The notes below the pieces were generated by a model. The model did not search any database. It had not been told where the DNA came from and saw only the letters and a list, made by a program, of their open reading frames with translations. 44,910 bases of DNA. Origin: Candidatus Acidiferrales bacterium. GTDB taxonomy: Bacteria; Acidobacteriota; Terriglobia; Acidiferrales; UBA7541. The DNA lies in the NCBI GenBank assembly GCA_030037315.1, contig JASHRM010000223.1, positions 1 through 44,910 of the forward strand. Direction: 5' to 3'. Below are positions 1-44,910 of this stretch, piece after piece. How positions within the stretch are numbered: the first letter of the stretch is position 1; every line of letters starts with the position of its first letter. Both the position numbers and the translations under genes were made by a program.

Positions 1-392
1 GCGCGATATTTCTGATGGGTGGGCTGGCGATTTCTTCGTCGATCGATTGGCGGATTGCGGCGGCGATGCTGGTTGCGTTCCTGCTGCTTTCGATCGAAAC
101 GTATCTTGCCACGTACACGCTGGGAAAATTTCGTTTGTCGTTCGCGCTATTCGGGCCCACGGAGATTCGGATTCTGCTGGCCGCAGCGAATACTGAGGTT
201 TGGTTTCGTCCCTCTGCGACAGTTCCCTTCTTTCACATCCGGCTTTTCAATTTTGGCGGAGCCAACGTGCGGCTCTTCGATTTGGGCGGAGCCATCGCCG
301 CGATTGGCATGCTCGCCATGGCGCTCGTCAGCGCCATCGCCCACACCCGCGAACTTTACCTCCAGGAATCCCGCCCAAAAATTGAACGCTAA
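1..392 (+). CDS. CDP-alcohol phosphatidyltransferase family protein, C-terminal part
   Basis: The reading frame is open to the left edge (Ala-Ile-Phe-Leu before the first Met at 15), so this is the C-terminal end of a gene starting outside the window. About 130 residues are visible: a hydrophobic helix (AAAMLVAFLLLSIETYLATY), the stretch TLGKFRLSFALFGPTEIRIL, and a second hydrophobic segment near the end (GGAIAAIGMLAMALVSAIAH). This pattern recalls acidobacterial CDP-alcohol phosphatidyltransferases, integral membrane enzymes that transfer a phosphatidyl or similar group from a CDP-activated donor to an alcohol in phospholipid synthesis. The catalytic CDP-binding motif (DGxxAR...GxxxDxxxD) would lie upstream and cannot be checked. 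The assignment rests on resemblance of the C-terminal half only. A repeat copy (418-467) follows the stop. Confidence 0.6.
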   Translation, partial: AIFLMGGLAISSSIDWRIAAAMLVAFLLLSIETYLATYTLGKFRLSFALFGPTEIRILLAAANTEVWFRPSATVPFFHIRLFNFGGANVRLFDLGGAIAAIGMLAMALVSAIAHTRELYLQESRPKIER

Positions 393-417
393 CCCCGCCT
401 GGGCCCCAGCACCCACA

Positions 418-467
418 TTGTCATCCCGAGCGAGGCCGATCTTTGGCCGACGAGGGATCTGCTGTAG
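418..467 (-). repeat. Dispersed intergenic repeat, copy A (reverse orientation)
   Basis: Read on the minus strand this gives 'CAGATCCCTCGTCGGCC', a short loop, then 'GGCCTCGCTCGGGATGACA'. It matches the layout of the other copies: AGAT(T/C)C(T/C)TCG on the left, a variable self-complementary middle, and CGCTC(A/G)GGATGAC on the right. Here the middle forms a small hairpin with GGCC arms. It sits just after the stop of the phosphatidyltransferase gene. Confidence 0.7.
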
Positions 468-514
468 GTGTAAACGTAGTTCGGGGCTAATTAGTCAGAC
501 TGCCGGAGGTGCAA

Positions 515-1003
515 ATGCCATTCTTAGAAGCAATCGAGCAAGCAATCGGGAGCGAGGCCCTTGCTCGCCTTGATAGCGCCGCAAACAAGGAAGTCGGGCT
601 TGCAATGCAAATGGCCCTCACGAACGAAGCCCAGCAGGATCGATATTATACGCGTCGATTCCTTTTCGATGAGCTGCCGATTGACTGTGAAACGTTCGAG
701 AGCAAGAACCTGCGGATACTTCCCATCGACGTCATCGACATCCTGTTCCAGGCAAAACTCCTTTTCGCGGCCGGGTCCGAACGCGAGTACCAGCAGAGGC
801 GTGGCGGATTGCCTCTTCTTGGTAGTTTCGCAATCCCATGGTCGGAGAGAAGCGTCGGACTTGACGCGATAACTAGAAGTGGCGAAGAAAGGAGAAAGAA
901 GAGTTGGCGATTGGCGAGACGGGGCAGCGTTCCGAACCGGGCGTGCGCAAAAGGGCGAAGCCGGAAGAGAGATCCCTCAACTCCCGGAGGTCGCTCCGGA
1001 TGA
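515..1003 (+). CDS. Hypothetical protein, C-terminal tail doubtful
   Basis: I do not recognise this protein. The ATG at 515 is chosen because GGAGG ends five bases before it, a near-ideal ribosome binding site; the ORF track's GTG at 509 lies inside that site. The first ~115 residues look like a real soluble, mixed alpha/beta protein (MPFLEAIEQAIGSEALARLD..., ESKNLRILPIDVIDILFQAK). From about residue 120 the sequence becomes Arg/Lys/Ser-rich and unstructured, and its last ~13 codons run through a copy of the dispersed intergenic repeat (965-1004), with the stop inside the repeat. Either the original end was lost by frameshift or repeat insertion, or the tail is simply unconserved. No neighbour suggests a function. 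Confidence 0.45.
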   Translation: MPFLEAIEQAIGSEALARLDSAANKEVGLAMQMALTNEAQQDRYYTRRFLFDELPIDCETFESKNLRILPIDVIDILFQAKLLFAAGSEREYQQRRGGLPLLGSFAIPWSERSVGLDAITRSGEERRKKSWRLARRGSVPNRACAKGRSRKRDPSTPGGRSG

Positions 1004-1024
1004 CGATCCTCGGCGGATCGTCAT
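965..1024 (+). repeat. Dispersed intergenic repeat, copy B, with adjoining palindrome
   Basis: 'AGAGATCCCTCAACTCCCGG' followed by 'CGCTCCGGATGAC' matches the family ends. It runs directly into a perfect 10-bp inverted repeat, ATGACGATCC / GGATCGTCAT (1000-1009 and 1015-1024, loop TCGGC), followed by TTCT. It lies between the plus-strand hypothetical gene and the convergent minus-strand multicopper oxidase, so it could act as a terminator. Confidence 0.65.
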
Positions 1025-1158
1025 TTCTACCCGACAATCCTGCCGAGTAGAATTGCCTCCAACTCGCCTGGAATCAGCCAGTCGCGATTTTCTAGGCCAA
1101 ATCTCGGCCTTTCCCGGGACGCGAAAATAGCGCAGGCACGCGTCCTTTGAGCCCACTT

Positions 1159-1182
1159 GGGCGCAGCAAGCAGCGCCCCTAC
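1159..1182 (-). repeat. REP-like hairpin with 5' GTAG, element 1
   Basis: On the minus strand it reads GTAG, GGGCGC, an 8-base loop TGCTTGCT, then GCGCCC: a 6-bp stem directly after GTAG. A GTAG tetranucleotide beside a short GC-rich palindrome is the hallmark of REP elements mobilised by RAYT (TnpA-REP) transposases. No RAYT gene is in this window. Confidence 0.55.
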
Positions 1183-1196
1183 GAAACCCTGCGAGC

Positions 1197-1223
1197 GCGC
1201 CGGGCTAAAGAACCCGGCGCTAC
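1197..1223 (-). repeat. REP-like hairpin with 5' GTAG, element 2
   Basis: On the minus strand, GTAG leads into GCGCCGGG, loop TTCTTTAG, CCCGGCGC: an 8-bp perfect stem whose first G is shared with GTAG. It has the same orientation as element 1, 14 bases away, so the two form a tandem pair. Confidence 0.55.
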
Positions 1224-1323
1224 GTTTGGATCTCATAGAAAGCAGATTCACGCCAGGGCGCGCAAGCCTCGCCTGCCTTGGGCAAATCGGCTTGGAATGA
1301 CAAGTCAAGGTAAGTGCGTCGCG

Positions 1324-2853
1324 CTACGCGTAGCGGAAGAGGGCTTTGAAGCCGAAGTCCATGTGCTGCTGAATGTGGCAGTGGAAGAGCGTCAAGCCCG
1401 GCTGATCCGCCACCAAATCGACGGAGACGCGGCCGTAGACCGGAACGATCACCGTGTCCTTCATGATTCCGGACGTGGGCTTGCCATTCACGTCGATCAA
1501 CTCGAAAGAGTGGCGATGAAAGTGGAGAGGATGCGAATCGTCCGTGCGATTGCGAAATACGATTCGGTGGCGCGCGCCCTGCCGCAAAACAAATTCGCGA
1601 TCGTGCGGATAGGGTTCTCCGTTGACGTGAAAAATATTGAACTGGCCGGCACCGCTGGGAATTTTCTCAAAAATCATTTCGATGGTGTGATCGGGAGCGG
1701 CGGACGGCGCAGCCGCCGCGCCGAAAATTGTGTAGTCCCAAACCAGGCTCGCGGGAGGAATCCACTGCGGCTCGCGGTGCTGGTTTTCGTACTCGATCAC
1801 CACGCCGAGGCCGCCGCCGCGCTCCATGTCATTCGTTGAACCGAGAATCCAGACGCCCGGCTGATTCATTTCGATGATCGCGTCGACGCGTTCCGCGGCG
1901 CCGAGCGTGAGAACGCTGACGGGTTTTGGATTCGGCACTTTATTGCCGTCGAGCGCGAGCACCTGAAACTGGTGGCCGGGCAGGGCGATCTGCCGATTTT
2001 CAAGCGCGCTCGCATTCAGAATATGGACGAGGACGCGCTGGCCCTGCCTGACGCGAATTGGCTCGCCGGCGCCGAGCGCCTTGTCGTTGATCGAGAAAAG
2101 CTGCGTGGTCACCTCAAGCCCGTTGGGACGCGTATCGAGCAAAGCGGGCTTTTCGGGCTGGGGACCGAGCGGCCCTCCTTCGGCCATTTCGTTTTCCGCC
2201 TGATCGGTGAAGTAGGGCTCCCAGTCGCGGATCGCGAGAAAAAGTTCCTGATCGTAATGGCCGGGATCATTTCCGGAATCGATCATCAGGAAACCGAACT
2301 GGCCGGTGTAGGTGCCGCGATGCAAATCGGCGCCCGCCATCGCATGCGAGTGATACCAGCGCGTGCCGGAGGGTTTGGGCGTGAATTGATAGCGGCGGCG
2401 TCCGCCGGGCGGCACCGGAGGCGTGCCCTCTTCTTCCGTGCCATCGACCTCGGGCGGAATAAACGTGCCGTGCCAGTGAACGAGTTCGGCGGCGTCCGTA
2501 TGGTTGATCACGTCCACGGTGACGGGTTTGCCTTCGCGCATGCGAAGAACCGGGCCGGGCGACGTGCCGTTGTAGCCGATCGTGCTGATGAAGCGGCTCG
2601 GTGCGATTTCGAGCGCGATGGGAGAAATTTGCAAGGTGAAGTCGGCGGACCCTTGTTCGGGCGAAGCCGGCGCGAGCTGCGCGTTCGGCGCCGGCATCGA
2701 ATCCTGGGGATAGGCGATGCGAGTTTTGGCGCCACACAGCGCGGCTGCCGTCCCAAGATTTAGGAATTCGCGGCGCCTCACGGTACGTCCAATTTGTTTG
2801 GCGGTTGCGTCATGTGTCTCGTTGGATGGCGGCAGAATCGTCTCACGCTGCAT
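1324..2853 (-). CDS. Multicopper oxidase, Tat-exported (laccase/CueO type)
   Basis: A 509-residue multicopper oxidase, which would oxidise phenolic or metal substrates at a type 1 copper and reduce O2 to water at a trinuclear centre. All ligand clusters are visible: HWH (about 126-128), HSH (about 168-170), HPLHFH, and HCHIQQH near the C-terminus. The axial position after the last His (HMDFGF) is Phe rather than Met, a feature of higher-potential laccases. The N-terminus has a twin-arginine signal (TVRRREFLNLGTAAALCG, about 24-41), implying folded export to the periplasm. I start at ATG 2853 so that the Tat motif lies near the N-terminus; the ORF track's start at 2931 adds 26 residues, and neither has a clear ribosome site. 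The gene is divergent from the DUF4159 operon. No Met-rich copper-binding insert is seen, so a CueO role is not specifically supported. Confidence 0.9.
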   Translation of the reverse strand: MQRETILPPSNETHDATAKQIGRTVRRREFLNLGTAAALCGAKTRIAYPQDSMPAPNAQLAPASPEQGSADFTLQISPIALEIAPSRFISTIGYNGTSPGPVLRMREGKPVTVDVINHTDAAELVHWHGTFIPPEVDGTEEEGTPPVPPGGRRRYQFTPKPSGTRWYHSHAMAGADLHRGTYTGQFGFLMIDSGNDPGHYDQELFLAIRDWEPYFTDQAENEMAEGGPLGPQPEKPALLDTRPNGLEVTTQLFSINDKALGAGEPIRVRQGQRVLVHILNASALENRQIALPGHQFQVLALDGNKVPNPKPVSVLTLGAAERVDAIIEMNQPGVWILGSTNDMERGGGLGVVIEYENQHREPQWIPPASLVWDYTIFGAAAAPSAAPDHTIEMIFEKIPSGAGQFNIFHVNGEPYPHDREFVLRQGARHRIVFRNRTDDSHPLHFHRHSFELIDVNGKPTSGIMKDTVIVPVYGRVSVDLVADQPGLTLFHCHIQQHMDFGFKALFRYA

Positions 2854-2960
2854 CGAACGAGACAAGCAGCCATGCGCGCGCGAAACTGCGGCGAAGCGCG
2901 AAGTAGCGACCTTGAGCAGCTGGATTCGCATCTGTTAGGCTGTTCGCGCCGAAGGTGGCA

Positions 2961-3839
2961 ATGACATTTCTTCGACGGACTCCCGTAATCGCGGCGCTCC
3001 TCGCGGGGTTCACTTGCAGTGTGACCGCTTTCCCGGGCGGGCAGCAGCAATTCTTCGGCGGCAACAACAACTACGACTACTACGACCCCGCAAGCAACCA
3101 ACCCGCGGAATTTTACTGGTCACGTTTGCGGTACACCGCGCGAACCGATAGCTATGGCGGAGGTGGTTATGGCTACGGCGGATACGGATACGGGTATGGC
3201 TTCGCGAGCTGGTCGCGCGATTACCCGAAAGCCGACCGGCAATTCCTGATGGCGATGAAGCGGCTGACGCGAATCGAAGGCCGCCCAACGGAGCAAGTGG
3301 TCGATCTCGATCACGATGACGATGTGCGCCCCGTCGCGAACGAGTTTCCGGGCAGAAGCATCGATAACTATCCGTGGGTGTACGCCGTCCAAGTAGCGAA
3401 CTGGACGTTTACGGATCAGGAGGCGAAGCGACTTCACGACTATTTGCTGAAGGGCGGCTTTTTGATGGTGGACGATTTTCACGGAACTGCGGATTGGGAC
3501 CGGTTCATGAACGGCATGCGCATGGTTTTTCCGGACCGCCCGATCGAAGATTTGCAGGACAACGACGAAATTTTTCACGTCCTCTACGACATCGGCCAGC
3601 GGTTCCAAATTCCGGGCGAGCAGTATGTGGTGACCGGCAGGACGTACGAGAAGGACGGCTACGTCCCCAAGTGGCGCGCGATTCGCGACGACAAGGGGCG
3701 CATCATGGTCGCCATTTGCCACAACATGCACCTGGGCGATGCGTGGGAATGGGCGGACATGCCGGAGTATCCGGAAAAATTTGCGTCGATGGCGTTTCGA
3801 ATTGGGCTCGATTACATCATGTATGGGATGACGCACTAG
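2961..3839 (+). CDS. DUF4159 domain protein, exported, Gly/Tyr-rich N-terminus
   Basis: 292 residues starting at ATG 2961, with AAGG a few bases upstream; the track's GTG at 2955 adds only two residues. A signal peptide (MTFLRRTPVIAALLAGFTCSVTAF) is followed by an Asn/Tyr region and a Gly/Tyr-rich stretch (YGGGGYGYGGYGYGYG) around residues 65-80, then a DUF4159 domain (FLMAMKRLTRIEG, VDLDHDD, YPWVYAV, LHDYLLKGGFLMVDDFHG, FPDRPIEDLQDNDEIFHVLY). DUF4159 has a class I glutamine-amidotransferase-like fold and commonly sits beside MoxR/DUF58/BatA genes in Acidobacteria and Planctomycetes; its biochemical role is not known to me. It heads a same-strand run of nine genes but is separated from the next by about 165 bp containing a strong hairpin, so expression may be partly uncoupled. 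Confidence 0.85.
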   Translation: MTFLRRTPVIAALLAGFTCSVTAFPGGQQQFFGGNNNYDYYDPASNQPAEFYWSRLRYTARTDSYGGGGYGYGGYGYGYGFASWSRDYPKADRQFLMAMKRLTRIEGRPTEQVVDLDHDDDVRPVANEFPGRSIDNYPWVYAVQVANWTFTDQEAKRLHDYLLKGGFLMVDDFHGTADWDRFMNGMRMVFPDRPIEDLQDNDEIFHVLYDIGQRFQIPGEQYVVTGRTYEKDGYVPKWRAIRDDKGRIMVAICHNMHLGDAWEWADMPEYPEKFASMAFRIGLDYIMYGMTH

Positions 3840-3868
3840 GATGGAGCAATTGCAGATTTGAAACGAAT

Positions 3869-3931
3869 GTGGCGGCCTTGCCCGATCGCCCTTCGCGCGA
3901 CCGGGACACCCGGTGCGTTCAAGGCCGCCGC
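3869..3931. repeat. Large nested hairpin, possibly REP-related
   Basis: GTGGCGGCCTTG (3869-3880) pairs with CAAGGCCGCCGC (3920-3931), giving 12 bp with one G-T pair. The loop contains a second hairpin, ACCGGG-ACA-CCCGGT (3900-3914). The minus strand begins GTAA beside the stem, one base off the GTAG of the REP-like elements at 1159-1223. It lies between the DUF4159 gene and the VWA gene and could attenuate or process the transcript. Confidence 0.5.
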
Positions 3932-4005
3932 TTACGAAAACCAGTTCGTCACACGAATCCTGAAACCGAGCCCTGAAAGGCCGCGACCAGGGCTCGCGGG
4001 TGCAA

Positions 4006-6276
4006 ATGATGTTTGAATTGCTCTTCAAGTATCCGGTCGCGGTATTTTCCAAGGGCGAATTCGTCCTGCTAGGCGGCTGGCCGAAATGGGTGCTGGCGCT
4101 GCTGATTGTTGCAGCGGCAGCGGCGCTTGCGTGGCGGATTCGGCTGAAGCTCTCGCGTTCCGGCGGCAACCTGCGAAACTGGCAGGCTGCCACCATCTGG
4201 CTTTTCGAAACTTTCCTTGCTGCGTTGATTCTGGTGCTGCTGTGGCAGCCCGCCATGGTGGTGGCGCAGCTTCGTCCGGAACAAAACATCATTGCGGTAC
4301 TGGTGGACGATTCGCAGAGCATGGCGATCGCGGATGGCGGTGCAAACACAACTCGCGAAGAGCAAGCCAAGAAAGTGCTCGCGGACGGCACCTTGTCCGC
4401 ATTGCAGCAAAAATTCCAGACGCGAATTTACCGGCTCGACAGCCATTTGACGCGCGTGGGCAGCCTGCAACAAATTCCGCCTCCAACGATGCCCGCGACC
4501 CATATCGGCGACGGCTTGAAGCAGCTTGTCGCGGAGACGAGCGATTTGCCCGTTGGCGCGGTCGTGCTGCTCAGCGACGGGTCCGACAATACCGGCGGCA
4601 TCGATCTGGATACGATTTCCGCGCTGCGGAATCGGCACATTCCGGTTCATACGGTGGGATTTGGCGCTGAGAGCGTGTCGCCCGACGTGGAAGTGGATGA
4701 TGCGGTGGTGCCGCAGCGCGCGCTGGCCGATTCGCGTTTATCGGCGATGGTCACGCTGCATCAGCATGGATATTCCGGGCGAAAAGGCACGCTCAGCGTG
4801 CGAGACGGCGACAAACTGCTCACATCGCGCGAGATTACATTTGCGGCGGATGGAAAAATACAGCGCGAGAATCTGCTGTTCAGCGCAGGAACGGCAGGAG
4901 CGAAGTCGCTCGAATTTTCCGTGGCTCCGCTACCCGATGAAAAAAACAAACTCAACAACAGCGTGACACGGCTGATCAGCGTGGATTCGGACAAGCGGCG
5001 AATTCTCTACGTGGAAGGGGAGCCGCGCTGGGAATACAAGTTCATTCGTCGCGCAGAGGATGATGACCGCATCGTGCAAGTCGTTTCGATGCTGCGGACC
5101 ACGGAGAACAAAATCTACCGCCAGGGAATCAACGATCCAAACGAACTGGCCGACGGTTTTCCGACTCGGGCGGAAGATCTTTTCGGCTACGCGGGAATCA
5201 TCATCGGATCGGTGGAAGCGGGATATTTCACGCCGGCGCAGCAGGATTTGTTGCGCGAGTTTGTGGACCGGCGCGGAGGGGGCTTGCTGTTTTTAGGCGG
5301 GCGGTCATCGCTGGCTGATGGCGTTTGGGGCGGATCAAGCGACGTGGATTTGTTTCCGGTAGTGCTGCCGAATCAGAAAAATACGTTCCATCGCGCGCCT
5401 GCGACGGCGCAGCTGACTCCCGCGGGTGCGGATAATCTGATTTGCCGGCTGGTGGACGATCCGCAAGCCAACGTGGATCGTTGGCGCAAACTTCCCTACT
5501 TGATGGATTACCAAGACGCCGGAACGCCGAAACCGGGTGCGGCTGTGCTGGCCGAAATGATGGCGGGCGGACGAAAGCTTCCGCTGTTGATTACGCAGAA
5601 TTACGGGCGCGGGCGCACGGCCATTTTGGCTACGTCCGGCACGTGGCGATGGAAAATGAGCCAGCCGCTCGGCGACACGACGCACGACATGTTCTGGCAG
5701 CAGTTCCTCCGCTGGCTGGTGGCTGATACGCCGGGGCACGTGGTGGCGTCCGTGCCGAACCAGGTGCTGTTCGATGAAGGGCACATTCGCTTGTCGGCTG
5801 ACGTGCGCGGGAAGGATTACACGCCTGCGGCAGATGCGACGGTTCAGGCGCACGTGATGGGGCCGGGCGGGATTTCTGCGATGGTTGACATGACACCGGT
5901 TCCGGACGCGCCGGGAACTTTTCAAGCAGATTGGACGGCGGAGAAACCGGGATCGTATGTGGCGGAAGTGACGGCTCAGAAAGGCAGCGATGAAATCGGC
6001 CATGATGTGGTGAGTTTTGAGCGGATGGACGGAGTGGCGGAGAATTTTCACGTCGAGCAAAATCGCGATTTGCTGGAACGGCTGGCATCGCAAACTGGCG
6101 GGAAATATTGGCAGCCGAATGAAACTTCGAAGCTGGCCGACGACATTCCGTACTCGGAGGCGGGCATCACGGTGCGCGAGACGAAGGAATTGTGGAATCT
6201 ACCGCTTATTTTCCTGGTGATTTTGGCCGTGCGCGGGAGCGAATGGCTGTTGCGACGCAGATGGGGCGTGGTATGA
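4006..6276 (+). CDS. Membrane protein with VWA domain and glutamine-amidotransferase-like region
   Basis: About 756 residues from ATG 4006 (ATG 4009 also possible; the track's GTG 4000 adds two codons). Two N-terminal membrane helices (WVLALLIVAAAAALAW and TFLAALILVLLWQPAMVV) precede a von Willebrand factor A domain with a MIDAS-type start (VLVDDSQSM, around residue 100) and later LLSDGSDNTGG. The middle part (RILYVEGEPRWEYKFIRRA, LREFVDRRGGGLLFLGGRSS, LFPVVLP) resembles the amidotransferase-like domain found in Bat-type proteins, without an obvious catalytic triad. A final helix (LPLIFLVILAVRGSEWLL) anchors the C-terminus, placing most of the protein in the periplasm. Its stop overlaps the next start by 4 bp (ATGA). 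It is probably a metal-binding protein-protein interaction partner of the MoxR ATPase encoded downstream. Confidence 0.85.
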   Translation: MMFELLFKYPVAVFSKGEFVLLGGWPKWVLALLIVAAAAALAWRIRLKLSRSGGNLRNWQAATIWLFETFLAALILVLLWQPAMVVAQLRPEQNIIAVLVDDSQSMAIADGGANTTREEQAKKVLADGTLSALQQKFQTRIYRLDSHLTRVGSLQQIPPPTMPATHIGDGLKQLVAETSDLPVGAVVLLSDGSDNTGGIDLDTISALRNRHIPVHTVGFGAESVSPDVEVDDAVVPQRALADSRLSAMVTLHQHGYSGRKGTLSVRDGDKLLTSREITFAADGKIQRENLLFSAGTAGAKSLEFSVAPLPDEKNKLNNSVTRLISVDSDKRRILYVEGEPRWEYKFIRRAEDDDRIVQVVSMLRTTENKIYRQGINDPNELADGFPTRAEDLFGYAGIIIGSVEAGYFTPAQQDLLREFVDRRGGGLLFLGGRSSLADGVWGGSSDVDLFPVVLPNQKNTFHRAPATAQLTPAGADNLICRLVDDPQANVDRWRKLPYLMDYQDAGTPKPGAAVLAEMMAGGRKLPLLITQNYGRGRTAILATSGTWRWKMSQPLGDTTHDMFWQQFLRWLVADTPGHVVASVPNQVLFDEGHIRLSADVRGKDYTPAADATVQAHVMGPGGISAMVDMTPVPDAPGTFQADWTAEKPGSYVAEVTAQKGSDEIGHDVVSFERMDGVAENFHVEQNRDLLERLASQTGGKYWQPNETSKLADDIPYSEAGITVRETKELWNLPLIFLVILAVRGSEWLLRRRWGVV

Positions 6277-7232
6277 GACTCGCTGCGATGCGTTCGGCGC
6301 TTGCCGCATGCGGAATCGCGTGCGCGCTGCTTCTCGCGGCGCTGCCGGTGCGAGCGGGGACATATTTTGTGACGGTCGCGGGACTGGGCGGCGAGCCGGA
6401 TTACGATCAGCGGTTCACGGCGATGGCAAACGACCTGGATCACATTTTGAAGACCTCGGGCGGCGATGTGCACGTGACGACGCTGATGGGAGCGGCGGCG
6501 ACGAAGGCGGGTCTCGAGAATGCGCTTGGTCAGGTCGCGAAAGAGGCGAAGCCGCAGGATGATTTCGTACTGGTGTTGATCGGGCACGGCTCGTACGACG
6601 GAGTGGAATACAAGTTCAATCTCGTGGGCCCGGATATTTCGGGCGGCGATTTGGCAGCGCTGTGCGACCGCATTCCCTCCAAGCGGCAACTGATTGTGAA
6701 TACGACGAGCGCGAGCGGCGGGTCGATAGCGGCACTCGATAAGCCCGGGCGCGCGGTGATCGCGGCGACGAAAACCGGCACAGAGAAAAATGCGACAGTC
6801 TTTGCCCGCTACTGGATCGAAGCGCTGCGCGATCCCACGACCGACACGAACAAGAACGAGACGATCAGCGCGATGGAAGCTTTTCAGTACGCGACGACGA
6901 AAACGGCGGCTTTTTATGATTCTCAGAAGCGTTTAGCGACGGAGCACGCGGTTTTCGAAGACACCGGAAAAAATGACGCAGTGAGAGTTGCGTCCACGGA
7001 TACGGGCGAAGGACTTTTTCTTTCGAACTTTGCGCTGATTCGCATTGGCGCGGCGCAAAAGGCGTTTGCCGACCCGGCAAAGCGCGATCTGCTGGCGAAA
7101 AAAGAAGAGCTCGAGCAAACAATCGATCAGCTGAAGTATCAGAAGGCGGCGATGGCTCCCGACGATTACAAAGAGCAATTGACGGCCGCGTTGCTGGAAC
7201 TGGCGCACGTGCAAGAGGAACTCGACAAATGA
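6273..7232 (+). CDS. Exported caspase-fold (C13/C14-like) protein with apparent loss of catalytic Cys
   Basis: The start is ATG 6273, overlapping the previous stop by 4 bp; the track's start at 6192 adds 27 residues encoded by the upstream gene's DNA. 319 residues: a signal peptide (MRLAAMRSALAACGIACALLLAALPVRA), then a likely caspase/legumain-like fold. DDFVLVLIGHGSYDG supplies the expected His (about H105), and RQLIVNTTSASGGSI lies where an active enzyme carries a ...A-C-x-S-G... motif. Here the Cys is replaced, best aligned to Ser146, 41 residues after the His, about the spacing I recall for legumain. A charged helix (about 270-319) ends the protein. It may be a non-proteolytic pseudo-enzyme or a Ser variant. 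The next gene starts inside its stop (ATGA), implying translational coupling. The fold assignment comes from motif spacing and is moderate. Confidence 0.65.
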   Translation: MRLAAMRSALAACGIACALLLAALPVRAGTYFVTVAGLGGEPDYDQRFTAMANDLDHILKTSGGDVHVTTLMGAAATKAGLENALGQVAKEAKPQDDFVLVLIGHGSYDGVEYKFNLVGPDISGGDLAALCDRIPSKRQLIVNTTSASGGSIAALDKPGRAVIAATKTGTEKNATVFARYWIEALRDPTTDTNKNETISAMEAFQYATTKTAAFYDSQKRLATEHAVFEDTGKNDAVRVASTDTGEGLFLSNFALIRIGAAQKAFADPAKRDLLAKKEELEQTIDQLKYQKAAMAPDDYKEQLTAALLELAHVQEELDK

Positions 7233-9457
7233 CTCGGGTCCCGCTTGCGGCTGGGATTTGCGGCGTGATGCTGGTGGGCGCAGGCGGAGTTCGCGCCGCC
7301 ACGCCGCGCGATTGCGAGACGCTCGCAAAACACGGGCACAACGCGGAAGCGCGCAATTGCTACGAATCGCTGACGCAACAACGCGATCCTTATTTGCGCG
7401 CCGAGGGATTTTGGGGACTCAAGGACTATCAGAGCGCGAACAACGAGTTTCGCGCGGCCGTCGCGCAGGCGGACGGCAATGCGATGTACCGCGTGCGATG
7501 GGGACGGCTGCTGCACGAGCGGTTCAACAACGTGGATGCGGAGGGGCTCTTCAAAGAAGCGCTGCAGCGGGATCCAAAGAATGCGGAGGCGTATCTGGGG
7601 CTCGCGCTCGTGAGCGCTGATGGTTTTGACGATTCAGCGATCACTTGGACGATGCAAGCGCTAAAGCTTGATCCGAAATTGGTTGAGGCGCACGAACTGA
7701 TGGCAAATCTGGCGCTCGAAGATTCGGATACCGAGACGGCGGTGAGAGAGGCGAATGCGGCGCTGGCGATTTCGCCCGATGCGCTCGATGCGATGGCGAT
7801 TCGCGCGGCGGTGGAGATTCTCGCGGATCGGTCGCCGGATGAGTGGCTCGGGAAAATTCGGGCGGTGAACCCAACATATGGCGAGGGCTATGCGATTGTG
7901 GCGCATCACCTGATACTAAATCGGCGATACGAGGATGGCGTGGCGTATTACCGCAAGGCGATTGCCGCCGATCCGGAACTTTGGTCCGCGCGAGCGGAGC
8001 TAGGCATCAATCTAATGCGACTCGGGCAAGAGGATGAACCGCGAAAGCAGCTCGAGATGTGTTACGAGAATGGCTATCGCAACGCGGAGACGACCAACAC
8101 GCTGCGTCTGCTGGATAGCTACAAAAATTTCGTCACGCTGCGGGACGGTCCTGTGACTTTGAAGCTGGAAAAGAACGAAGCGGACCTGCTGTATCCGTAT
8201 TTCGATGAAGAGGCGCAGCGCGCGATCGCGACGTACACGAAAAAATACAAGATGACGCTGCCGGGGCCGGTGCAAATCGAGGTTTACGCGAACCACGAGG
8301 ATTTTGCTGTGCGGACGATGGGGATGCCGGGGCTCGGCGCGCTGGGAGTGACGTTCGGCGAAGTGCTGGCGATGGACAGCCCTTCCGGGCGCAAGCCAGG
8401 CGATTTTAATTGGGCCAGCACGCTGTGGCACGAGATGAGCCACGTGTTCATTCTGACGGCGACGAATCATCGCGTGCCGCGCTGGTTTACCGAGGGCCTC
8501 GCGGTGCACGAGGAAACGCAAGCGTCGCCGGAATGGGGCGACCGGGTCACTCCGGAAATTCTGGTGGCGATTCGCGACAAGAAATTGCTGCCGGTGGCGG
8601 AACTCGACCGGGGATTTGTGCGTCCTGAATACGAGGCGCAGGTGATTGTCTCGTATTATCAGGCGGGCAAAATCTGCGATTACATTCAGGAGCGCTGGGG
8701 CGCGGACAAGCTGCTCGACATGGTGCATTCGTTCGCGAAGATCCAGACCACGCCGGATGTGATTCAGCAGGATCTGGGCATGCGTGCGGAGGAATTCGAT
8801 AAAGAATTTTTGGCGTGGCTCGATAAGGATGTGGCGAAGGAGGCCGCGAGTTTCGATGAGTGGCGCAATGGGCTGAAGGACGTTGCGATGAAGGCACGCG
8901 ACCACGATTACGACGGCGTCTTAAAGGAAGGAGAGCACGTGCGCGCGCTCTATCCGGACTATATATATGACGCGAACGTGTACGAATTCCTTGCGGAAGC
9001 GGACCTGGCGAAGAACGACAAAACAGCCGCTACAACGGTGCTGACCGAGTACGAAAAAATGGGAGGGCACAGTCCCGCGACGCTGAAGGAGCTGGCGTCC
9101 CTCGAATCGGACGCGGGCGATAAGAAGGCCGCCGCAGCGACGTTGAATCGCATCAATTACATTTACCCGGAAGATGAGGATTTGCACCGACGCTTGGGCG
9201 ATTTGTGGCTGGGGCAGGAAAACTATCCGGGTGCGATTCGTGAGTACAAGGCGGTGCTGGCGATGGGGCCGCTCGATAAGGCCTCGGCCGAATTCAATCT
9301 AGCGCAGGCGTATTTCGATGCAGGGCAGAAGGACAAGGCCGAGGAAGATGTGCTGGCAGCTTTGGAAGCGGCGCCGACCTATCGTCCGGCGCAAAAATTA
9401 TTGATGCAACTCGAGGACTCCAAGAAAGGAACCAACGCAGATGGCCACACCCAGTGA
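7229..9457 (+). CDS. TPR protein with embedded HExxH zinc-metallopeptidase domain
   Basis: 742 residues from ATG 7229, overlapping the previous stop by 4 bp. The N-terminus (VPLAAGICGVMLVGAGGVRA) is a probable signal peptide. TPR-type helices follow over about residues 30-290 (AEAYLGLALVSADG, ALKLDPKLVEAHELMANLAL). The centre holds a gluzincin-type motif, WHEMSHVF (H401, E402, H405), with PRWFTEGLAVHEE supplying the third ligand (about E422), the arrangement of the MA-like peptidase family. A second TPR block lies at about 560-735 (DLWLGQENYPGAIREYKAVL). The likely role is an extracytoplasmic zinc peptidase that binds protein partners through its TPR arms. All canonical metal-binding and catalytic residues are present, in contrast to the preceding degenerate caspase-like gene. 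Its last 17 bp overlap the start of the MoxR gene. Confidence 0.8.
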   Translation: MTRVPLAAGICGVMLVGAGGVRAATPRDCETLAKHGHNAEARNCYESLTQQRDPYLRAEGFWGLKDYQSANNEFRAAVAQADGNAMYRVRWGRLLHERFNNVDAEGLFKEALQRDPKNAEAYLGLALVSADGFDDSAITWTMQALKLDPKLVEAHELMANLALEDSDTETAVREANAALAISPDALDAMAIRAAVEILADRSPDEWLGKIRAVNPTYGEGYAIVAHHLILNRRYEDGVAYYRKAIAADPELWSARAELGINLMRLGQEDEPRKQLEMCYENGYRNAETTNTLRLLDSYKNFVTLRDGPVTLKLEKNEADLLYPYFDEEAQRAIATYTKKYKMTLPGPVQIEVYANHEDFAVRTMGMPGLGALGVTFGEVLAMDSPSGRKPGDFNWASTLWHEMSHVFILTATNHRVPRWFTEGLAVHEETQASPEWGDRVTPEILVAIRDKKLLPVAELDRGFVRPEYEAQVIVSYYQAGKICDYIQERWGADKLLDMVHSFAKIQTTPDVIQQDLGMRAEEFDKEFLAWLDKDVAKEAASFDEWRNGLKDVAMKARDHDYDGVLKEGEHVRALYPDYIYDANVYEFLAEADLAKNDKTAATTVLTEYEKMGGHSPATLKELASLESDAGDKKAAAATLNRINYIYPEDEDLHRRLGDLWLGQENYPGAIREYKAVLAMGPLDKASAEFNLAQAYFDAGQKDKAEEDVLAALEAAPTYRPAQKLLMQLEDSKKGTNADGHTQ

Positions 9458-10469
9458 AGTGAAGCCGGAGTCAGCCGAGCTGCAAAGGCGCGTGGAGCGC
9501 TTTCAAGCGGTGCGCGACGGGATTTTGGCGCAAGTGCGCAACGTGATTGTCGGGCAGGACGAAGTGCTCGATCAGATTTTGATCGGGCTCTTTGTTGGCG
9601 GGCACTGCCTGATCACCGGTTTGCCCGGCACGGCGAAAACGCTGATGGTGCGCACGATCTCGCAGACGCTAGGGCTTGTCTTCCGGCGCATCCAGTTCAC
9701 GCCGGACCTGATGCCCTCGGACATCACCGGCACGGACATCATCGAAGAAGATCCGACTACGGGCGGGCGCCGATGGACCTTCGTGCAGGGGCCGATTTTC
9801 GGCAACGTGCTGCTGGCGGACGAAATCAACCGAACGCCGCCCAAGACGCAGTCGGCGCTCCTGGAAGCGATGCAGGAGCTTTCGTGCACCGTGCGCGGCA
9901 ATCACTACAACTTGCCGCAACCGTTTTTTGTGCTGGCGACGCAGAATCCGATCGAGCTCGAAGGCACATACCCGCTCCCGGAGGCGCAGCTCGACCGATT
10001 TTTGTTCAATACGGTTTTGGATTACCTGAACGCGGCGGACGAAGTGAAAGTGGTGGACCTGACCACGACGACGCACATCCCCGCGGTGCAGGCGATCACA
10101 AATGCGCAGGAAATTCTGAGTTTTCAGGAACTGGTGCGAATGGTGCCGATTGCCGAATCGTTGGCGAAATATGTGGTGGAGATTGTGCGGGCGACGCGTC
10201 CGAAAAACGTTGAAGCGCCGGACATCGTGAAAAAATATGTGAATTACGGCGCGAGCGTCCGTGCGGCGCAGTTCATCGTGCTGGCGGCGAAGGCGCGCGC
10301 GCTTTCGCGGCGGCGCTATCACGTGGCCTACGAGGATATCGCGGCGCTTGCGATCCCGGTGTTGCGGCACCGCGTGCTGCTGAATTTCCACGCGGAGTCG
10401 GATCGCGTCGACTCGGACGAGATTTTGCGGCAGCTCCTCGAGAAAATGCCTCCTCCGAAAGGGGCTTAA
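9441..10469 (+). CDS. MoxR-family AAA+ ATPase
   Basis: 342 residues, a typical MoxR length. Walker A is GLPGTAKT (about 60-67), Walker B is VLLADEIN (D127, E128), and the sensor region is FFVLATQNPIELEGTYPLPEAQLDRF. The C-terminal lid includes VKKYVNYGASVRAAQFIVLAAKARAL. MoxR ATPases are cytoplasmic hexameric chaperones that activate or mature partner proteins, usually with VWA-domain proteins encoded next door. That context is met here: DUF58 and BatA-like genes follow. The start at ATG 9441 lies inside the preceding gene, and the stop TAA overlaps the next start by one base (TAATG), so both junctions suggest coupled translation. Confidence 0.95.
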   Translation: MATPSEVKPESAELQRRVERFQAVRDGILAQVRNVIVGQDEVLDQILIGLFVGGHCLITGLPGTAKTLMVRTISQTLGLVFRRIQFTPDLMPSDITGTDIIEEDPTTGGRRWTFVQGPIFGNVLLADEINRTPPKTQSALLEAMQELSCTVRGNHYNLPQPFFVLATQNPIELEGTYPLPEAQLDRFLFNTVLDYLNAADEVKVVDLTTTTHIPAVQAITNAQEILSFQELVRMVPIAESLAKYVVEIVRATRPKNVEAPDIVKKYVNYGASVRAAQFIVLAAKARALSRRRYHVAYEDIAALAIPVLRHRVLLNFHAESDRVDSDEILRQLLEKMPPPKGA

Positions 10470-11356
10470 TGCAGCGGTTCCTCAATCCATCGGTGCTGGC
10501 GGAAATTTCAAGCCTCGACTTGATCGCGAAGATCGTGGTCGATGGGTTCGTTGCGGGATTGCACCGCTCGCCCGATTTCGGATTCAGCCAGGAATTTGCA
10601 GAATATCGCGCGTATACGCCGGGCGACGATTTGCGGCACGTGGACTGGAACGTCTTCGCACGCACCGAGCGGGCGTATTTGAAAAGGTATCGCGGCGAGA
10701 CGAACAGCCTGCTGACGGTGCTGCTCGACGCAAGCAATTCGATGAATTACACGTCGCACAAGATTACCAAGATGGATTACGCGCGGTTTGCGGCGGCGTC
10801 GCTTTTCTATCTTGCGATTCACAATCAGCGCGACGCCGCAGGGCTGATCGTTTTCGACGACGAGGTGCGCAATTACATCCGACCGTCGACGCGGCAGGGA
10901 CAAATCAACAGGCTGCTGCATGGCCTCGATCTGGCGGAGCCACGAGCGCGGACAGATTTTGCCAAGCCGCTGCACCACTTTCAGGAATTTCTGCGGCGGC
11001 GCGGAATCGTCCTGATGATCTCCGATTTTTACGAAACGCCGGAGCGCATCATTCGCACGATCGAGCCGTTGCGGTTTCACGGCAACGAAATTGTGCTGTT
11101 TCACGTGCTCGATCCCAGGGAAATCAAGCCAGACCTGGATGGACCGGCGATTCTGGTCGATCTCGAAACGAACGATCATCTGGAAGTGACGCCTGAATAC
11201 GCGCGCGACGAGTATCCGCAAAAGATTCAGGGGCACATTGCGGCGTTGCGCGAGGCAGCACAGGGCGCGGGCATGGACTATTTTCTGCTGCAAACCGATC
11301 AGCCGCTCGACGCGGCGTTGCGTGAATATCTGACGATTCGCCAGGGGAGAAACTAG
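10469..11356 (+). CDS. DUF58 domain protein
   Basis: 295 residues starting at ATG 10469, sharing one base with the MoxR stop. The DUF58 signature FAEYRAYTPGDDLRHVDWNV is near residues 45-64, followed by ARTERAYLKRYRGE and a VWA-like segment (LLTVLLDASNSMNY) with a MIDAS-type DASNS. There is no membrane helix. DUF58 proteins are regular partners of MoxR ATPases in aerotolerance-type (Bat) operons and probably link the cytoplasmic ATPase to the membrane VWA proteins. The next gene follows with no intervening base. Confidence 0.93.
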   Translation: MQRFLNPSVLAEISSLDLIAKIVVDGFVAGLHRSPDFGFSQEFAEYRAYTPGDDLRHVDWNVFARTERAYLKRYRGETNSLLTVLLDASNSMNYTSHKITKMDYARFAAASLFYLAIHNQRDAAGLIVFDDEVRNYIRPSTRQGQINRLLHGLDLAEPRARTDFAKPLHHFQEFLRRRGIVLMISDFYETPERIIRTIEPLRFHGNEIVLFHVLDPREIKPDLDGPAILVDLETNDHLEVTPEYARDEYPQKIQGHIAALREAAQGAGMDYFLLQTDQPLDAALREYLTIRQGRN

Positions 11357-13375
11357 ATGGGCTTTCTTTCTCCCTGGTTCTTGGCCGGAGCGGCGGCTGT
11401 GGGGCTGCCGCTTTATCTGCACTTGCTGCGCCGCCACACGACTACGCCGCATCCATTCAGCTCGCTGATGTTTTTCGAGCACCGTACGCAAAGCTCGATC
11501 CGGCACCGCAAGCTGCGTTATTTGTTACTGCTCTCGCTGCGATTGGCGCTGCTGATTTTGCTGGCGCTCGCGTTTGCGAATCCTTACCTCAAGAGGACGG
11601 CGGTGAGCGCGTCGGGCGACAAACTGATGCTGATCGTAGTCGACAATTCGTTCAGCATGCGCGCCGGAACGCGGCTGGCCGACGCGAAAAAACAAGCCGA
11701 GAATTTGCTGAGTTCGCGGGCGCCTTCGAGGCGCGCGCAGGTTGCCGAACTAGGGTCGCAACTGCACGTGCTGACGCAGCCGGTGCAGGATCCTGCGTCG
11801 CTTCGGTCGGCGGTGGAGAGCATTCAGGCCGGCGACGCGCGCGGCAGCTTCGGCGAACTGGCTCGCGCGGTCGGGTCGATGGAAGACAGCGCGCACGTGC
11901 CGATCGAAGTGCATCTATTCAGTGATATGCAGCGGTCGGATATGCCCGCAAGCTTCGCGGAGATGGCGCTGCCGCCGAATGTGTCGCTGGTGCTGCATGC
12001 GGTGGGAAACAAAGCTGAACCGAACTGGGCGGTTGAGAGCGTGAACGCTCCGAGCCGGGTGTGGGATCCGAAGAAGGCGCGTGTGACAGCCGTGATTGCC
12101 GGGTACCAGACGCCGGCGGCGACACGAACTGCTTCGCTGGTCGTGAACGGAAAGACGATTGATTCGAAAAAAGTGAATGTGCCGGCAAATGGAAGGGCGA
12201 CGGTGGAATTCCAGTCGCTCGACGTTCCTTACGGACTGAGCCGATGCGAGATCCAGATCGATTCGGGAGACGCCCTCGCCGCTGACGATCGTTATTTATT
12301 CGCGGTGGAGCGTTCGGATCCGCAGCATGTGTTGTTCGTGCATGAAGCACGCGATTCGCGCTCGCCGCTGTTTTTCGGTTCGGCGCTGGCGTCGTCCGCA
12401 GAGGCGTCTTTTGCGCTCGAAAGCGTGCCGGCGGAGCGCGTCGCAGGGCTCGATCCCTCGAAATACGCTTTCGTTGTTTTGTCGGATGCGGCTTCGCTGC
12501 CGAGCCAATTCGAGAATGATTTGCAGCAGTATGTGCGGCGGGGCGCCGGCGTGCTCGTCGCGGTCGGGACTTCGTCGGCTCACCGGGCGAAAGTCCCGGT
12601 TTTCGGGGCGGACATCATGGGCGCGCATTCGTATCTGGAAGACAGCGCGCGGTACCTCACCGTGGGTGAAGCGGACTCTTCCTATCCCGCAATGGCGGGC
12701 GGCCAGGGCTGGGCGGGAGTGCGGTTTTATTACGCCGTTGCGGTCGATCCTGCGGATTCGCGTGTGGTCGCGAAACTGAGCGATCAGACTCCGCTGCTGC
12801 TCGAGAAAAAAATGGGCGAAGGACGCGTGCTGCTATTTGCTTCCGGACTCGACAACTTAACGAACGACTTCCCTTCCGGGCCGCTTTTCGTCCCGTTCGT
12901 GAAGCAGACAGCGCGGTACCTTTCGGGAACGCAAGACCGGAACGGATCGCGGATCGTGGATTCGTTCCTCGAATTGCGGACCGCGAAGGATCAGGCCGTG
13001 AGCGTTGAGGTGATTGATCCTGCCGGGAGGCGTCCGCTATCGATCGAGCAGGCGACAACAGCGCAATCGTTCCAGCTGACCGACGCGGGGTTTTACGAAG
13101 TGCGGCTCGCGAATGGGCGGCACGATCTGGTCGGCGTGAATGCGGACCGGCGCGAATCAAATCTCGAGCCCATTTCTGATGATGTGCTGGCGCTTTGGCG
13201 TGGCGCGGGAAATTCGAATGGGCAACAAGCCGCAGCAGCGGGCGCGGCAGCCGAAAGTGAGCCGGCGAAACCGAGCAGCATTTGGTGGTACGCTATGTTG
13301 CTGGTGCTCGTAGCGGCCCTTGCGGAGTCGTTCGTTGCCGCGCGGTACCTGACGGCTCAGGCGGAGGAATCATGA
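11357..13375 (+). CDS. BatA-like membrane protein with VWA domain
   Basis: 672 residues. The N-terminus is the BatA/aerotolerance-regulator module: MGFLSPWFLAGAAAVGLPLY, then HLLRRHTTTPHPFSSLMFF and a second helix (LLLLSLRLALLILLALAFANP). A VWA domain follows, LMLIVVDNSFSMRAGTRL with DNSFS as the MIDAS. The large middle region includes an amidotransferase-like section (LQQYVRRGAGVLVAVGTSS) and lacks extra helices, so it is probably periplasmic. A last helix (WWYAMLLVLVAALAESFVAARYL) anchors the C-terminus. It shares this architecture with the gene at 4006, so the operon encodes two related VWA membrane proteins. The start codon abuts the DUF58 stop, and the stop overlaps the next gene by 4 bp. 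Confidence 0.88.
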   Translation: MGFLSPWFLAGAAAVGLPLYLHLLRRHTTTPHPFSSLMFFEHRTQSSIRHRKLRYLLLLSLRLALLILLALAFANPYLKRTAVSASGDKLMLIVVDNSFSMRAGTRLADAKKQAENLLSSRAPSRRAQVAELGSQLHVLTQPVQDPASLRSAVESIQAGDARGSFGELARAVGSMEDSAHVPIEVHLFSDMQRSDMPASFAEMALPPNVSLVLHAVGNKAEPNWAVESVNAPSRVWDPKKARVTAVIAGYQTPAATRTASLVVNGKTIDSKKVNVPANGRATVEFQSLDVPYGLSRCEIQIDSGDALAADDRYLFAVERSDPQHVLFVHEARDSRSPLFFGSALASSAEASFALESVPAERVAGLDPSKYAFVVLSDAASLPSQFENDLQQYVRRGAGVLVAVGTSSAHRAKVPVFGADIMGAHSYLEDSARYLTVGEADSSYPAMAGGQGWAGVRFYYAVAVDPADSRVVAKLSDQTPLLLEKKMGEGRVLLFASGLDNLTNDFPSGPLFVPFVKQTARYLSGTQDRNGSRIVDSFLELRTAKDQAVSVEVIDPAGRRPLSIEQATTAQSFQLTDAGFYEVRLANGRHDLVGVNADRRESNLEPISDDVLALWRGAGNSNGQQAAAAGAAAESEPAKPSSIWWYAMLLVLVAALAESFVAARYLTAQAEES

Positions 13376-16300
13376 CCGCTCGCGCACAGCTCGAAAACTA
13401 TATCGAGCAGGTCGAGCGGCGCCTGCGCGCCCGATCGATTTTGATCGGCGCGGCCATTCTAGCGTCCTCGGCGCTGATCACCACGGTTGTTCTCGTACTG
13501 ATCACCAACAAGCTGGCGTTTTCCACCGCGAGCCTGGCCGGAGCGCGAGCGGTGCTCTTCGTGGTGCTCGCCTGCGGAGCGGCGTTCGGCATTATTTTTC
13601 CCCTGCTGCGACTGAATCGCCGGCGGGCGGCGTGGGAAACGGAGCGATCCTTCCCGGAATTCCAGCAGCGATTGGTGACGGTGGCCGAGCGCGATCCCGC
13701 AAACCACGAACCCTTCGCGGAATTGCTGGCGGCGGACACTTTGGGCGTGGCGCGAAACGCGCAGCCGGCGGTCGTGGTCCCGAACAAACGACTGATGGGC
13801 TTGCTCGGGGTGGCACTGGGATCGCTCGCTGTTCTGATCTGGATGGTCCTGGCCGGTCCCGGATATTTGGGCTACGGAGCCGCGTTGATTTGGGCGGGCG
13901 ATACGGGCGCGGGTCCGCTTTACGACATTCGCGTGCTTCCCGGCGACGCGACGGTCCGCCGAAACGCAGATCTGCTGATTACCGCGAAGCTGCGCGGCAT
14001 GCAAGCGGACGCGGCGCGCATCTACGCGCGCTACGAGAGCGCATCGAAATGGGAAGAGCTGCCGATGCAGCCGCAGGCGGGCGCGTCGGGATTCCAATTT
14101 GTTTTCGCAGGATTGCCGGAGGGCGTCGAGTATTACGTGGAAGCGGGCGCACTGCATTCGCGCCATTTCACGATTCGCGTGACGGACCTGGCGGCGGTAA
14201 AGCAAGTCCGCGTGACGTATCACTTCCCTTCGTGGACCGGCATGCCGTCTTCCACAGAAGACCATGGCGGCGATTTGCACGCGATTGAAGGTACCGAGGC
14301 GAACCTCGAAATTACGACGGACAGGCCGCTGAATTCCGGCGTGCTGGTGCTCGATGACGGCACGCAGATCGATCTTTCTTCGCGGGCGGGCAACGTTTAC
14401 CAGGGCACGATCAAAATCGACAAGGACGGGACGTATCACGTTGCAGCGCTCGATGGCGGGCAGCCGGTGCGCATCTCCGAGGATTTTTTCATCGAATCGG
14501 ACAAGGCGAATCCCCCCGAAGTGGTGATCGCACGGCCCAGCGGCGATTATCGCGCGAGCCCGATTGAAGAAGTTACGGTGGCGGCAAAAGCGGACGACGC
14601 GTTTGGACTGAGCGCTTTTGATCTTCACTACTCCGTGAACGGAGGCCCGGAACAGAGCGTCAATTTGCTCAATCAAAAAGGCGCGAAACAGGCGGATGGG
14701 TCGACGGTGATTTCGCTGGAGAATTTCAAAGTCGTGCCGGGCGATATCGTCAGCATCTATGCGACCGCAAAAGACGCGCACGCCGAGTCGCGCACGGACA
14801 TGTTCTTCATTCAGGCCGAACCCTTCGAGCGCGAATATTCGCAGTCGCAGCAAATGGGCGGAGGTGGCGGCGGAGGAGGAGGCGGCAACGCGCCGGACGA
14901 AATCTCACAGCGCCAGAAGGAAATCATCGGCGCCACATGGAAAGATCTGGGGAATAAGAATCTGGCGGCGGAAAAATCCGCCGAGGATTCGAAGTTCCTT
15001 TCGGGCGTGCAATCGAAGCTGCGGGATCAGGCGCTTTCGCTCGCGGGCCGCCTGCAGAGCCGCGATTTGACGCAGCAGAACGAGGAATTCACGAGTTTTC
15101 AGAACGACATGAACGCAGCGGCCGCCGCGATGAACCCGGCGGCACAGAAGCTGCAAGGGCAGAAGTGGAAAGACGCGATTCCGGACGAAGAAAAGGCGCT
15201 GCAATACCTGCTGCGTGCGGAAGCGACGTTCCGTCAGATTCAAGTGGCGTTTGGCGCTGCAGGCGGAGGCGCCGGTGGCAGCGGCGGAAGCGCAGGTCGC
15301 GATCTGGCAAGCCTTTTCGATCTCGAGCTGGACACGCAGAAAAATCAGTATGAGACGGCGCAGACGGCACAGTCCGCCGGGCAGCGCGCGGAAGAAATCG
15401 ACGAGGCGCTTCGCAAACTCGACGAGCTGGCGCGACGGCAGGATGAGTTGGCGCAGAACAATACGCAAACTCCCGAGCAGCGCTGGCAGCAGGAAATGTT
15501 GCGGCGCGAAGCGGAGCAGTTGCAGCGGCAAATCGAGCAGCTTTCGCGAAACGGCCAAAGCCAAAGCGGGCAGAGCCAAAGCGGGCAGAGCCAGAGCGGG
15601 CAAAGCCAGGATGGGCAATCGGATTCCGGCTCCCAATCTTCAGGCAATCCTTCCGGCGGACAATCGCAGGGTCGCCCAAGCGCAAACGATCCGCGCATGC
15701 AGCAGGCCTTAAATCAGCTCCGCGAAGCGAATGACGCGATGCGCCGCGCGCAGTCTGGCGGGCAGAGCAAAGCGGATGCGCGGCGCGCCGCAGAGCAGCT
15801 CCGGGAAGCAATGAATGCGCTGGGCGGTGAAAAGCGCGATCAAAATGCAGGGCGCATGAGCGCGATGGCAGGCGAAGCGGACCGTCTGGCAAACGAGCAG
15901 CGCGACCAAACCGACCGCATTCACAAATTGGCAGGGGGACAGCCTTCGACGGACGCAAACGGCAATCCGGACGACCCTTCCAAACTGGCAGATGATCGCC
16001 AGCATTTGGCAGACGATTTGACGCAGCTCGAGAAGCAGATGCGCGACGCGGTGCGCGATCTTTCGTCCACCGATCGCGACGCTGCGTCGAAACTGCGCGA
16101 CAGCCTGCGCCAGCTCGATCAATCCGACCTTGATACGCGTATGCAACGCAGCTCGGATTATTTGCGGCGCGGCGTGAACCCGGATCGCAACGGCTCGGAA
16201 AACGAGATGGCGTCCGACTTGGACAAACTGGGCCAGCAGATCCGCGAAGCAGGACAGGCGATGGGCAAGGGCCAGCCGCAAAATCCGGAAGACGCGCTAA

Positions 16301-16962
16301 GTCAGGTGGAAAATTTGCGAAATCGGCTGGAAGCGATGAGCCGCGGCAACAACGGCGGTCAGCAATCCGGCAGAAATTCCGGCGCGAATTCGGGCAACAG
16401 CGGCCAAAATGCTCGGGGCAACAATTCCGGACAGAATGCGCAGGGTGGCAACTACAGCAATCAACCCGGCGGTCCGGGACGCGTGGGAGATTTCGTCAAT
16501 GGCGGAAATTACGGCTACCAGAATGGCGGACCCGTATACGGCGGAATGAATACGGGCGACAATCTGCCACTGCCGCGTCCGGTTGGACCGGGGCCGAATC
16601 CGGAAACTCCCGAGAAGCTATATCAGGATTATCAAACGGCTGTGTCGCAACTCGACCAGCTGCGAAAGAACGTGCAGGACGATCCCGAGACGCTGAAGGA
16701 GGTCGAGAATTTGATTTTACAGATGCAGCGGCTCGACCCGCGGCGCTTTCCGGGCAATCCAGCGATCATCGCGCAGTTGCACGGCCAGGTACTCAGCGAT
16801 GTGGACAAGCTCGAACTCGAATTGCGCAGCAAGCAGGAAGGCAAGCAAGCGGGCCAGGTGCGCGGGAATGAGTCGATGCCGGTCCCTGCGGGCTACGAGG
16901 ACGCAGTGGCCGATTATTTCCGCCGCTTGAGCAAAAACCAGAGCGAAAACGAATCGAGGTAA
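13372..16962 (+). CDS. Very large DUF4175-like membrane protein with Gln/Gly-rich coiled-coil region
   Basis: 1196 residues. The start is ATG 13372 in an ATGA overlap; the track's 13282 start adds 30 residues belonging to the upstream gene. Hydrophobic helices lie at about 22-46 (SILIGAAILASSALITTVVLVLI), 52-75 and 140-162. A beta-rich extracytoplasmic part follows (VRVTYHFPSWTGMPSSTEDHGGDLHAIEGT), typical of DUF4175 proteins in MoxR/Bat clusters. A poly-Gly run near 496-506 leads into a long Gln/Arg/Glu-rich, probably coiled-coil region with a 15-bp tandem repeat encoding GQSQS (15553-15621). A Gly/Asn-rich linker (about 1000-1060) precedes a helical end (YQDYQTAVSQLDQLRKNVQ; ...ADYFRRLSKNQ). 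The role is unknown; an envelope-spanning scaffold is plausible. Low-complexity composition explains the long antisense ORFs here. Confidence 0.85.
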   Translation: MTARAQLENYIEQVERRLRARSILIGAAILASSALITTVVLVLITNKLAFSTASLAGARAVLFVVLACGAAFGIIFPLLRLNRRRAAWETERSFPEFQQRLVTVAERDPANHEPFAELLAADTLGVARNAQPAVVVPNKRLMGLLGVALGSLAVLIWMVLAGPGYLGYGAALIWAGDTGAGPLYDIRVLPGDATVRRNADLLITAKLRGMQADAARIYARYESASKWEELPMQPQAGASGFQFVFAGLPEGVEYYVEAGALHSRHFTIRVTDLAAVKQVRVTYHFPSWTGMPSSTEDHGGDLHAIEGTEANLEITTDRPLNSGVLVLDDGTQIDLSSRAGNVYQGTIKIDKDGTYHVAALDGGQPVRISEDFFIESDKANPPEVVIARPSGDYRASPIEEVTVAAKADDAFGLSAFDLHYSVNGGPEQSVNLLNQKGAKQADGSTVISLENFKVVPGDIVSIYATAKDAHAESRTDMFFIQAEPFEREYSQSQQMGGGGGGGGGGNAPDEISQRQKEIIGATWKDLGNKNLAAEKSAEDSKFLSGVQSKLRDQALSLAGRLQSRDLTQQNEEFTSFQNDMNAAAAAMNPAAQKLQGQKWKDAIPDEEKALQYLLRAEATFRQIQVAFGAAGGGAGGSGGSAGRDLASLFDLELDTQKNQYETAQTAQSAGQRAEEIDEALRKLDELARRQDELAQNNTQTPEQRWQQEMLRREAEQLQRQIEQLSRNGQSQSGQSQSGQSQSGQSQDGQSDSGSQSSGNPSGGQSQGRPSANDPRMQQALNQLREANDAMRRAQSGGQSKADARRAAEQLREAMNALGGEKRDQNAGRMSAMAGEADRLANEQRDQTDRIHKLAGGQPSTDANGNPDDPSKLADDRQHLADDLTQLEKQMRDAVRDLSSTDRDAASKLRDSLRQLDQSDLDTRMQRSSDYLRRGVNPDRNGSENEMASDLDKLGQQIREAGQAMGKGQPQNPEDALSQVENLRNRLEAMSRGNNGGQQSGRNSGANSGNSGQNARGNNSGQNAQGGNYSNQPGGPGRVGDFVNGGNYGYQNGGPVYGGMNTGDNLPLPRPVGPGPNPETPEKLYQDYQTAVSQLDQLRKNVQDDPETLKEVENLILQMQRLDPRRFPGNPAIIAQLHGQVLSDVDKLELELRSKQEGKQAGQVRGNESMPVPAGYEDAVADYFRRLSKNQSENESR
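15553..15621 (+). repeat. 15-bp in-frame tandem repeat (GQSQS) in the DUF4175-like gene
   Basis: Four consecutive 15-bp units encode GQSQS, GQSQS, GQSQS, GQSQD, with a partial fifth (GQS). The units differ only at a few positions (CAA/CAG, GGC/GGG), which suggests recent expansion by slippage and possible length variation between strains. Confidence 0.85.
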
Positions 16963-16965
16963 TTC

Positions 16966-17370
16966 ATGGGAAGCGCCGAGAGCCAGACGGAAGCGTTCGT
17001 GCGGAATTTTTTCGCGACGCTGAGCACGGGCGATTTGTCGCGGCTGCGTCCGCTGCTGCATGAGGATGCAAGCTGGACCGTGAATGCGTCTGGAATCGAC
17101 GGAGCAGGGCCGAAAAAGGGCCACAAAGCGATCCTCGACGATTTCCTGGGGCCGATTCGCGGGATCTTCGAGCCGGGTGATCCGAAAGTGGTGATTCAAC
17201 GGGTGATCGCGCAAGGCAATGTTGCAGTGGCGGAAGCCCGCGGATTGGGCCGGCTAAAGAATGGCAAGGAATACAACAACCGCTATGCTTTTGTTATCGA
17301 GGTGCGAGACGGCAAGGTTGCGGCGCTCACGGAGTATTTGGATACGGTGCATGTGAAGTCGCTGGGGTAG
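16966..17370 (+). CDS. NTF2-like/SnoaL-like domain protein
   Basis: 134 residues, three bases after the stop of the DUF4175-like gene, with GAGG upstream of ATG 16966. The pattern matches a cone-shaped NTF2-like fold: an N-terminal helix (TEAFVRNFFATLSTGDLSRLRPLLHEDASWTV), a middle strand region (NVAVAEARGLGRLKNGKEYNNRYAFVIEVRDGKV) and the closing LTEYLDTVHV. Such proteins are small ligand-binding or isomerase/hydrolase-like domains, often of unknown substrate; a related family is annotated as ketosteroid isomerase-like. There is no signal peptide, so it is cytoplasmic. Being last in the operon, it may be an accessory or merely co-transcribed. Confidence 0.85.
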   Translation: MGSAESQTEAFVRNFFATLSTGDLSRLRPLLHEDASWTVNASGIDGAGPKKGHKAILDDFLGPIRGIFEPGDPKVVIQRVIAQGNVAVAEARGLGRLKNGKEYNNRYAFVIEVRDGKVAALTEYLDTVHVKSLG

Positions 17371-17393
17371 AACGCCGAACCGCGCGGGCGGTG

Positions 17394-17472
17394 AAGAGAG
17401 ATTCTTCGACCGCGCGTCCCGATTCGCCTGCGGCGAAGGTGAGAACGTGCGGACGCTCCGCTCAGAATGACA
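17394..17472 (+). repeat. Dispersed intergenic repeat, copy C
   Basis: It begins 'AGAGAGATTCTTCGAC' and ends 'CGCTCAGAATGACATT', with a GC-rich variable middle. It lies in the gap between two convergent genes (NTF2-like + and the 68-aa gene -), where a bidirectional terminator would be expected. Confidence 0.75.
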
Positions 17473-17494
17473 TTCCTACTGTTGTTTGCTTCGA

Positions 17495-17701
17495 CTATTT
17501 TCGGAATAAAAACGTCAGCAGGAAAAAGAACAGGCGAAAATTCAGGAGCTTGAGGGCGTTGCGCGCTTCCCGAGGCGTCAGCTTCGCCGTCATCGGCATT
17601 GAGCCGAACACTTTGCCCTTCATCACGAGCTTGTTTCCCTCGCGCTCGAACGCGGTGACCTGCATCAGCTCGTTATTATCCGGACCGAAGAGTTTCATCA
17701 T
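17495..17701 (-). CDS. Small conserved-looking protein coupled to the FAD oxidoreductase
   Basis: 68 residues: MMKLFGPDNNELMQVTAFERE...GKVFGSMPMTAKLTPREARNALKLLNFRLFFFLLTFLFRK. The start ATG at 17701 overlaps the stop of the upstream FAD-dependent oxidoreductase by 4 bp (a second ATG follows at 17698). The protein has a short beta-like N-terminal half, a helix (TPREARNALKLL) and a strongly hydrophobic, Phe-rich C-terminal tail that may touch or insert into the membrane. I recall similar small proteins beside phytoene-dehydrogenase-like genes, but know no function. The tight coupling suggests it acts with the oxidoreductase, perhaps as a membrane tether. Confidence 0.65.
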   Translation of the reverse strand: MMKLFGPDNNELMQVTAFEREGNKLVMKGKVFGSMPMTAKLTPREARNALKLLNFRLFFFLLTFLFRK

Positions 17702-19281
17702 CGCTGTTGGCCGATTTTATCGAAATTGATTTTTAGATCTTCGCACATCTTCATGGCCGTCGCGCGTCCCGCGCCGAAAACACCTCCGCCGGGATGTTGG
17801 AATGGGCCGACGAGATAAAGGCGATCGGCGCCGGGAACGGTGTTTTGTCCCAGGTCCGGCGTGGGGCGATGCGAGCCAGTTTGGTAGAGATAGGGCGCGA
17901 CGCCGTGCAGATCACCCTTCTGGAAGCTATCGGACGCGCGCTCGATATCGACCGGGCTGTCGCAAACATATTCGATGATGTTTTCCGGGGTGATGTTTTC
18001 AACGTAGGTCTGCAGGCGCGAAAGCATGAGCTGCGCAAAATTGTCTTTTGCCTTGTCCCAATGCTTCGGGCCGCCGTGGGGATGGGAATAGGGAACGTAA
18101 TCCCAAACGTGCAGCGTGGCTTTGCCGGCCGGACACCGCGTGGTATCGAACGTCGAGGGACAGGAGAGTCCGAGCATGGAAGTTTCGGGCATGCGGCCGT
18201 ACCGCAGCGAGTCGAAAAATTTTCGTACGGTCTCCATGCTCATCGGCATCAGATCGGTGAAATAGGCTTTGCTCGCATGCGGGCCGGCTTTGAAGCGGAT
18301 CGGCTCATTCAGCGCGGCGTGCACCGTAAAACAGGAATTGGCGGACACCTCGACGCGTTCGGCGGCGCGCGTAACGTCCGGGTTTAGGCCGGAAACGTAT
18401 TTACCCAGAAAATGCGGATGAATCGCGCCGATCACAGCATCTTTGGCGGCATATTCCGTACCGTCCTGCGTGCGAACGCCGACGGCGCGGCCATTTTTCA
18501 TCAGAACTTGCGCGACATACGAATTATTCAGCACCTTGCCGCCCTGCGCTTCAATGCAGCGAATCAATGCCGCGGTAAGCGAGCCGCTGCCTCCGACGGC
18601 GACGCCGATGCCGTATTGCTCCATGAATCCGAGAAACACGAAAATCCCGATGCCTGTGCCCTTTTCCTCAGGCCCGGTGAGATTTTCCGAAACCATGCGC
18701 GTGAAAAACATGCGCACCTGCTCGTTTTCGAAATTTTCTACAATGATGTCGTAGGGACTTTTTTGCATCAGCGCGAACATTTCGCGCCCCTCGGCGCTCT
18801 GATCGAGCATCGCAAACATCGCGCCGAGCGGAATCGGCGGCGTATAAAGCGACGCGGAAAGCATCGGCAGATACTGCATCGATTTTTCGGCAAATTTCAG
18901 GAAGGAATCGGCGTCCTTCTTCGAGAATTTGGCGATTTCCCGGTAGGTCTTGTTGCGATCGCGATGAAGGCCGATGGTCGAGCCATCCTCGAACACGCAC
19001 ATGAAGGGCGTCTCGGGGTAGATGTATTTCAGGCCATAGCGCGAGAGGAGCTTCAGCTCGTCATTTTTGATCAGGGGATTCGCCTGGATGAAAATATGGC
19101 CGGTGCTGAAGCGGTCGTGGAGAAAATCCGGGCCGGTAAGTTTCGCGGTGACAACGCCACCGCCGAACCATTCGTTGCGCTCGAGAACAACGACGCTTTT
19201 GCCCGCGGCGGCGAGATAGGCGGCCGCAATGAGTCCGTTGTGGCCCGATCCGATGGTCACAATATCGAAGCTATTCGCCAT
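17698..19281 (-). CDS. FAD-dependent phytoene-dehydrogenase-like (CrtI/CrtO-type) oxidoreductase
   Basis: 527 residues. The start is ATG 19281, preceded by GGAGGAGAAA, a strong ribosome site; the track's start at 19332 adds 17 residues upstream of it. The N-terminus MANSFDIVTIGSGHNGLIAAAYLAAAGKSVVVLER is a dinucleotide-binding fold (GxGxxG with Glu at the strand end), followed by GGGVVTAKLTGPDF. The C-terminus GADRLYLVGPFQHPGGGVFGAGRATA is the matching FAD-binding motif of the carotenoid desaturase/ketolase superfamily, also seen in PYROXD2-like enzymes. The substrate cannot be read from sequence; no carotenoid gene is nearby, so a carotenoid role is not supported. It is divergent from the lactonase-like gene at 19453 and coupled to the 68-aa gene. 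Confidence 0.88.
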   Translation of the reverse strand: MANSFDIVTIGSGHNGLIAAAYLAAAGKSVVVLERNEWFGGGVVTAKLTGPDFLHDRFSTGHIFIQANPLIKNDELKLLSRYGLKYIYPETPFMCVFEDGSTIGLHRDRNKTYREIAKFSKKDADSFLKFAEKSMQYLPMLSASLYTPPIPLGAMFAMLDQSAEGREMFALMQKSPYDIIVENFENEQVRMFFTRMVSENLTGPEEKGTGIGIFVFLGFMEQYGIGVAVGGSGSLTAALIRCIEAQGGKVLNNSYVAQVLMKNGRAVGVRTQDGTEYAAKDAVIGAIHPHFLGKYVSGLNPDVTRAAERVEVSANSCFTVHAALNEPIRFKAGPHASKAYFTDLMPMSMETVRKFFDSLRYGRMPETSMLGLSCPSTFDTTRCPAGKATLHVWDYVPYSHPHGGPKHWDKAKDNFAQLMLSRLQTYVENITPENIIEYVCDSPVDIERASDSFQKGDLHGVAPYLYQTGSHRPTPDLGQNTVPGADRLYLVGPFQHPGGGVFGAGRATAMKMCEDLKINFDKIGQQR

Positions 19282-19452
19282 TTTCTCCTCCGTGGCCGCG
19301 ATTGCAATTGGCAAGGCAGGGCAGATTGTCACAATCCTGGAATGCGGTCAAATGGCGGCAGGGCGAAGCTGTTTACATAATTCGCGCGTAGTGATATGAA
19401 CCGCTGCCTAAGCGCACGATAGTCCGGAAAACCTTCCCCGCAGGAGCGGACG

Positions 19453-20328
19453 ATGAAGATTCGCGAGATTGTTTCTCGTTGGTCGGGCTTTGCAATTCTG
19501 CTGGTGCTTTCCGTAATTGCGTGCGCGGCCATCGTGGCGCAGCAACATAAGGCGCAGCCGCCGAAAACGCTGCGGCTTTATGTTTTCGATTGCGGCGTGA
19601 TCGAAGGGCTCGATCCCGGACTTTTCAGCTTCAAGAAAGAGGAGTTGGCCACAACGGAACTGGCGGTTCCCTGCTTTCTGATCGCGCATCCGAAGGGCAC
19701 GCTGATGTGGGACGTGGGCTGCGTCCCGGATACCGCGTTCGCGAGCGATAGCGGGGAGACAAAACAGGGAGTGTGCACCGCTTACAGAACGCTGAAATCG
19801 CAGCTCGCGGAAATCGGCTACGCGCCAACGGATATTACTTATCTTGGGCTTTCGCACTATCACGGCGATCACGTTGCCAACTCAAACGAGTTTGCGACGG
19901 CAACGTGGCTGGTGCGGCCGATCGAGCGCGATGCGATGTTTGCGGATAAGCCGCCCGCGCTCGTTGACCCAAAAAATTACGACCTGCTGAAGAACAGCAA
20001 GACAGTTTTGCTCACCACCGACGAGTACGACGTTTTCGGCGACGGCAAAGTGATCATCAAATCTGCGCCGGGGCATACTCCGGGACATCAGGTGCTGATC
20101 CTGAAGCTCGCCAAGACGGGCAACGTGATGCTCGCGGGCGATCTCTATCACTATCCTGAAGAGCGCAGACTGAATCGCGTGCCCACGTTTGAATACAACA
20201 AGGACGAGTCGCTGGCGAGCCGCGCGATGATCGAAGAGTACGTAAAGAATACGAATACGCAGCTGTGGATCGAGCACGATTACGCGGCGAACAGCAAGCT
20301 GAAGAAAGCGCCGAAGTATTACGATTAG
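19453..20328 (+). CDS. Metallo-beta-lactamase-fold hydrolase, N-acyl homoserine lactonase-like, membrane-anchored or exported
   Basis: 291 residues from ATG 19453, with AGGAG several bases upstream. A hydrophobic N-terminal helix (FAILLVLSVIACAAIVA) indicates export or anchoring. The dinuclear zinc site is complete: SHYHGDH (HxHxDH), then APGHTPGHQ (third metal His), LAGDLYH (bridging Asp) and a final IEHD. The region VFDCGVIEG and the overall length match the AHL-lactonase branch, which opens lactone rings of acyl-homoserine lactones, though many members act on other esters or lactones. The gene is divergent from the FAD oxidoreductase and convergent with the dehydratase-like gene. The substrate is undetermined. 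Confidence 0.87.
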   Translation: MKIREIVSRWSGFAILLVLSVIACAAIVAQQHKAQPPKTLRLYVFDCGVIEGLDPGLFSFKKEELATTELAVPCFLIAHPKGTLMWDVGCVPDTAFASDSGETKQGVCTAYRTLKSQLAEIGYAPTDITYLGLSHYHGDHVANSNEFATATWLVRPIERDAMFADKPPALVDPKNYDLLKNSKTVLLTTDEYDVFGDGKVIIKSAPGHTPGHQVLILKLAKTGNVMLAGDLYHYPEERRLNRVPTFEYNKDESLASRAMIEEYVKNTNTQLWIEHDYAANSKLKKAPKYYD

Positions 20329-20366
20329 CGCAAAGGGCGCACTCCTTGTGCGACTGCCGTGCGAAA

Positions 20367-20382
20367 CAGAGATTCTTCGACT
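20367..20382 (+). repeat. Dispersed intergenic repeat, half copy D
   Basis: 'CAGAGATTCTTCGACT' is the left end of the repeat family. It abuts the stop codon (20381-20383) of the minus-strand dehydratase-like gene, and the right end is missing. It lies in the convergent junction with the lactonase-like gene, beside a small hairpin (CGCAC/GTGCG at 20338-20352). Confidence 0.55.
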
Positions 20383-21307
20383 ACGCGCACACCTTAGGCC
20401 GCAATTCGGCTGTGCCTGCGCTCGCGAGGCCGCCCGTAGAATTTTTCGCCCACAACGAAACAGTTTTGCCTCCGTTTTCCGGCTTTCCGCAAACTGAAAA
20501 CGCAGCGGTATCGAACAGCGGGCTTATCGCGCGAAAGGAAAACTTTGCGACGTTGGCTTCAGGCAGGTTTCGGCGCAGCAAGTCCAGCAAAAGCGTGGCG
20601 ATCAACGGCCCATGTACGACCAAGCCGGGATAGCCTTCGACTTCGGTGGCGAAGCGGCGGTCGTAGTGAATCCGGTGGCCATTGAATGTGAGCGCGGAGT
20701 AGCGAAAAAGCAGAACGTCGTCGGGATGTATGACGCGCTGCCAAGCGTGATCTGATGGCGCCACTTCTACCGGCGCTGTTGCCGCGCCCGGCTTCGCGAG
20801 CTCGCGATAAACGATATCCTGGTCCTCGACAATCGCGATTCCCTTTTCATTTGAAATTTCGTGCCGGGCGATCACGAATACGAGCGGACCTGTGCGGCCC
20901 TCTTTGTATTTGATGTCGATGATACGCGACGTGCGCATGATGGCTTGCCCCACGCGGAGCGGCTCGCGAAATTCAAAGCGGCTGCCCGCCCACATGCGTC
21001 GCGGCAACGATATAGGAGGCCAAAAAGTTCCGCGCTGCGCGATGCCGTCCGAGCCGAGGTCCGATTGCTTTTGCGCCGGCAGAAAATAGAGCCAGTGCCA
21101 GAGCGGCGGAACCGGATCGCCATGGCGTGGCGGAGGGGCATCAATATCCAGCGTCGCGGCTAGTGCGATGAGCGGCCGGATGGCGACTTCATCCGACACC
21201 ATTTCGGATCGGCCGATCCACTTTTGCAAATCTTGAATCTCGGCAGTGTCCAATGCGTGCTCTCTCCACGCCGTTTTTGTACTTCCCACGAGCGTAAGTC
21301 GAAACAT
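20381..21307 (-). CDS. MaoC/HTD2-type acyl-CoA dehydratase (mesaconyl-C4-CoA hydratase-like)
   Basis: About 308 residues from ATG 21307; a TTG at 21253 preceded by GGAGAG would give MDTAEIQDLQKWIG and 290 residues, also plausible. The track's 21535 start runs through the divergent MFS gene and is rejected. The N-terminal half has LIALAATLDIDAPPPRHGDPVPPLWHWLYFLP, typical of FAS1-like dehydratase domains. The C-terminal half has the hot-dog catalytic segment FRYSALTFNGHRIHYD followed by YPGLVVHGPLIATLLL. Family members hydrate or dehydrate enoyl-CoA esters, including mesaconyl-C4-CoA and 3-methylfumaryl-CoA. The product would be cytoplasmic. It is divergent from an MFS carrier, with a possible shared control region (21308-21373). 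The exact substrate is inference. Confidence 0.82.
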   Translation of the reverse strand: MFRLTLVGSTKTAWREHALDTAEIQDLQKWIGRSEMVSDEVAIRPLIALAATLDIDAPPPRHGDPVPPLWHWLYFLPAQKQSDLGSDGIAQRGTFWPPISLPRRMWAGSRFEFREPLRVGQAIMRTSRIIDIKYKEGRTGPLVFVIARHEISNEKGIAIVEDQDIVYRELAKPGAATAPVEVAPSDHAWQRVIHPDDVLLFRYSALTFNGHRIHYDRRFATEVEGYPGLVVHGPLIATLLLDLLRRNLPEANVAKFSFRAISPLFDTAAFSVCGKPENGGKTVSLWAKNSTGGLASAGTAELRPKVCA

Positions 21308-21373
21308 TACCACGCTTCTGCCGCGTTCGAAGGCGCGTGATACACTGCGCCAGCTTCGCGCAGACGTAAAACA

Positions 21374-22624
21374 ATGGCCGATTCCGCCGCAGCCTCCAAC
21401 GAAATCGCGGGCAACGCTTCGCCGACTGTGACCGGCTGGCGCATGTGGGTTCCGGTCAGCGTCATGATGAGCTGCTCGTGCCTTTCGTATATTGACCGGC
21501 AGGCGCTGGCGGTGATCTCGCCGATGATCCTGCACGATACGGGATTGAGCGCGGCGGGCTACGCGGAAGCCGTGGCGATTTTCTCAATCGTTTATTGCTT
21601 GGCGAACCCGCTGTGGGGCTCGCTGCTCGATTATGTAGGACTGCGAAAAGGAATGTTGATCGCGGTTGGGATTTGGACGGTGGCGAGCGCCTCGCATGCA
21701 TGGGTGGCGGGATTCTTGGGTTTCGCGGCGGCGCGTGCAATGCTAGCTTTCGGCGAGGGCGCCACGTTTCCCGGCGGCTTGCGCGCGGCGATTGATTCCT
21801 TGCCAACGATGAAGCAGTCGCGTGGGCTCGGTATCTCCTACAGCGGTGCGGCTGTCGGCGCGATTGTGGCGCCACTGATCATCACGCCGATTGCGTTGCG
21901 CTACGGATGGCGCAGCGCGTTCTGGTTTACCGGCGCACTGGGATTCATGTGGCTCGGCGTGTGGTGGCTCATCGCGCGACCTCCACTTGTCAGACCTGTG
22001 GTGCGTCGGAATTTGAAATTCAGGTGGCCGAATGTTGTGGAGCGGCGATTCTGGCTGCTCGTTTTTGGGATGGGTTTGGGCGGAGTGGCGATTGGACTGA
22101 CGCTGTACCTGTGTCCGCTTTACCTGAATCAGGCGCTCGGCATGACGCAAGCGGAGCTCGGCGAAATTCTGTGGATTCCTGCGCTGGTCTATCAATGCGG
22201 TTACTACTTTTGGGGCTGGATCGCCGATCGCTACGTTCGCGATAATCCGCGCCCGGTCTGGATTTACGTGCTGATGACCGCGCTGGCGTGGATTTCGTCC
22301 GCGATCACGGCGACGCATTCGCGCGCGATCGCGATTGCGCTGTTTTCCTGGGGAATGTTCGTGGGCGTTGGGTTCGTCGTTACATCGCTGCATCTGAGCG
22401 TGCGTGCGTATCCGAAAAGCGAGACCGGAATGGTATCCGGAATTGGATCGGGCGCGTGGTCGGCGGTGGTCGCGATTCTGCTTATCGCTTATGCCGAGTG
22501 GATCAATCGGGGTCGATGGACGTACATTTTTGTTTCGCTCAGCTTGGTGCCGGCGCTCGGCACGGCCCTGTGGTGGTGGATTGGAAGAAATGGCGCGACG
22601 GCTGCACGCGAATCCGCAATGTGA
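21374..22624 (+). CDS. MFS transporter, organic-anion (ACS/hexuronate) type
   Basis: 416 residues from ATG 21374 with about 12 hydrophobic segments. The first helix carries SYIDRQALAVISPMI, characteristic of the anion:cation symporter branch (hexuronate, galactonate, tartrate and phthalate carriers). Other signs are the loop LWGSLLDYVGLRKGMLIA (a motif-A variant of GxLaDrxGrkk) and FGEGATFPGGLRAAIDSLP. It probably imports a small organic acid by proton symport across the inner membrane. It is divergent from the dehydratase-like gene and convergent with the aldehyde dehydrogenase, suggesting supply of a substrate to the surrounding catabolic enzymes. Substrate not determinable here. Confidence 0.88.
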   Translation: MADSAAASNEIAGNASPTVTGWRMWVPVSVMMSCSCLSYIDRQALAVISPMILHDTGLSAAGYAEAVAIFSIVYCLANPLWGSLLDYVGLRKGMLIAVGIWTVASASHAWVAGFLGFAAARAMLAFGEGATFPGGLRAAIDSLPTMKQSRGLGISYSGAAVGAIVAPLIITPIALRYGWRSAFWFTGALGFMWLGVWWLIARPPLVRPVVRRNLKFRWPNVVERRFWLLVFGMGLGGVAIGLTLYLCPLYLNQALGMTQAELGEILWIPALVYQCGYYFWGWIADRYVRDNPRPVWIYVLMTALAWISSAITATHSRAIAIALFSWGMFVGVGFVVTSLHLSVRAYPKSETGMVSGIGSGAWSAVVAILLIAYAEWINRGRWTYIFVSLSLVPALGTALWWWIGRNGATAARESAM

Positions 22625-22648
22625 TCTCCGGCATGTGACGAACGACTG

Positions 22649-22730
22649 AAGAGGGATCCTTCGATTCCATCGCGCGTAGCCGCTTCGCGGCTTGAGAAGC
22701 TTAGCGCGCGACTTCGCTCAGGATGACAAC
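22649..22730 (+). repeat. Dispersed intergenic repeat, copy E
   Basis: It begins 'AAGAGGGATCCTTCGATTCC' and ends 'CTTCGCTCAGGATGACAAC'. The middle contains GCCGCTTCGCGGC, a short hairpin, flanked by CGCGCG blocks. It fills the convergent gap between the MFS gene (+) and the aldehyde dehydrogenase gene (-). Confidence 0.78.
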
Positions 22731-22754
22731 AGCGGCAAGCCGCACTCCACGCGC

Positions 22755-24230
22755 TCAACGCATGACGAAGGGATTCGGTGCGCTGCCGGCAATGTCGATC
22801 CAGACGCTCTTCGTTTGCAGATATTCGCGAATCGCATCGATACCGGACTCGCGGCCGATACCGGAACGCTTGTATCCGCCGAATGGCGACATGTAGCTGA
22901 CCGCGCGATACGTATTGACCCAGACCGTGCCTGCTTCGAGCCGTTCAGCCATCATCAGCGCGCGGCGAATGCTCGTGGTCCAGACGCCCGCGGCGAGCCC
23001 ATAGACTGTGCCATTGGCGACGCGAATCGCTTCTTCCTCATCGTCGAACGGGATGATCGAGAGGACGGGGCCGAAAACCTCTTCTTGCGCAATGCGCATC
23101 TGCGGCTTGACGCCCGTGAAGATCGTCGGCTCGATGAACCATCCCGAGCCACATTCGGGACGACTCGCCGGACCGCCACCGAGACGGCAGACTGCGCCTT
23201 CCTCGTTTGCGATGCGGATATAATCAAGCACTTTTTGATATTGGGGCTGAGTGGTGATCGGGCCGACTTGCGTATTTGCGTCGAGCGGATTGCCCATGCG
23301 CGCCGTTTTTGCAAGCGCGAGCAGCTTTTCAACGAATTTGTCGTGGATCGAGCGATGGATCAACGCGCGCGAACCCGCGATGCAGGTTTGCCCCGTGGCG
23401 GCGAAGATTCCGGAGACGACGCCTTTAACGGCTTCGTCGATATCGGCATCGTCGAAAACGATGTTTGCGGATTTGCCGCCGAGTTCTAAGGTGATGCGCT
23501 TGATTCCCTTGGCCGCGAGCTGATACACATGCTCGCCGGTACGGTCGCCGCCTGTGAATGCCACTTTTGCGACGTCGCGGTGCGTGATGAGCGGCTCGCC
23601 GACTTCGTTGCCGTAACCGGTGATCACGTTCACGACGCCGGGCGGGAAGCCGGCACGTTCGAAGAGTTGCGCGAAAGCAAATGCGGATACGGATGAAAAT
23701 TCCGATGGTTTCCACACAACGGTATTTCCGGCCGCAAGCGCCGGAGCAAGTTTCCAAGTGGCGAGCAGCAGAGGAGAATTCCACGGAGTAATCGCCACCA
23801 CCACTCCCAGCGGCTCTTCGCGCGTGAAATTAAAGACGCCGGGCTTGTCGATCGGGATTACACGGCCTTCCACTTTGTCCGCCAGACCGCCAAAGTAGTG
23901 AAACCATTGCGGGACGTACTTCAACTGGCCACGCATTTCGGCGATCAGTTTTCCGTTATCGGTCGTTTCGATTTCGGCGAGCTTGTCGGCTTCAGCCGCG
24001 ACAAGTTCAGCGAATTTGCGGAGCAGATCGCCGCGCGCACTGGCTGTGAGTTTGCGCCAGGGGCCTTCGTAAGCTGCTTTGGCGGCGGCGACCGCTAGGT
24101 CGACGTCTTCTTTACCGCCGCGCGGCACGAGCGCCCAGGCCGCTCCCGTAAACGGATTCAGGGATTCGAACCACTCGCCGCCCGCGGGATCGACCCACTT
24201 GCCGGCGATCAGCATTTGATGTTTCTTCAT
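22755..24230 (-). CDS. Aldehyde dehydrogenase (NAD(P)+-dependent)
   Basis: 491 residues from ATG 24230 with GGTGG upstream; the track's GTG at 24245 adds five residues. It is a canonical ALDH: VVAITPWNSPLLLATWKLAPALAAGNTVVWKPSE (cofactor fold), ITLELGGKSANIVFDDADIDEAV (general-base Glu), FAATGQTCIAGSRALI (catalytic Cys) and EEVFGPVLSIIPFDDEEEAIRVAN. It would oxidise an aldehyde to its acid in the cytoplasm. It is the third gene of a minus-strand run after the reductase-like and carboxymuconolactone-decarboxylase-like genes, though repeat copy F separates it from them. Similarity to gamma-aminobutyraldehyde/betaine-type or hydroxymuconic-semialdehyde dehydrogenases is general; I do not assign a substrate. 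Confidence 0.93.
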   Translation of the reverse strand: MKKHQMLIAGKWVDPAGGEWFESLNPFTGAAWALVPRGGKEDVDLAVAAAKAAYEGPWRKLTASARGDLLRKFAELVAAEADKLAEIETTDNGKLIAEMRGQLKYVPQWFHYFGGLADKVEGRVIPIDKPGVFNFTREEPLGVVVAITPWNSPLLLATWKLAPALAAGNTVVWKPSEFSSVSAFAFAQLFERAGFPPGVVNVITGYGNEVGEPLITHRDVAKVAFTGGDRTGEHVYQLAAKGIKRITLELGGKSANIVFDDADIDEAVKGVVSGIFAATGQTCIAGSRALIHRSIHDKFVEKLLALAKTARMGNPLDANTQVGPITTQPQYQKVLDYIRIANEEGAVCRLGGGPASRPECGSGWFIEPTIFTGVKPQMRIAQEEVFGPVLSIIPFDDEEEAIRVANGTVYGLAAGVWTTSIRRALMMAERLEAGTVWVNTYRAVSYMSPFGGYKRSGIGRESGIDAIREYLQTKSVWIDIAGSAPNPFVMR

Positions 24231-24245
24231 TCGACCACCGTTCAC

Positions 24246-24310
24246 AAGAGAGATTCTTCGACTGCTTCGCAGTCAGAAGGAGCGCATCGCGCGATTTCGC
24301 TCATGATGAC
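24246..24310 (+). repeat. Dispersed intergenic repeat, copy F
   Basis: 'AAGAGAGATTCTTCGACTGC' to 'TTTCGCTCATGATGAC'. The middle starts with ACTGCTTCGCAGT, a perfect 5-bp hairpin. Unlike copies B to E it lies between two genes of the same (minus) strand, where it could reduce read-through into the aldehyde dehydrogenase gene. Confidence 0.75.
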
Positions 24311-24347
24311 GACCCGACGTTTATCGTCGACGTGGAACGAACCCTCG

Positions 24348-24734
24348 TCAGCTTTTAGCGGCTTTCATTTCCGCGAAAACTTCACGCGCGATGCGGAACG
24401 AATCGACCGCTGCCGGCACACCACAGTAAATCGCCACTTGCAGCAGCACTTCGCGTATCTCAACCATCGAGACGCCATTGGCAAGCGCACCCTTGATGTG
24501 CGACTTCAATTCATGCGGACGATTGAGCGCGCTAATCATCGCAAGGTTCAGCATGCTGCGCGTTTTGCGCGGCAGCTCCTCGCGTCCCCACACAGCGCCC
24601 CAACAATATTCAGTGACCAGCTCCTGCAATGGCATGTTGAATTCATCGGCCGTATCGAATGCCTTGTCGACGTAATCTTTGCCCAGCACTGCGCTGCGAA
24701 TTTCACGTCCTCGATCAAACGTCTTCTTATCCAT
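24348..24734 (-). CDS. Carboxymuconolactone decarboxylase family protein
   Basis: 128 residues, the usual single-domain length. The pattern FDRGREIRSAVLGKDYVDKAF, LQELVTEYCWGAVWGREELPRKTRSMLNLAMISAL, ELKSHIKGALANGVSMVEIREVLLQVAIYCGVPAA is typical of the PcaC/CMD family. PcaC decarboxylates gamma-carboxymuconolactone in the beta-ketoadipate pathway, but many homologues have other or unknown roles, including AhpD-type redox proteins; no CxxC pair is present, so an AhpD role is unlikely. It follows the reductase-like gene by 21 bp and is probably co-transcribed with it. Confidence 0.88.
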   Translation of the reverse strand: MDKKTFDRGREIRSAVLGKDYVDKAFDTADEFNMPLQELVTEYCWGAVWGREELPRKTRSMLNLAMISALNRPHELKSHIKGALANGVSMVEIREVLLQVAIYCGVPAAVDSFRIAREVFAEMKAAKS

Positions 24735-24755
24735 TCAAAGTCCTCTCTTTTGGAA

Positions 24756-25661
24756 TTACCCTCTGCCGCTTTTTCCGATCGTTACGCCGGCCCATGCCTC
24801 GACGGTTTTTGCCATCGCCGTCATGTCCGCGTCGAAACCCTCGCTGGCGGTGGCAATTGACAAGAGCTGCCGTACGGCGCTACCCACAATCATGGGAACG
24901 CCAAAAGCGTCCGCTTCGGACATGCACAGGCGAATGTCTTTATTCAGCAAGCCGATTCCGAAACCGTAGCTGAACGTGCGGGAAATGACGTGCTGCTTCA
25001 TTTTGTCTTGTGTAGCACTGTTGCGCGCTGTTCCCGCGTTGAAAACGTCGACAACCTGCGCGGGATCGAGTCCGGCTTTCACGCCCATAGTGACGGCCTC
25101 GGACGTGATCGCCATCGCGGTCGCGGAAAGGAGGTTGTTGAGCAGCTTCATCGTTTGGCCCTGCCCGGGCTGCGTGCCGACGAAAAACAGCTTGCCGAGA
25201 ACTTCAAGAATCGGCTTTATCGTGTCGTATGTTTCTTCCGGGCATGAGACCATCACGGCGAGCGTGCCCTTCTCCGCCCCGGAGATTCCGCCGCTGACCG
25301 GTGCGTCGACGGCAGTAATGCCCTTTGTTCTAAGCGCTTCGGCAACTCTTCTCGCGACGGTCGCGCCGGTGGTCGAGACGTCGATGAAAATTTTCGCGCG
25401 AGTACCTCGAATCACCCCATTCGGCCCCAGCGCGACCTCCTCAACGATCGGCGGCGTGGGCACGCTGGCGAAAACGATTTCAGCGGCGGACGCAACAGCC
25501 TGCGGCGAATCGGCGCGCGCGGCGCCGAGCTTCACGATATCATTCACGGCCGCGTCGCTCGTGTCGTAGACGGTCAATTGGTATCCCGCGTCGATCAGGC
25601 GGCGCGCCATTCGCGCGCCCATGCGGCCGACGCCGATAAATCCGAGACTCTGCTTCGACAT
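24756..25661 (-). CDS. NAD(P)-dependent beta-hydroxyacid dehydrogenase (3-hydroxyisobutyrate dehydrogenase/tartronate semialdehyde reductase-like)
   Basis: 301 residues, normal for the family. The Rossmann motif GFIGVGRMGARMARRLIDAG is at the N-terminus, the substrate-binding signature DAPVSGGISGAEKGTLAVMV in the middle, and the catalytic Lys region GQGQTMKLLNNLLSATAMAITSEA follows. These enzymes oxidise beta-hydroxyacids or reduce their semialdehydes in valine, glyoxylate or aldarate metabolism. It is the first gene of the minus-strand run that continues with the CMD-like protein (21-bp gap) and the aldehyde dehydrogenase. With the ACS-type MFS carrier nearby, a sugar-acid or branched-chain acid route is a reasonable inference; the specific substrate is open. 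Confidence 0.9.
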   Translation of the reverse strand: MSKQSLGFIGVGRMGARMARRLIDAGYQLTVYDTSDAAVNDIVKLGAARADSPQAVASAAEIVFASVPTPPIVEEVALGPNGVIRGTRAKIFIDVSTTGATVARRVAEALRTKGITAVDAPVSGGISGAEKGTLAVMVSCPEETYDTIKPILEVLGKLFFVGTQPGQGQTMKLLNNLLSATAMAITSEAVTMGVKAGLDPAQVVDVFNAGTARNSATQDKMKQHVISRTFSYGFGIGLLNKDIRLCMSEADAFGVPMIVGSAVRQLLSIATASEGFDADMTAMAKTVEAWAGVTIGKSGRG

Positions 25662-25842
25662 TGATTTCCCCGATCTATCCGTTATGAAATTGCGCTAAAC
25701 GCGCGCGAAAGTATATCACTGCGGGCGATGATGGCCCTTTTGATACGCCGCTTGGGCCAAGCCGAGCACCATGTCCGCTCGACAAAATCCAGCTCACTCC
25801 TGTATCGTAACGCCGCTTTCGAATTTGCAGGTGAGACCAACA

Positions 25843-26646
25843 GTGTCCATCGAACCGTTTGAAATTTACGCGATTCGCTACGCGCATCTGGGCAATCGCC
25901 ACCCGAGCGAAAATTTCATCAACGCCGATCCGCACGAATTTGCATCGGATCTGGACTATTTCGTTTGGGTTTTGCGACGCAAAGACGAGACTTTCCTGAT
26001 CGACACGGGATTCGGCAAAGAAGCCGCAGCGCGGCGCGGGCGCGAATGGCTGCGCTGTCCGGTCGAATCGCTAAGGATGCTCGACATCGCTGCCGAGTCA
26101 GTGACGGACGCGATCATCACGCATCTTCACTACGATCACGCCGGGAATCTCGACCGAGTGCCGCGAGCTCGGTTCCATCTGCAAGATCGCGAAATGGCAT
26201 ACGCCACCGGCCGGCAAATGTGCCACAAAGAATTGCGAGCGCCTTTCGATTTGGAGAATGCACTGGAGATGGTCCGGCACGTCTATGGAGGCCGCGCGAT
26301 TTTCCACGATGGTGACGATGAGCTCGCATCCGGACTTACGTTGCATCGCGTCGGCGGCCATACGGCGGGCTTGCAGCTTGTTCGCGCATGGACGCGCCGC
26401 GGCTGGGTGGTGATTGCGTCGGATGCTACGCATCTTTACGCGAACTTCCAGCAGCGGCGGCCCTTCCCTATTGTCTATAGCGTGGCAGAAATGCTGGAAG
26501 GATATGACTTGCTCTGCCGGTTGGCCGATTCGCCCGATCACATTGTGCCGGGGCACGATCCGCTGGTGATGAAATACTATCCGGCGGCGAGCAGTGAGCT
26601 GGAAGGCGTAGTCGTGCGGCTTGATGTCGCGCCATCGCAACGCTGA
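25843..26646 (+). CDS. Metallo-beta-lactamase-fold hydrolase, N-acyl homoserine lactonase-like (second copy)
   Basis: About 267 residues from GTG 25843 (VSIEPFEIYAIRYAH), with AGGTGAG about seven bases upstream; the track's ATG 25771 gives 291 residues with an unconvincing extra N-terminus. Motifs: LIDTGFGKEAA, THLHYDHAGN (HxHxDH), VGGHTAGLQ (metal His), IASDATHLYAN (bridging Asp) and a late VPGHDPLVMKYYP. This matches the AHL-lactonase branch, but no signal peptide is seen, so the protein is cytoplasmic, unlike the anchored homologue at 19453. It is divergent from the dehydrogenase operon and converges with the gene at 26657, with only 10 bp between them. The substrate is inferred only at the level of lactone or ester. 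Confidence 0.87.
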   Translation: MSIEPFEIYAIRYAHLGNRHPSENFINADPHEFASDLDYFVWVLRRKDETFLIDTGFGKEAAARRGREWLRCPVESLRMLDIAAESVTDAIITHLHYDHAGNLDRVPRARFHLQDREMAYATGRQMCHKELRAPFDLENALEMVRHVYGGRAIFHDGDDELASGLTLHRVGGHTAGLQLVRAWTRRGWVVIASDATHLYANFQQRRPFPIVYSVAEMLEGYDLLCRLADSPDHIVPGHDPLVMKYYPAASSELEGVVVRLDVAPSQR

Positions 26647-26656
26647 CGCGCCGTAA

Positions 26657-27646
26657 TTAGCGGAATTGATATCCGGGCTTCAGTTGACAGCGGTACATCT
26701 TCGATTGATCTTTCCCCACGCGGACGTTGCAATCGGCCCAACTTAGCAGCGGCGAAGGACCCAGCGGAAAAACGATGCCGACGCCGCCGAGCTCTGCCTC
26801 GAGGCTTGGCCCTTCCGCAGCGGCCGGAAGCGTGAAGTTCAGCGAGTCGCCAAAAATCACGGGATAAGATTCCCGCGTGATGTCGCTGACTTGATAGCGA
26901 TAGACTTCGGCTTGAAGCAGAAATGTTGTAGTGTCCGACCAATCGAGCACGGTCACCGAGGTCTTGCGCCCACCTTGAGAAAAATCGTCCGTTTGAATGC
27001 GCGTGAATGGACATGGCCCGGCGATGCAAGAAAGACGGGCATTGCGATAGACGTTGCCGTCACCGGCGTCCAGCGAGGCCGAGCCAAGAGCGGCTTTCCA
27101 TTTGCCGTCCGGCGAGCACGGAGGATGTCCATTGCAGGGGACATCACCCTTGTTTTCCACCTGAAACGTTTTTGTGCCGGTTCCGATGTTTTCCGATGTG
27201 CCCGTTTCAATGGCATACCGCACAAAAACGTTCGACACGGATGTGGTCGGACCGTTGCTGGGGGCATCGCTTTCCGGATGAGTGGGCGTCATGCGAATGA
27301 CCAGCAACTGGTCGCCGACCGGCACTTTCAAATTTACAGGCCCGTAGTCGGGACGCCTGAAGTGGAGCGCGACTATATCGCCACGCCGCACTCCGCGCCG
27401 CAGCGTCAATTTGAAGTATCCGGAGAAATCGGACTTGGTCTCCATCGGAGCCATCTCGCCGCCGCTGACGACAACGTCTGTGATAGGAGATTGCTTTCGA
27501 GTGTCCGAGTTTCCCCGGATCACAGCGCCGTGGATGGAAAGCGGCCTGCTTCGCTGGTGAGCGATAAGAATCACAGTTAGAACGGCCGCGACAATCACTG
27601 CTCCGATTCCAACCAGGATCCAGGTGGACGAACGGCCGTTGCTCAC
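26657..27646 (-). CDS. Membrane-anchored hypothetical protein with beta-sandwich (carboxypeptidase-regulatory-like) domain
   Basis: 329 residues. An N-terminal helix (TWILVGIGAVIVAAVLTVILIA) anchors it, with the rest presumably outside. Residues about 35-115 (LSIHGAVIRGNSDTRKQSPITDVVVSGGE...SDFSGYFKLTL...GDIVALHFRRPDYGPVNL) look like a carboxypeptidase-regulatory-like beta-sandwich, common in acidobacterial surface proteins. The rest is unrecognised and has several Cys (VPCNGHPPCSPDG, LSCIAGPCPFTR, ADCNVRV, YRCQLKPGYQFR) that may form disulfides. There are no catalytic motifs. It overlaps no neighbour and converges with the lactonase-like gene. Confidence 0.75.
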   Translation of the reverse strand: MSNGRSSTWILVGIGAVIVAAVLTVILIAHQRSRPLSIHGAVIRGNSDTRKQSPITDVVVSGGEMAPMETKSDFSGYFKLTLRRGVRRGDIVALHFRRPDYGPVNLKVPVGDQLLVIRMTPTHPESDAPSNGPTTSVSNVFVRYAIETGTSENIGTGTKTFQVENKGDVPCNGHPPCSPDGKWKAALGSASLDAGDGNVYRNARLSCIAGPCPFTRIQTDDFSQGGRKTSVTVLDWSDTTTFLLQAEVYRYQVSDITRESYPVIFGDSLNFTLPAAAEGPSLEAELGGVGIVFPLGPSPLLSWADCNVRVGKDQSKMYRCQLKPGYQFR

Positions 27647-27744
27647 GGATGCCTCTTGAAATTATGGTAGCAAAATGCGCTTCGCCGAATGCATCATTCG
27701 CATCGAATTGCGAGGCAACGCTACAACCGTGGCGAACGAATACT

Positions 27745-27750
27745 TATAAT
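27745..27750 (+). promoter_or_regulatory. Perfect -10 box (TATAAT) just upstream of the GH144-like start
   Basis: TATAAT lies seven bases before ATG 27758, so transcription would begin at or next to the start codon and yield a leaderless mRNA. The -35 candidate (TACAAC, 27722-27727, 17-bp spacer) is weak. No Shine-Dalgarno sequence precedes ATG 27758, which fits leaderless translation. This holds only if 27758 is the true start. Confidence 0.4.
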
Positions 27751-27757
27751 TATTACG

Positions 27758-29140
27758 ATGATCTTTTGCGGGGATAAGGCCCCAACAATCAGCCGCCGAA
27801 AATTCCTGCGGCAAACCGCAGCCGCCGGCGCGTACGCGTCCCTGGCGCCGCTCGCGCTGGCGGACACGCCACAGCTCATCACGTTAAGCCCTCCGCCGCC
27901 GCCGACAGAGCTCTACCAAGTTGACGAAGCGTTCCTGGAACAGGCGGAAAGCGCGAATTTCAAGTTTTTTTGGGAGCAGACAAATCCATACACCGGAATC
28001 GTTCGCGATCGCTGCAATGCCATTAACCCCGACAAGAGCGAGCTGGGCAGCATCGCATCGACTGGCTTCGGGCTGACGGCGCTTTGCATTGGAGAGAGCC
28101 GAGGTTACGTCCCCTATTACGAAGCGCGGAACCGCGTCCTGAACACTCTGCGTTTTCTGTGGAAAAAACTGCCGAATCATCGCGGATTTTTCTACCACTG
28201 GGCAAACATCGATACGGGCGAGCGCCTTTGGGATTCCGAAGTTTCGTCGGTTGATACGGCGATCTTGCTTTGTGGGGTGCTGACTTGCCGCGCCTACTTT
28301 CAGCATTCAGAAGTCTCCGAGCTTGCGGAGTTGATTTTCAATCGCGTCGATTGGACGTGGCTTTCCGAAGATACTCAGATCCTGCCGCACGGATGGCGGC
28401 CGGAAACAGGATTTCTGCAATATCGCTGGGACAATTACAGCGAGATGATGATGATGTATCTGCTGGGCCTGGGCTCATCCACATACCCGCTGGCCGCCAC
28501 CGCCTGGGACGCTTGGAAGCGCGTTCCATTCGAATACGACGAAATCCGGTACATTGGCTCCTTCGCGCCGCTCTTCGTTCATCAATACTCGCAGGCATGG
28601 TTCGATTTCCGCGACAAGCGTGATCGCTATGCGGACTATTTTCAGAATTCGATTCTTGCCACGGAAGCGCACAAGCGCTTCTGCCTGGATCTTTCGACAG
28701 AATTCCCGGATTACAGCGACAGCCTGTGGGGAATTACCGCGTCGGATTCGCCGCGCGGATACGTGATCTGGGGAGGCCCGCCCGCAACGGGGCCGATCGA
28801 CGGCACAGTGGTGCCCTGTGCCACCGGCGGATCGCTTCCCTTCATGCCGCAGGATACGATTCGCGTGCAGGAGACGATCAAGAACCATTATGGCGATAAG
28901 GCGTGGACGCGCTACGGATTTGTTGACGCCTTCAATCCGCTGACCAATTGGTATGACACCGATGTCGTGGGAATCGACACCGGGATCAGCATGCTGATGG
29001 CGGAAAACGCGCGTACGGGATTCGTTTGGAATACGTTCATGAAAAACCGCGAAGCCCAAAAAGGCATGGAGCGGGCGGGATTCAAACCATACAAACCGCC
29101 GCAACCGACGCAGGCCTCGAAGACAATTCCCGCTTCGTAG
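27758..29140 (+). CDS. Tat-exported glycoamylase-like protein (PF10091/GH144-like)
   Basis: 460 residues from ATG 27758, chosen so that the Tat signal (TISRRKFLRQTAAAGAYASLAPLALA, about 10-36) is N-terminal; the track's 27689 start adds 23 residues. The mature part has the glycoamylase-like signature: QAESANFKFFWEQTNPYTGIVRDR, IASTGFGLTALCIGESRGY, GFFYHWANIDTG, EVSSVDTAILLCGVL, HGWRPETGFLQYRWDNYSEMMMMYLLGLGS and SDSPRGYVIWGGPP. This alpha/alpha-toroid family includes GH144 endo-beta-1,2-glucanases and is related to the internal domain of cyclic beta-1,2-glucan synthases, one of which is encoded at 34748. The likely role is periplasmic cleavage of a beta-glucan, perhaps beta-1,2-glucan. It converges with the GH39-like gene (7-bp gap). 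Confidence 0.85.
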   Translation: MIFCGDKAPTISRRKFLRQTAAAGAYASLAPLALADTPQLITLSPPPPPTELYQVDEAFLEQAESANFKFFWEQTNPYTGIVRDRCNAINPDKSELGSIASTGFGLTALCIGESRGYVPYYEARNRVLNTLRFLWKKLPNHRGFFYHWANIDTGERLWDSEVSSVDTAILLCGVLTCRAYFQHSEVSELAELIFNRVDWTWLSEDTQILPHGWRPETGFLQYRWDNYSEMMMMYLLGLGSSTYPLAATAWDAWKRVPFEYDEIRYIGSFAPLFVHQYSQAWFDFRDKRDRYADYFQNSILATEAHKRFCLDLSTEFPDYSDSLWGITASDSPRGYVIWGGPPATGPIDGTVVPCATGGSLPFMPQDTIRVQETIKNHYGDKAWTRYGFVDAFNPLTNWYDTDVVGIDTGISMLMAENARTGFVWNTFMKNREAQKGMERAGFKPYKPPQPTQASKTIPAS

Positions 29141-29147
29141 CGTAGGA

Positions 29148-30734
29148 TTACCGCAACTCGATCAGGGCAAGTCCTTTTGGCGGCAGTTCGAGCTGCATGG
29201 AACCGTTTTTCAATGTCTCAATCTTCGCGGGCGGGAGTTCGGCGGCACGCCGGAGTTCTTCCACTTGCTTTGCCGTAGGATAAGCTGGGCTGCCTATCGC
29301 TTTGTAAGCATCCAGCAACGATCCGTGTGTTGCGTCAACGCGAGAAACGAGCGCGCGGGAGTTAGCGGTAAGGCCTTTAATCGTAATCGTTACCTCTTTG
29401 CTCGACCCGGTTTCTCCGGGAAGAGATTCGTTCCATACGGCAATCACCATCCAGCCGTCGGCACGGCGCGTCACAAGAACGGAATCCGACAACGCGTCAA
29501 TGCGCGTATTTCCCAGCTGATGCAGCAATTCGAATGCGCTGAACGACGGTTTCGGCAAATCGTCCGCGGCGATCAGGCCGAATCCGCCGTAAAAGGGCTT
29601 CTTGACAACGCCCTGCTCCTCGAAGACATCCGAGAAAGCCCAATAGGACATCATGTTCACGAGACCGTCGCACTGGCGAATCGTATCCGCAAGCCACGGC
29701 CCCATGAAAATCGAATCGGTCACGTCAGGCTCGTTTTTGTAGCTCGCGTTGAATTCGCTCCAAATCAAGGGAAGACCCGGCAGCGCCGATGCCTTCACCT
29801 GGTCGTGGACTTTTCTCACGGCCCTGCAGACGAATTGAGTGCGCGGAATCGGCTGGTCCGTGCCGAAGACCTTGTCGGGAGGATCATTCGCGTAGACATG
29901 AGTTGACGTGAAGTCGACGGGAATATGATTTTCGACGCAGTGCTTGATAAAGCGATCGACCCAGGCGGCTTGCGCGGTGGCAGGACCACCTACGCGCAAT
30001 CGCGGATTCACTCTTTTAAGGGCTAGAGCGGTAACATCGTAAAGCTTGTAGTACGTTTCCTCTTTCGGATCACCGGCCCAGAAATCGAGATTCGGCTCGT
30101 TCCAGACTTCGAAGTACCACTGCGAAACTTCGTCGATTCCGTAGCGATCGACTAGATGCTGGGCCAGATGAGTGATCATGTCGCCCCATTTGTTCCAATC
30201 CTTTGGCGGAGCGACGATCGGGTGATACCAAAACGCCTGCAAGGTTTGTTGGGCCGCTAATTTCTTCGGCATGAAACTTAATTCGACAAACGGCCGCACG
30301 CCGTTCTGAAGCAGACCGTCGTAGATCTGATCGATGTAGGAAAAGTTGTAGACGGGGTTGCCTTGCGCATCTTCGTCGTAGAGGCCGACTTCATCATCGA
30401 GAATTGCGTGGAAGCGGACGTATTGGAAATTCGTCGCCTTTTTTACTTCGCGCAAGTCGCGCCGATAGCTGTCGCGGAGACTCAGGATGGCGCGTCCCGA
30501 GCCAAACATCTGCTCCCAGTAATGCGGGAAGGGATGGCTGGGTGCGTCCGGATCGATCTGAATTATTTCCGGCGATGCTTGCGCTTGACTCTGGTTTTCG
30601 CGCGGGCCCCCGTCTGCTCCTATGACTCTTGCAGAAATTAGGCAAACGATCACGCAGAGAGACGCTGCAATCGCGCGGCGTGAGTTCGGCGTTCGCAGAA
30701 TAGCCACGATTTGTTTTTTACCAGAGCGGAACAT
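29148..30734 (-). CDS. Glycoside hydrolase family 39-like protein (beta-xylosidase type), exported or anchored
   Basis: 528 residues from ATG 30734. A hydrophobic N-terminal segment (AIAASLCVIVCLISARVIGA) serves as signal or anchor. The (beta/alpha)8 fold of clan GH-A is shown by YFEVWNEPNLDFW (acid/base Glu, about residue 212) and LPLIWSEFNASY (nucleophile Glu, about 328), together with THVYANDPPDKVFG. Family 39 contains beta-xylosidases, alpha-L-iduronidases and other exo-glycosidases; length and motifs fit but do not fix the substrate. It lies 56 bp after the ABC transporter gene on the same strand, so the pair is probably an operon, and it converges on the GH144-like gene. It could trim the oligosaccharides produced there. 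Confidence 0.87.
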   Translation of the reverse strand: MFRSGKKQIVAILRTPNSRRAIAASLCVIVCLISARVIGADGGPRENQSQAQASPEIIQIDPDAPSHPFPHYWEQMFGSGRAILSLRDSYRRDLREVKKATNFQYVRFHAILDDEVGLYDEDAQGNPVYNFSYIDQIYDGLLQNGVRPFVELSFMPKKLAAQQTLQAFWYHPIVAPPKDWNKWGDMITHLAQHLVDRYGIDEVSQWYFEVWNEPNLDFWAGDPKEETYYKLYDVTALALKRVNPRLRVGGPATAQAAWVDRFIKHCVENHIPVDFTSTHVYANDPPDKVFGTDQPIPRTQFVCRAVRKVHDQVKASALPGLPLIWSEFNASYKNEPDVTDSIFMGPWLADTIRQCDGLVNMMSYWAFSDVFEEQGVVKKPFYGGFGLIAADDLPKPSFSAFELLHQLGNTRIDALSDSVLVTRRADGWMVIAVWNESLPGETGSSKEVTITIKGLTANSRALVSRVDATHGSLLDAYKAIGSPAYPTAKQVEELRRAAELPPAKIETLKNGSMQLELPPKGLALIELR

Positions 30735-30790
30735 TCATTTCAAAGACGCGGCGCAAGGTTCAGGGCCATGCGCCGCCATTGGGATTGAGA

Positions 30791-32632
30791 TTAGCGATAA
30801 TTTGCCGCTTGCAGCTCGAACATTTCGGCGTAGAGGCCGCCGGTTTTGACGAGCTGCTCGTGCGGGCCTTGTTCGGCGATCGTCCCGTTTTTGAGGACCA
30901 GGACGCGGTCGGTCATTCGGACAGTTGAAAACCGATGCGAGATTAAAAGCGCCATCTTGCTCTTGGTCAACTCGGCGAAGCGCTTGAACACTTCGCTTTC
31001 CGCACGAGCGTCCAAAGCCGCGGTGGGCTCGTCGAGGATCAGCAATTGCGCATCGCGCAAATGAGCGCGAGCCAGAGCGATTTTCTGCCATTCGCCACCC
31101 GAAAGGTCCACGCCGCCTTCGAAACGGCAGCCGAGGAGCTGATCGTAGCCCTTGGGCAGTTTCTGGATCACGCTTTCCGCGAAGCTCTTCATCGCCGCGG
31201 CGCGAATTCTGAAGGGATTATTTGCTTCTTCGATCAAGCCAACGGCGATATTTTCGGATGCCGTCATCTCGTAGTGCATGAAATCCTGGAAGATGACGCC
31301 GATTTCCTTCCATAGACTGTCCAAGTCGTAATCACGCAGATCGACGCCGTCGAGCAGAATCTGACCTTCAGTGGGATCGTAGAGGCGAGTGAGCAATTTC
31401 ACAATGGTCGTCTTGCCCTGTCCGTTTTCACCGACCAGAGCGATCCGTTCTCCAGGCTCGAGTTTCAAATTGATGCCGTTCAGAATCTTTTTGCGGCTTC
31501 CAGGATACGCGAACGACACATTGCGGAACTCGATCCCGCTGCGGATCGGCTGCGGCGCGACCAAAGCTCCGGGCTTCGAGCGAATGCTTGGCTGCACCGC
31601 GAAAAATTCCACCAAGTCGGTTAAGAAGAGAGATTGGTCAGCGATACCCGAGAATGTCGTAAAGACTGCCTGGATATTTGTGGAAGCGCCCGCGATAGCA
31701 CCCGCGAGCAAGGTCAATTGGCCAATTGTCAAAACGCCAGCGACGGCCTGGTAAATCACATAAGCATACGCGCCATAGTAGCCAATCGTGCCCAAGAGCG
31801 TGAGCAATGCGCCGAAAAGCAAGCGCCTTTCCGCGAGTTGCAGATTTTGATAGTGCAGCCTGTCGGAAAGGTCTTTGTAGCGGCCCACAAGAAACGGACC
31901 GAGCCCAAACAGCTTCAATTCCTTGGCGCTTTCCCGGCTGCCGCCGAGGATCCGCAAATAATCCATGCGGCGCTTGGCCGGCGTCTGATTAAAACTCAGC
32001 GAGTAGCCAAGGAACGCGAAGTGCGTTTCGCCGAGGAACGCCGGAACCACGCAGACGATCAGAAAGAAGAGCAGCCAGGGCGAAAAGAATATGATCCCTG
32101 CCGCAAAGCTGACGGTCGTGAAAAATTCCTGAATGAGCCGGCCAGCCATCTGGATCAGCATCACGCGGTCGGTACCCTGCACGCGGGCGCGCTCCATCTT
32201 GTCGTAGAAGCGAGGATCCTCGTACCTGGTCAAATCCAGGCGCGAAGCGTGCTCCATGATCCTGGTGCTGACGTAGCGCGTAAACTTATCGGCCAGCACT
32301 GTGTCGCAGAAGGTGAGGAAGCGGCCCAGCATCGCCGCAACGCTGGCAAGAATGAACTCGAGTGCGACCAGCCACCAGAAGTCCTTCTGTAGCGCGGAGT
32401 GATACCAGATGTGCCGGTCGATCGCGTCGATAATGACGCGCGTGACCTCCAGGAGTCCTATGGGGATTACCGATGCAGCCAACCTTGCGACGACCCCGAA
32501 CGAGACGACGCTGGGGGCGCATTCCCAGACCATGCGGAAAACCGGGGGGACTTTGCGAAGCGCCTGCAAACGTTCGCGCCATTTTGGCGCCGGTATTTCG
32601 TGATTGCCTTCGTCCTGCTTTGCTTCGCTCAT
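30791..32632 (-). CDS. ABC exporter half-transporter (fused membrane and ATPase domains)
   Basis: 613 residues from ATG 32632; the track's ATG 32650 adds six and is equally possible. The N-terminal half has the membrane helices of a type IV exporter (SFGVVARLAASVIPIGLLEV, FFSPWLLFFLIVCVVPAFLG, GALLTLLGTIGYYGAYAYVIY). The C-terminal ATPase domain has Walker A GENGQGKTT (about 401-410), signature LSGGEWQKIALARAHL (about 510), Walker B LLILDEPTAALDA and the H-loop LISHRFSTV. It would export a peptide, lipid or glycan as a homodimer. The length is close to the beta-1,2-glucan exporter NdvA/ChvA, and the synthase lies 2 kb away, but sequence features alone do not favour that over other exporters. 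It is probably co-transcribed with the GH39-like gene. Confidence 0.9.
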   Translation of the reverse strand: MSEAKQDEGNHEIPAPKWRERLQALRKVPPVFRMVWECAPSVVSFGVVARLAASVIPIGLLEVTRVIIDAIDRHIWYHSALQKDFWWLVALEFILASVAAMLGRFLTFCDTVLADKFTRYVSTRIMEHASRLDLTRYEDPRFYDKMERARVQGTDRVMLIQMAGRLIQEFFTTVSFAAGIIFFSPWLLFFLIVCVVPAFLGETHFAFLGYSLSFNQTPAKRRMDYLRILGGSRESAKELKLFGLGPFLVGRYKDLSDRLHYQNLQLAERRLLFGALLTLLGTIGYYGAYAYVIYQAVAGVLTIGQLTLLAGAIAGASTNIQAVFTTFSGIADQSLFLTDLVEFFAVQPSIRSKPGALVAPQPIRSGIEFRNVSFAYPGSRKKILNGINLKLEPGERIALVGENGQGKTTIVKLLTRLYDPTEGQILLDGVDLRDYDLDSLWKEIGVIFQDFMHYEMTASENIAVGLIEEANNPFRIRAAAMKSFAESVIQKLPKGYDQLLGCRFEGGVDLSGGEWQKIALARAHLRDAQLLILDEPTAALDARAESEVFKRFAELTKSKMALLISHRFSTVRMTDRVLVLKNGTIAEQGPHEQLVKTGGLYAEMFELQAANYR

Positions 32633-32831
32633 TGGGCTGGTCAACCTCATCTGCCGTTCATTCCATCAACGGACTCGATCATGCACGTCTCATGCCAGCG
32701 CTAAGTCAATAAGAATCATAGACATGCGCAAACGATAAGGGCCAGCGCCTTTGCTTTTTTTCGGCAAGCGAGCAATATCTACTAAGTCTGGTGTTGGGGG
32801 GCTTCCTGTCAGGCGGTTGTCTACACGTGAC

Positions 32832-33077
32832 TTAACTGACAGATAGGCTTCTACAACGGATCGGATGAGGGGCGGAATCGGAGTTGTGTAACCGAAGTTC
32901 GCCTCTTGAGTGGCCCTTGCGGTGACCCTTCTGCTTGTGTTCCTTGATTACGGTTCGCGCGGCTACTTCCTTTGCGCGGCTGCCGTAGCGTCCCGACTTT
33001 TCAGCGCTTTCTTTGATGTGCTCGTACTGCCGCTGCTCCTTGCTGCTTACGCCTCGCAAATGCTTGTTTCCCGGCAT
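32832..33077 (-). CDS. Small basic protein of the 'plasmid stabilization' type
   Basis: 81 residues from ATG 33077, with AAGGA nine bases upstream. MPGNKHLRGVSSKEQRQYEHIKESAEKSGRYGSRAKEVAARTVIKEHKQKGHRKGH resembles the short, very basic proteins often labelled plasmid stabilization protein, with a (K/R)xQRxYEHIxES...AARTV core. They are commonly chromosomal and associated with stress genes; the label does not prove plasmid function. The last ~25 residues (LRLHNSDSAPHPIRCRSLSVS) look like read-out sequence, so an ancestral shorter end may have been frameshifted. Neighbours are a DUF892 protein and other stress-type genes. Confidence 0.7.
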   Translation of the reverse strand: MPGNKHLRGVSSKEQRQYEHIKESAEKSGRYGSRAKEVAARTVIKEHKQKGHRKGHSRGELRLHNSDSAPHPIRCRSLSVS

Positions 33078-33330
33078 GACTTATGTCCTTTCTGAACGCA
33101 ACGTTCGGCATCTTTGAGGTTGCGCCGCGATGAAGATGTCAGCAATCGAGCACGGATTGTAGGAATGAAGTCCGCGCTGTAGGGATTTCTCGCGCAAACT
33201 TACGAGACAGTGCCCGTGCTGCTACATGTTTCGCTTGATTGTTGCCGGGTGTGTTGAGTCGTAGCTTTCCCGTTGAAAATACGCACCGCGGCCAACATCG
33301 AAGCCGCGAAAAGAGAGAACGGAGAGATCC

Positions 33331-33909
33331 ATGGCAAAAGAAACCGGCGCGCTGAAAGAACTCTATATGGACGAGTTGAGGGACCTTTACAACGCAGAGC
33401 AGCAGCTAATCAAGGCCTTACCCAAAATGGCCAAAGCTGCCGACTCTGATGATTTGCGGAGTGGCTTTGAGGAACATCTGGAACAGACCAAGGGCCATGC
33501 AAAACGCATCGAACAGATTTTTCAGGCTTTGGGCGAATCCCCAAAGGGCAAGAAGTGCGCGGGAATCGAAGGTATCATCGAGGAAGGCGGCGAAGTGATG
33601 GACGAAGGCTATGAAGGAGCTGTGATGGACGCAGCGCTGATCACGGCCGCGCAACGCGTAGAGCATTATGAGATCGCGGCTTACGGCTCCGTGCATGCGT
33701 TCGCAACCCTCATGGGCGAGAGCGAAGCGGCCGATTTACTCGAACAGACGCTGAATGAAGAAAAAGAAACCGACCAGAAACTCACGCAGCTTTCAGAACA
33801 CATCAACGCACAAGCCTACGAAGGCGGTTCCGAGTCAGGCGACGAAGAGGAAGAAGAGGAACGGCCGCGTCCCAAGACGAAAGCGGCACGGGCCGGAAAT
33901 TCCCGCTGA
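33331..33909 (+). CDS. DUF892 ferritin-like protein (YciF/YciE family)
   Basis: 192 residues from ATG 33331, with GGAGAG upstream. The four-helix ferritin-like domain (LKELYMDELRDLYNAEQQLIKALPKMAKAA, FEEHLEQTKGHAKRIEQIFQALG, MDAALITAAQRVEHYEIAAYGSVHAFATLMG, DLLEQTLNEEKETDQKLTQLSEHIN) carries the Glu and His residues expected for a metal site (AEQQ, EHYE). Family members are induced by osmotic or general stress. The C-terminus adds an acidic run (DEEEEEERPRPK) followed by a basic tail (KTKAARAGNSR), a charged extension beyond the usual domain. Its function is not established; iron binding is inferred from family. Confidence 0.9.
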   Translation: MAKETGALKELYMDELRDLYNAEQQLIKALPKMAKAADSDDLRSGFEEHLEQTKGHAKRIEQIFQALGESPKGKKCAGIEGIIEEGGEVMDEGYEGAVMDAALITAAQRVEHYEIAAYGSVHAFATLMGESEAADLLEQTLNEEKETDQKLTQLSEHINAQAYEGGSESGDEEEEEERPRPKTKAARAGNSR

Positions 33910-34010
33910 TTTTTGTGCGCGGCAGGCGTGGTCGGATCTCCGCCACGCTCGCCGCGCGATTTCCACAGCCGTACAGCAAATCCCTGATGGGCGTAATCAG
34001 TTCTTTGTAT

Positions 34011-34024
34011 TGTTGTATACAACA
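34011..34024. promoter_or_regulatory. Perfect 14-bp palindrome, candidate operator
   Basis: TGTTGTATACAACA is fully self-complementary and lies 43 bp before the pseudo-receiver start, overlapping a possible -35 region. It is followed within five bases by a second palindrome. No known regulator binding site is claimed. Confidence 0.45.
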
Positions 34025-34028
34025 GCCG

Positions 34029-34045
34029 CCGTTCATAATGAACGG
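34029..34045. promoter_or_regulatory. 17-bp palindrome, candidate operator over a -10-like box
   Basis: CCGTTCAT-A-ATGAACGG has perfect 8-bp arms around one base. CATAAT inside it resembles a -10 box, so a protein bound here would block the promoter of the gene at 34067. It is 4 bp from the 14-bp palindrome but not the same sequence. Confidence 0.45.
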
Positions 34046-34066
34046 GTTACAAAAAGGTAGGCAGAG

Positions 34067-34582
34067 ATGGTCACTTCGACGTTTGCGGTGCGGCAAACCC
34101 TACAAATCGGCGCGGAAAGCGATTCGAATCAGCCTACGGTGGTGATTGCGACGACCGATACGGAAATCCAGGCCACGATGTCGAAGCTGCTTGAACACTA
34201 TTCGCTGCGAACGGTGTACGCAAAATCGCTGGAAGAAGTAAAGTCAATCGTCTCATCACGAAAAGTGGCCGCGTGCTTTTGCAGCTTTTGGTTGATCGAC
34301 GGTACATATCGAGACGTCATCAAGCATTTGCGCAAGCAGCCCTCGGAGATTCCGGCCATTATCGTATGCTCGCCGGAATGCCCTCAAGAATACCGGGATT
34401 ATTTGGCTGCCCTCAACATGCGAGCTTTTGGTTTCATGTGCCACCCTTACCGGCGCGCGGACTTTGAGCAAATTCTAGAATCCGCAATCGGTCTTCAGAA
34501 TCAGGTGCCTGAACGCACCGTGCACAGGATGCCGAGCGCGAGCGGCAGTCTTGCACCCGCCGAACTTCCGAAAGCAAGTTAG
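34067..34582 (+). CDS. Pseudo-receiver (response-regulator-like) domain protein
   Basis: 171 residues, no DNA-binding domain. A receiver-like alternating strand/helix pattern starts at about residue 24 (TVVIATTDTEIQATMSKLLEHY), continues with KVAACFCSFWLIDG, where the phospho-acceptor Asp is replaced by Ser73, then EIPAIIVCSPEC and AFGFMCHPYRRADFEQIL, where the conserved Lys before Pro is His. The key Asp and Lys are thus both missing, so phosphorylation-dependent switching is unlikely. A disordered tail ends the protein. The gene has two palindromes in its promoter region and lies 165 bp before the glucan synthase on the same strand. It might regulate by protein-protein contact, or be a decayed regulator; the function is unknown. 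Confidence 0.75.
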   Translation: MVTSTFAVRQTLQIGAESDSNQPTVVIATTDTEIQATMSKLLEHYSLRTVYAKSLEEVKSIVSSRKVAACFCSFWLIDGTYRDVIKHLRKQPSEIPAIIVCSPECPQEYRDYLAALNMRAFGFMCHPYRRADFEQILESAIGLQNQVPERTVHRMPSASGSLAPAELPKAS

Positions 34583-34747
34583 CTCATTTTCGTTCGCCTA
34601 AAGGTGTTCGCTAGGTCTTTCGCTTGTGAGGTTCGGATACGCCTGCCGCTTCAGCTTTAACTACTGCATAATGGGTTGTTCGCCGGTGCGCGGCGCTGCG
34701 CCAGCCGTCAAATAAACGGTGCGTGAGCTGCGCAGGGCATTCGCCTG

Positions 34748-37700
34748 ATGGGAGTGCATGGATTCGGAACTATGACCTCGGCGCCTCCGGTAAACATATT
34801 CACAGAAGTTGAAGAACCGATCGTAGGTGAGCTGTTTAGCGTTGAACGCCTCGAACAGCACGCCGAAAGTCTCGCCGCTGCCCAAATCGTAAGGAACGAC
34901 TGGCTCGGCAGCCGGCCTCTGATTCCCCGAGTCGCACAAAATGGACGGCTGCTCCTCGAGTATTACCGCACCAACGCGCGGGCAATTCAGGAAGAACAGG
35001 CCATCACGCCGGCGGCACAATGGCTCGTCGACAATTTCTACATCGTCGAGGAACAGCTTCGCGAAATCCACGACGACCTGCCTGCCGCTTATTACCGCAA
35101 ACTGCCGAAGCTGGCGGCCGGACATTTGGAAGGCTATCCCCGCGTTTACGGCGTTGCGTGGGCATTCGTCGCGCACACCGACAGCCGTTTTGAGCCGGAA
35201 GTCCTGCGGCGCTTTGTAAATGCGTATCAGCGCGTGCAGCCGCTATCGATCGGCGAACTCTGGGCGCTTGCGATTACTCTGCGCGTCGTCTTGGTCGAAA
35301 ATCTGCGCCGCGTCGCGGGTCGCCTTGTCGCCAGCCGCGAAGCGCGCGTGCAAGCCGACCTAACTGCCGACAAGCTCCTGGGCACTGGCGGAAAGCAAGC
35401 AGTGTCCGCTTCGGCGATTCTGCGGCGTTTTGAGAATCAGCCGCTCGATCGCGCATTCGCTGTGCAGCTCGTGCAACGGCTGCGCGATCTGGATCCAAAA
35501 GTCGGCCCGATCCTGGTTTGGCTCGACGAGCGGCTGGCGGCACAAGGCACGAACGTCGAAGAAATCGTTCGCCTCGAACATCAGCAGCAAGCAGCCATGA
35601 GCGTGACGGTGCGCAACATCATCACGAGCATGCGCTTCACCTCCACATTCGATTGGCACGCGTTCTTCGAAAGCGTCAGCATCGTCGACCAAATTTTGCG
35701 CGATGGCAGCGACTTCGGTGACATGGATTTCAGCACTCGTGATTCCTACCGCCACGCGATCGAGGATCTTTCGGCGGGCTGTGGACGATCCGAAATCGAA
35801 ATCGCGGAGCTTTCGGTAGCGAAGGCGCAGAATGCCGCGCTTCAGGCTCACACGAACAAACACACGCACGATATGCGCAAGACCGATCCCGGCTATTACT
35901 TGATCTCGCATGGTCGTCGGCCGTTTGAACGCGAAATCCGGTTCCGGGTTTCGTTTAGAAGATGGCTTCTGCGCCTGTACATTCGCATGGCGGTGCCGGG
36001 TTATCTAGGCACGATCGCTTTGCTCACGGCGATTATTCTCGCGTGGCCGCTGGTTCGCTCGTGGGAATCGGGTGCAACACGGCCTGAATTGACCCTTCTC
36101 GCAATACTTGCGCTAATTCCGGCTTCGGATCTGGCGATCGCGTTGATCAACCGCGGCATCACGGACTTGCTCGGGCCGCGGACTCTCCCTCGGCTCGAAC
36201 TCAAAGGCGGAATTCCCACGGAATTGCGAACGATAGTCGTAATTCCCACGCTGCTAACGTCTCCGAAGGAAGTTACAACGCTCGTTGAGCGGCTCGAAAT
36301 TCATTATCTGGCGAATCCGGATGGTGACCTGCGCTTTGCGCTGCTTTCGGATTGGGTCGACGCCTCGAGCGAGCATTTGCCTAACGACGCCGAACTGCTC
36401 GAAACGGCTACGCAGGGCATCGCGAATCTGAATGAGCGATACGGGCCGGCTCCAGGCGGCGGAGATCGATTCTATCTTTTCCATCGCAGGCGCCTGTGGA
36501 ACGAATCCGAAGGCAAGTGGATGGGTTGGGAGCGCAAGCGCGGCAAGCTGCACGAGCTTAATCTTCTGCTGCGAGGCTCGAAAGACACCTCTTTCATCAC
36601 GACCAGCGGTAAGCCGCCGCAACCAGTTTCCAGCGTCCGGTATGTAATTACGCTTGACTCGGATACGCGCCTTCCGCTCGGAGCGGCAGCGAAGCTGGTC
36701 GGCACGATGGCGCATGTGCTGAACCAGCCTGTCTTCAGTCCCGAGGAAGAACGAATCACGGATGGATATGGAATTGTTCAGCCGCGCGTCACTCCTTTTT
36801 TGCCTGCCGAAGGCGAAGGATCGATCTTTCAGCGCGTCTTTGCAGGACCCAGCGGGATCGATCCCTACGCGGCCGCTGTTTCGGATGTTTACCAGGATTT
36901 GTTCCGAGAAGGCTCCTTCACTGGAAAAGGCATTTACGACATCGACGCCTTCGAATCCGCGCTGGACGACAAAGTCCGCGACAACACGCTGTTGAGCCAC
37001 GATCTGCTGGAAGGCATTTTCGCGCGCGCTGCACTGGTGACGGATATCGAGCTGTTCGACGACTTCCCGTCTAACTTTGAGGCTTCCGCGGCGCGGCAGC
37101 ATCGTTGGACGCGCGGCGATTGGCAGTTGTTGCCGTGGATCGTCGGGTCGGAGGCGCGAAAATCCAAAATTCCGATCATCGGGCGCTGGAAAATGCTCGA
37201 CAACCTGCGCCGCTCGCTCTCTGCCCCGGCGATGTTCTTCACGATCACCGCGGGATGGCTCGCGCCGGGCCTGTCTCCGTGGCTATGGGCGCGATTCATT
37301 CTTGTTGTAATCGCCATTCCGGCTTTTATTCCGTTTCTGGTCGGCATCAATTCGCGGATTTCGGGAACTTCAAAGCGCAGCCAGTTCCACGGAGCCGTTT
37401 CGGATTTCACACTGGGATTATCGCAGTGGGCGCTCGTGGTTGTGTTCCTCGCTTATCAATCGTGGTTAATGATTGACGCTATTTTGCGCACCCTCCATCG
37501 CATGTATTCGTCTCACAAAAATTTGCTGGAATGGGTGACGGCAGCTCAGGCGAACCGCCGCGCGAATTTGAAACTGCCGGCGGCGTTCAGGCGCATGTCC
37601 GGCGGCTTGATATTTGCGCTGGCGGTGCTGGCCGTGGTGTTGATCGCGGAGCGTCACGCGCTACACGCTGCCCTGCCATTTGTAATCGCGTGGCTTGTGG

Positions 37701-40700
37701 CGCCCGCTGTGGCGTATTGGATCAGCCTTCCTTCGATTGACGAGGAAGAAGAGGTTTTGTCGGAATCTCAGCGCCGCGCCTTGCATTCCGCTTCGCGCAG
37801 AACGTGGAAATTTTTCGAGACATTCGTGACGCCCTCCGAAAACTTTCTGCCTCCCGATAACTTTCAAGAGGACCCCAGGCCGGTTGTGGCGCATCGCACG
37901 TCCCCAACGAACATTGGCCTTTATTTGCTTTCCACGCTCTCGGCTTGCGATATGGGATGGATCGGCGCATCCGATGCTGCAGACCGGATGGAAGCGACCC
38001 TCGATACGATGAACCGCCTCGAGCATTTCCGCGGCCACTTTCTGAATTGGTACGATACGCAAAGCCTCCAGCCACTCGAGCCGAAATATGTTTCCACTGT
38101 AGACAGCGGAAACATCGCCGGGCATCTACTGGCCCTCGCTACGGGCTGCCAGGAATTGATTGAGCGCGATTTCGTCGGCCCGAGCGCCACTAGCGGCGTG
38201 GAAGACACTGTATATCTCCTGAGCGACGCACTGGCAAATATTCGCGACACGCGCCGCATTCAAACCGTGACCCGGAAGCAGCTCAGCAACGCGGTCGATG
38301 CGCTTGCGGCTTCCCTGCGATCGGTCGGCACTGGATCCGTGTCATTCGCCGGAAAGCTTTTGGACATATCCTCGCGCGCGCACGCCGTCGCCGATATCGC
38401 TCAGACGCTTAGCCAGGAACAGGGCGCCACTGCGAGCGCCGATTTGTCTTACTGGGCCGCAGCAGCGAAAGAGTCGGCGGAAAGCCAGCTTCGCGATGCA
38501 CAGATTTTTTTCCCCTGGTTGCGGCTGGATTCTGCCGGTGTCAAGCTCGTTGCGGAATGGCATGCCGGTCAAACTGCGGGATGGGCGGCGATCGAGCGGT
38601 TTCTGTCCAGGAAGCTCACCTTGGAAGATGGCGAGCGGTACGAAGTTGTCGCCAACGAATTGAAAGCGCTCAAGCCTTCCGGAACTTCGTCGTCTTCATC
38701 GCAGCGCGCCGGTATTGACGAGTTGATCGACGCTTTCGAACGATCGGCCGCGGAAGCAAAGAATCTTCGGGAGCGGCTATCCGCTTTGGCAGAACGTTCG
38801 CGCCAAATGTTTGAAGGAACGGATTTCACCTTTCTCCTGGACCCCACGCGCAAACTTTTTGCCATCGGCTATCGAGCGACGGAAGGGCAGCTCGATCCAA
38901 ATTGTTACGACCTGCTCGCATCTGAAGCGAGGCTCGCCAGTTTCGTCGCTATCGCCAAGGGCGATGTTCCTTCGTCGCACTGGTTTCATCTCTCGCGCCC
39001 GCTAACCCCGGTGGGACAAGGAACCGCGCTCATCTCCTGGTCGGGGTCGATGTTCGAGTATCTGATGCCGGCGCTGGTGATGCACTCGCCAGTTAAAAGC
39101 ATGCTCTGGCAGACGTACGAGCAAGTTGTCGCGCGGCAAATTGAATACGGCGCCGAACGCGACGTGCCCTGGGGCATTTCCGAGTGCGCTTATGCAGCTC
39201 GCGATATAAATCTCACGTATCAGTATTCGAGTTTCGGCGTGCCCGGCCTGGGACTCAAGCGCGGACTCAGCGAGGATCTCGTGATTGCGCCGTACGCGTG
39301 CGTGCTCGCATCCATGGTGCAACCTGGATCTGCGGTGGAAAACTTCGGAAGACTGCGCGATGCCGGCGCACTTGGCCGTTACGGCTTTTATGAATCGCTC
39401 GATTACACCAGTTCGCGCCTGCAGGAAGGAGACAAGCTGGAGGTCGTTCGCGCATACATGGCGCACCACCAAGGAATGTCGATTGTGGCAATTGCAAACA
39501 TCCTCGGTGATGGGGCAATGCGCAACCGATTCCACGCGGCTCCCATCGTGCAAGCTACGGAACTTCTGTTGCAGGAGCGCACGCCGCGCGGAGTGCTCGT
39601 CGCTCGCCCGCGCGCCGAGGAAGTTTCTGCCGCCGCGCTGGTGCGCGACCTTGTGCCGCCGGTCGTGCGAACGTTCAAGACGCCTCACGATTCGACACCG
39701 CGAACAGAACTTCTCTCGAACGGTCGCTACGCGGTGATGGTCACGGCTGCCGGTTCCGGCTACAGCCGCTGGCGCGATATCGCCATCACTCGTTGGCGCG
39801 AAGATGCCACGCGGGACTGTTGGGGCTCCTACATTTTTCTGCGCGACGAACAGACGGGCAATGTTTGGTCTGCCGCCTATCAGCCGAGCGGCGCTGTGCC
39901 GGATAGTTACGAGGCTGTCTTCTATGAGGATCACGCCGACTTCTCCCGTCGCGATCGTCCCCTAACAACTTCGATGGAAATCGTCGTGTCCTCCGAAGAC
40001 GACGCGGAAATGCGCCGCGTATCGATAACGAACACCGGCCTTCGCGCGCGCACGATTCAAGTCACGTCTTATGCAGAGCTTGCACTAACCGCGCAAGCTG
40101 CCGACGCCGCCCATCCCGCCTTTTCGAATCTTTTCGTTGAGACGGAATTCAACCACGAAGTAGGCGCCCTGCTGGCTACTCGGCGAAAGCGTTCAGACGA
40201 TGAGCCGAACGTGTGGGCGGCTCATGTTTTGGTCGTCGAAGGCACATCAGAAGGCGAGGTTCAATACGAAACCGACCGGGCGCGTTTCGTTGGCCGTGCG
40301 CGCACAGTCGAATGCCCGATCTCGGTGATCGACGGCCGCCCGCTCTCGAATACTGTTGGTCCCGTTCTCGATCCGATTTTCAGCTTGCGGCGCACCATTA
40401 CGATCGCTCCGGGGACCACGGCTCGTCTGGTTTTTTCAACAATCGCCGCTTCCACTCGGGAAGACGCAATCAATCTGGCTGATAAGTATCGCGACGCCCG
40501 CACTTTCGAGCGCACCCTCACGCTCGCCTGGACGCAGGCTCAAGTGCAAATGCGCCATCTAGGGATCAGCGCTGAGGAAGCGCACCTTTTCCAAAGGCTC
40601 GGCAACGCCGTGATTTACTCGGATCGGAGTATGCGTCCAAGCAACGATTTCCTGCGCAGCACCACTCTGGACCGCTCGGCTCTGTGGTCGCAAGGAATCT

Positions 40701-43540
40701 CGGGCGACCTGCCGATCGTTCTGGCTCGCATCGACGACACGAGCGACGTGGATATGATCCGGCAATTGCTCCGCGCGCATGAATACTGGCGGACCAAACG
40801 TTTGTCGGCGGATGTCGTAATCGTCAACGAAAAACCTGCTTCCTACATTCAAGACTTACAGGGTTCCCTTGAAAATCTGGTGCGTGGCAGTCAGTTGCGC
40901 CTCTCTCCCGATACAAATGAATCGAGCGGCAAGATTTTCCTTCTGCGAGGAGATCTGGTGGCGCCGCACGTGATTGCTCAGTTGCAGGCCGCCGCGAGAA
41001 TCGTTCTGCTAAGCCGCCGCGGCACGCTTGCAGAACAAATTTTGCGGACCCAAGCCGAAGAGCCGGCGCCGATGCTGCGAGGTCCTCGCGTTCGCAGTTC
41101 CAGGCGCCAGGATGTTCCGCTTCCCCAGCAACCCTTGCAAAATTTCAACGGCTTAGGTGGATTTACTGATGACGGCCGCGAATATGCGATCGTCTTGAGC
41201 GAAGGCCTGCGCACGCCGGAGCCGTGGGTCAACGTAATCGCGAATCCCGATTTCGGATTTCTCGTGTCCGAATCTGGCGCGGGTTTCACGTGGTCGATCA
41301 ACAGCCACGAAAATCAGCTCACTCCCTGGTCCAATGACCACATTCTTGATCCGCCCGGCGAAGCCATCTACCTGCGCGACGAAACCAGCGGCGAGGTGTG
41401 GACGCCGACCGCCCTCCCGATTCGGGACGAAGACGCGACATACGTCACGAAACACGGACAGGGTTACACGCGATTTCTTCATGGGTCGCATGGAATTCTC
41501 GTAGATCTTCTGCAATTCGTGCCGGTAAAAGATTCGGTTAAAATTTCGAAGCTGATTCTGCAAAACGACTCCGGCCGCAATCGCCGGATTTCCGTGACAG
41601 CTTACGCTGAATGGGTGCTGGGCACGTTTCGCTCGTTCACTGCTCCGTATATCGTCACGGAATCGGACCATCAAACAGGCGCAATCTTTGCGCGAAGCAT
41701 GTGGACGGGAGAATTTGGCGGACGCGTCGCATTCGCCGATCTGGGCGGCCGGCAAACCACGTTCACTGCCGACCGTTGCGAGTTTCTTGGGCGCAATGGC
41801 AGCGCCGAGCGACCCATGGGCTTGGAGCCCGGCGTCACGCTTTCGGGCAAAACGGGAGCCGCGCTCGATCCCTGCGCGGCACTGCAAACCCTCGTAGAGC
41901 TTCGCGCGGGCGCCCGCGTGGAATTGCGATTTGTCCTTGGCGAAGCGGAAAACGTGGCTGCGGCGCGCGATCTGGTCAATCGCTACCGATCGGCGAATCT
42001 CGAAGAAAACTTCGCTGAAGTGACGCAGCAATGGGACGACATCTTGAGCGCCGTCCAAGTTACCACGCCCGATTCCTCGATGGATCTAATACTCAATCGC
42101 TGGCTTTTGTACCAGACGCTGTCATGCCGCGTGTGGGCGCGCGCTGCGTTCTATCAACTGAGCGGCGCCTACGGTTTCCGCGATCAGTTGCAGGACGTGA
42201 TGGCGCTCACAGTCGCCAAACGCAGCGTCGCGCGCGAGCATCTGCTTCGTGCAGCGGGACGGCAATTCATCGAAGGGGACGTGCAACATTGGTGGCATCC
42301 GCCATCCGGCCGCGGAATTCGCACGCGGATGTCAGATGATTTGCTGTGGCTCCCGTGGGCCGTTGTGCATTTCATCGAGGCCACGGGAGACACCTCGGTC
42401 CTCGAGGAAACAATCCCATTCCTTCATGGTGATTTGCTCGCCGAGGGGCAGAAGGAATCTTATTTCGAGCCGCTCGTGACGGACCAACGAGCCACTCTTT
42501 TCGAGCATTGCGCTCGGGCGCTCGATCGAAGCCTCGCAGTTGGCGCTCACGGTTTGCCCCTGATGGGCACCGGCGATTGGAACGACGGCATGAATCGGGT
42601 CGGCCAGGATGGCCGCGGCGAAAGCATCTGGCTCGGCTGGTTTCTGCATACGATTTTGTGGGAATTTGCCAAGGTTGCCGAAATGCGAGGCGAACATAAA
42701 CGTGCCGAAGCGTGGCGCCTGCACGTCATCGCGTTGAAGGCGGCGCTCGAGCGCGAAGGCTGGGACGGTGAATGGTATCGCCGCGCATATTTCGACGATG
42801 GCACGCCGCTGGGCAGCGCTACAAATTCGGAATGCCGCATCGACGCGATCGCGCAGTCGTGGGCGGTGATCAGCGGCGGCTCAGAACCTGCCCGTAGCGC
42901 TCGCGCGATGGCCGCCGTCGAACAGCAACTGATTCGGCGCTCCGAGCGCCTCGTGTTGCTGCTGACTCCGCCCTTCAACCATCCAGATCACGATCCCGGC
43001 TATATCAAAGGCTACTTACCAGGCATCCGCGAGAACGGCGGACAATACACGCACGCAGCCACTTGGACTCTGATCGCATATGCGGCGCTGGGAGACGGCG
43101 ACCGTGCTGGCGACCTATTCCGCATGTTGAATCCGGTTAACAAGTCCAGTTCGCGCGCAAGCGCGCAGCGCTATAAGGTCGAGCCCTACGTCGTCGCGGG
43201 CGATGTCTATGCCGAAGAACCTCATGTTGGCCGCGGCGGCTGGACGTGGTACAGCGGCTCGGCGGGCTGGCTCTATCGGGCGGGAATGGAATGGATTTTA
43301 GGCTTCCGTTTGCGCGGCATGAACCTCAGCATCGATCCGTGCATCCCGCGCAATTGGCCCAGTTACTCGATGAAATTCCGCTATCACTCTGCGGTCTACA
43401 ATATTCGCGTTGAGAACCCGAGCGGCGTGACGCGCGGCGTGGCATTAACCGAAGTCGATGGAAAGGTGCTCGCCGGCGCTGCGAATATTCCGCTTGCCGA
43501 CGACGGCGCGACCCACACGATCAGGGTTGTTCTGGGGTAG
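34748..43540 (+). CDS. ndvB: Cyclic beta-1,2-glucan synthase (NdvB/ChvB-type, GT84 + glycoamylase + GH94-like)
   Basis: 2930 residues, the scale of rhizobial NdvB/ChvB (about 2800). Order: N-terminal domain; membrane helices at about 411-436 and 446-468; a GT84 glycosyltransferase with TLDSDTRLPLG (about 636-646) and QHRWTRGDWQLLPW (about 783-796); helices at about 828-868, 893-913 and 951-994; a glycoamylase-like domain (about 1001-1625; RTSPTNIGLYLLSTLSACDMG, VPWGISECAYAARD); then a GH94-like half with two beta-sandwich blocks (about 1640-1900 and 2135-2380) and the catalytic domain (GTGDWNDGMNRVG, about 2608-2620; GRGGWTWYSGSAGWLYRAGMEW). In the known system UDP-glucose is polymerised to beta-1,2-glucan, and the other domains control length and cyclise it. 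The start is ATG 34748; ATG 34772 is possible. No NdvA-like gene adjoins directly, but an ABC exporter lies upstream. Catalytic competence is inferred from retained motifs. Confidence 0.95.
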   Translation: MGVHGFGTMTSAPPVNIFTEVEEPIVGELFSVERLEQHAESLAAAQIVRNDWLGSRPLIPRVAQNGRLLLEYYRTNARAIQEEQAITPAAQWLVDNFYIVEEQLREIHDDLPAAYYRKLPKLAAGHLEGYPRVYGVAWAFVAHTDSRFEPEVLRRFVNAYQRVQPLSIGELWALAITLRVVLVENLRRVAGRLVASREARVQADLTADKLLGTGGKQAVSASAILRRFENQPLDRAFAVQLVQRLRDLDPKVGPILVWLDERLAAQGTNVEEIVRLEHQQQAAMSVTVRNIITSMRFTSTFDWHAFFESVSIVDQILRDGSDFGDMDFSTRDSYRHAIEDLSAGCGRSEIEIAELSVAKAQNAALQAHTNKHTHDMRKTDPGYYLISHGRRPFEREIRFRVSFRRWLLRLYIRMAVPGYLGTIALLTAIILAWPLVRSWESGATRPELTLLAILALIPASDLAIALINRGITDLLGPRTLPRLELKGGIPTELRTIVVIPTLLTSPKEVTTLVERLEIHYLANPDGDLRFALLSDWVDASSEHLPNDAELLETATQGIANLNERYGPAPGGGDRFYLFHRRRLWNESEGKWMGWERKRGKLHELNLLLRGSKDTSFITTSGKPPQPVSSVRYVITLDSDTRLPLGAAAKLVGTMAHVLNQPVFSPEEERITDGYGIVQPRVTPFLPAEGEGSIFQRVFAGPSGIDPYAAAVSDVYQDLFREGSFTGKGIYDIDAFESALDDKVRDNTLLSHDLLEGIFARAALVTDIELFDDFPSNFEASAARQHRWTRGDWQLLPWIVGSEARKSKIPIIGRWKMLDNLRRSLSAPAMFFTITAGWLAPGLSPWLWARFILVVIAIPAFIPFLVGINSRISGTSKRSQFHGAVSDFTLGLSQWALVVVFLAYQSWLMIDAILRTLHRMYSSHKNLLEWVTAAQANRRANLKLPAAFRRMSGGLIFALAVLAVVLIAERHALHAALPFVIAWLVAPAVAYWISLPSIDEEEEVLSESQRRALHSASRRTWKFFETFVTPSENFLPPDNFQEDPRPVVAHRTSPTNIGLYLLSTLSACDMGWIGASDAADRMEATLDTMNRLEHFRGHFLNWYDTQSLQPLEPKYVSTVDSGNIAGHLLALATGCQELIERDFVGPSATSGVEDTVYLLSDALANIRDTRRIQTVTRKQLSNAVDALAASLRSVGTGSVSFAGKLLDISSRAHAVADIAQTLSQEQGATASADLSYWAAAAKESAESQLRDAQIFFPWLRLDSAGVKLVAEWHAGQTAGWAAIERFLSRKLTLEDGERYEVVANELKALKPSGTSSSSSQRAGIDELIDAFERSAAEAKNLRERLSALAERSRQMFEGTDFTFLLDPTRKLFAIGYRATEGQLDPNCYDLLASEARLASFVAIAKGDVPSSHWFHLSRPLTPVGQGTALISWSGSMFEYLMPALVMHSPVKSMLWQTYEQVVARQIEYGAERDVPWGISECAYAARDINLTYQYSSFGVPGLGLKRGLSEDLVIAPYACVLASMVQPGSAVENFGRLRDAGALGRYGFYESLDYTSSRLQEGDKLEVVRAYMAHHQGMSIVAIANILGDGAMRNRFHAAPIVQATELLLQERTPRGVLVARPRAEEVSAAALVRDLVPPVVRTFKTPHDSTPRTELLSNGRYAVMVTAAGSGYSRWRDIAITRWREDATRDCWGSYIFLRDEQTGNVWSAAYQPSGAVPDSYEAVFYEDHADFSRRDRPLTTSMEIVVSSEDDAEMRRVSITNTGLRARTIQVTSYAELALTAQAADAAHPAFSNLFVETEFNHEVGALLATRRKRSDDEPNVWAAHVLVVEGTSEGEVQYETDRARFVGRARTVECPISVIDGRPLSNTVGPVLDPIFSLRRTITIAPGTTARLVFSTIAASTREDAINLADKYRDARTFERTLTLAWTQAQVQMRHLGISAEEAHLFQRLGNAVIYSDRSMRPSNDFLRSTTLDRSALWSQGISGDLPIVLARIDDTSDVDMIRQLLRAHEYWRTKRLSADVVIVNEKPASYIQDLQGSLENLVRGSQLRLSPDTNESSGKIFLLRGDLVAPHVIAQLQAAARIVLLSRRGTLAEQILRTQAEEPAPMLRGPRVRSSRRQDVPLPQQPLQNFNGLGGFTDDGREYAIVLSEGLRTPEPWVNVIANPDFGFLVSESGAGFTWSINSHENQLTPWSNDHILDPPGEAIYLRDETSGEVWTPTALPIRDEDATYVTKHGQGYTRFLHGSHGILVDLLQFVPVKDSVKISKLILQNDSGRNRRISVTAYAEWVLGTFRSFTAPYIVTESDHQTGAIFARSMWTGEFGGRVAFADLGGRQTTFTADRCEFLGRNGSAERPMGLEPGVTLSGKTGAALDPCAALQTLVELRAGARVELRFVLGEAENVAAARDLVNRYRSANLEENFAEVTQQWDDILSAVQVTTPDSSMDLILNRWLLYQTLSCRVWARAAFYQLSGAYGFRDQLQDVMALTVAKRSVAREHLLRAAGRQFIEGDVQHWWHPPSGRGIRTRMSDDLLWLPWAVVHFIEATGDTSVLEETIPFLHGDLLAEGQKESYFEPLVTDQRATLFEHCARALDRSLAVGAHGLPLMGTGDWNDGMNRVGQDGRGESIWLGWFLHTILWEFAKVAEMRGEHKRAEAWRLHVIALKAALEREGWDGEWYRRAYFDDGTPLGSATNSECRIDAIAQSWAVISGGSEPARSARAMAAVEQQLIRRSERLVLLLTPPFNHPDHDPGYIKGYLPGIRENGGQYTHAATWTLIAYAALGDGDRAGDLFRMLNPVNKSSSRASAQRYKVEPYVVAGDVYAEEPHVGRGGWTWYSGSAGWLYRAGMEWILGFRLRGMNLSIDPCIPRNWPSYSMKFRYHSAVYNIRVENPSGVTRGVALTEVDGKVLAGAANIPLADDGATHTIRVVLG

Positions 43541-43593
43541 TCAGAACACACAAATCTCCGGGTGCGGCTGGCCCTGCGTGATGAAAATCCTGT

Positions 43594-44241
43594 TTAGGCT
43601 TCGATGATTCTGTTGCGGATTGCGTAGCGAACGAGTTCGCTTACCGTGTGCAGTTCGAGCTTACGCATGATGTTCGCGCGATGCGTCTCCACCGTCTTCA
43701 CGCTGATGTTGAGCAGCACGGCCACTTCCTTGTTGCTCTTGCCCTCAGCGAGAAGCTGGATGATTTCGTTTTCGCGTGACGTGATGCGCGACGCCGTCTT
43801 GTTACGAACGGGAGAATCCGCGCGCGCCGGCACTGCGATGGCTTCCGAGACGCGCTCCGAGTAAAAGGTCTTGTGGGTCGCGAGGTTTTCAAGCGCGGTC
43901 GATAGGTCGCGGCCCGAATCCGACTTCACGACGTATCCGCGAATTCCCGCGTTCATCACATCGCGAACGATCTGGTCGGAGTAGTGCATGGAAAGCATCA
44001 GAATTTCGGTTTTCTCGGAGGCTTTGCGAATTCGCTTCGCGGCCTCGATCCCGTTCAGCTCGGGCATGGAAATGTCGAGAATCGCCACATCGGGCTTCAG
44101 CTCTTGAGCCTTCGCCACCGCTTGGGAACCTGTGTGTGCTTCGCCACAAATTTCCCAGCCCTTGCGCGATTCGATGATTGTCTTGATTCCCCGGCGCATC
44201 AGGTCGTGATCGTCAGCCACAAGTATGCGTAGTGAACCCAC
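43594..44241 (-). CDS. NarL/FixJ-type response regulator (LuxR HTH)
   Basis: 215 residues from GTG 44241, preceded by GGAGG with a 5-base spacer; the track's 44274 start adds 11 residues upstream of this site. The receiver domain has the acidic pair (VADDHDLM), phospho-acceptor Asp56 (DVAILDISMPELNG), Thr/Ser (MLSMHYS) and Lys (GYVVKSD). The C-terminus is a LuxR-type helix-turn-helix (ITSRENEIIQLLAEGKSNKEVAVLLNISVKTVETHRANIMRKL). It is a complete phosphorylatable transcription regulator. No sensor kinase is in the window, so it is an orphan here. It converges with the glucan synthase gene (53-bp gap), which by position may be one target, though that is inference. Confidence 0.95.
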   Translation of the reverse strand: MGSLRILVADDHDLMRRGIKTIIESRKGWEICGEAHTGSQAVAKAQELKPDVAILDISMPELNGIEAAKRIRKASEKTEILMLSMHYSDQIVRDVMNAGIRGYVVKSDSGRDLSTALENLATHKTFYSERVSEAIAVPARADSPVRNKTASRITSRENEIIQLLAEGKSNKEVAVLLNISVKTVETHRANIMRKLELHTVSELVRYAIRNRIIEA

Positions 44242-44310
44242 ATGACCCTCCTTGACTTGCGACAGAAGCCTCACATAGGCCTAAACCGCAGGACATACAT
44301 AGTTCGATGG

Positions 44311-44326
44311 AATTCCCTAGGGTATT
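44311..44326. promoter_or_regulatory. Near-palindrome around CCCTAGGG upstream of the response regulator
   Basis: AAT-T-CCCTAGGG-T-ATT is symmetric except for one base pair and lies about 70 bp before GTG 44241. LuxR-type regulators bind such dyads, so self-regulation is possible. No second copy was noticed elsewhere in the window. Confidence 0.3.
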
Positions 44327-44389
44327 TCATGTATCCATACGCGCCTGAAAATAATAGGCTTGGCGCGGTTCGGGGCGAGAATGCCCATC

Positions 44390-44436
44390 GAGAACAAGAA
44401 AAATGGCCGGTGATCTCAAGCGAATCACCGGCCATT
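44390..44436 (-). terminator. Rho-independent terminator of the YflT-like gene
   Basis: Perfect 13-bp arms AATGGCCGGTGAT / ATCACCGGCCATT (44402-44414 and 44424-44436) with a 9-base loop. On the minus strand the stem is followed by TTTTTCTTGTT. It lies 15 bp past the stop of the minus-strand gene at 44452. Confidence 0.9.
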
Positions 44437-44451
44437 CCTTGCCAGAGTGTT

Positions 44452-44910
44452 CTACGGCTTTGCGCTGCGGGCCATTGGCTTGTCGGTCTTCGCGAAATCG
44501 GCAGGTGCTTCGCCGGTAGACGCGATGTCGTCGGCTCCGGTGGCGCTCAAAATCTGTTTCGCCTTCTTCGTCCAGTCAGAGCTGTCGCAATGCACCGAAA
44601 GAAGAATGCCGCCGGACTTTACGCGACCCTCGTAACGCTTGGCCTCGTACTCCGGAATTCCCATCCCGATCAACGCTCCCGCGAATCCTCCTACCGCACC
44701 GCCAACGCCGATTCCGGCGAGCGTCGCCACGATCGGCCCAGCCGCTATGAAAGGACCGATGCCTGGTATCGCGAGGGCTCCGATGCCGGCGAGCCACCCT
44801 ATAGCGCCTCCTATGACCGCGCCAGAGCCTGCGCCCGCAACCGTGCCCTCGGGCGCTTTCGATGATTTCTCAGTGCCGATATCTTTGGAACCTAAATTTT
44901 CCGGAAGCAG
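44452..44910 (-). CDS. YflT-like general stress protein with glycine-zipper region (N-terminus outside window)
   Basis: The frame is open to the right edge, so 152 C-terminal residues are visible; the ORF track begins only at an internal GTG (44730). Read from the edge: LLPENLGSKDIGTEKSSKAPEG, then a long Gly/Ala/Ile-rich stretch with glycine-zipper spacing (GAVIGGAIGWLAGIGALAIPGIGPFIAAGPIVATLAGIGVGGAVGG), then the typical IPEYEAKRYEGRVKSGGILLSVHCDSSDW, and a disordered tail. This arrangement is that of proteins annotated as general stress protein 17M or YflT-domain proteins. They are linked to envelope or osmotic stress, with the zipper segment possibly membrane-associating. A strong terminator follows. 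Function is family-level only. Confidence 0.8.
   Translation of the reverse strand: MLPENLGSKDIGTEKSSKAPEGTVAGAGSGAVIGGAIGWLAGIGALAIPGIGPFIAAGPIVATLAGIGVGGAVGGFAGALIGMGIPEYEAKRYEGRVKSGGILLSVHCDSSDWTKKAKQILSATGADDIASTGEAPADFAKTDKPMARSAKP

Follow-up and report, generated by a model that had tools for sequence, protein, structure and literature searches.

Eight adjacent genes, A to H, form a conserved unit in which a MoxR/VWA core, an ATP-driven chaperone type, is paired with two protease-like proteins predicted to be exported: C, a legumain homolog without its catalytic Cys, and D, a TPR protein with an apparently intact zinc protease site. This pairing is found in many soil Acidobacteriota and in one Gemmatimonadota relative. 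The copy described here lies in the window, a stretch of 44,910 nucleotides of contig JASHRM010000223.1 from a Candidatus Acidiferrales bacterium. MoxR/VWA operons are widespread, yet few have an established definite function or known clients; a lineage whose MoxR/VWA core comes inseparably joined to a dead legumain homolog and to a zinc protease that looks intact offers a concrete, testable handle. As far as the literature was searched, such a chaperone with two exported protease-like proteins has no earlier description, the search having returned no paper for MoxR with legumain and none for DUF4159.

Table 1. Genes A to I and sites within C and D, with window positions, strand, junction to the next gene and supporting evidence
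Feature	Position	Strand	Junction with next gene	Evidence
A, exported DUF4159 protein, 292 aa	2961..3839	+	166 bp to B	PF13709 E=3.9e-38; signal-like N-terminus
B, membrane VWA + GATase1-like protein, 756 aa, MIDAS LVDDSQSM	4006..6276	+	ATGA overlap with C	PF07090 E=7.6e-07
C, exported legumain/caspase-fold protein without catalytic Cys, 319 aa	6273..7232	+	ATGA overlap with D	AF2, Foldseek, Peptidase_C13
C His105 of GHG, catalytic His equivalent	6585..6587	+		invariant 102/102; aligns with metacaspase-4 GHG
C Ser146, catalytic Cys position of legumain/metacaspase	6708..6710	+		aligns with Cys of metacaspase-4 DSCHSGG
C EF-hand-like loop, residues 191-202, DTNKNETISAME	6843..6878	+		pattern in 102/102 homologs
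D, exported TPR protein with central gluzincin metallopeptidase domain, 742 aa	7229..9457	+	17-bp overlap with E	Peptidase_MA_2, TPRs, AF2
D zinc-site motif HEMSH, residues 401-405	8429..8443	+		invariant ligands, 92/92
D third zinc ligand Glu422, in PRWFTEG	8492..8494	+		90/92
E, MoxR AAA+ ATPase, 342 aa, Walker A GLPGTAKT, Walker B DEINR, Arg finger LDRF	9441..10469	+	1-bp overlap with F, TAATG	PF07726 E=1.1e-59
F, soluble DUF58/VWA protein, 295 aa, MIDAS LLDASNSM	10469..11356	+	0-bp gap to G	PF01882 E=2.6e-42
G, BatA-type membrane VWA protein, 672 aa, MIDAS VVDNSFSM	11357..13375	+	ATGA overlap with H	PF07584 E=9.4e-15; TIGR02226
H, DUF4175-like membrane protein, 1196 aa, long Gln/Ser-rich helical region	13372..16962	+	3-bp gap to I	PF13779 in homologs
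I, SnoaL-like protein, outside the conserved unit	16966..17370	+		PF12680 (SnoaL_2) E=1.4e-16

Gene set, order and linkage

The sequence-only reading had described a nine-gene operon, the coordinates and junctions of which were correct on recheck (Table 1). Pfam confirmed DUF4159, GATase1_like, TPR with Peptidase_MA_2, AAA_3 (MoxR), DUF58, BatA and SnoaL_2. Overlaps recur across loci at the B-C (85/101), C-D (69/97, 68 of them of 1-4 bp) and G-H (53/70) junctions. The unit may be expressed as a single transcript; a promoter scan of 2600-17900, which is insensitive here, gave no sigma-70-like site on the forward strand. The ninth gene does not belong: no credible SnoaL homolog follows H in any of the 15 loci reaching far enough, hence I was rejected as a member and the conserved unit is the eight genes from A to H.

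Among 61 related genomes, C, D and H occur in an identical set of 22, being jointly present or absent even within a single genus, and in these 22 the order is always DUF4159-VWA-C-D-MoxR-DUF58-BatA-DUF4175. BatA tracks the same distribution, with one partial, distant match (G038) as the sole extra. Co-occurrence of C and D with the MoxR/DUF58/BatA genes had been set beforehand as the test of the operon proposal, and the linkage withstood this attempt at refutation.

Apart from two, the 80 named Acidobacteriota loci all show the order A-B-C-D-E-F-G-H. These two (L072 and L074, without D/E) are partial second copies in genomes that carry the complete set elsewhere, and they were therefore rejected as counter-examples to linkage. 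In most complete loci the conserved order begins with A, and B lies immediately 5′ of C in the Terriglobia loci, as it does in 18 of 20 further loci. In other Acidobacteriota, the same eight families are found in the rearranged orders B-C-D-A-E-F-G-H or D-A-E-F-G-H-B-C. The former is also that of a megaplasmid of Gemmatirosa kalamazoonensis (Gemmatimonadota), the one record in 72,556 in which a C homolog was found on a plasmid. Clusters reading E-F-G-H-B-C were at first sight devoid of D; this was rejected, as upstream extension gave D-A at the 5′ end in six out of six, and in a seventh this arrangement was visible without extension.

D has been lost from some second copies, which read B-C-A-E-F-G-H, and in two genomes a C-D pair stands with no other module gene nearby. 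The separate pair would suit a passenger status, the two proteins having their role in some other, unrelated process of the periplasm and only travelling with the operon. That the genes are strictly present or absent together, a linkage that outlives rearrangement of the whole cluster, the overlaps and congruent divergence (r = 0.93 for B-C and 0.93 for C-D, uncorrected for the species tree) speak against it and make it the least probable of the explanations considered. The joint presence/absence and conserved synteny led to the rejection of chance linkage, and of a recent and local insertion, as the origin of the C-D association. The genome from which the window comes also has, elsewhere, a MoxR-DUF58-DUF4350-DUF4129 module, as well as two additional DUF4159 genes unaccompanied by the rest of the set; because these paralogous MoxR and DUF4159 loci lack C and D, the two proteins are specific to the eight-gene module.

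Core proteins and the two protease-like proteins

The Walker A, Walker B and Arg finger motifs of E are conserved across 79 homologs, and its gene adjoins those of F (DUF58) and G (the BatA membrane VWA protein). The MIDAS motif DxSxS is intact in all three VWA proteins, B, F and G. For H, the copy in the window falls below the cut-off of PF13779 (DUF4175; E=0.1), and the profile matches 12 of 14 homologs (best 9.5e-12). In a simple hydropathy test (not SignalP), signal-like N-termini were found in 65/72 A, 93/102 C and 84/98 D proteins, in contrast to 1/88 for MoxR and 4/81 for DUF58, which agrees with the earlier view of C and D as exported.

The caspase-like fold assigned to C from sequence is borne out by its predicted structure (AF2 mean pLDDT 90.9), for which the best PDB matches in Foldseek are legumain, caspase and metacaspase (E about 1e-7), legumain being first (E=3.9e-08, TM about 0.45-0.57), and by Peptidase_C13 (PF01650), which matches 11 of 21 C homologs (best 7.9e-6). 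C has in common with legumain (Peptidase C13, clan CD) the fold and the GHG histidine, His105, and differs by its EF-hand-like loop, its C-terminal helical hairpin and the lack of the catalytic Cys in every homolog, including those of Gemmatirosa and further loci. Position 146 is occupied by Ser in 93 of the 102 homologs, Glu in 5, Pro in 3, Asn in 1 and Cys in 0, and C was therefore rejected as a Cys protease. Because the Cys is absent throughout, C is regarded as a non-peptidase homolog; it is unlikely to be a peptidase and is probably a non-catalytic binding subunit. As such it would give a clear example, from bacteria, of a pseudoprotease with legumain fold that two phyla have retained. 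The EF-hand-like loop, modelled by AF2 as a short strand followed by a helix, perhaps makes C responsive to calcium.

Could C instead have a changed mechanism, its legumain fold working as a serine hydrolase with Ser146 or the invariant Ser148 and His105? The invariance of His105 and the predominance of Ser at the Cys position would speak for it, and the further invariant polar residues E224, H225 and D230 make up a possible site. However, the Ser146 position is taken by Glu, Pro or Asn in 9/102 otherwise intact-looking homologs, and Ser148 aligns with the SG of metacaspase CHSG, two residues past the nucleophile. Hence, such an activity appears improbable.

The description of D as a TPR/HExxH protein was confirmed by a match to Peptidase_MA_2 (PF13485; E=1.7e-12, 48.1 bits against a cut-off of 32.4) alongside TPR matches. 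The AF2 model has a pLDDT of 92.3, and the fold search returned TPR superhelices only, because the TPRs dominate the score. H401, E402 and H405 are invariant in all 92 homologs and Glu422 is present in 90, the remaining two showing an X and a gap; the HExxH motif is retained in Gemmatirosa and other classes. Since the HExxH...E zinc site is complete across both phyla, D is probably an active protease. A "proteolytic or substrate-recognition arm", as first proposed for C and D, is still the most economical reading, with the restriction that proteolysis can only come from D because C has no Cys nucleophile in any homolog.

This arm has to be weighed against a chaperone devoted purely to assembly or cofactor insertion, in the manner of NorQ/NorD or RavA/ViaA, in which C and D would be scaffolds without proteolysis, the zinc site of D being structural or vestigial and C a mere spacer. 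Characterised MoxR/VWA pairs do work on complex assembly (PMC7159879), the nucleophile is clearly lost in C, and D is mostly a TPR scaffold with TPR scaffolds as its top fold matches. Nevertheless, D retains all three zinc ligands and its catalytic Glu in both phyla, a degree of conservation that a vestigial site would not be expected to show, and a scaffold-only role is considered unlikely, albeit the most serious of the competing explanations.

Comparison with known MoxR/VWA systems

The MoxR/VWA core is not new and is of the RL3499-RL3502/Bat type. The RL3499-RL3502 operon (cmdA-cmdD) of Rhizobium leguminosarum and its alphaproteobacterial kin likewise brings together MoxR, DUF58, a BatA-like VWA, DUF4159 and a B-like VWA/GATase1 protein, and the Rhizobium MoxR and B homologs match profiles built from the eight-gene set. 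However, it comprises only four genes, with DUF4159 fused to the BatA-like part, whereas DUF4159 is a separate gene in the eight-gene set. The Rhizobium region compared, which its gene content suggests is of this type, gave no match to the C or H profiles and, where D would stand, nothing more than a short TPR match. The RL3499-RL3502 operon is reported to affect envelope integrity, its mutants having envelope and morphology defects, and in Borrelia the VWA domain of a BatA-like protein is periplasmic (PMC5700661).

The Bat (aerotolerance) operon of Bacteroides, Leptospira, Borrelia and Riemerella likewise encodes MoxR, DUF58, a BatA-type VWA and a TPR protein, and is associated with stress phenotypes (PMC11834572, PMC5700661). 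It differs in that no DUF4159, GATase1-like VWA, DUF4175 or protease-fold proteins are named for it, and in that the TPR protein of the eight-gene set bears a metallopeptidase domain. In a profile scan of the locus proteins, BatA was the only Bat component above cut-off, none being found for BatB, BatC, BatD or BatE; the BatC profile gave a weak generic TPR match (20.3 bits against a cut-off of 175). Plasmid pPL62-3 of Planctomyces sp. SH-PL62 carries the order E-F-G-B followed by two H-like fragments, with C and D homologs absent from that region.

MoxR-vWA-centric ternary conflict systems (eLife 2020, PMC7159879) likewise join MoxR and VWA to caspase-like domains, often catalytically inactive, and the unit could be read as a regulated conflict or defence system of this class, with caspase-like domains as effectors or regulators. 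Such systems also include metallopeptidase domains, about 70% of their effector-position caspases are inactive (PMC7159879), and the phyletic pattern of the unit is patchy inside one genus. Yet the systems described are intracellular, without signs of secretion, and possess variable effectors and a VMAP/iSTAND/FtsH/beta-propeller component (PMC7159879), whereas the unit has no variable effector, its parts are constant over two phyla and A, C and D are exported according to hydropathy. No Pfam or PADLOC match to a VMAP, iSTAND, FtsH or beta-propeller component was found among the eight proteins. E passes the bpMoxR cut-off (38.3 vs 27 bits), its propeller-VWA partner being absent, and no PADLOC model matched beyond a weak ATPase one (E=1.2e-4). 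A defence role was rejected for want of PADLOC support and is rated very improbable.

A putative inner-membrane machine with a periplasmic arm

The gene set and order, the folds, the intact or lost catalytic residues and the signal-like N-termini are the observations from which a function can be proposed. On balance, they favour A to H forming one inner-membrane machine of MoxR/VWA type with a dedicated periplasmic substrate-handling arm; the best reading would be a Bat/RL3499-RL3502-like machine plus a periplasmic peptidase and a pseudoprotease. MoxR (E), as a ring in the cytosol, and the soluble VWA protein F that partners it would act on the membrane proteins B, G and H. In the periplasm, C and D would partner B, C binding a peptide or protein without cutting it, perhaps in a calcium-dependent manner, and D serving as a TPR scaffold whose gluzincin centre cuts or matures the client. 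By analogy with the related Rhizobium operon, the output would most likely be the upkeep or assembly of the envelope or of envelope protein complexes, a role borrowed from distant relatives.

A bolder and rather doubtful variant is a MoxR-driven trans-envelope proteolytic machine, in which ATP energy would be relayed via the membrane VWA proteins to a calcium-responsive pseudo-legumain that selects substrates and hands them to the TPR-metalloprotease. If so, the ATP-less periplasm would gain an energised quality-control or maturation protease.

Because some second copies have lost D, the core can apparently run without a D of its own, and because the C-D pair stands alone in two genomes, C and D may also act outside the machine. 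The full set is present in the culturable Terriglobus roseus DSM 18391, Edaphobacter aggregans DSM 19364 and Terriglobus albidus DSM 26559.

Gene content and known relatives of the module

The nine open frames that the sequence-only reading had described as a MoxR/VWA envelope operon with two exported protease-fold proteins, together with the contacts between them, were recovered on re-reading the window. They encode A (DUF4159), B (VWA/GATase1-like), C (legumain/caspase-fold), D (TPR-metallopeptidase), E (MoxR), F (DUF58), G (BatA), H (DUF4175-like) and I (SnoaL). Among the window copies, Pfam assigned A to DUF4159, E to MoxR, F to DUF58, G to BatA, I to SnoaL_2, B to GATase1_like with a weak VWA signal, and D to TPR and Peptidase_MA_2; C and H gave zero matches at the default threshold. 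The family assignment of the latter two comes from homolog-based scans, in which Peptidase_C13 was matched by 11 of 21 C homologs (best 7.9e-6) and DUF4175 by 12 of 14 H homologs (best 9.5e-12).

Clusters resembling the core are found elsewhere. A search with B led to a stretch of Rhizobium leguminosarum DNA that encodes MoxR, DUF58, a DUF4159 protein with a BatA-like part and a B-like protein, the rest of the set being absent, and a Planctomyces plasmid carries MoxR, DUF58, BatA, B and an H-like gene. The core is therefore of a known kind, to which C and D are an addition. Mutation of RL3499-RL3502, an operon of this type in R. leguminosarum, is reported to lead to envelope and morphology defects (cited in PMC5700661), and moxR/batA mutants of Riemerella show altered resistance to heat and oxidative stress (PMC11834572). 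In the open-access papers searched, DUF4159, MoxR together with legumain, and MoxR together with von Willebrand and Acidobacteri were not found. The genome of the window also has a second MoxR-DUF58 module (L137), which contains DUF4350, DUF4129 and a GPDPase-type membrane protein and is devoid of C and D.

Linkage and rearrangement of the eight families

The draft genome, of which the window forms contig C33, measures 3.68 Mb with a completeness of about 83%. Among named genomes, those closest to the window are MAGs of Acidobacteriota, many of which bear the label Terriglobia or Candidatus Acidiferrales; the same genes occur in cultured Terriglobus, Edaphobacter and Granulicella species. A few matches are labelled otherwise (e.g., Rhodanobacteraceae, Gammaproteobacteria and Acidimicrobiia MAGs), which are treated here as submitters' labels and not as evidence of other phyla.

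The proposal that C and D belong with the MoxR/DUF58/BatA set was borne out by co-occurrence. When 61 genomes (own, genus, family, order and class) were searched separately with C, D, H and G, the matches to C and H fell in an identical 22 genomes, which also held the high-scoring matches to D (E from 0 to 2.9e-45), the lower-scoring ones being generic TPR; G matched the same genomes plus G038, with one partial 31% match. Within the window's own genus the module is present in 9 of 20 genomes, presence and absence alternating, hence the pattern is not one clade versus another; incomplete MAGs explain some of the absences. The order A-B-C-D-E-F-G-H was read on every 20-kb locus whose contig was long enough, and 78 of 80 named loci retrieved independently have it in full or as an uninterrupted stretch, with A missing in a few and an extra DUF4159 nearby in two. 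The remaining two loci, lacking D-E or D-E-F, were rejected as exceptions; they are duplicates, each genome having a D homolog elsewhere in a full-order cluster (one reads A to F up to the contig end, the other A to H).

A profile built from C retrieved full-length homologs in about 84 of the 297 Acidobacteriota species sampled, counting strong matches (104 at E<=0.001, fragmentary matches included). In 20 further loci, mostly outside the window's class and some extended further, the arrangements were B-C-D-A-E-F-G-H, at times with an additional A in front, and its cyclic permutation D-A-E-F-G-H-B-C, complete in all seven clusters with a readable 5′ end (that of G282 was not readable). B lies directly 5′ of C in 18 of these loci. 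Where the D-less B-C-A-E-F-G-H or B-C-E-F-G-H occurs, it accompanies a D-A-E-F-G-H-B-C cluster of the same genome as a second copy. Such paralogous pairs are seen in L178/L179, L180/L181, L182/L183, L185/L186 and L187/L188, with a possible division of labour between copies. Two genomes (loci L175 and L190) carry a D-C pair with the other module genes absent from the stretch read, which suggests that these two proteins work as a separate unit.

A search of 72,556 plasmids returned a sole C homolog, on the 1.1-Mb megaplasmid of Gemmatirosa kalamazoonensis (L169), where all eight families are arranged B-C-D-A-E-F-G-H; given this location, transfer of the module between phyla is possible. The eight families thus stay together through rearrangement and across two phyla, and this argues for joint function more strongly than conserved order would by itself.

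Proteins C and D and their proposed role

The AF2 model of C is confident (mean pLDDT 90.9), and its structure matches are led by legumain, followed by caspases, MALT1, bacterial GSU0716, metacaspases and the GPI transamidase subunit. In the profile alignment its GHG coincides with the catalytic His, and Ser146 occupies the site of the catalytic Cys in metacaspase-4. All of 102 homologs keep the His, and none has Cys at the nucleophile site, where Ser (93), Glu (5), Pro (3) or Asn (1) is found instead; in seven homologs a Cys follows one residue later, outside that site. The nucleophile Cys is likewise missing in Gemmatirosa and the further loci. Residues 191-202 fit an EF-hand loop pattern in all 102, and R220, E224, H225 and D230 are near-invariant. 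C is therefore predicted to be a non-peptidase with a legumain fold and probably a calcium-dependent binder, the calcium being suggested solely by the EF-hand-like loop. In intracellular conflict systems, too, MoxR-vWA modules can be coupled to caspase domains that are inactive, which provides a precedent (PMC7159879). D, also modelled with confidence (pLDDT 92.3), has a gluzincin domain above the Pfam cut-off flanked by TPRs. None of 92 homologs departs from H401, E402 or H405, and 90 of them retain E422; HExxH...PRW(F/L)(T/S)EG is intact in Gemmatirosa and every distant homolog inspected. A zinc peptidase is thus the very probable identity of D.

Most homologs of A, C and D begin with a signal-like segment, unlike those of E and F; G has the two-anchor N-terminus of BatA; and hydrophobic segments are visible in the translations at the N-termini of B and H and the C-terminus of B. 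These features lead us to infer that E and F are cytosolic, B, G and H membrane-bound, and A, C and D exported. The VWA domain of a Borrelia BatA-like protein is periplasmic (PMC5700661). If the module works as MoxR/VWA chaperones do, E together with F would use ATP to remodel the membrane VWA proteins, and C and D would form a periplasmic arm in which C recognizes and D cuts. This mechanism is weakest at the presumed transmission from the cytosol into the periplasm, and its main rival is a scaffold-only, assembly-chaperone role.

The module adjoins a divergent multicopper oxidase gene, and the window also encodes GH94, glycoamylase and GH39 proteins.

Coordinates of the module, related loci and other genes of the window
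Feature	Sequence	Positions	Strand	Remark
Multicopper oxidase	window	1324-2931	-	
Genes A to H	window	2961-16962	+	
Gene I	window	16966-17370		
Second glycoamylase protein	window	27689-29140		near the GH94 protein
GH39 protein	window	29148-30734	-	near the GH94 protein
2930-aa protein, GH94 and glycoamylase domains	window	34748-43540	+	layout resembles cyclic beta-glucan synthases
Second MoxR-DUF58 module (L137)	G000:C269:8000-22000	6653-12146	-	same genome as window
Gemmatirosa locus (L169)	NZ_CP007129.1	733172-761870

Follow-up and report, generated by a model that had tools for sequence, protein, structure and literature searches.

In circuits of the GacA/UvrY-RsmZ/CsrB kind, a dyad that lies upstream of a small-RNA promoter connects the RNA with a NarL-family response regulator. 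One example of GacA-controlled small RNAs is described in PMC2375449. Bacterial pseudo-receivers have been reviewed as working through partners, ligands or redox cysteines, and their mode of action is an open question (PMC12632262). Here we describe a locus of a Candidatus Acidiferrales bacterium, contained in a window of 44,910 nucleotides (the whole stretch of DNA analysed, contig JASHRM010000223.1). As judged from comparison with related genomes, the main finding is a conserved promoter with paired sites and its association with a pseudo-receiver, a glucan synthase and a new RNA.

A pseudo-receiver gene and its neighbourhood

The gene at 34067-34582 on the + strand encodes a stand-alone pseudo-receiver of 171 aa, with an ATG start and AAAAAGGTAGG upstream. 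Its match to Pfam Response_reg (E 3.7e-4) is below the cut-off, and NCBIfam gave no family above cut-off for either this protein or the synthase that follows it. AlphaFold predicts a confident receiver fold for residues ∼21 to 140, with pLDDT above 90 in the core and disordered ends, and the best PDB matches of the predicted fold are the REC domains of XynC and KdpE, with TM scores (target) of 0.81 to 0.85. A preliminary description, made from the sequence alone, had read this receiver as lacking the phospho-Asp (Ser73) and the conserved Lys (His), and the receiver alignment confirms both S73 and H126. Together, the active-site changes are DD to T29/T30, D to S73 and K to H126, and the protein combines a receiver fold with the loss of active-site residues and does not carry the Asp and Lys of a canonical receiver.

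Orthologues are found at 54 to 64% identity in six genomes of the same genus and, more distantly, in other genera of the family, in records named as Acidobacteria MAGs, of which several come from Stordalen palsa, or as Ca. Acidiferrales bacteria. Across the alignment of 12 proteins, the phospho-Asp position is Gly in the 11 relatives and Ser in the window, the Thr/Ser position (S102 in the window) varies among the relatives, C70 and C72 (C-x-C) are invariant and C105 and C125 are present in 11/12. The LxDG and EYL.A...GAFD motifs extend to remoter acidobacterial relatives, whose phospho-Asp site holds E, D, S or A, so loss of the phosphorylation site is common in this larger set of relatives. 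The window protein lacks the usual aspartate and cannot be phosphorylated there. Its action is probably through contact with another protein, which would tune either its partner regulator or the glucan synthase encoded next to it, and its cysteines are perhaps sensitive to redox state or metals.

As had been noted from the sequence, the gene precedes a glucan synthase on the same strand, and this open reading frame (34748-43540, +) starts after 165 bp. The 2930-aa product carries GH94 and Glycoamylase domains with long Cgs homology and matches PDB entries 8rf9 and 8rf0 with E reported as 0, resembling the known cyclic beta-1,2-glucan synthases of NdvB/Cgs type in size, in domains and by a very high sequence score. 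It is a clear Cgs/NdvB homologue, with cyclic beta-1,2-glucan as the predicted product. Unlike the known Cgs/NdvB enzymes, it sits behind a pseudo-receiver, in Ca. Acidiferrales. In every same-genus orthologue the synthase comes after the receiver, and it is the usual neighbour among the 11 relatives overall.

Adjoining the synthase cluster is an ABC transporter gene (30791-32650, −), a possible glucan exporter that reached no exporter-specific cut-off; an 80% identical gene lies by the synthase in genome G009 and a 67% identical one in G110. The nearby ABC transporter, GH39 and glycoamylase genes stay together in G110, and with another gene they form a block conserved with the glucan synthase (window 26657-32650; L112:12576-18614). 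In one other genus, genes that we take by eye to be treZ/treY-like, and presumably for trehalose synthesis, lie beside the receiver or the RNA (L212, L044 and L114). The trehalose-like neighbours and the gene block suggest an osmotic or envelope-stress theme.

Palindromes and paired sites at the receiver promoter

Two perfect palindromes 4 bp apart had drawn attention to this promoter, and both are exact. Palindrome 1 (TGTTGTATACAACA, 34011-34024) overlaps the −35 and the spacer, and palindrome 2 (CCGTTCATAATGAACGG, 34029-34045), with 8-bp arms and a 1-nt loop, is centred on the −10; the −10-like CATAAT that it was said to cover is at 34034-34039, the conserved −10 position in the orthologues. 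The window contains 10 perfect palindromes with arms of at least 7 and loops of at most 1 (11.2 expected) and one with arms of at least 8 (3.0 expected). Simulation of 3453 random 45-kb windows gave a pair within 10 bp in 106 (3%), and a pair within 4 bp with one arm of at least 8 in 0.8%. The close pair is weak evidence because it was picked after reading, at ∼3% per window.

Both palindromes are private to the host genome. Even with 1 mismatch allowed, palindrome 1 is found just once in the 3.68-Mb assembly, palindrome 2 recurs there only as chance-like 2-mismatch copies, and neither stands before any of the 11 receiver orthologues. The orthologue promoters and genome searches thus rule out the conservation that the preliminary description had proposed looking for, and its suggestion of two regulators, or of one operator plus an RNA hairpin, is not supported, as the palindromes are singly at chance level and lie on the −35/spacer and the −10. 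That they are true operators gained in the host lineage, with a GntR-family protein acting at palindrome 1 and a −10-occluding repressor at palindrome 2, is in our view quite unlikely. Both are perfect and cover the very elements a repressor would block, the pair is somewhat unusual (3%) and TTGTATACAA resembles GntR/FadR-type operators, which we count for this reading; against it stand the chance-level recurrence of palindrome 2, the lack of either palindrome in every orthologue and the single occurrence of palindrome 1, which would be unusual, though possible, for a regulon. An RNA hairpin formed by palindrome 2 in the leader is highly improbable. The 8-bp arms are perfect, but fewer than 8 pairs can form because of the 1-nt loop, the palindrome is not conserved and its position led to the rejection of this reading: it holds the −10 and ends just before the predicted start (∼34046), so the transcript would lack such a hairpin. 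The palindromes are lineage-specific and probably incidental.

The regulatory signal that comparison of the orthologues reveals lies immediately upstream of the palindromes, and the right promoter had been found for the wrong reason. Conservation among orthologues upholds both the placement of the promoter, with CATAAT as the −10, and the inactive receiver, and it does not support what had been deduced from the palindromes. The promoter is kept in 11/11 orthologues as two inverted ∼17-bp sites (TACAGnnAAtTCnnTAG) followed by a weak −35 and a −10 at fixed spacing; upstream of the gene, all 11 have cTACAGnAnnTnCC...nTAACGAATTGACTGTATTG and then the hexamer NAnnAT 20 bp later. In the window, site 1 (TACAGCAAATCCCTGAT, 33972-33988, +), the top R1 match, corresponds to the TACAG-N-A..-CC kept in 11/11 orthologue promoters. 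Site 2 (TACAAAGAACTGATTAC on the − strand, 33993-34009) is an inverted copy of site 1 that is partly degenerate in the window, where 8/17 positions are identical to site 1. The candidate −35, TTGTTG (34010-34015, +), is weak compared to the consensus and is identified by the GTATTG block and the fixed 20-bp distance to the −10 in the relatives. In the −10 (+ strand), A2, A5 and T6 are the sole invariant columns 3' of GTAT in the 11 relatives, and this is unchanged with the window added. The window aligns to the orthologue promoters with one extra spacer base (18 bp versus 17 in the relatives), placing a weak TTGnnn −35 directly after site 2 and CATAAT on the orthologues' NAnnAT hexamer. A conserved TTGACT inside site 2 was considered as the −35 and rejected, since no consistent −10 follows at 16 to 18 bp and the TTGnnn right after site 2 fits instead. 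The standard sigma-70 consensus scan does not pick up the window promoter.

The inverted arrangement is supported by nine promoters in which site 1 and reverse-complemented site 2 share a mean of 9.7/17 positions at one offset only, compared to 6.4/17 for the next best over all other offsets and orientations. An element model trained on the 11 relatives, with the window left out, finds the window copy as its best match in 45 kb (E 0.0011), and a matrix from which the orthologues G097 and G095 had been left out still matched both. Several copies away from receivers score weakly (E 0.036 in the host genome, G000, and 0.028 in G010), and the regulon was sampled through model searches only. Element-like sequences also stand before short hydrophobic proteins at L170:8045-8104 and L168:7646-7714; by eye, we take these proteins to resemble DUF1328 and DUF3309.

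Candidate regulators and a linked structured RNA

In 8 of 12 loci (G019, G004, G015, G012, G021, G097, G095 and G110), the gene immediately upstream of the element encodes a NarL/FixJ-type response regulator, RR-A, which makes this regulator the likely activator. In the window and in G007, a DUF892 gene takes the place of RR-A upstream of the promoter; in the window this ferritin-like gene (33331-33909, +) matches Pfam with E 5.6e-58 and has a 71% identical counterpart in L043. The RR-A of the host genome is on contig 191 (G000:C191) with an element copy just behind it, and in both G000 and G007 the receiver and synthase lie elsewhere, yet an element copy is found ∼30 bp behind RR-A. RR-A and the receiver co-occur within the genus (p 0.004, without phylogenetic correction). 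G009 has the receiver, at a contig end, and the element, with no RR-A match above the threshold used. Element copies also occur near other regulators of the RR-A subfamily, in G013 and more weakly in G002.

A possible second regulator, RR-B (43594-44274, −), is a NarL/FixJ-type paralogue of RR-A with Pfam Response_reg and GerE domains; in G000 and G007 alike, its gene sits at the distal end of the synthase. RR-A is 67% identical to RR-B over the RR-A length, and both have a receiver and a GerE helix-turn-helix. RR-B was discarded as the orthologue of the receiver-adjacent regulator, the true orthologue being RR-A at G000:C191. A possible single site upstream of RR-B (TACATGAAATACCCTAG, 44317-44333, −) is weak, with the second-best matrix score in the window (15.1), and suggests RR-B autoregulation, the site being not clearly conserved before RR-B orthologues. 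As site 2 of the window is degenerate, control there may be weakened or shifted to RR-B.

Recognition of the element by a factor other than RR-A appears unlikely. Such a factor could be an ECF sigma factor encoded beside RR-A, and an ECF sigma gene is indeed near RR-A in G019, G004, G015, G012, G095, G000 and G007, but the inverted-repeat form suits a dimeric activator and not a sigma factor, a sigma-70-type −10 stands at fixed spacing 3' of the element, and the element directly abuts the response regulator genes.

Without the receiver, the element also precedes a covarying hairpin RNA of ∼70 nt. This RNA lies behind element copies in G000:C191, G007, G009, G013, G010 and G097:C214; in G021, G095 and G097:C300 it is placed between the element and the receiver gene. 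The host-genome copy (L107:10506-10572, equivalent to G000:C191:14005-14071) is behind the RR-A gene, on a different contig from the window, and the window itself has no copy of the RNA, no structured RNA and no Rfam match. Among seven sequences, 13/22 pairs of the hairpin show double changes, and among 19 distinct sequences 17/22 do. Compensatory cells in the latter number 58 compared to 20 in shuffles, with 0/500 shuffles as high; the 19-sequence alignment was fitted to the structure, and sliding controls drop to less than half. The RNA consists of one long hairpin that includes a conserved GAGGGCUGGG strand, and a GGA-loop array was not seen. No Rfam family matches it at gathering score, and none matches the G000 copy at E ≤1, and by these comparisons it is a new family, unlisted in Rfam.

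The RNA was found in 75 of 89 genomes of the family, with one or two copies in most (including L175-L204), and in just 2/297 genomes of a phylum sample that included the host genome and was searched at lower sensitivity. Thus, an RNA present in most genomes of one family of soil bacteria is missing from Rfam. Six of nine family-wide element matches (E ≤0.05, outside the training set) precede the RNA. The element model and the RNA model were each built and run independently, although the first examples of the RNA came from beside element matches of a smaller search, and the coincidence of their matches supports reading the element as a promoter region. All 22 other RNA copies examined (L182-L204) have the sigma-54 pattern TGG[CTA]-N8-TGC 29 to 32 bp before them, a pattern seen in 0/7 element-driven copies. 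A tRNA gene lies within a few hundred bases of several sigma-54-type copies. A literature search on small RNAs and sigma-54 in Acidobacteria found nothing relevant.

A combined model and its relation to known systems

Comparison establishes the element, its spacing, the fold (as predicted), the residue loss, the gene association and the RNA, and the most likely reading of them is a regulon under a response regulator that comprises the pseudo-receiver, the glucan synthase and the RNA. The receiver gene would be transcribed from a sigma-70-type promoter (−35 34010-34015, −10 34034-34039) with its start near 34046. The promoter is probably activator-controlled: RR-A and/or RR-B would bind the two inverted sites, centred at about −44 and −65 and so two helical turns apart, with the proximal site abutting the −35, and the same regulator would also turn on copies of the unlisted RNA. 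The identity of the activator, activation and not repression, co-transcription, and the way in which the protein acts are what we infer. To the model as a whole, in which RR-A and/or RR-B activates the promoter driving the pseudo-receiver, the RNA is also switched on and the palindromes are incidental, we give a probability of roughly 65%. The conserved promoter would thereby link the pseudo-receiver with its likely regulator, with an enzyme for envelope glucan and with an RNA, in a defined module to test.

A broader reading, which we put forward tentatively and at somewhat less than even odds, is a Gac/Rsm-like stress circuit in Ca. Acidiferrales, in which a NarL-type regulator acts through the paired-site element to control a pseudo-receiver that bears cysteines, the synthesis of cyclic glucan and a new family of RNAs. 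If this is true, two signalling routes would converge on one RNA, since the other RNA copies appear to run from sigma-54. As in GacA/UvrY-RsmZ/CsrB, a NarL-type regulator is linked, here by co-location, to an RNA behind a dyad-bearing promoter. The site sequence differs, and the RNA is a single long hairpin in which the usual GGA-loop array was not seen.

The window protein shares with the bacterial pseudo-receivers and aspartate-less receivers (PMC12632262) a receiver fold without the active-site residues. It differs from them in being a single domain in which an invariant C-x-C-[GS] marks the place of the lost phosphorylation site, encoded behind a conserved promoter and with a glucan synthase as its usual neighbour. 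The redox-sensing atypical regulators RitR and HP1021 (PMC12632262) are likewise pseudo-receiver proteins and are regulated through cysteine, but they carry DNA-binding domains, whereas the window protein has none.
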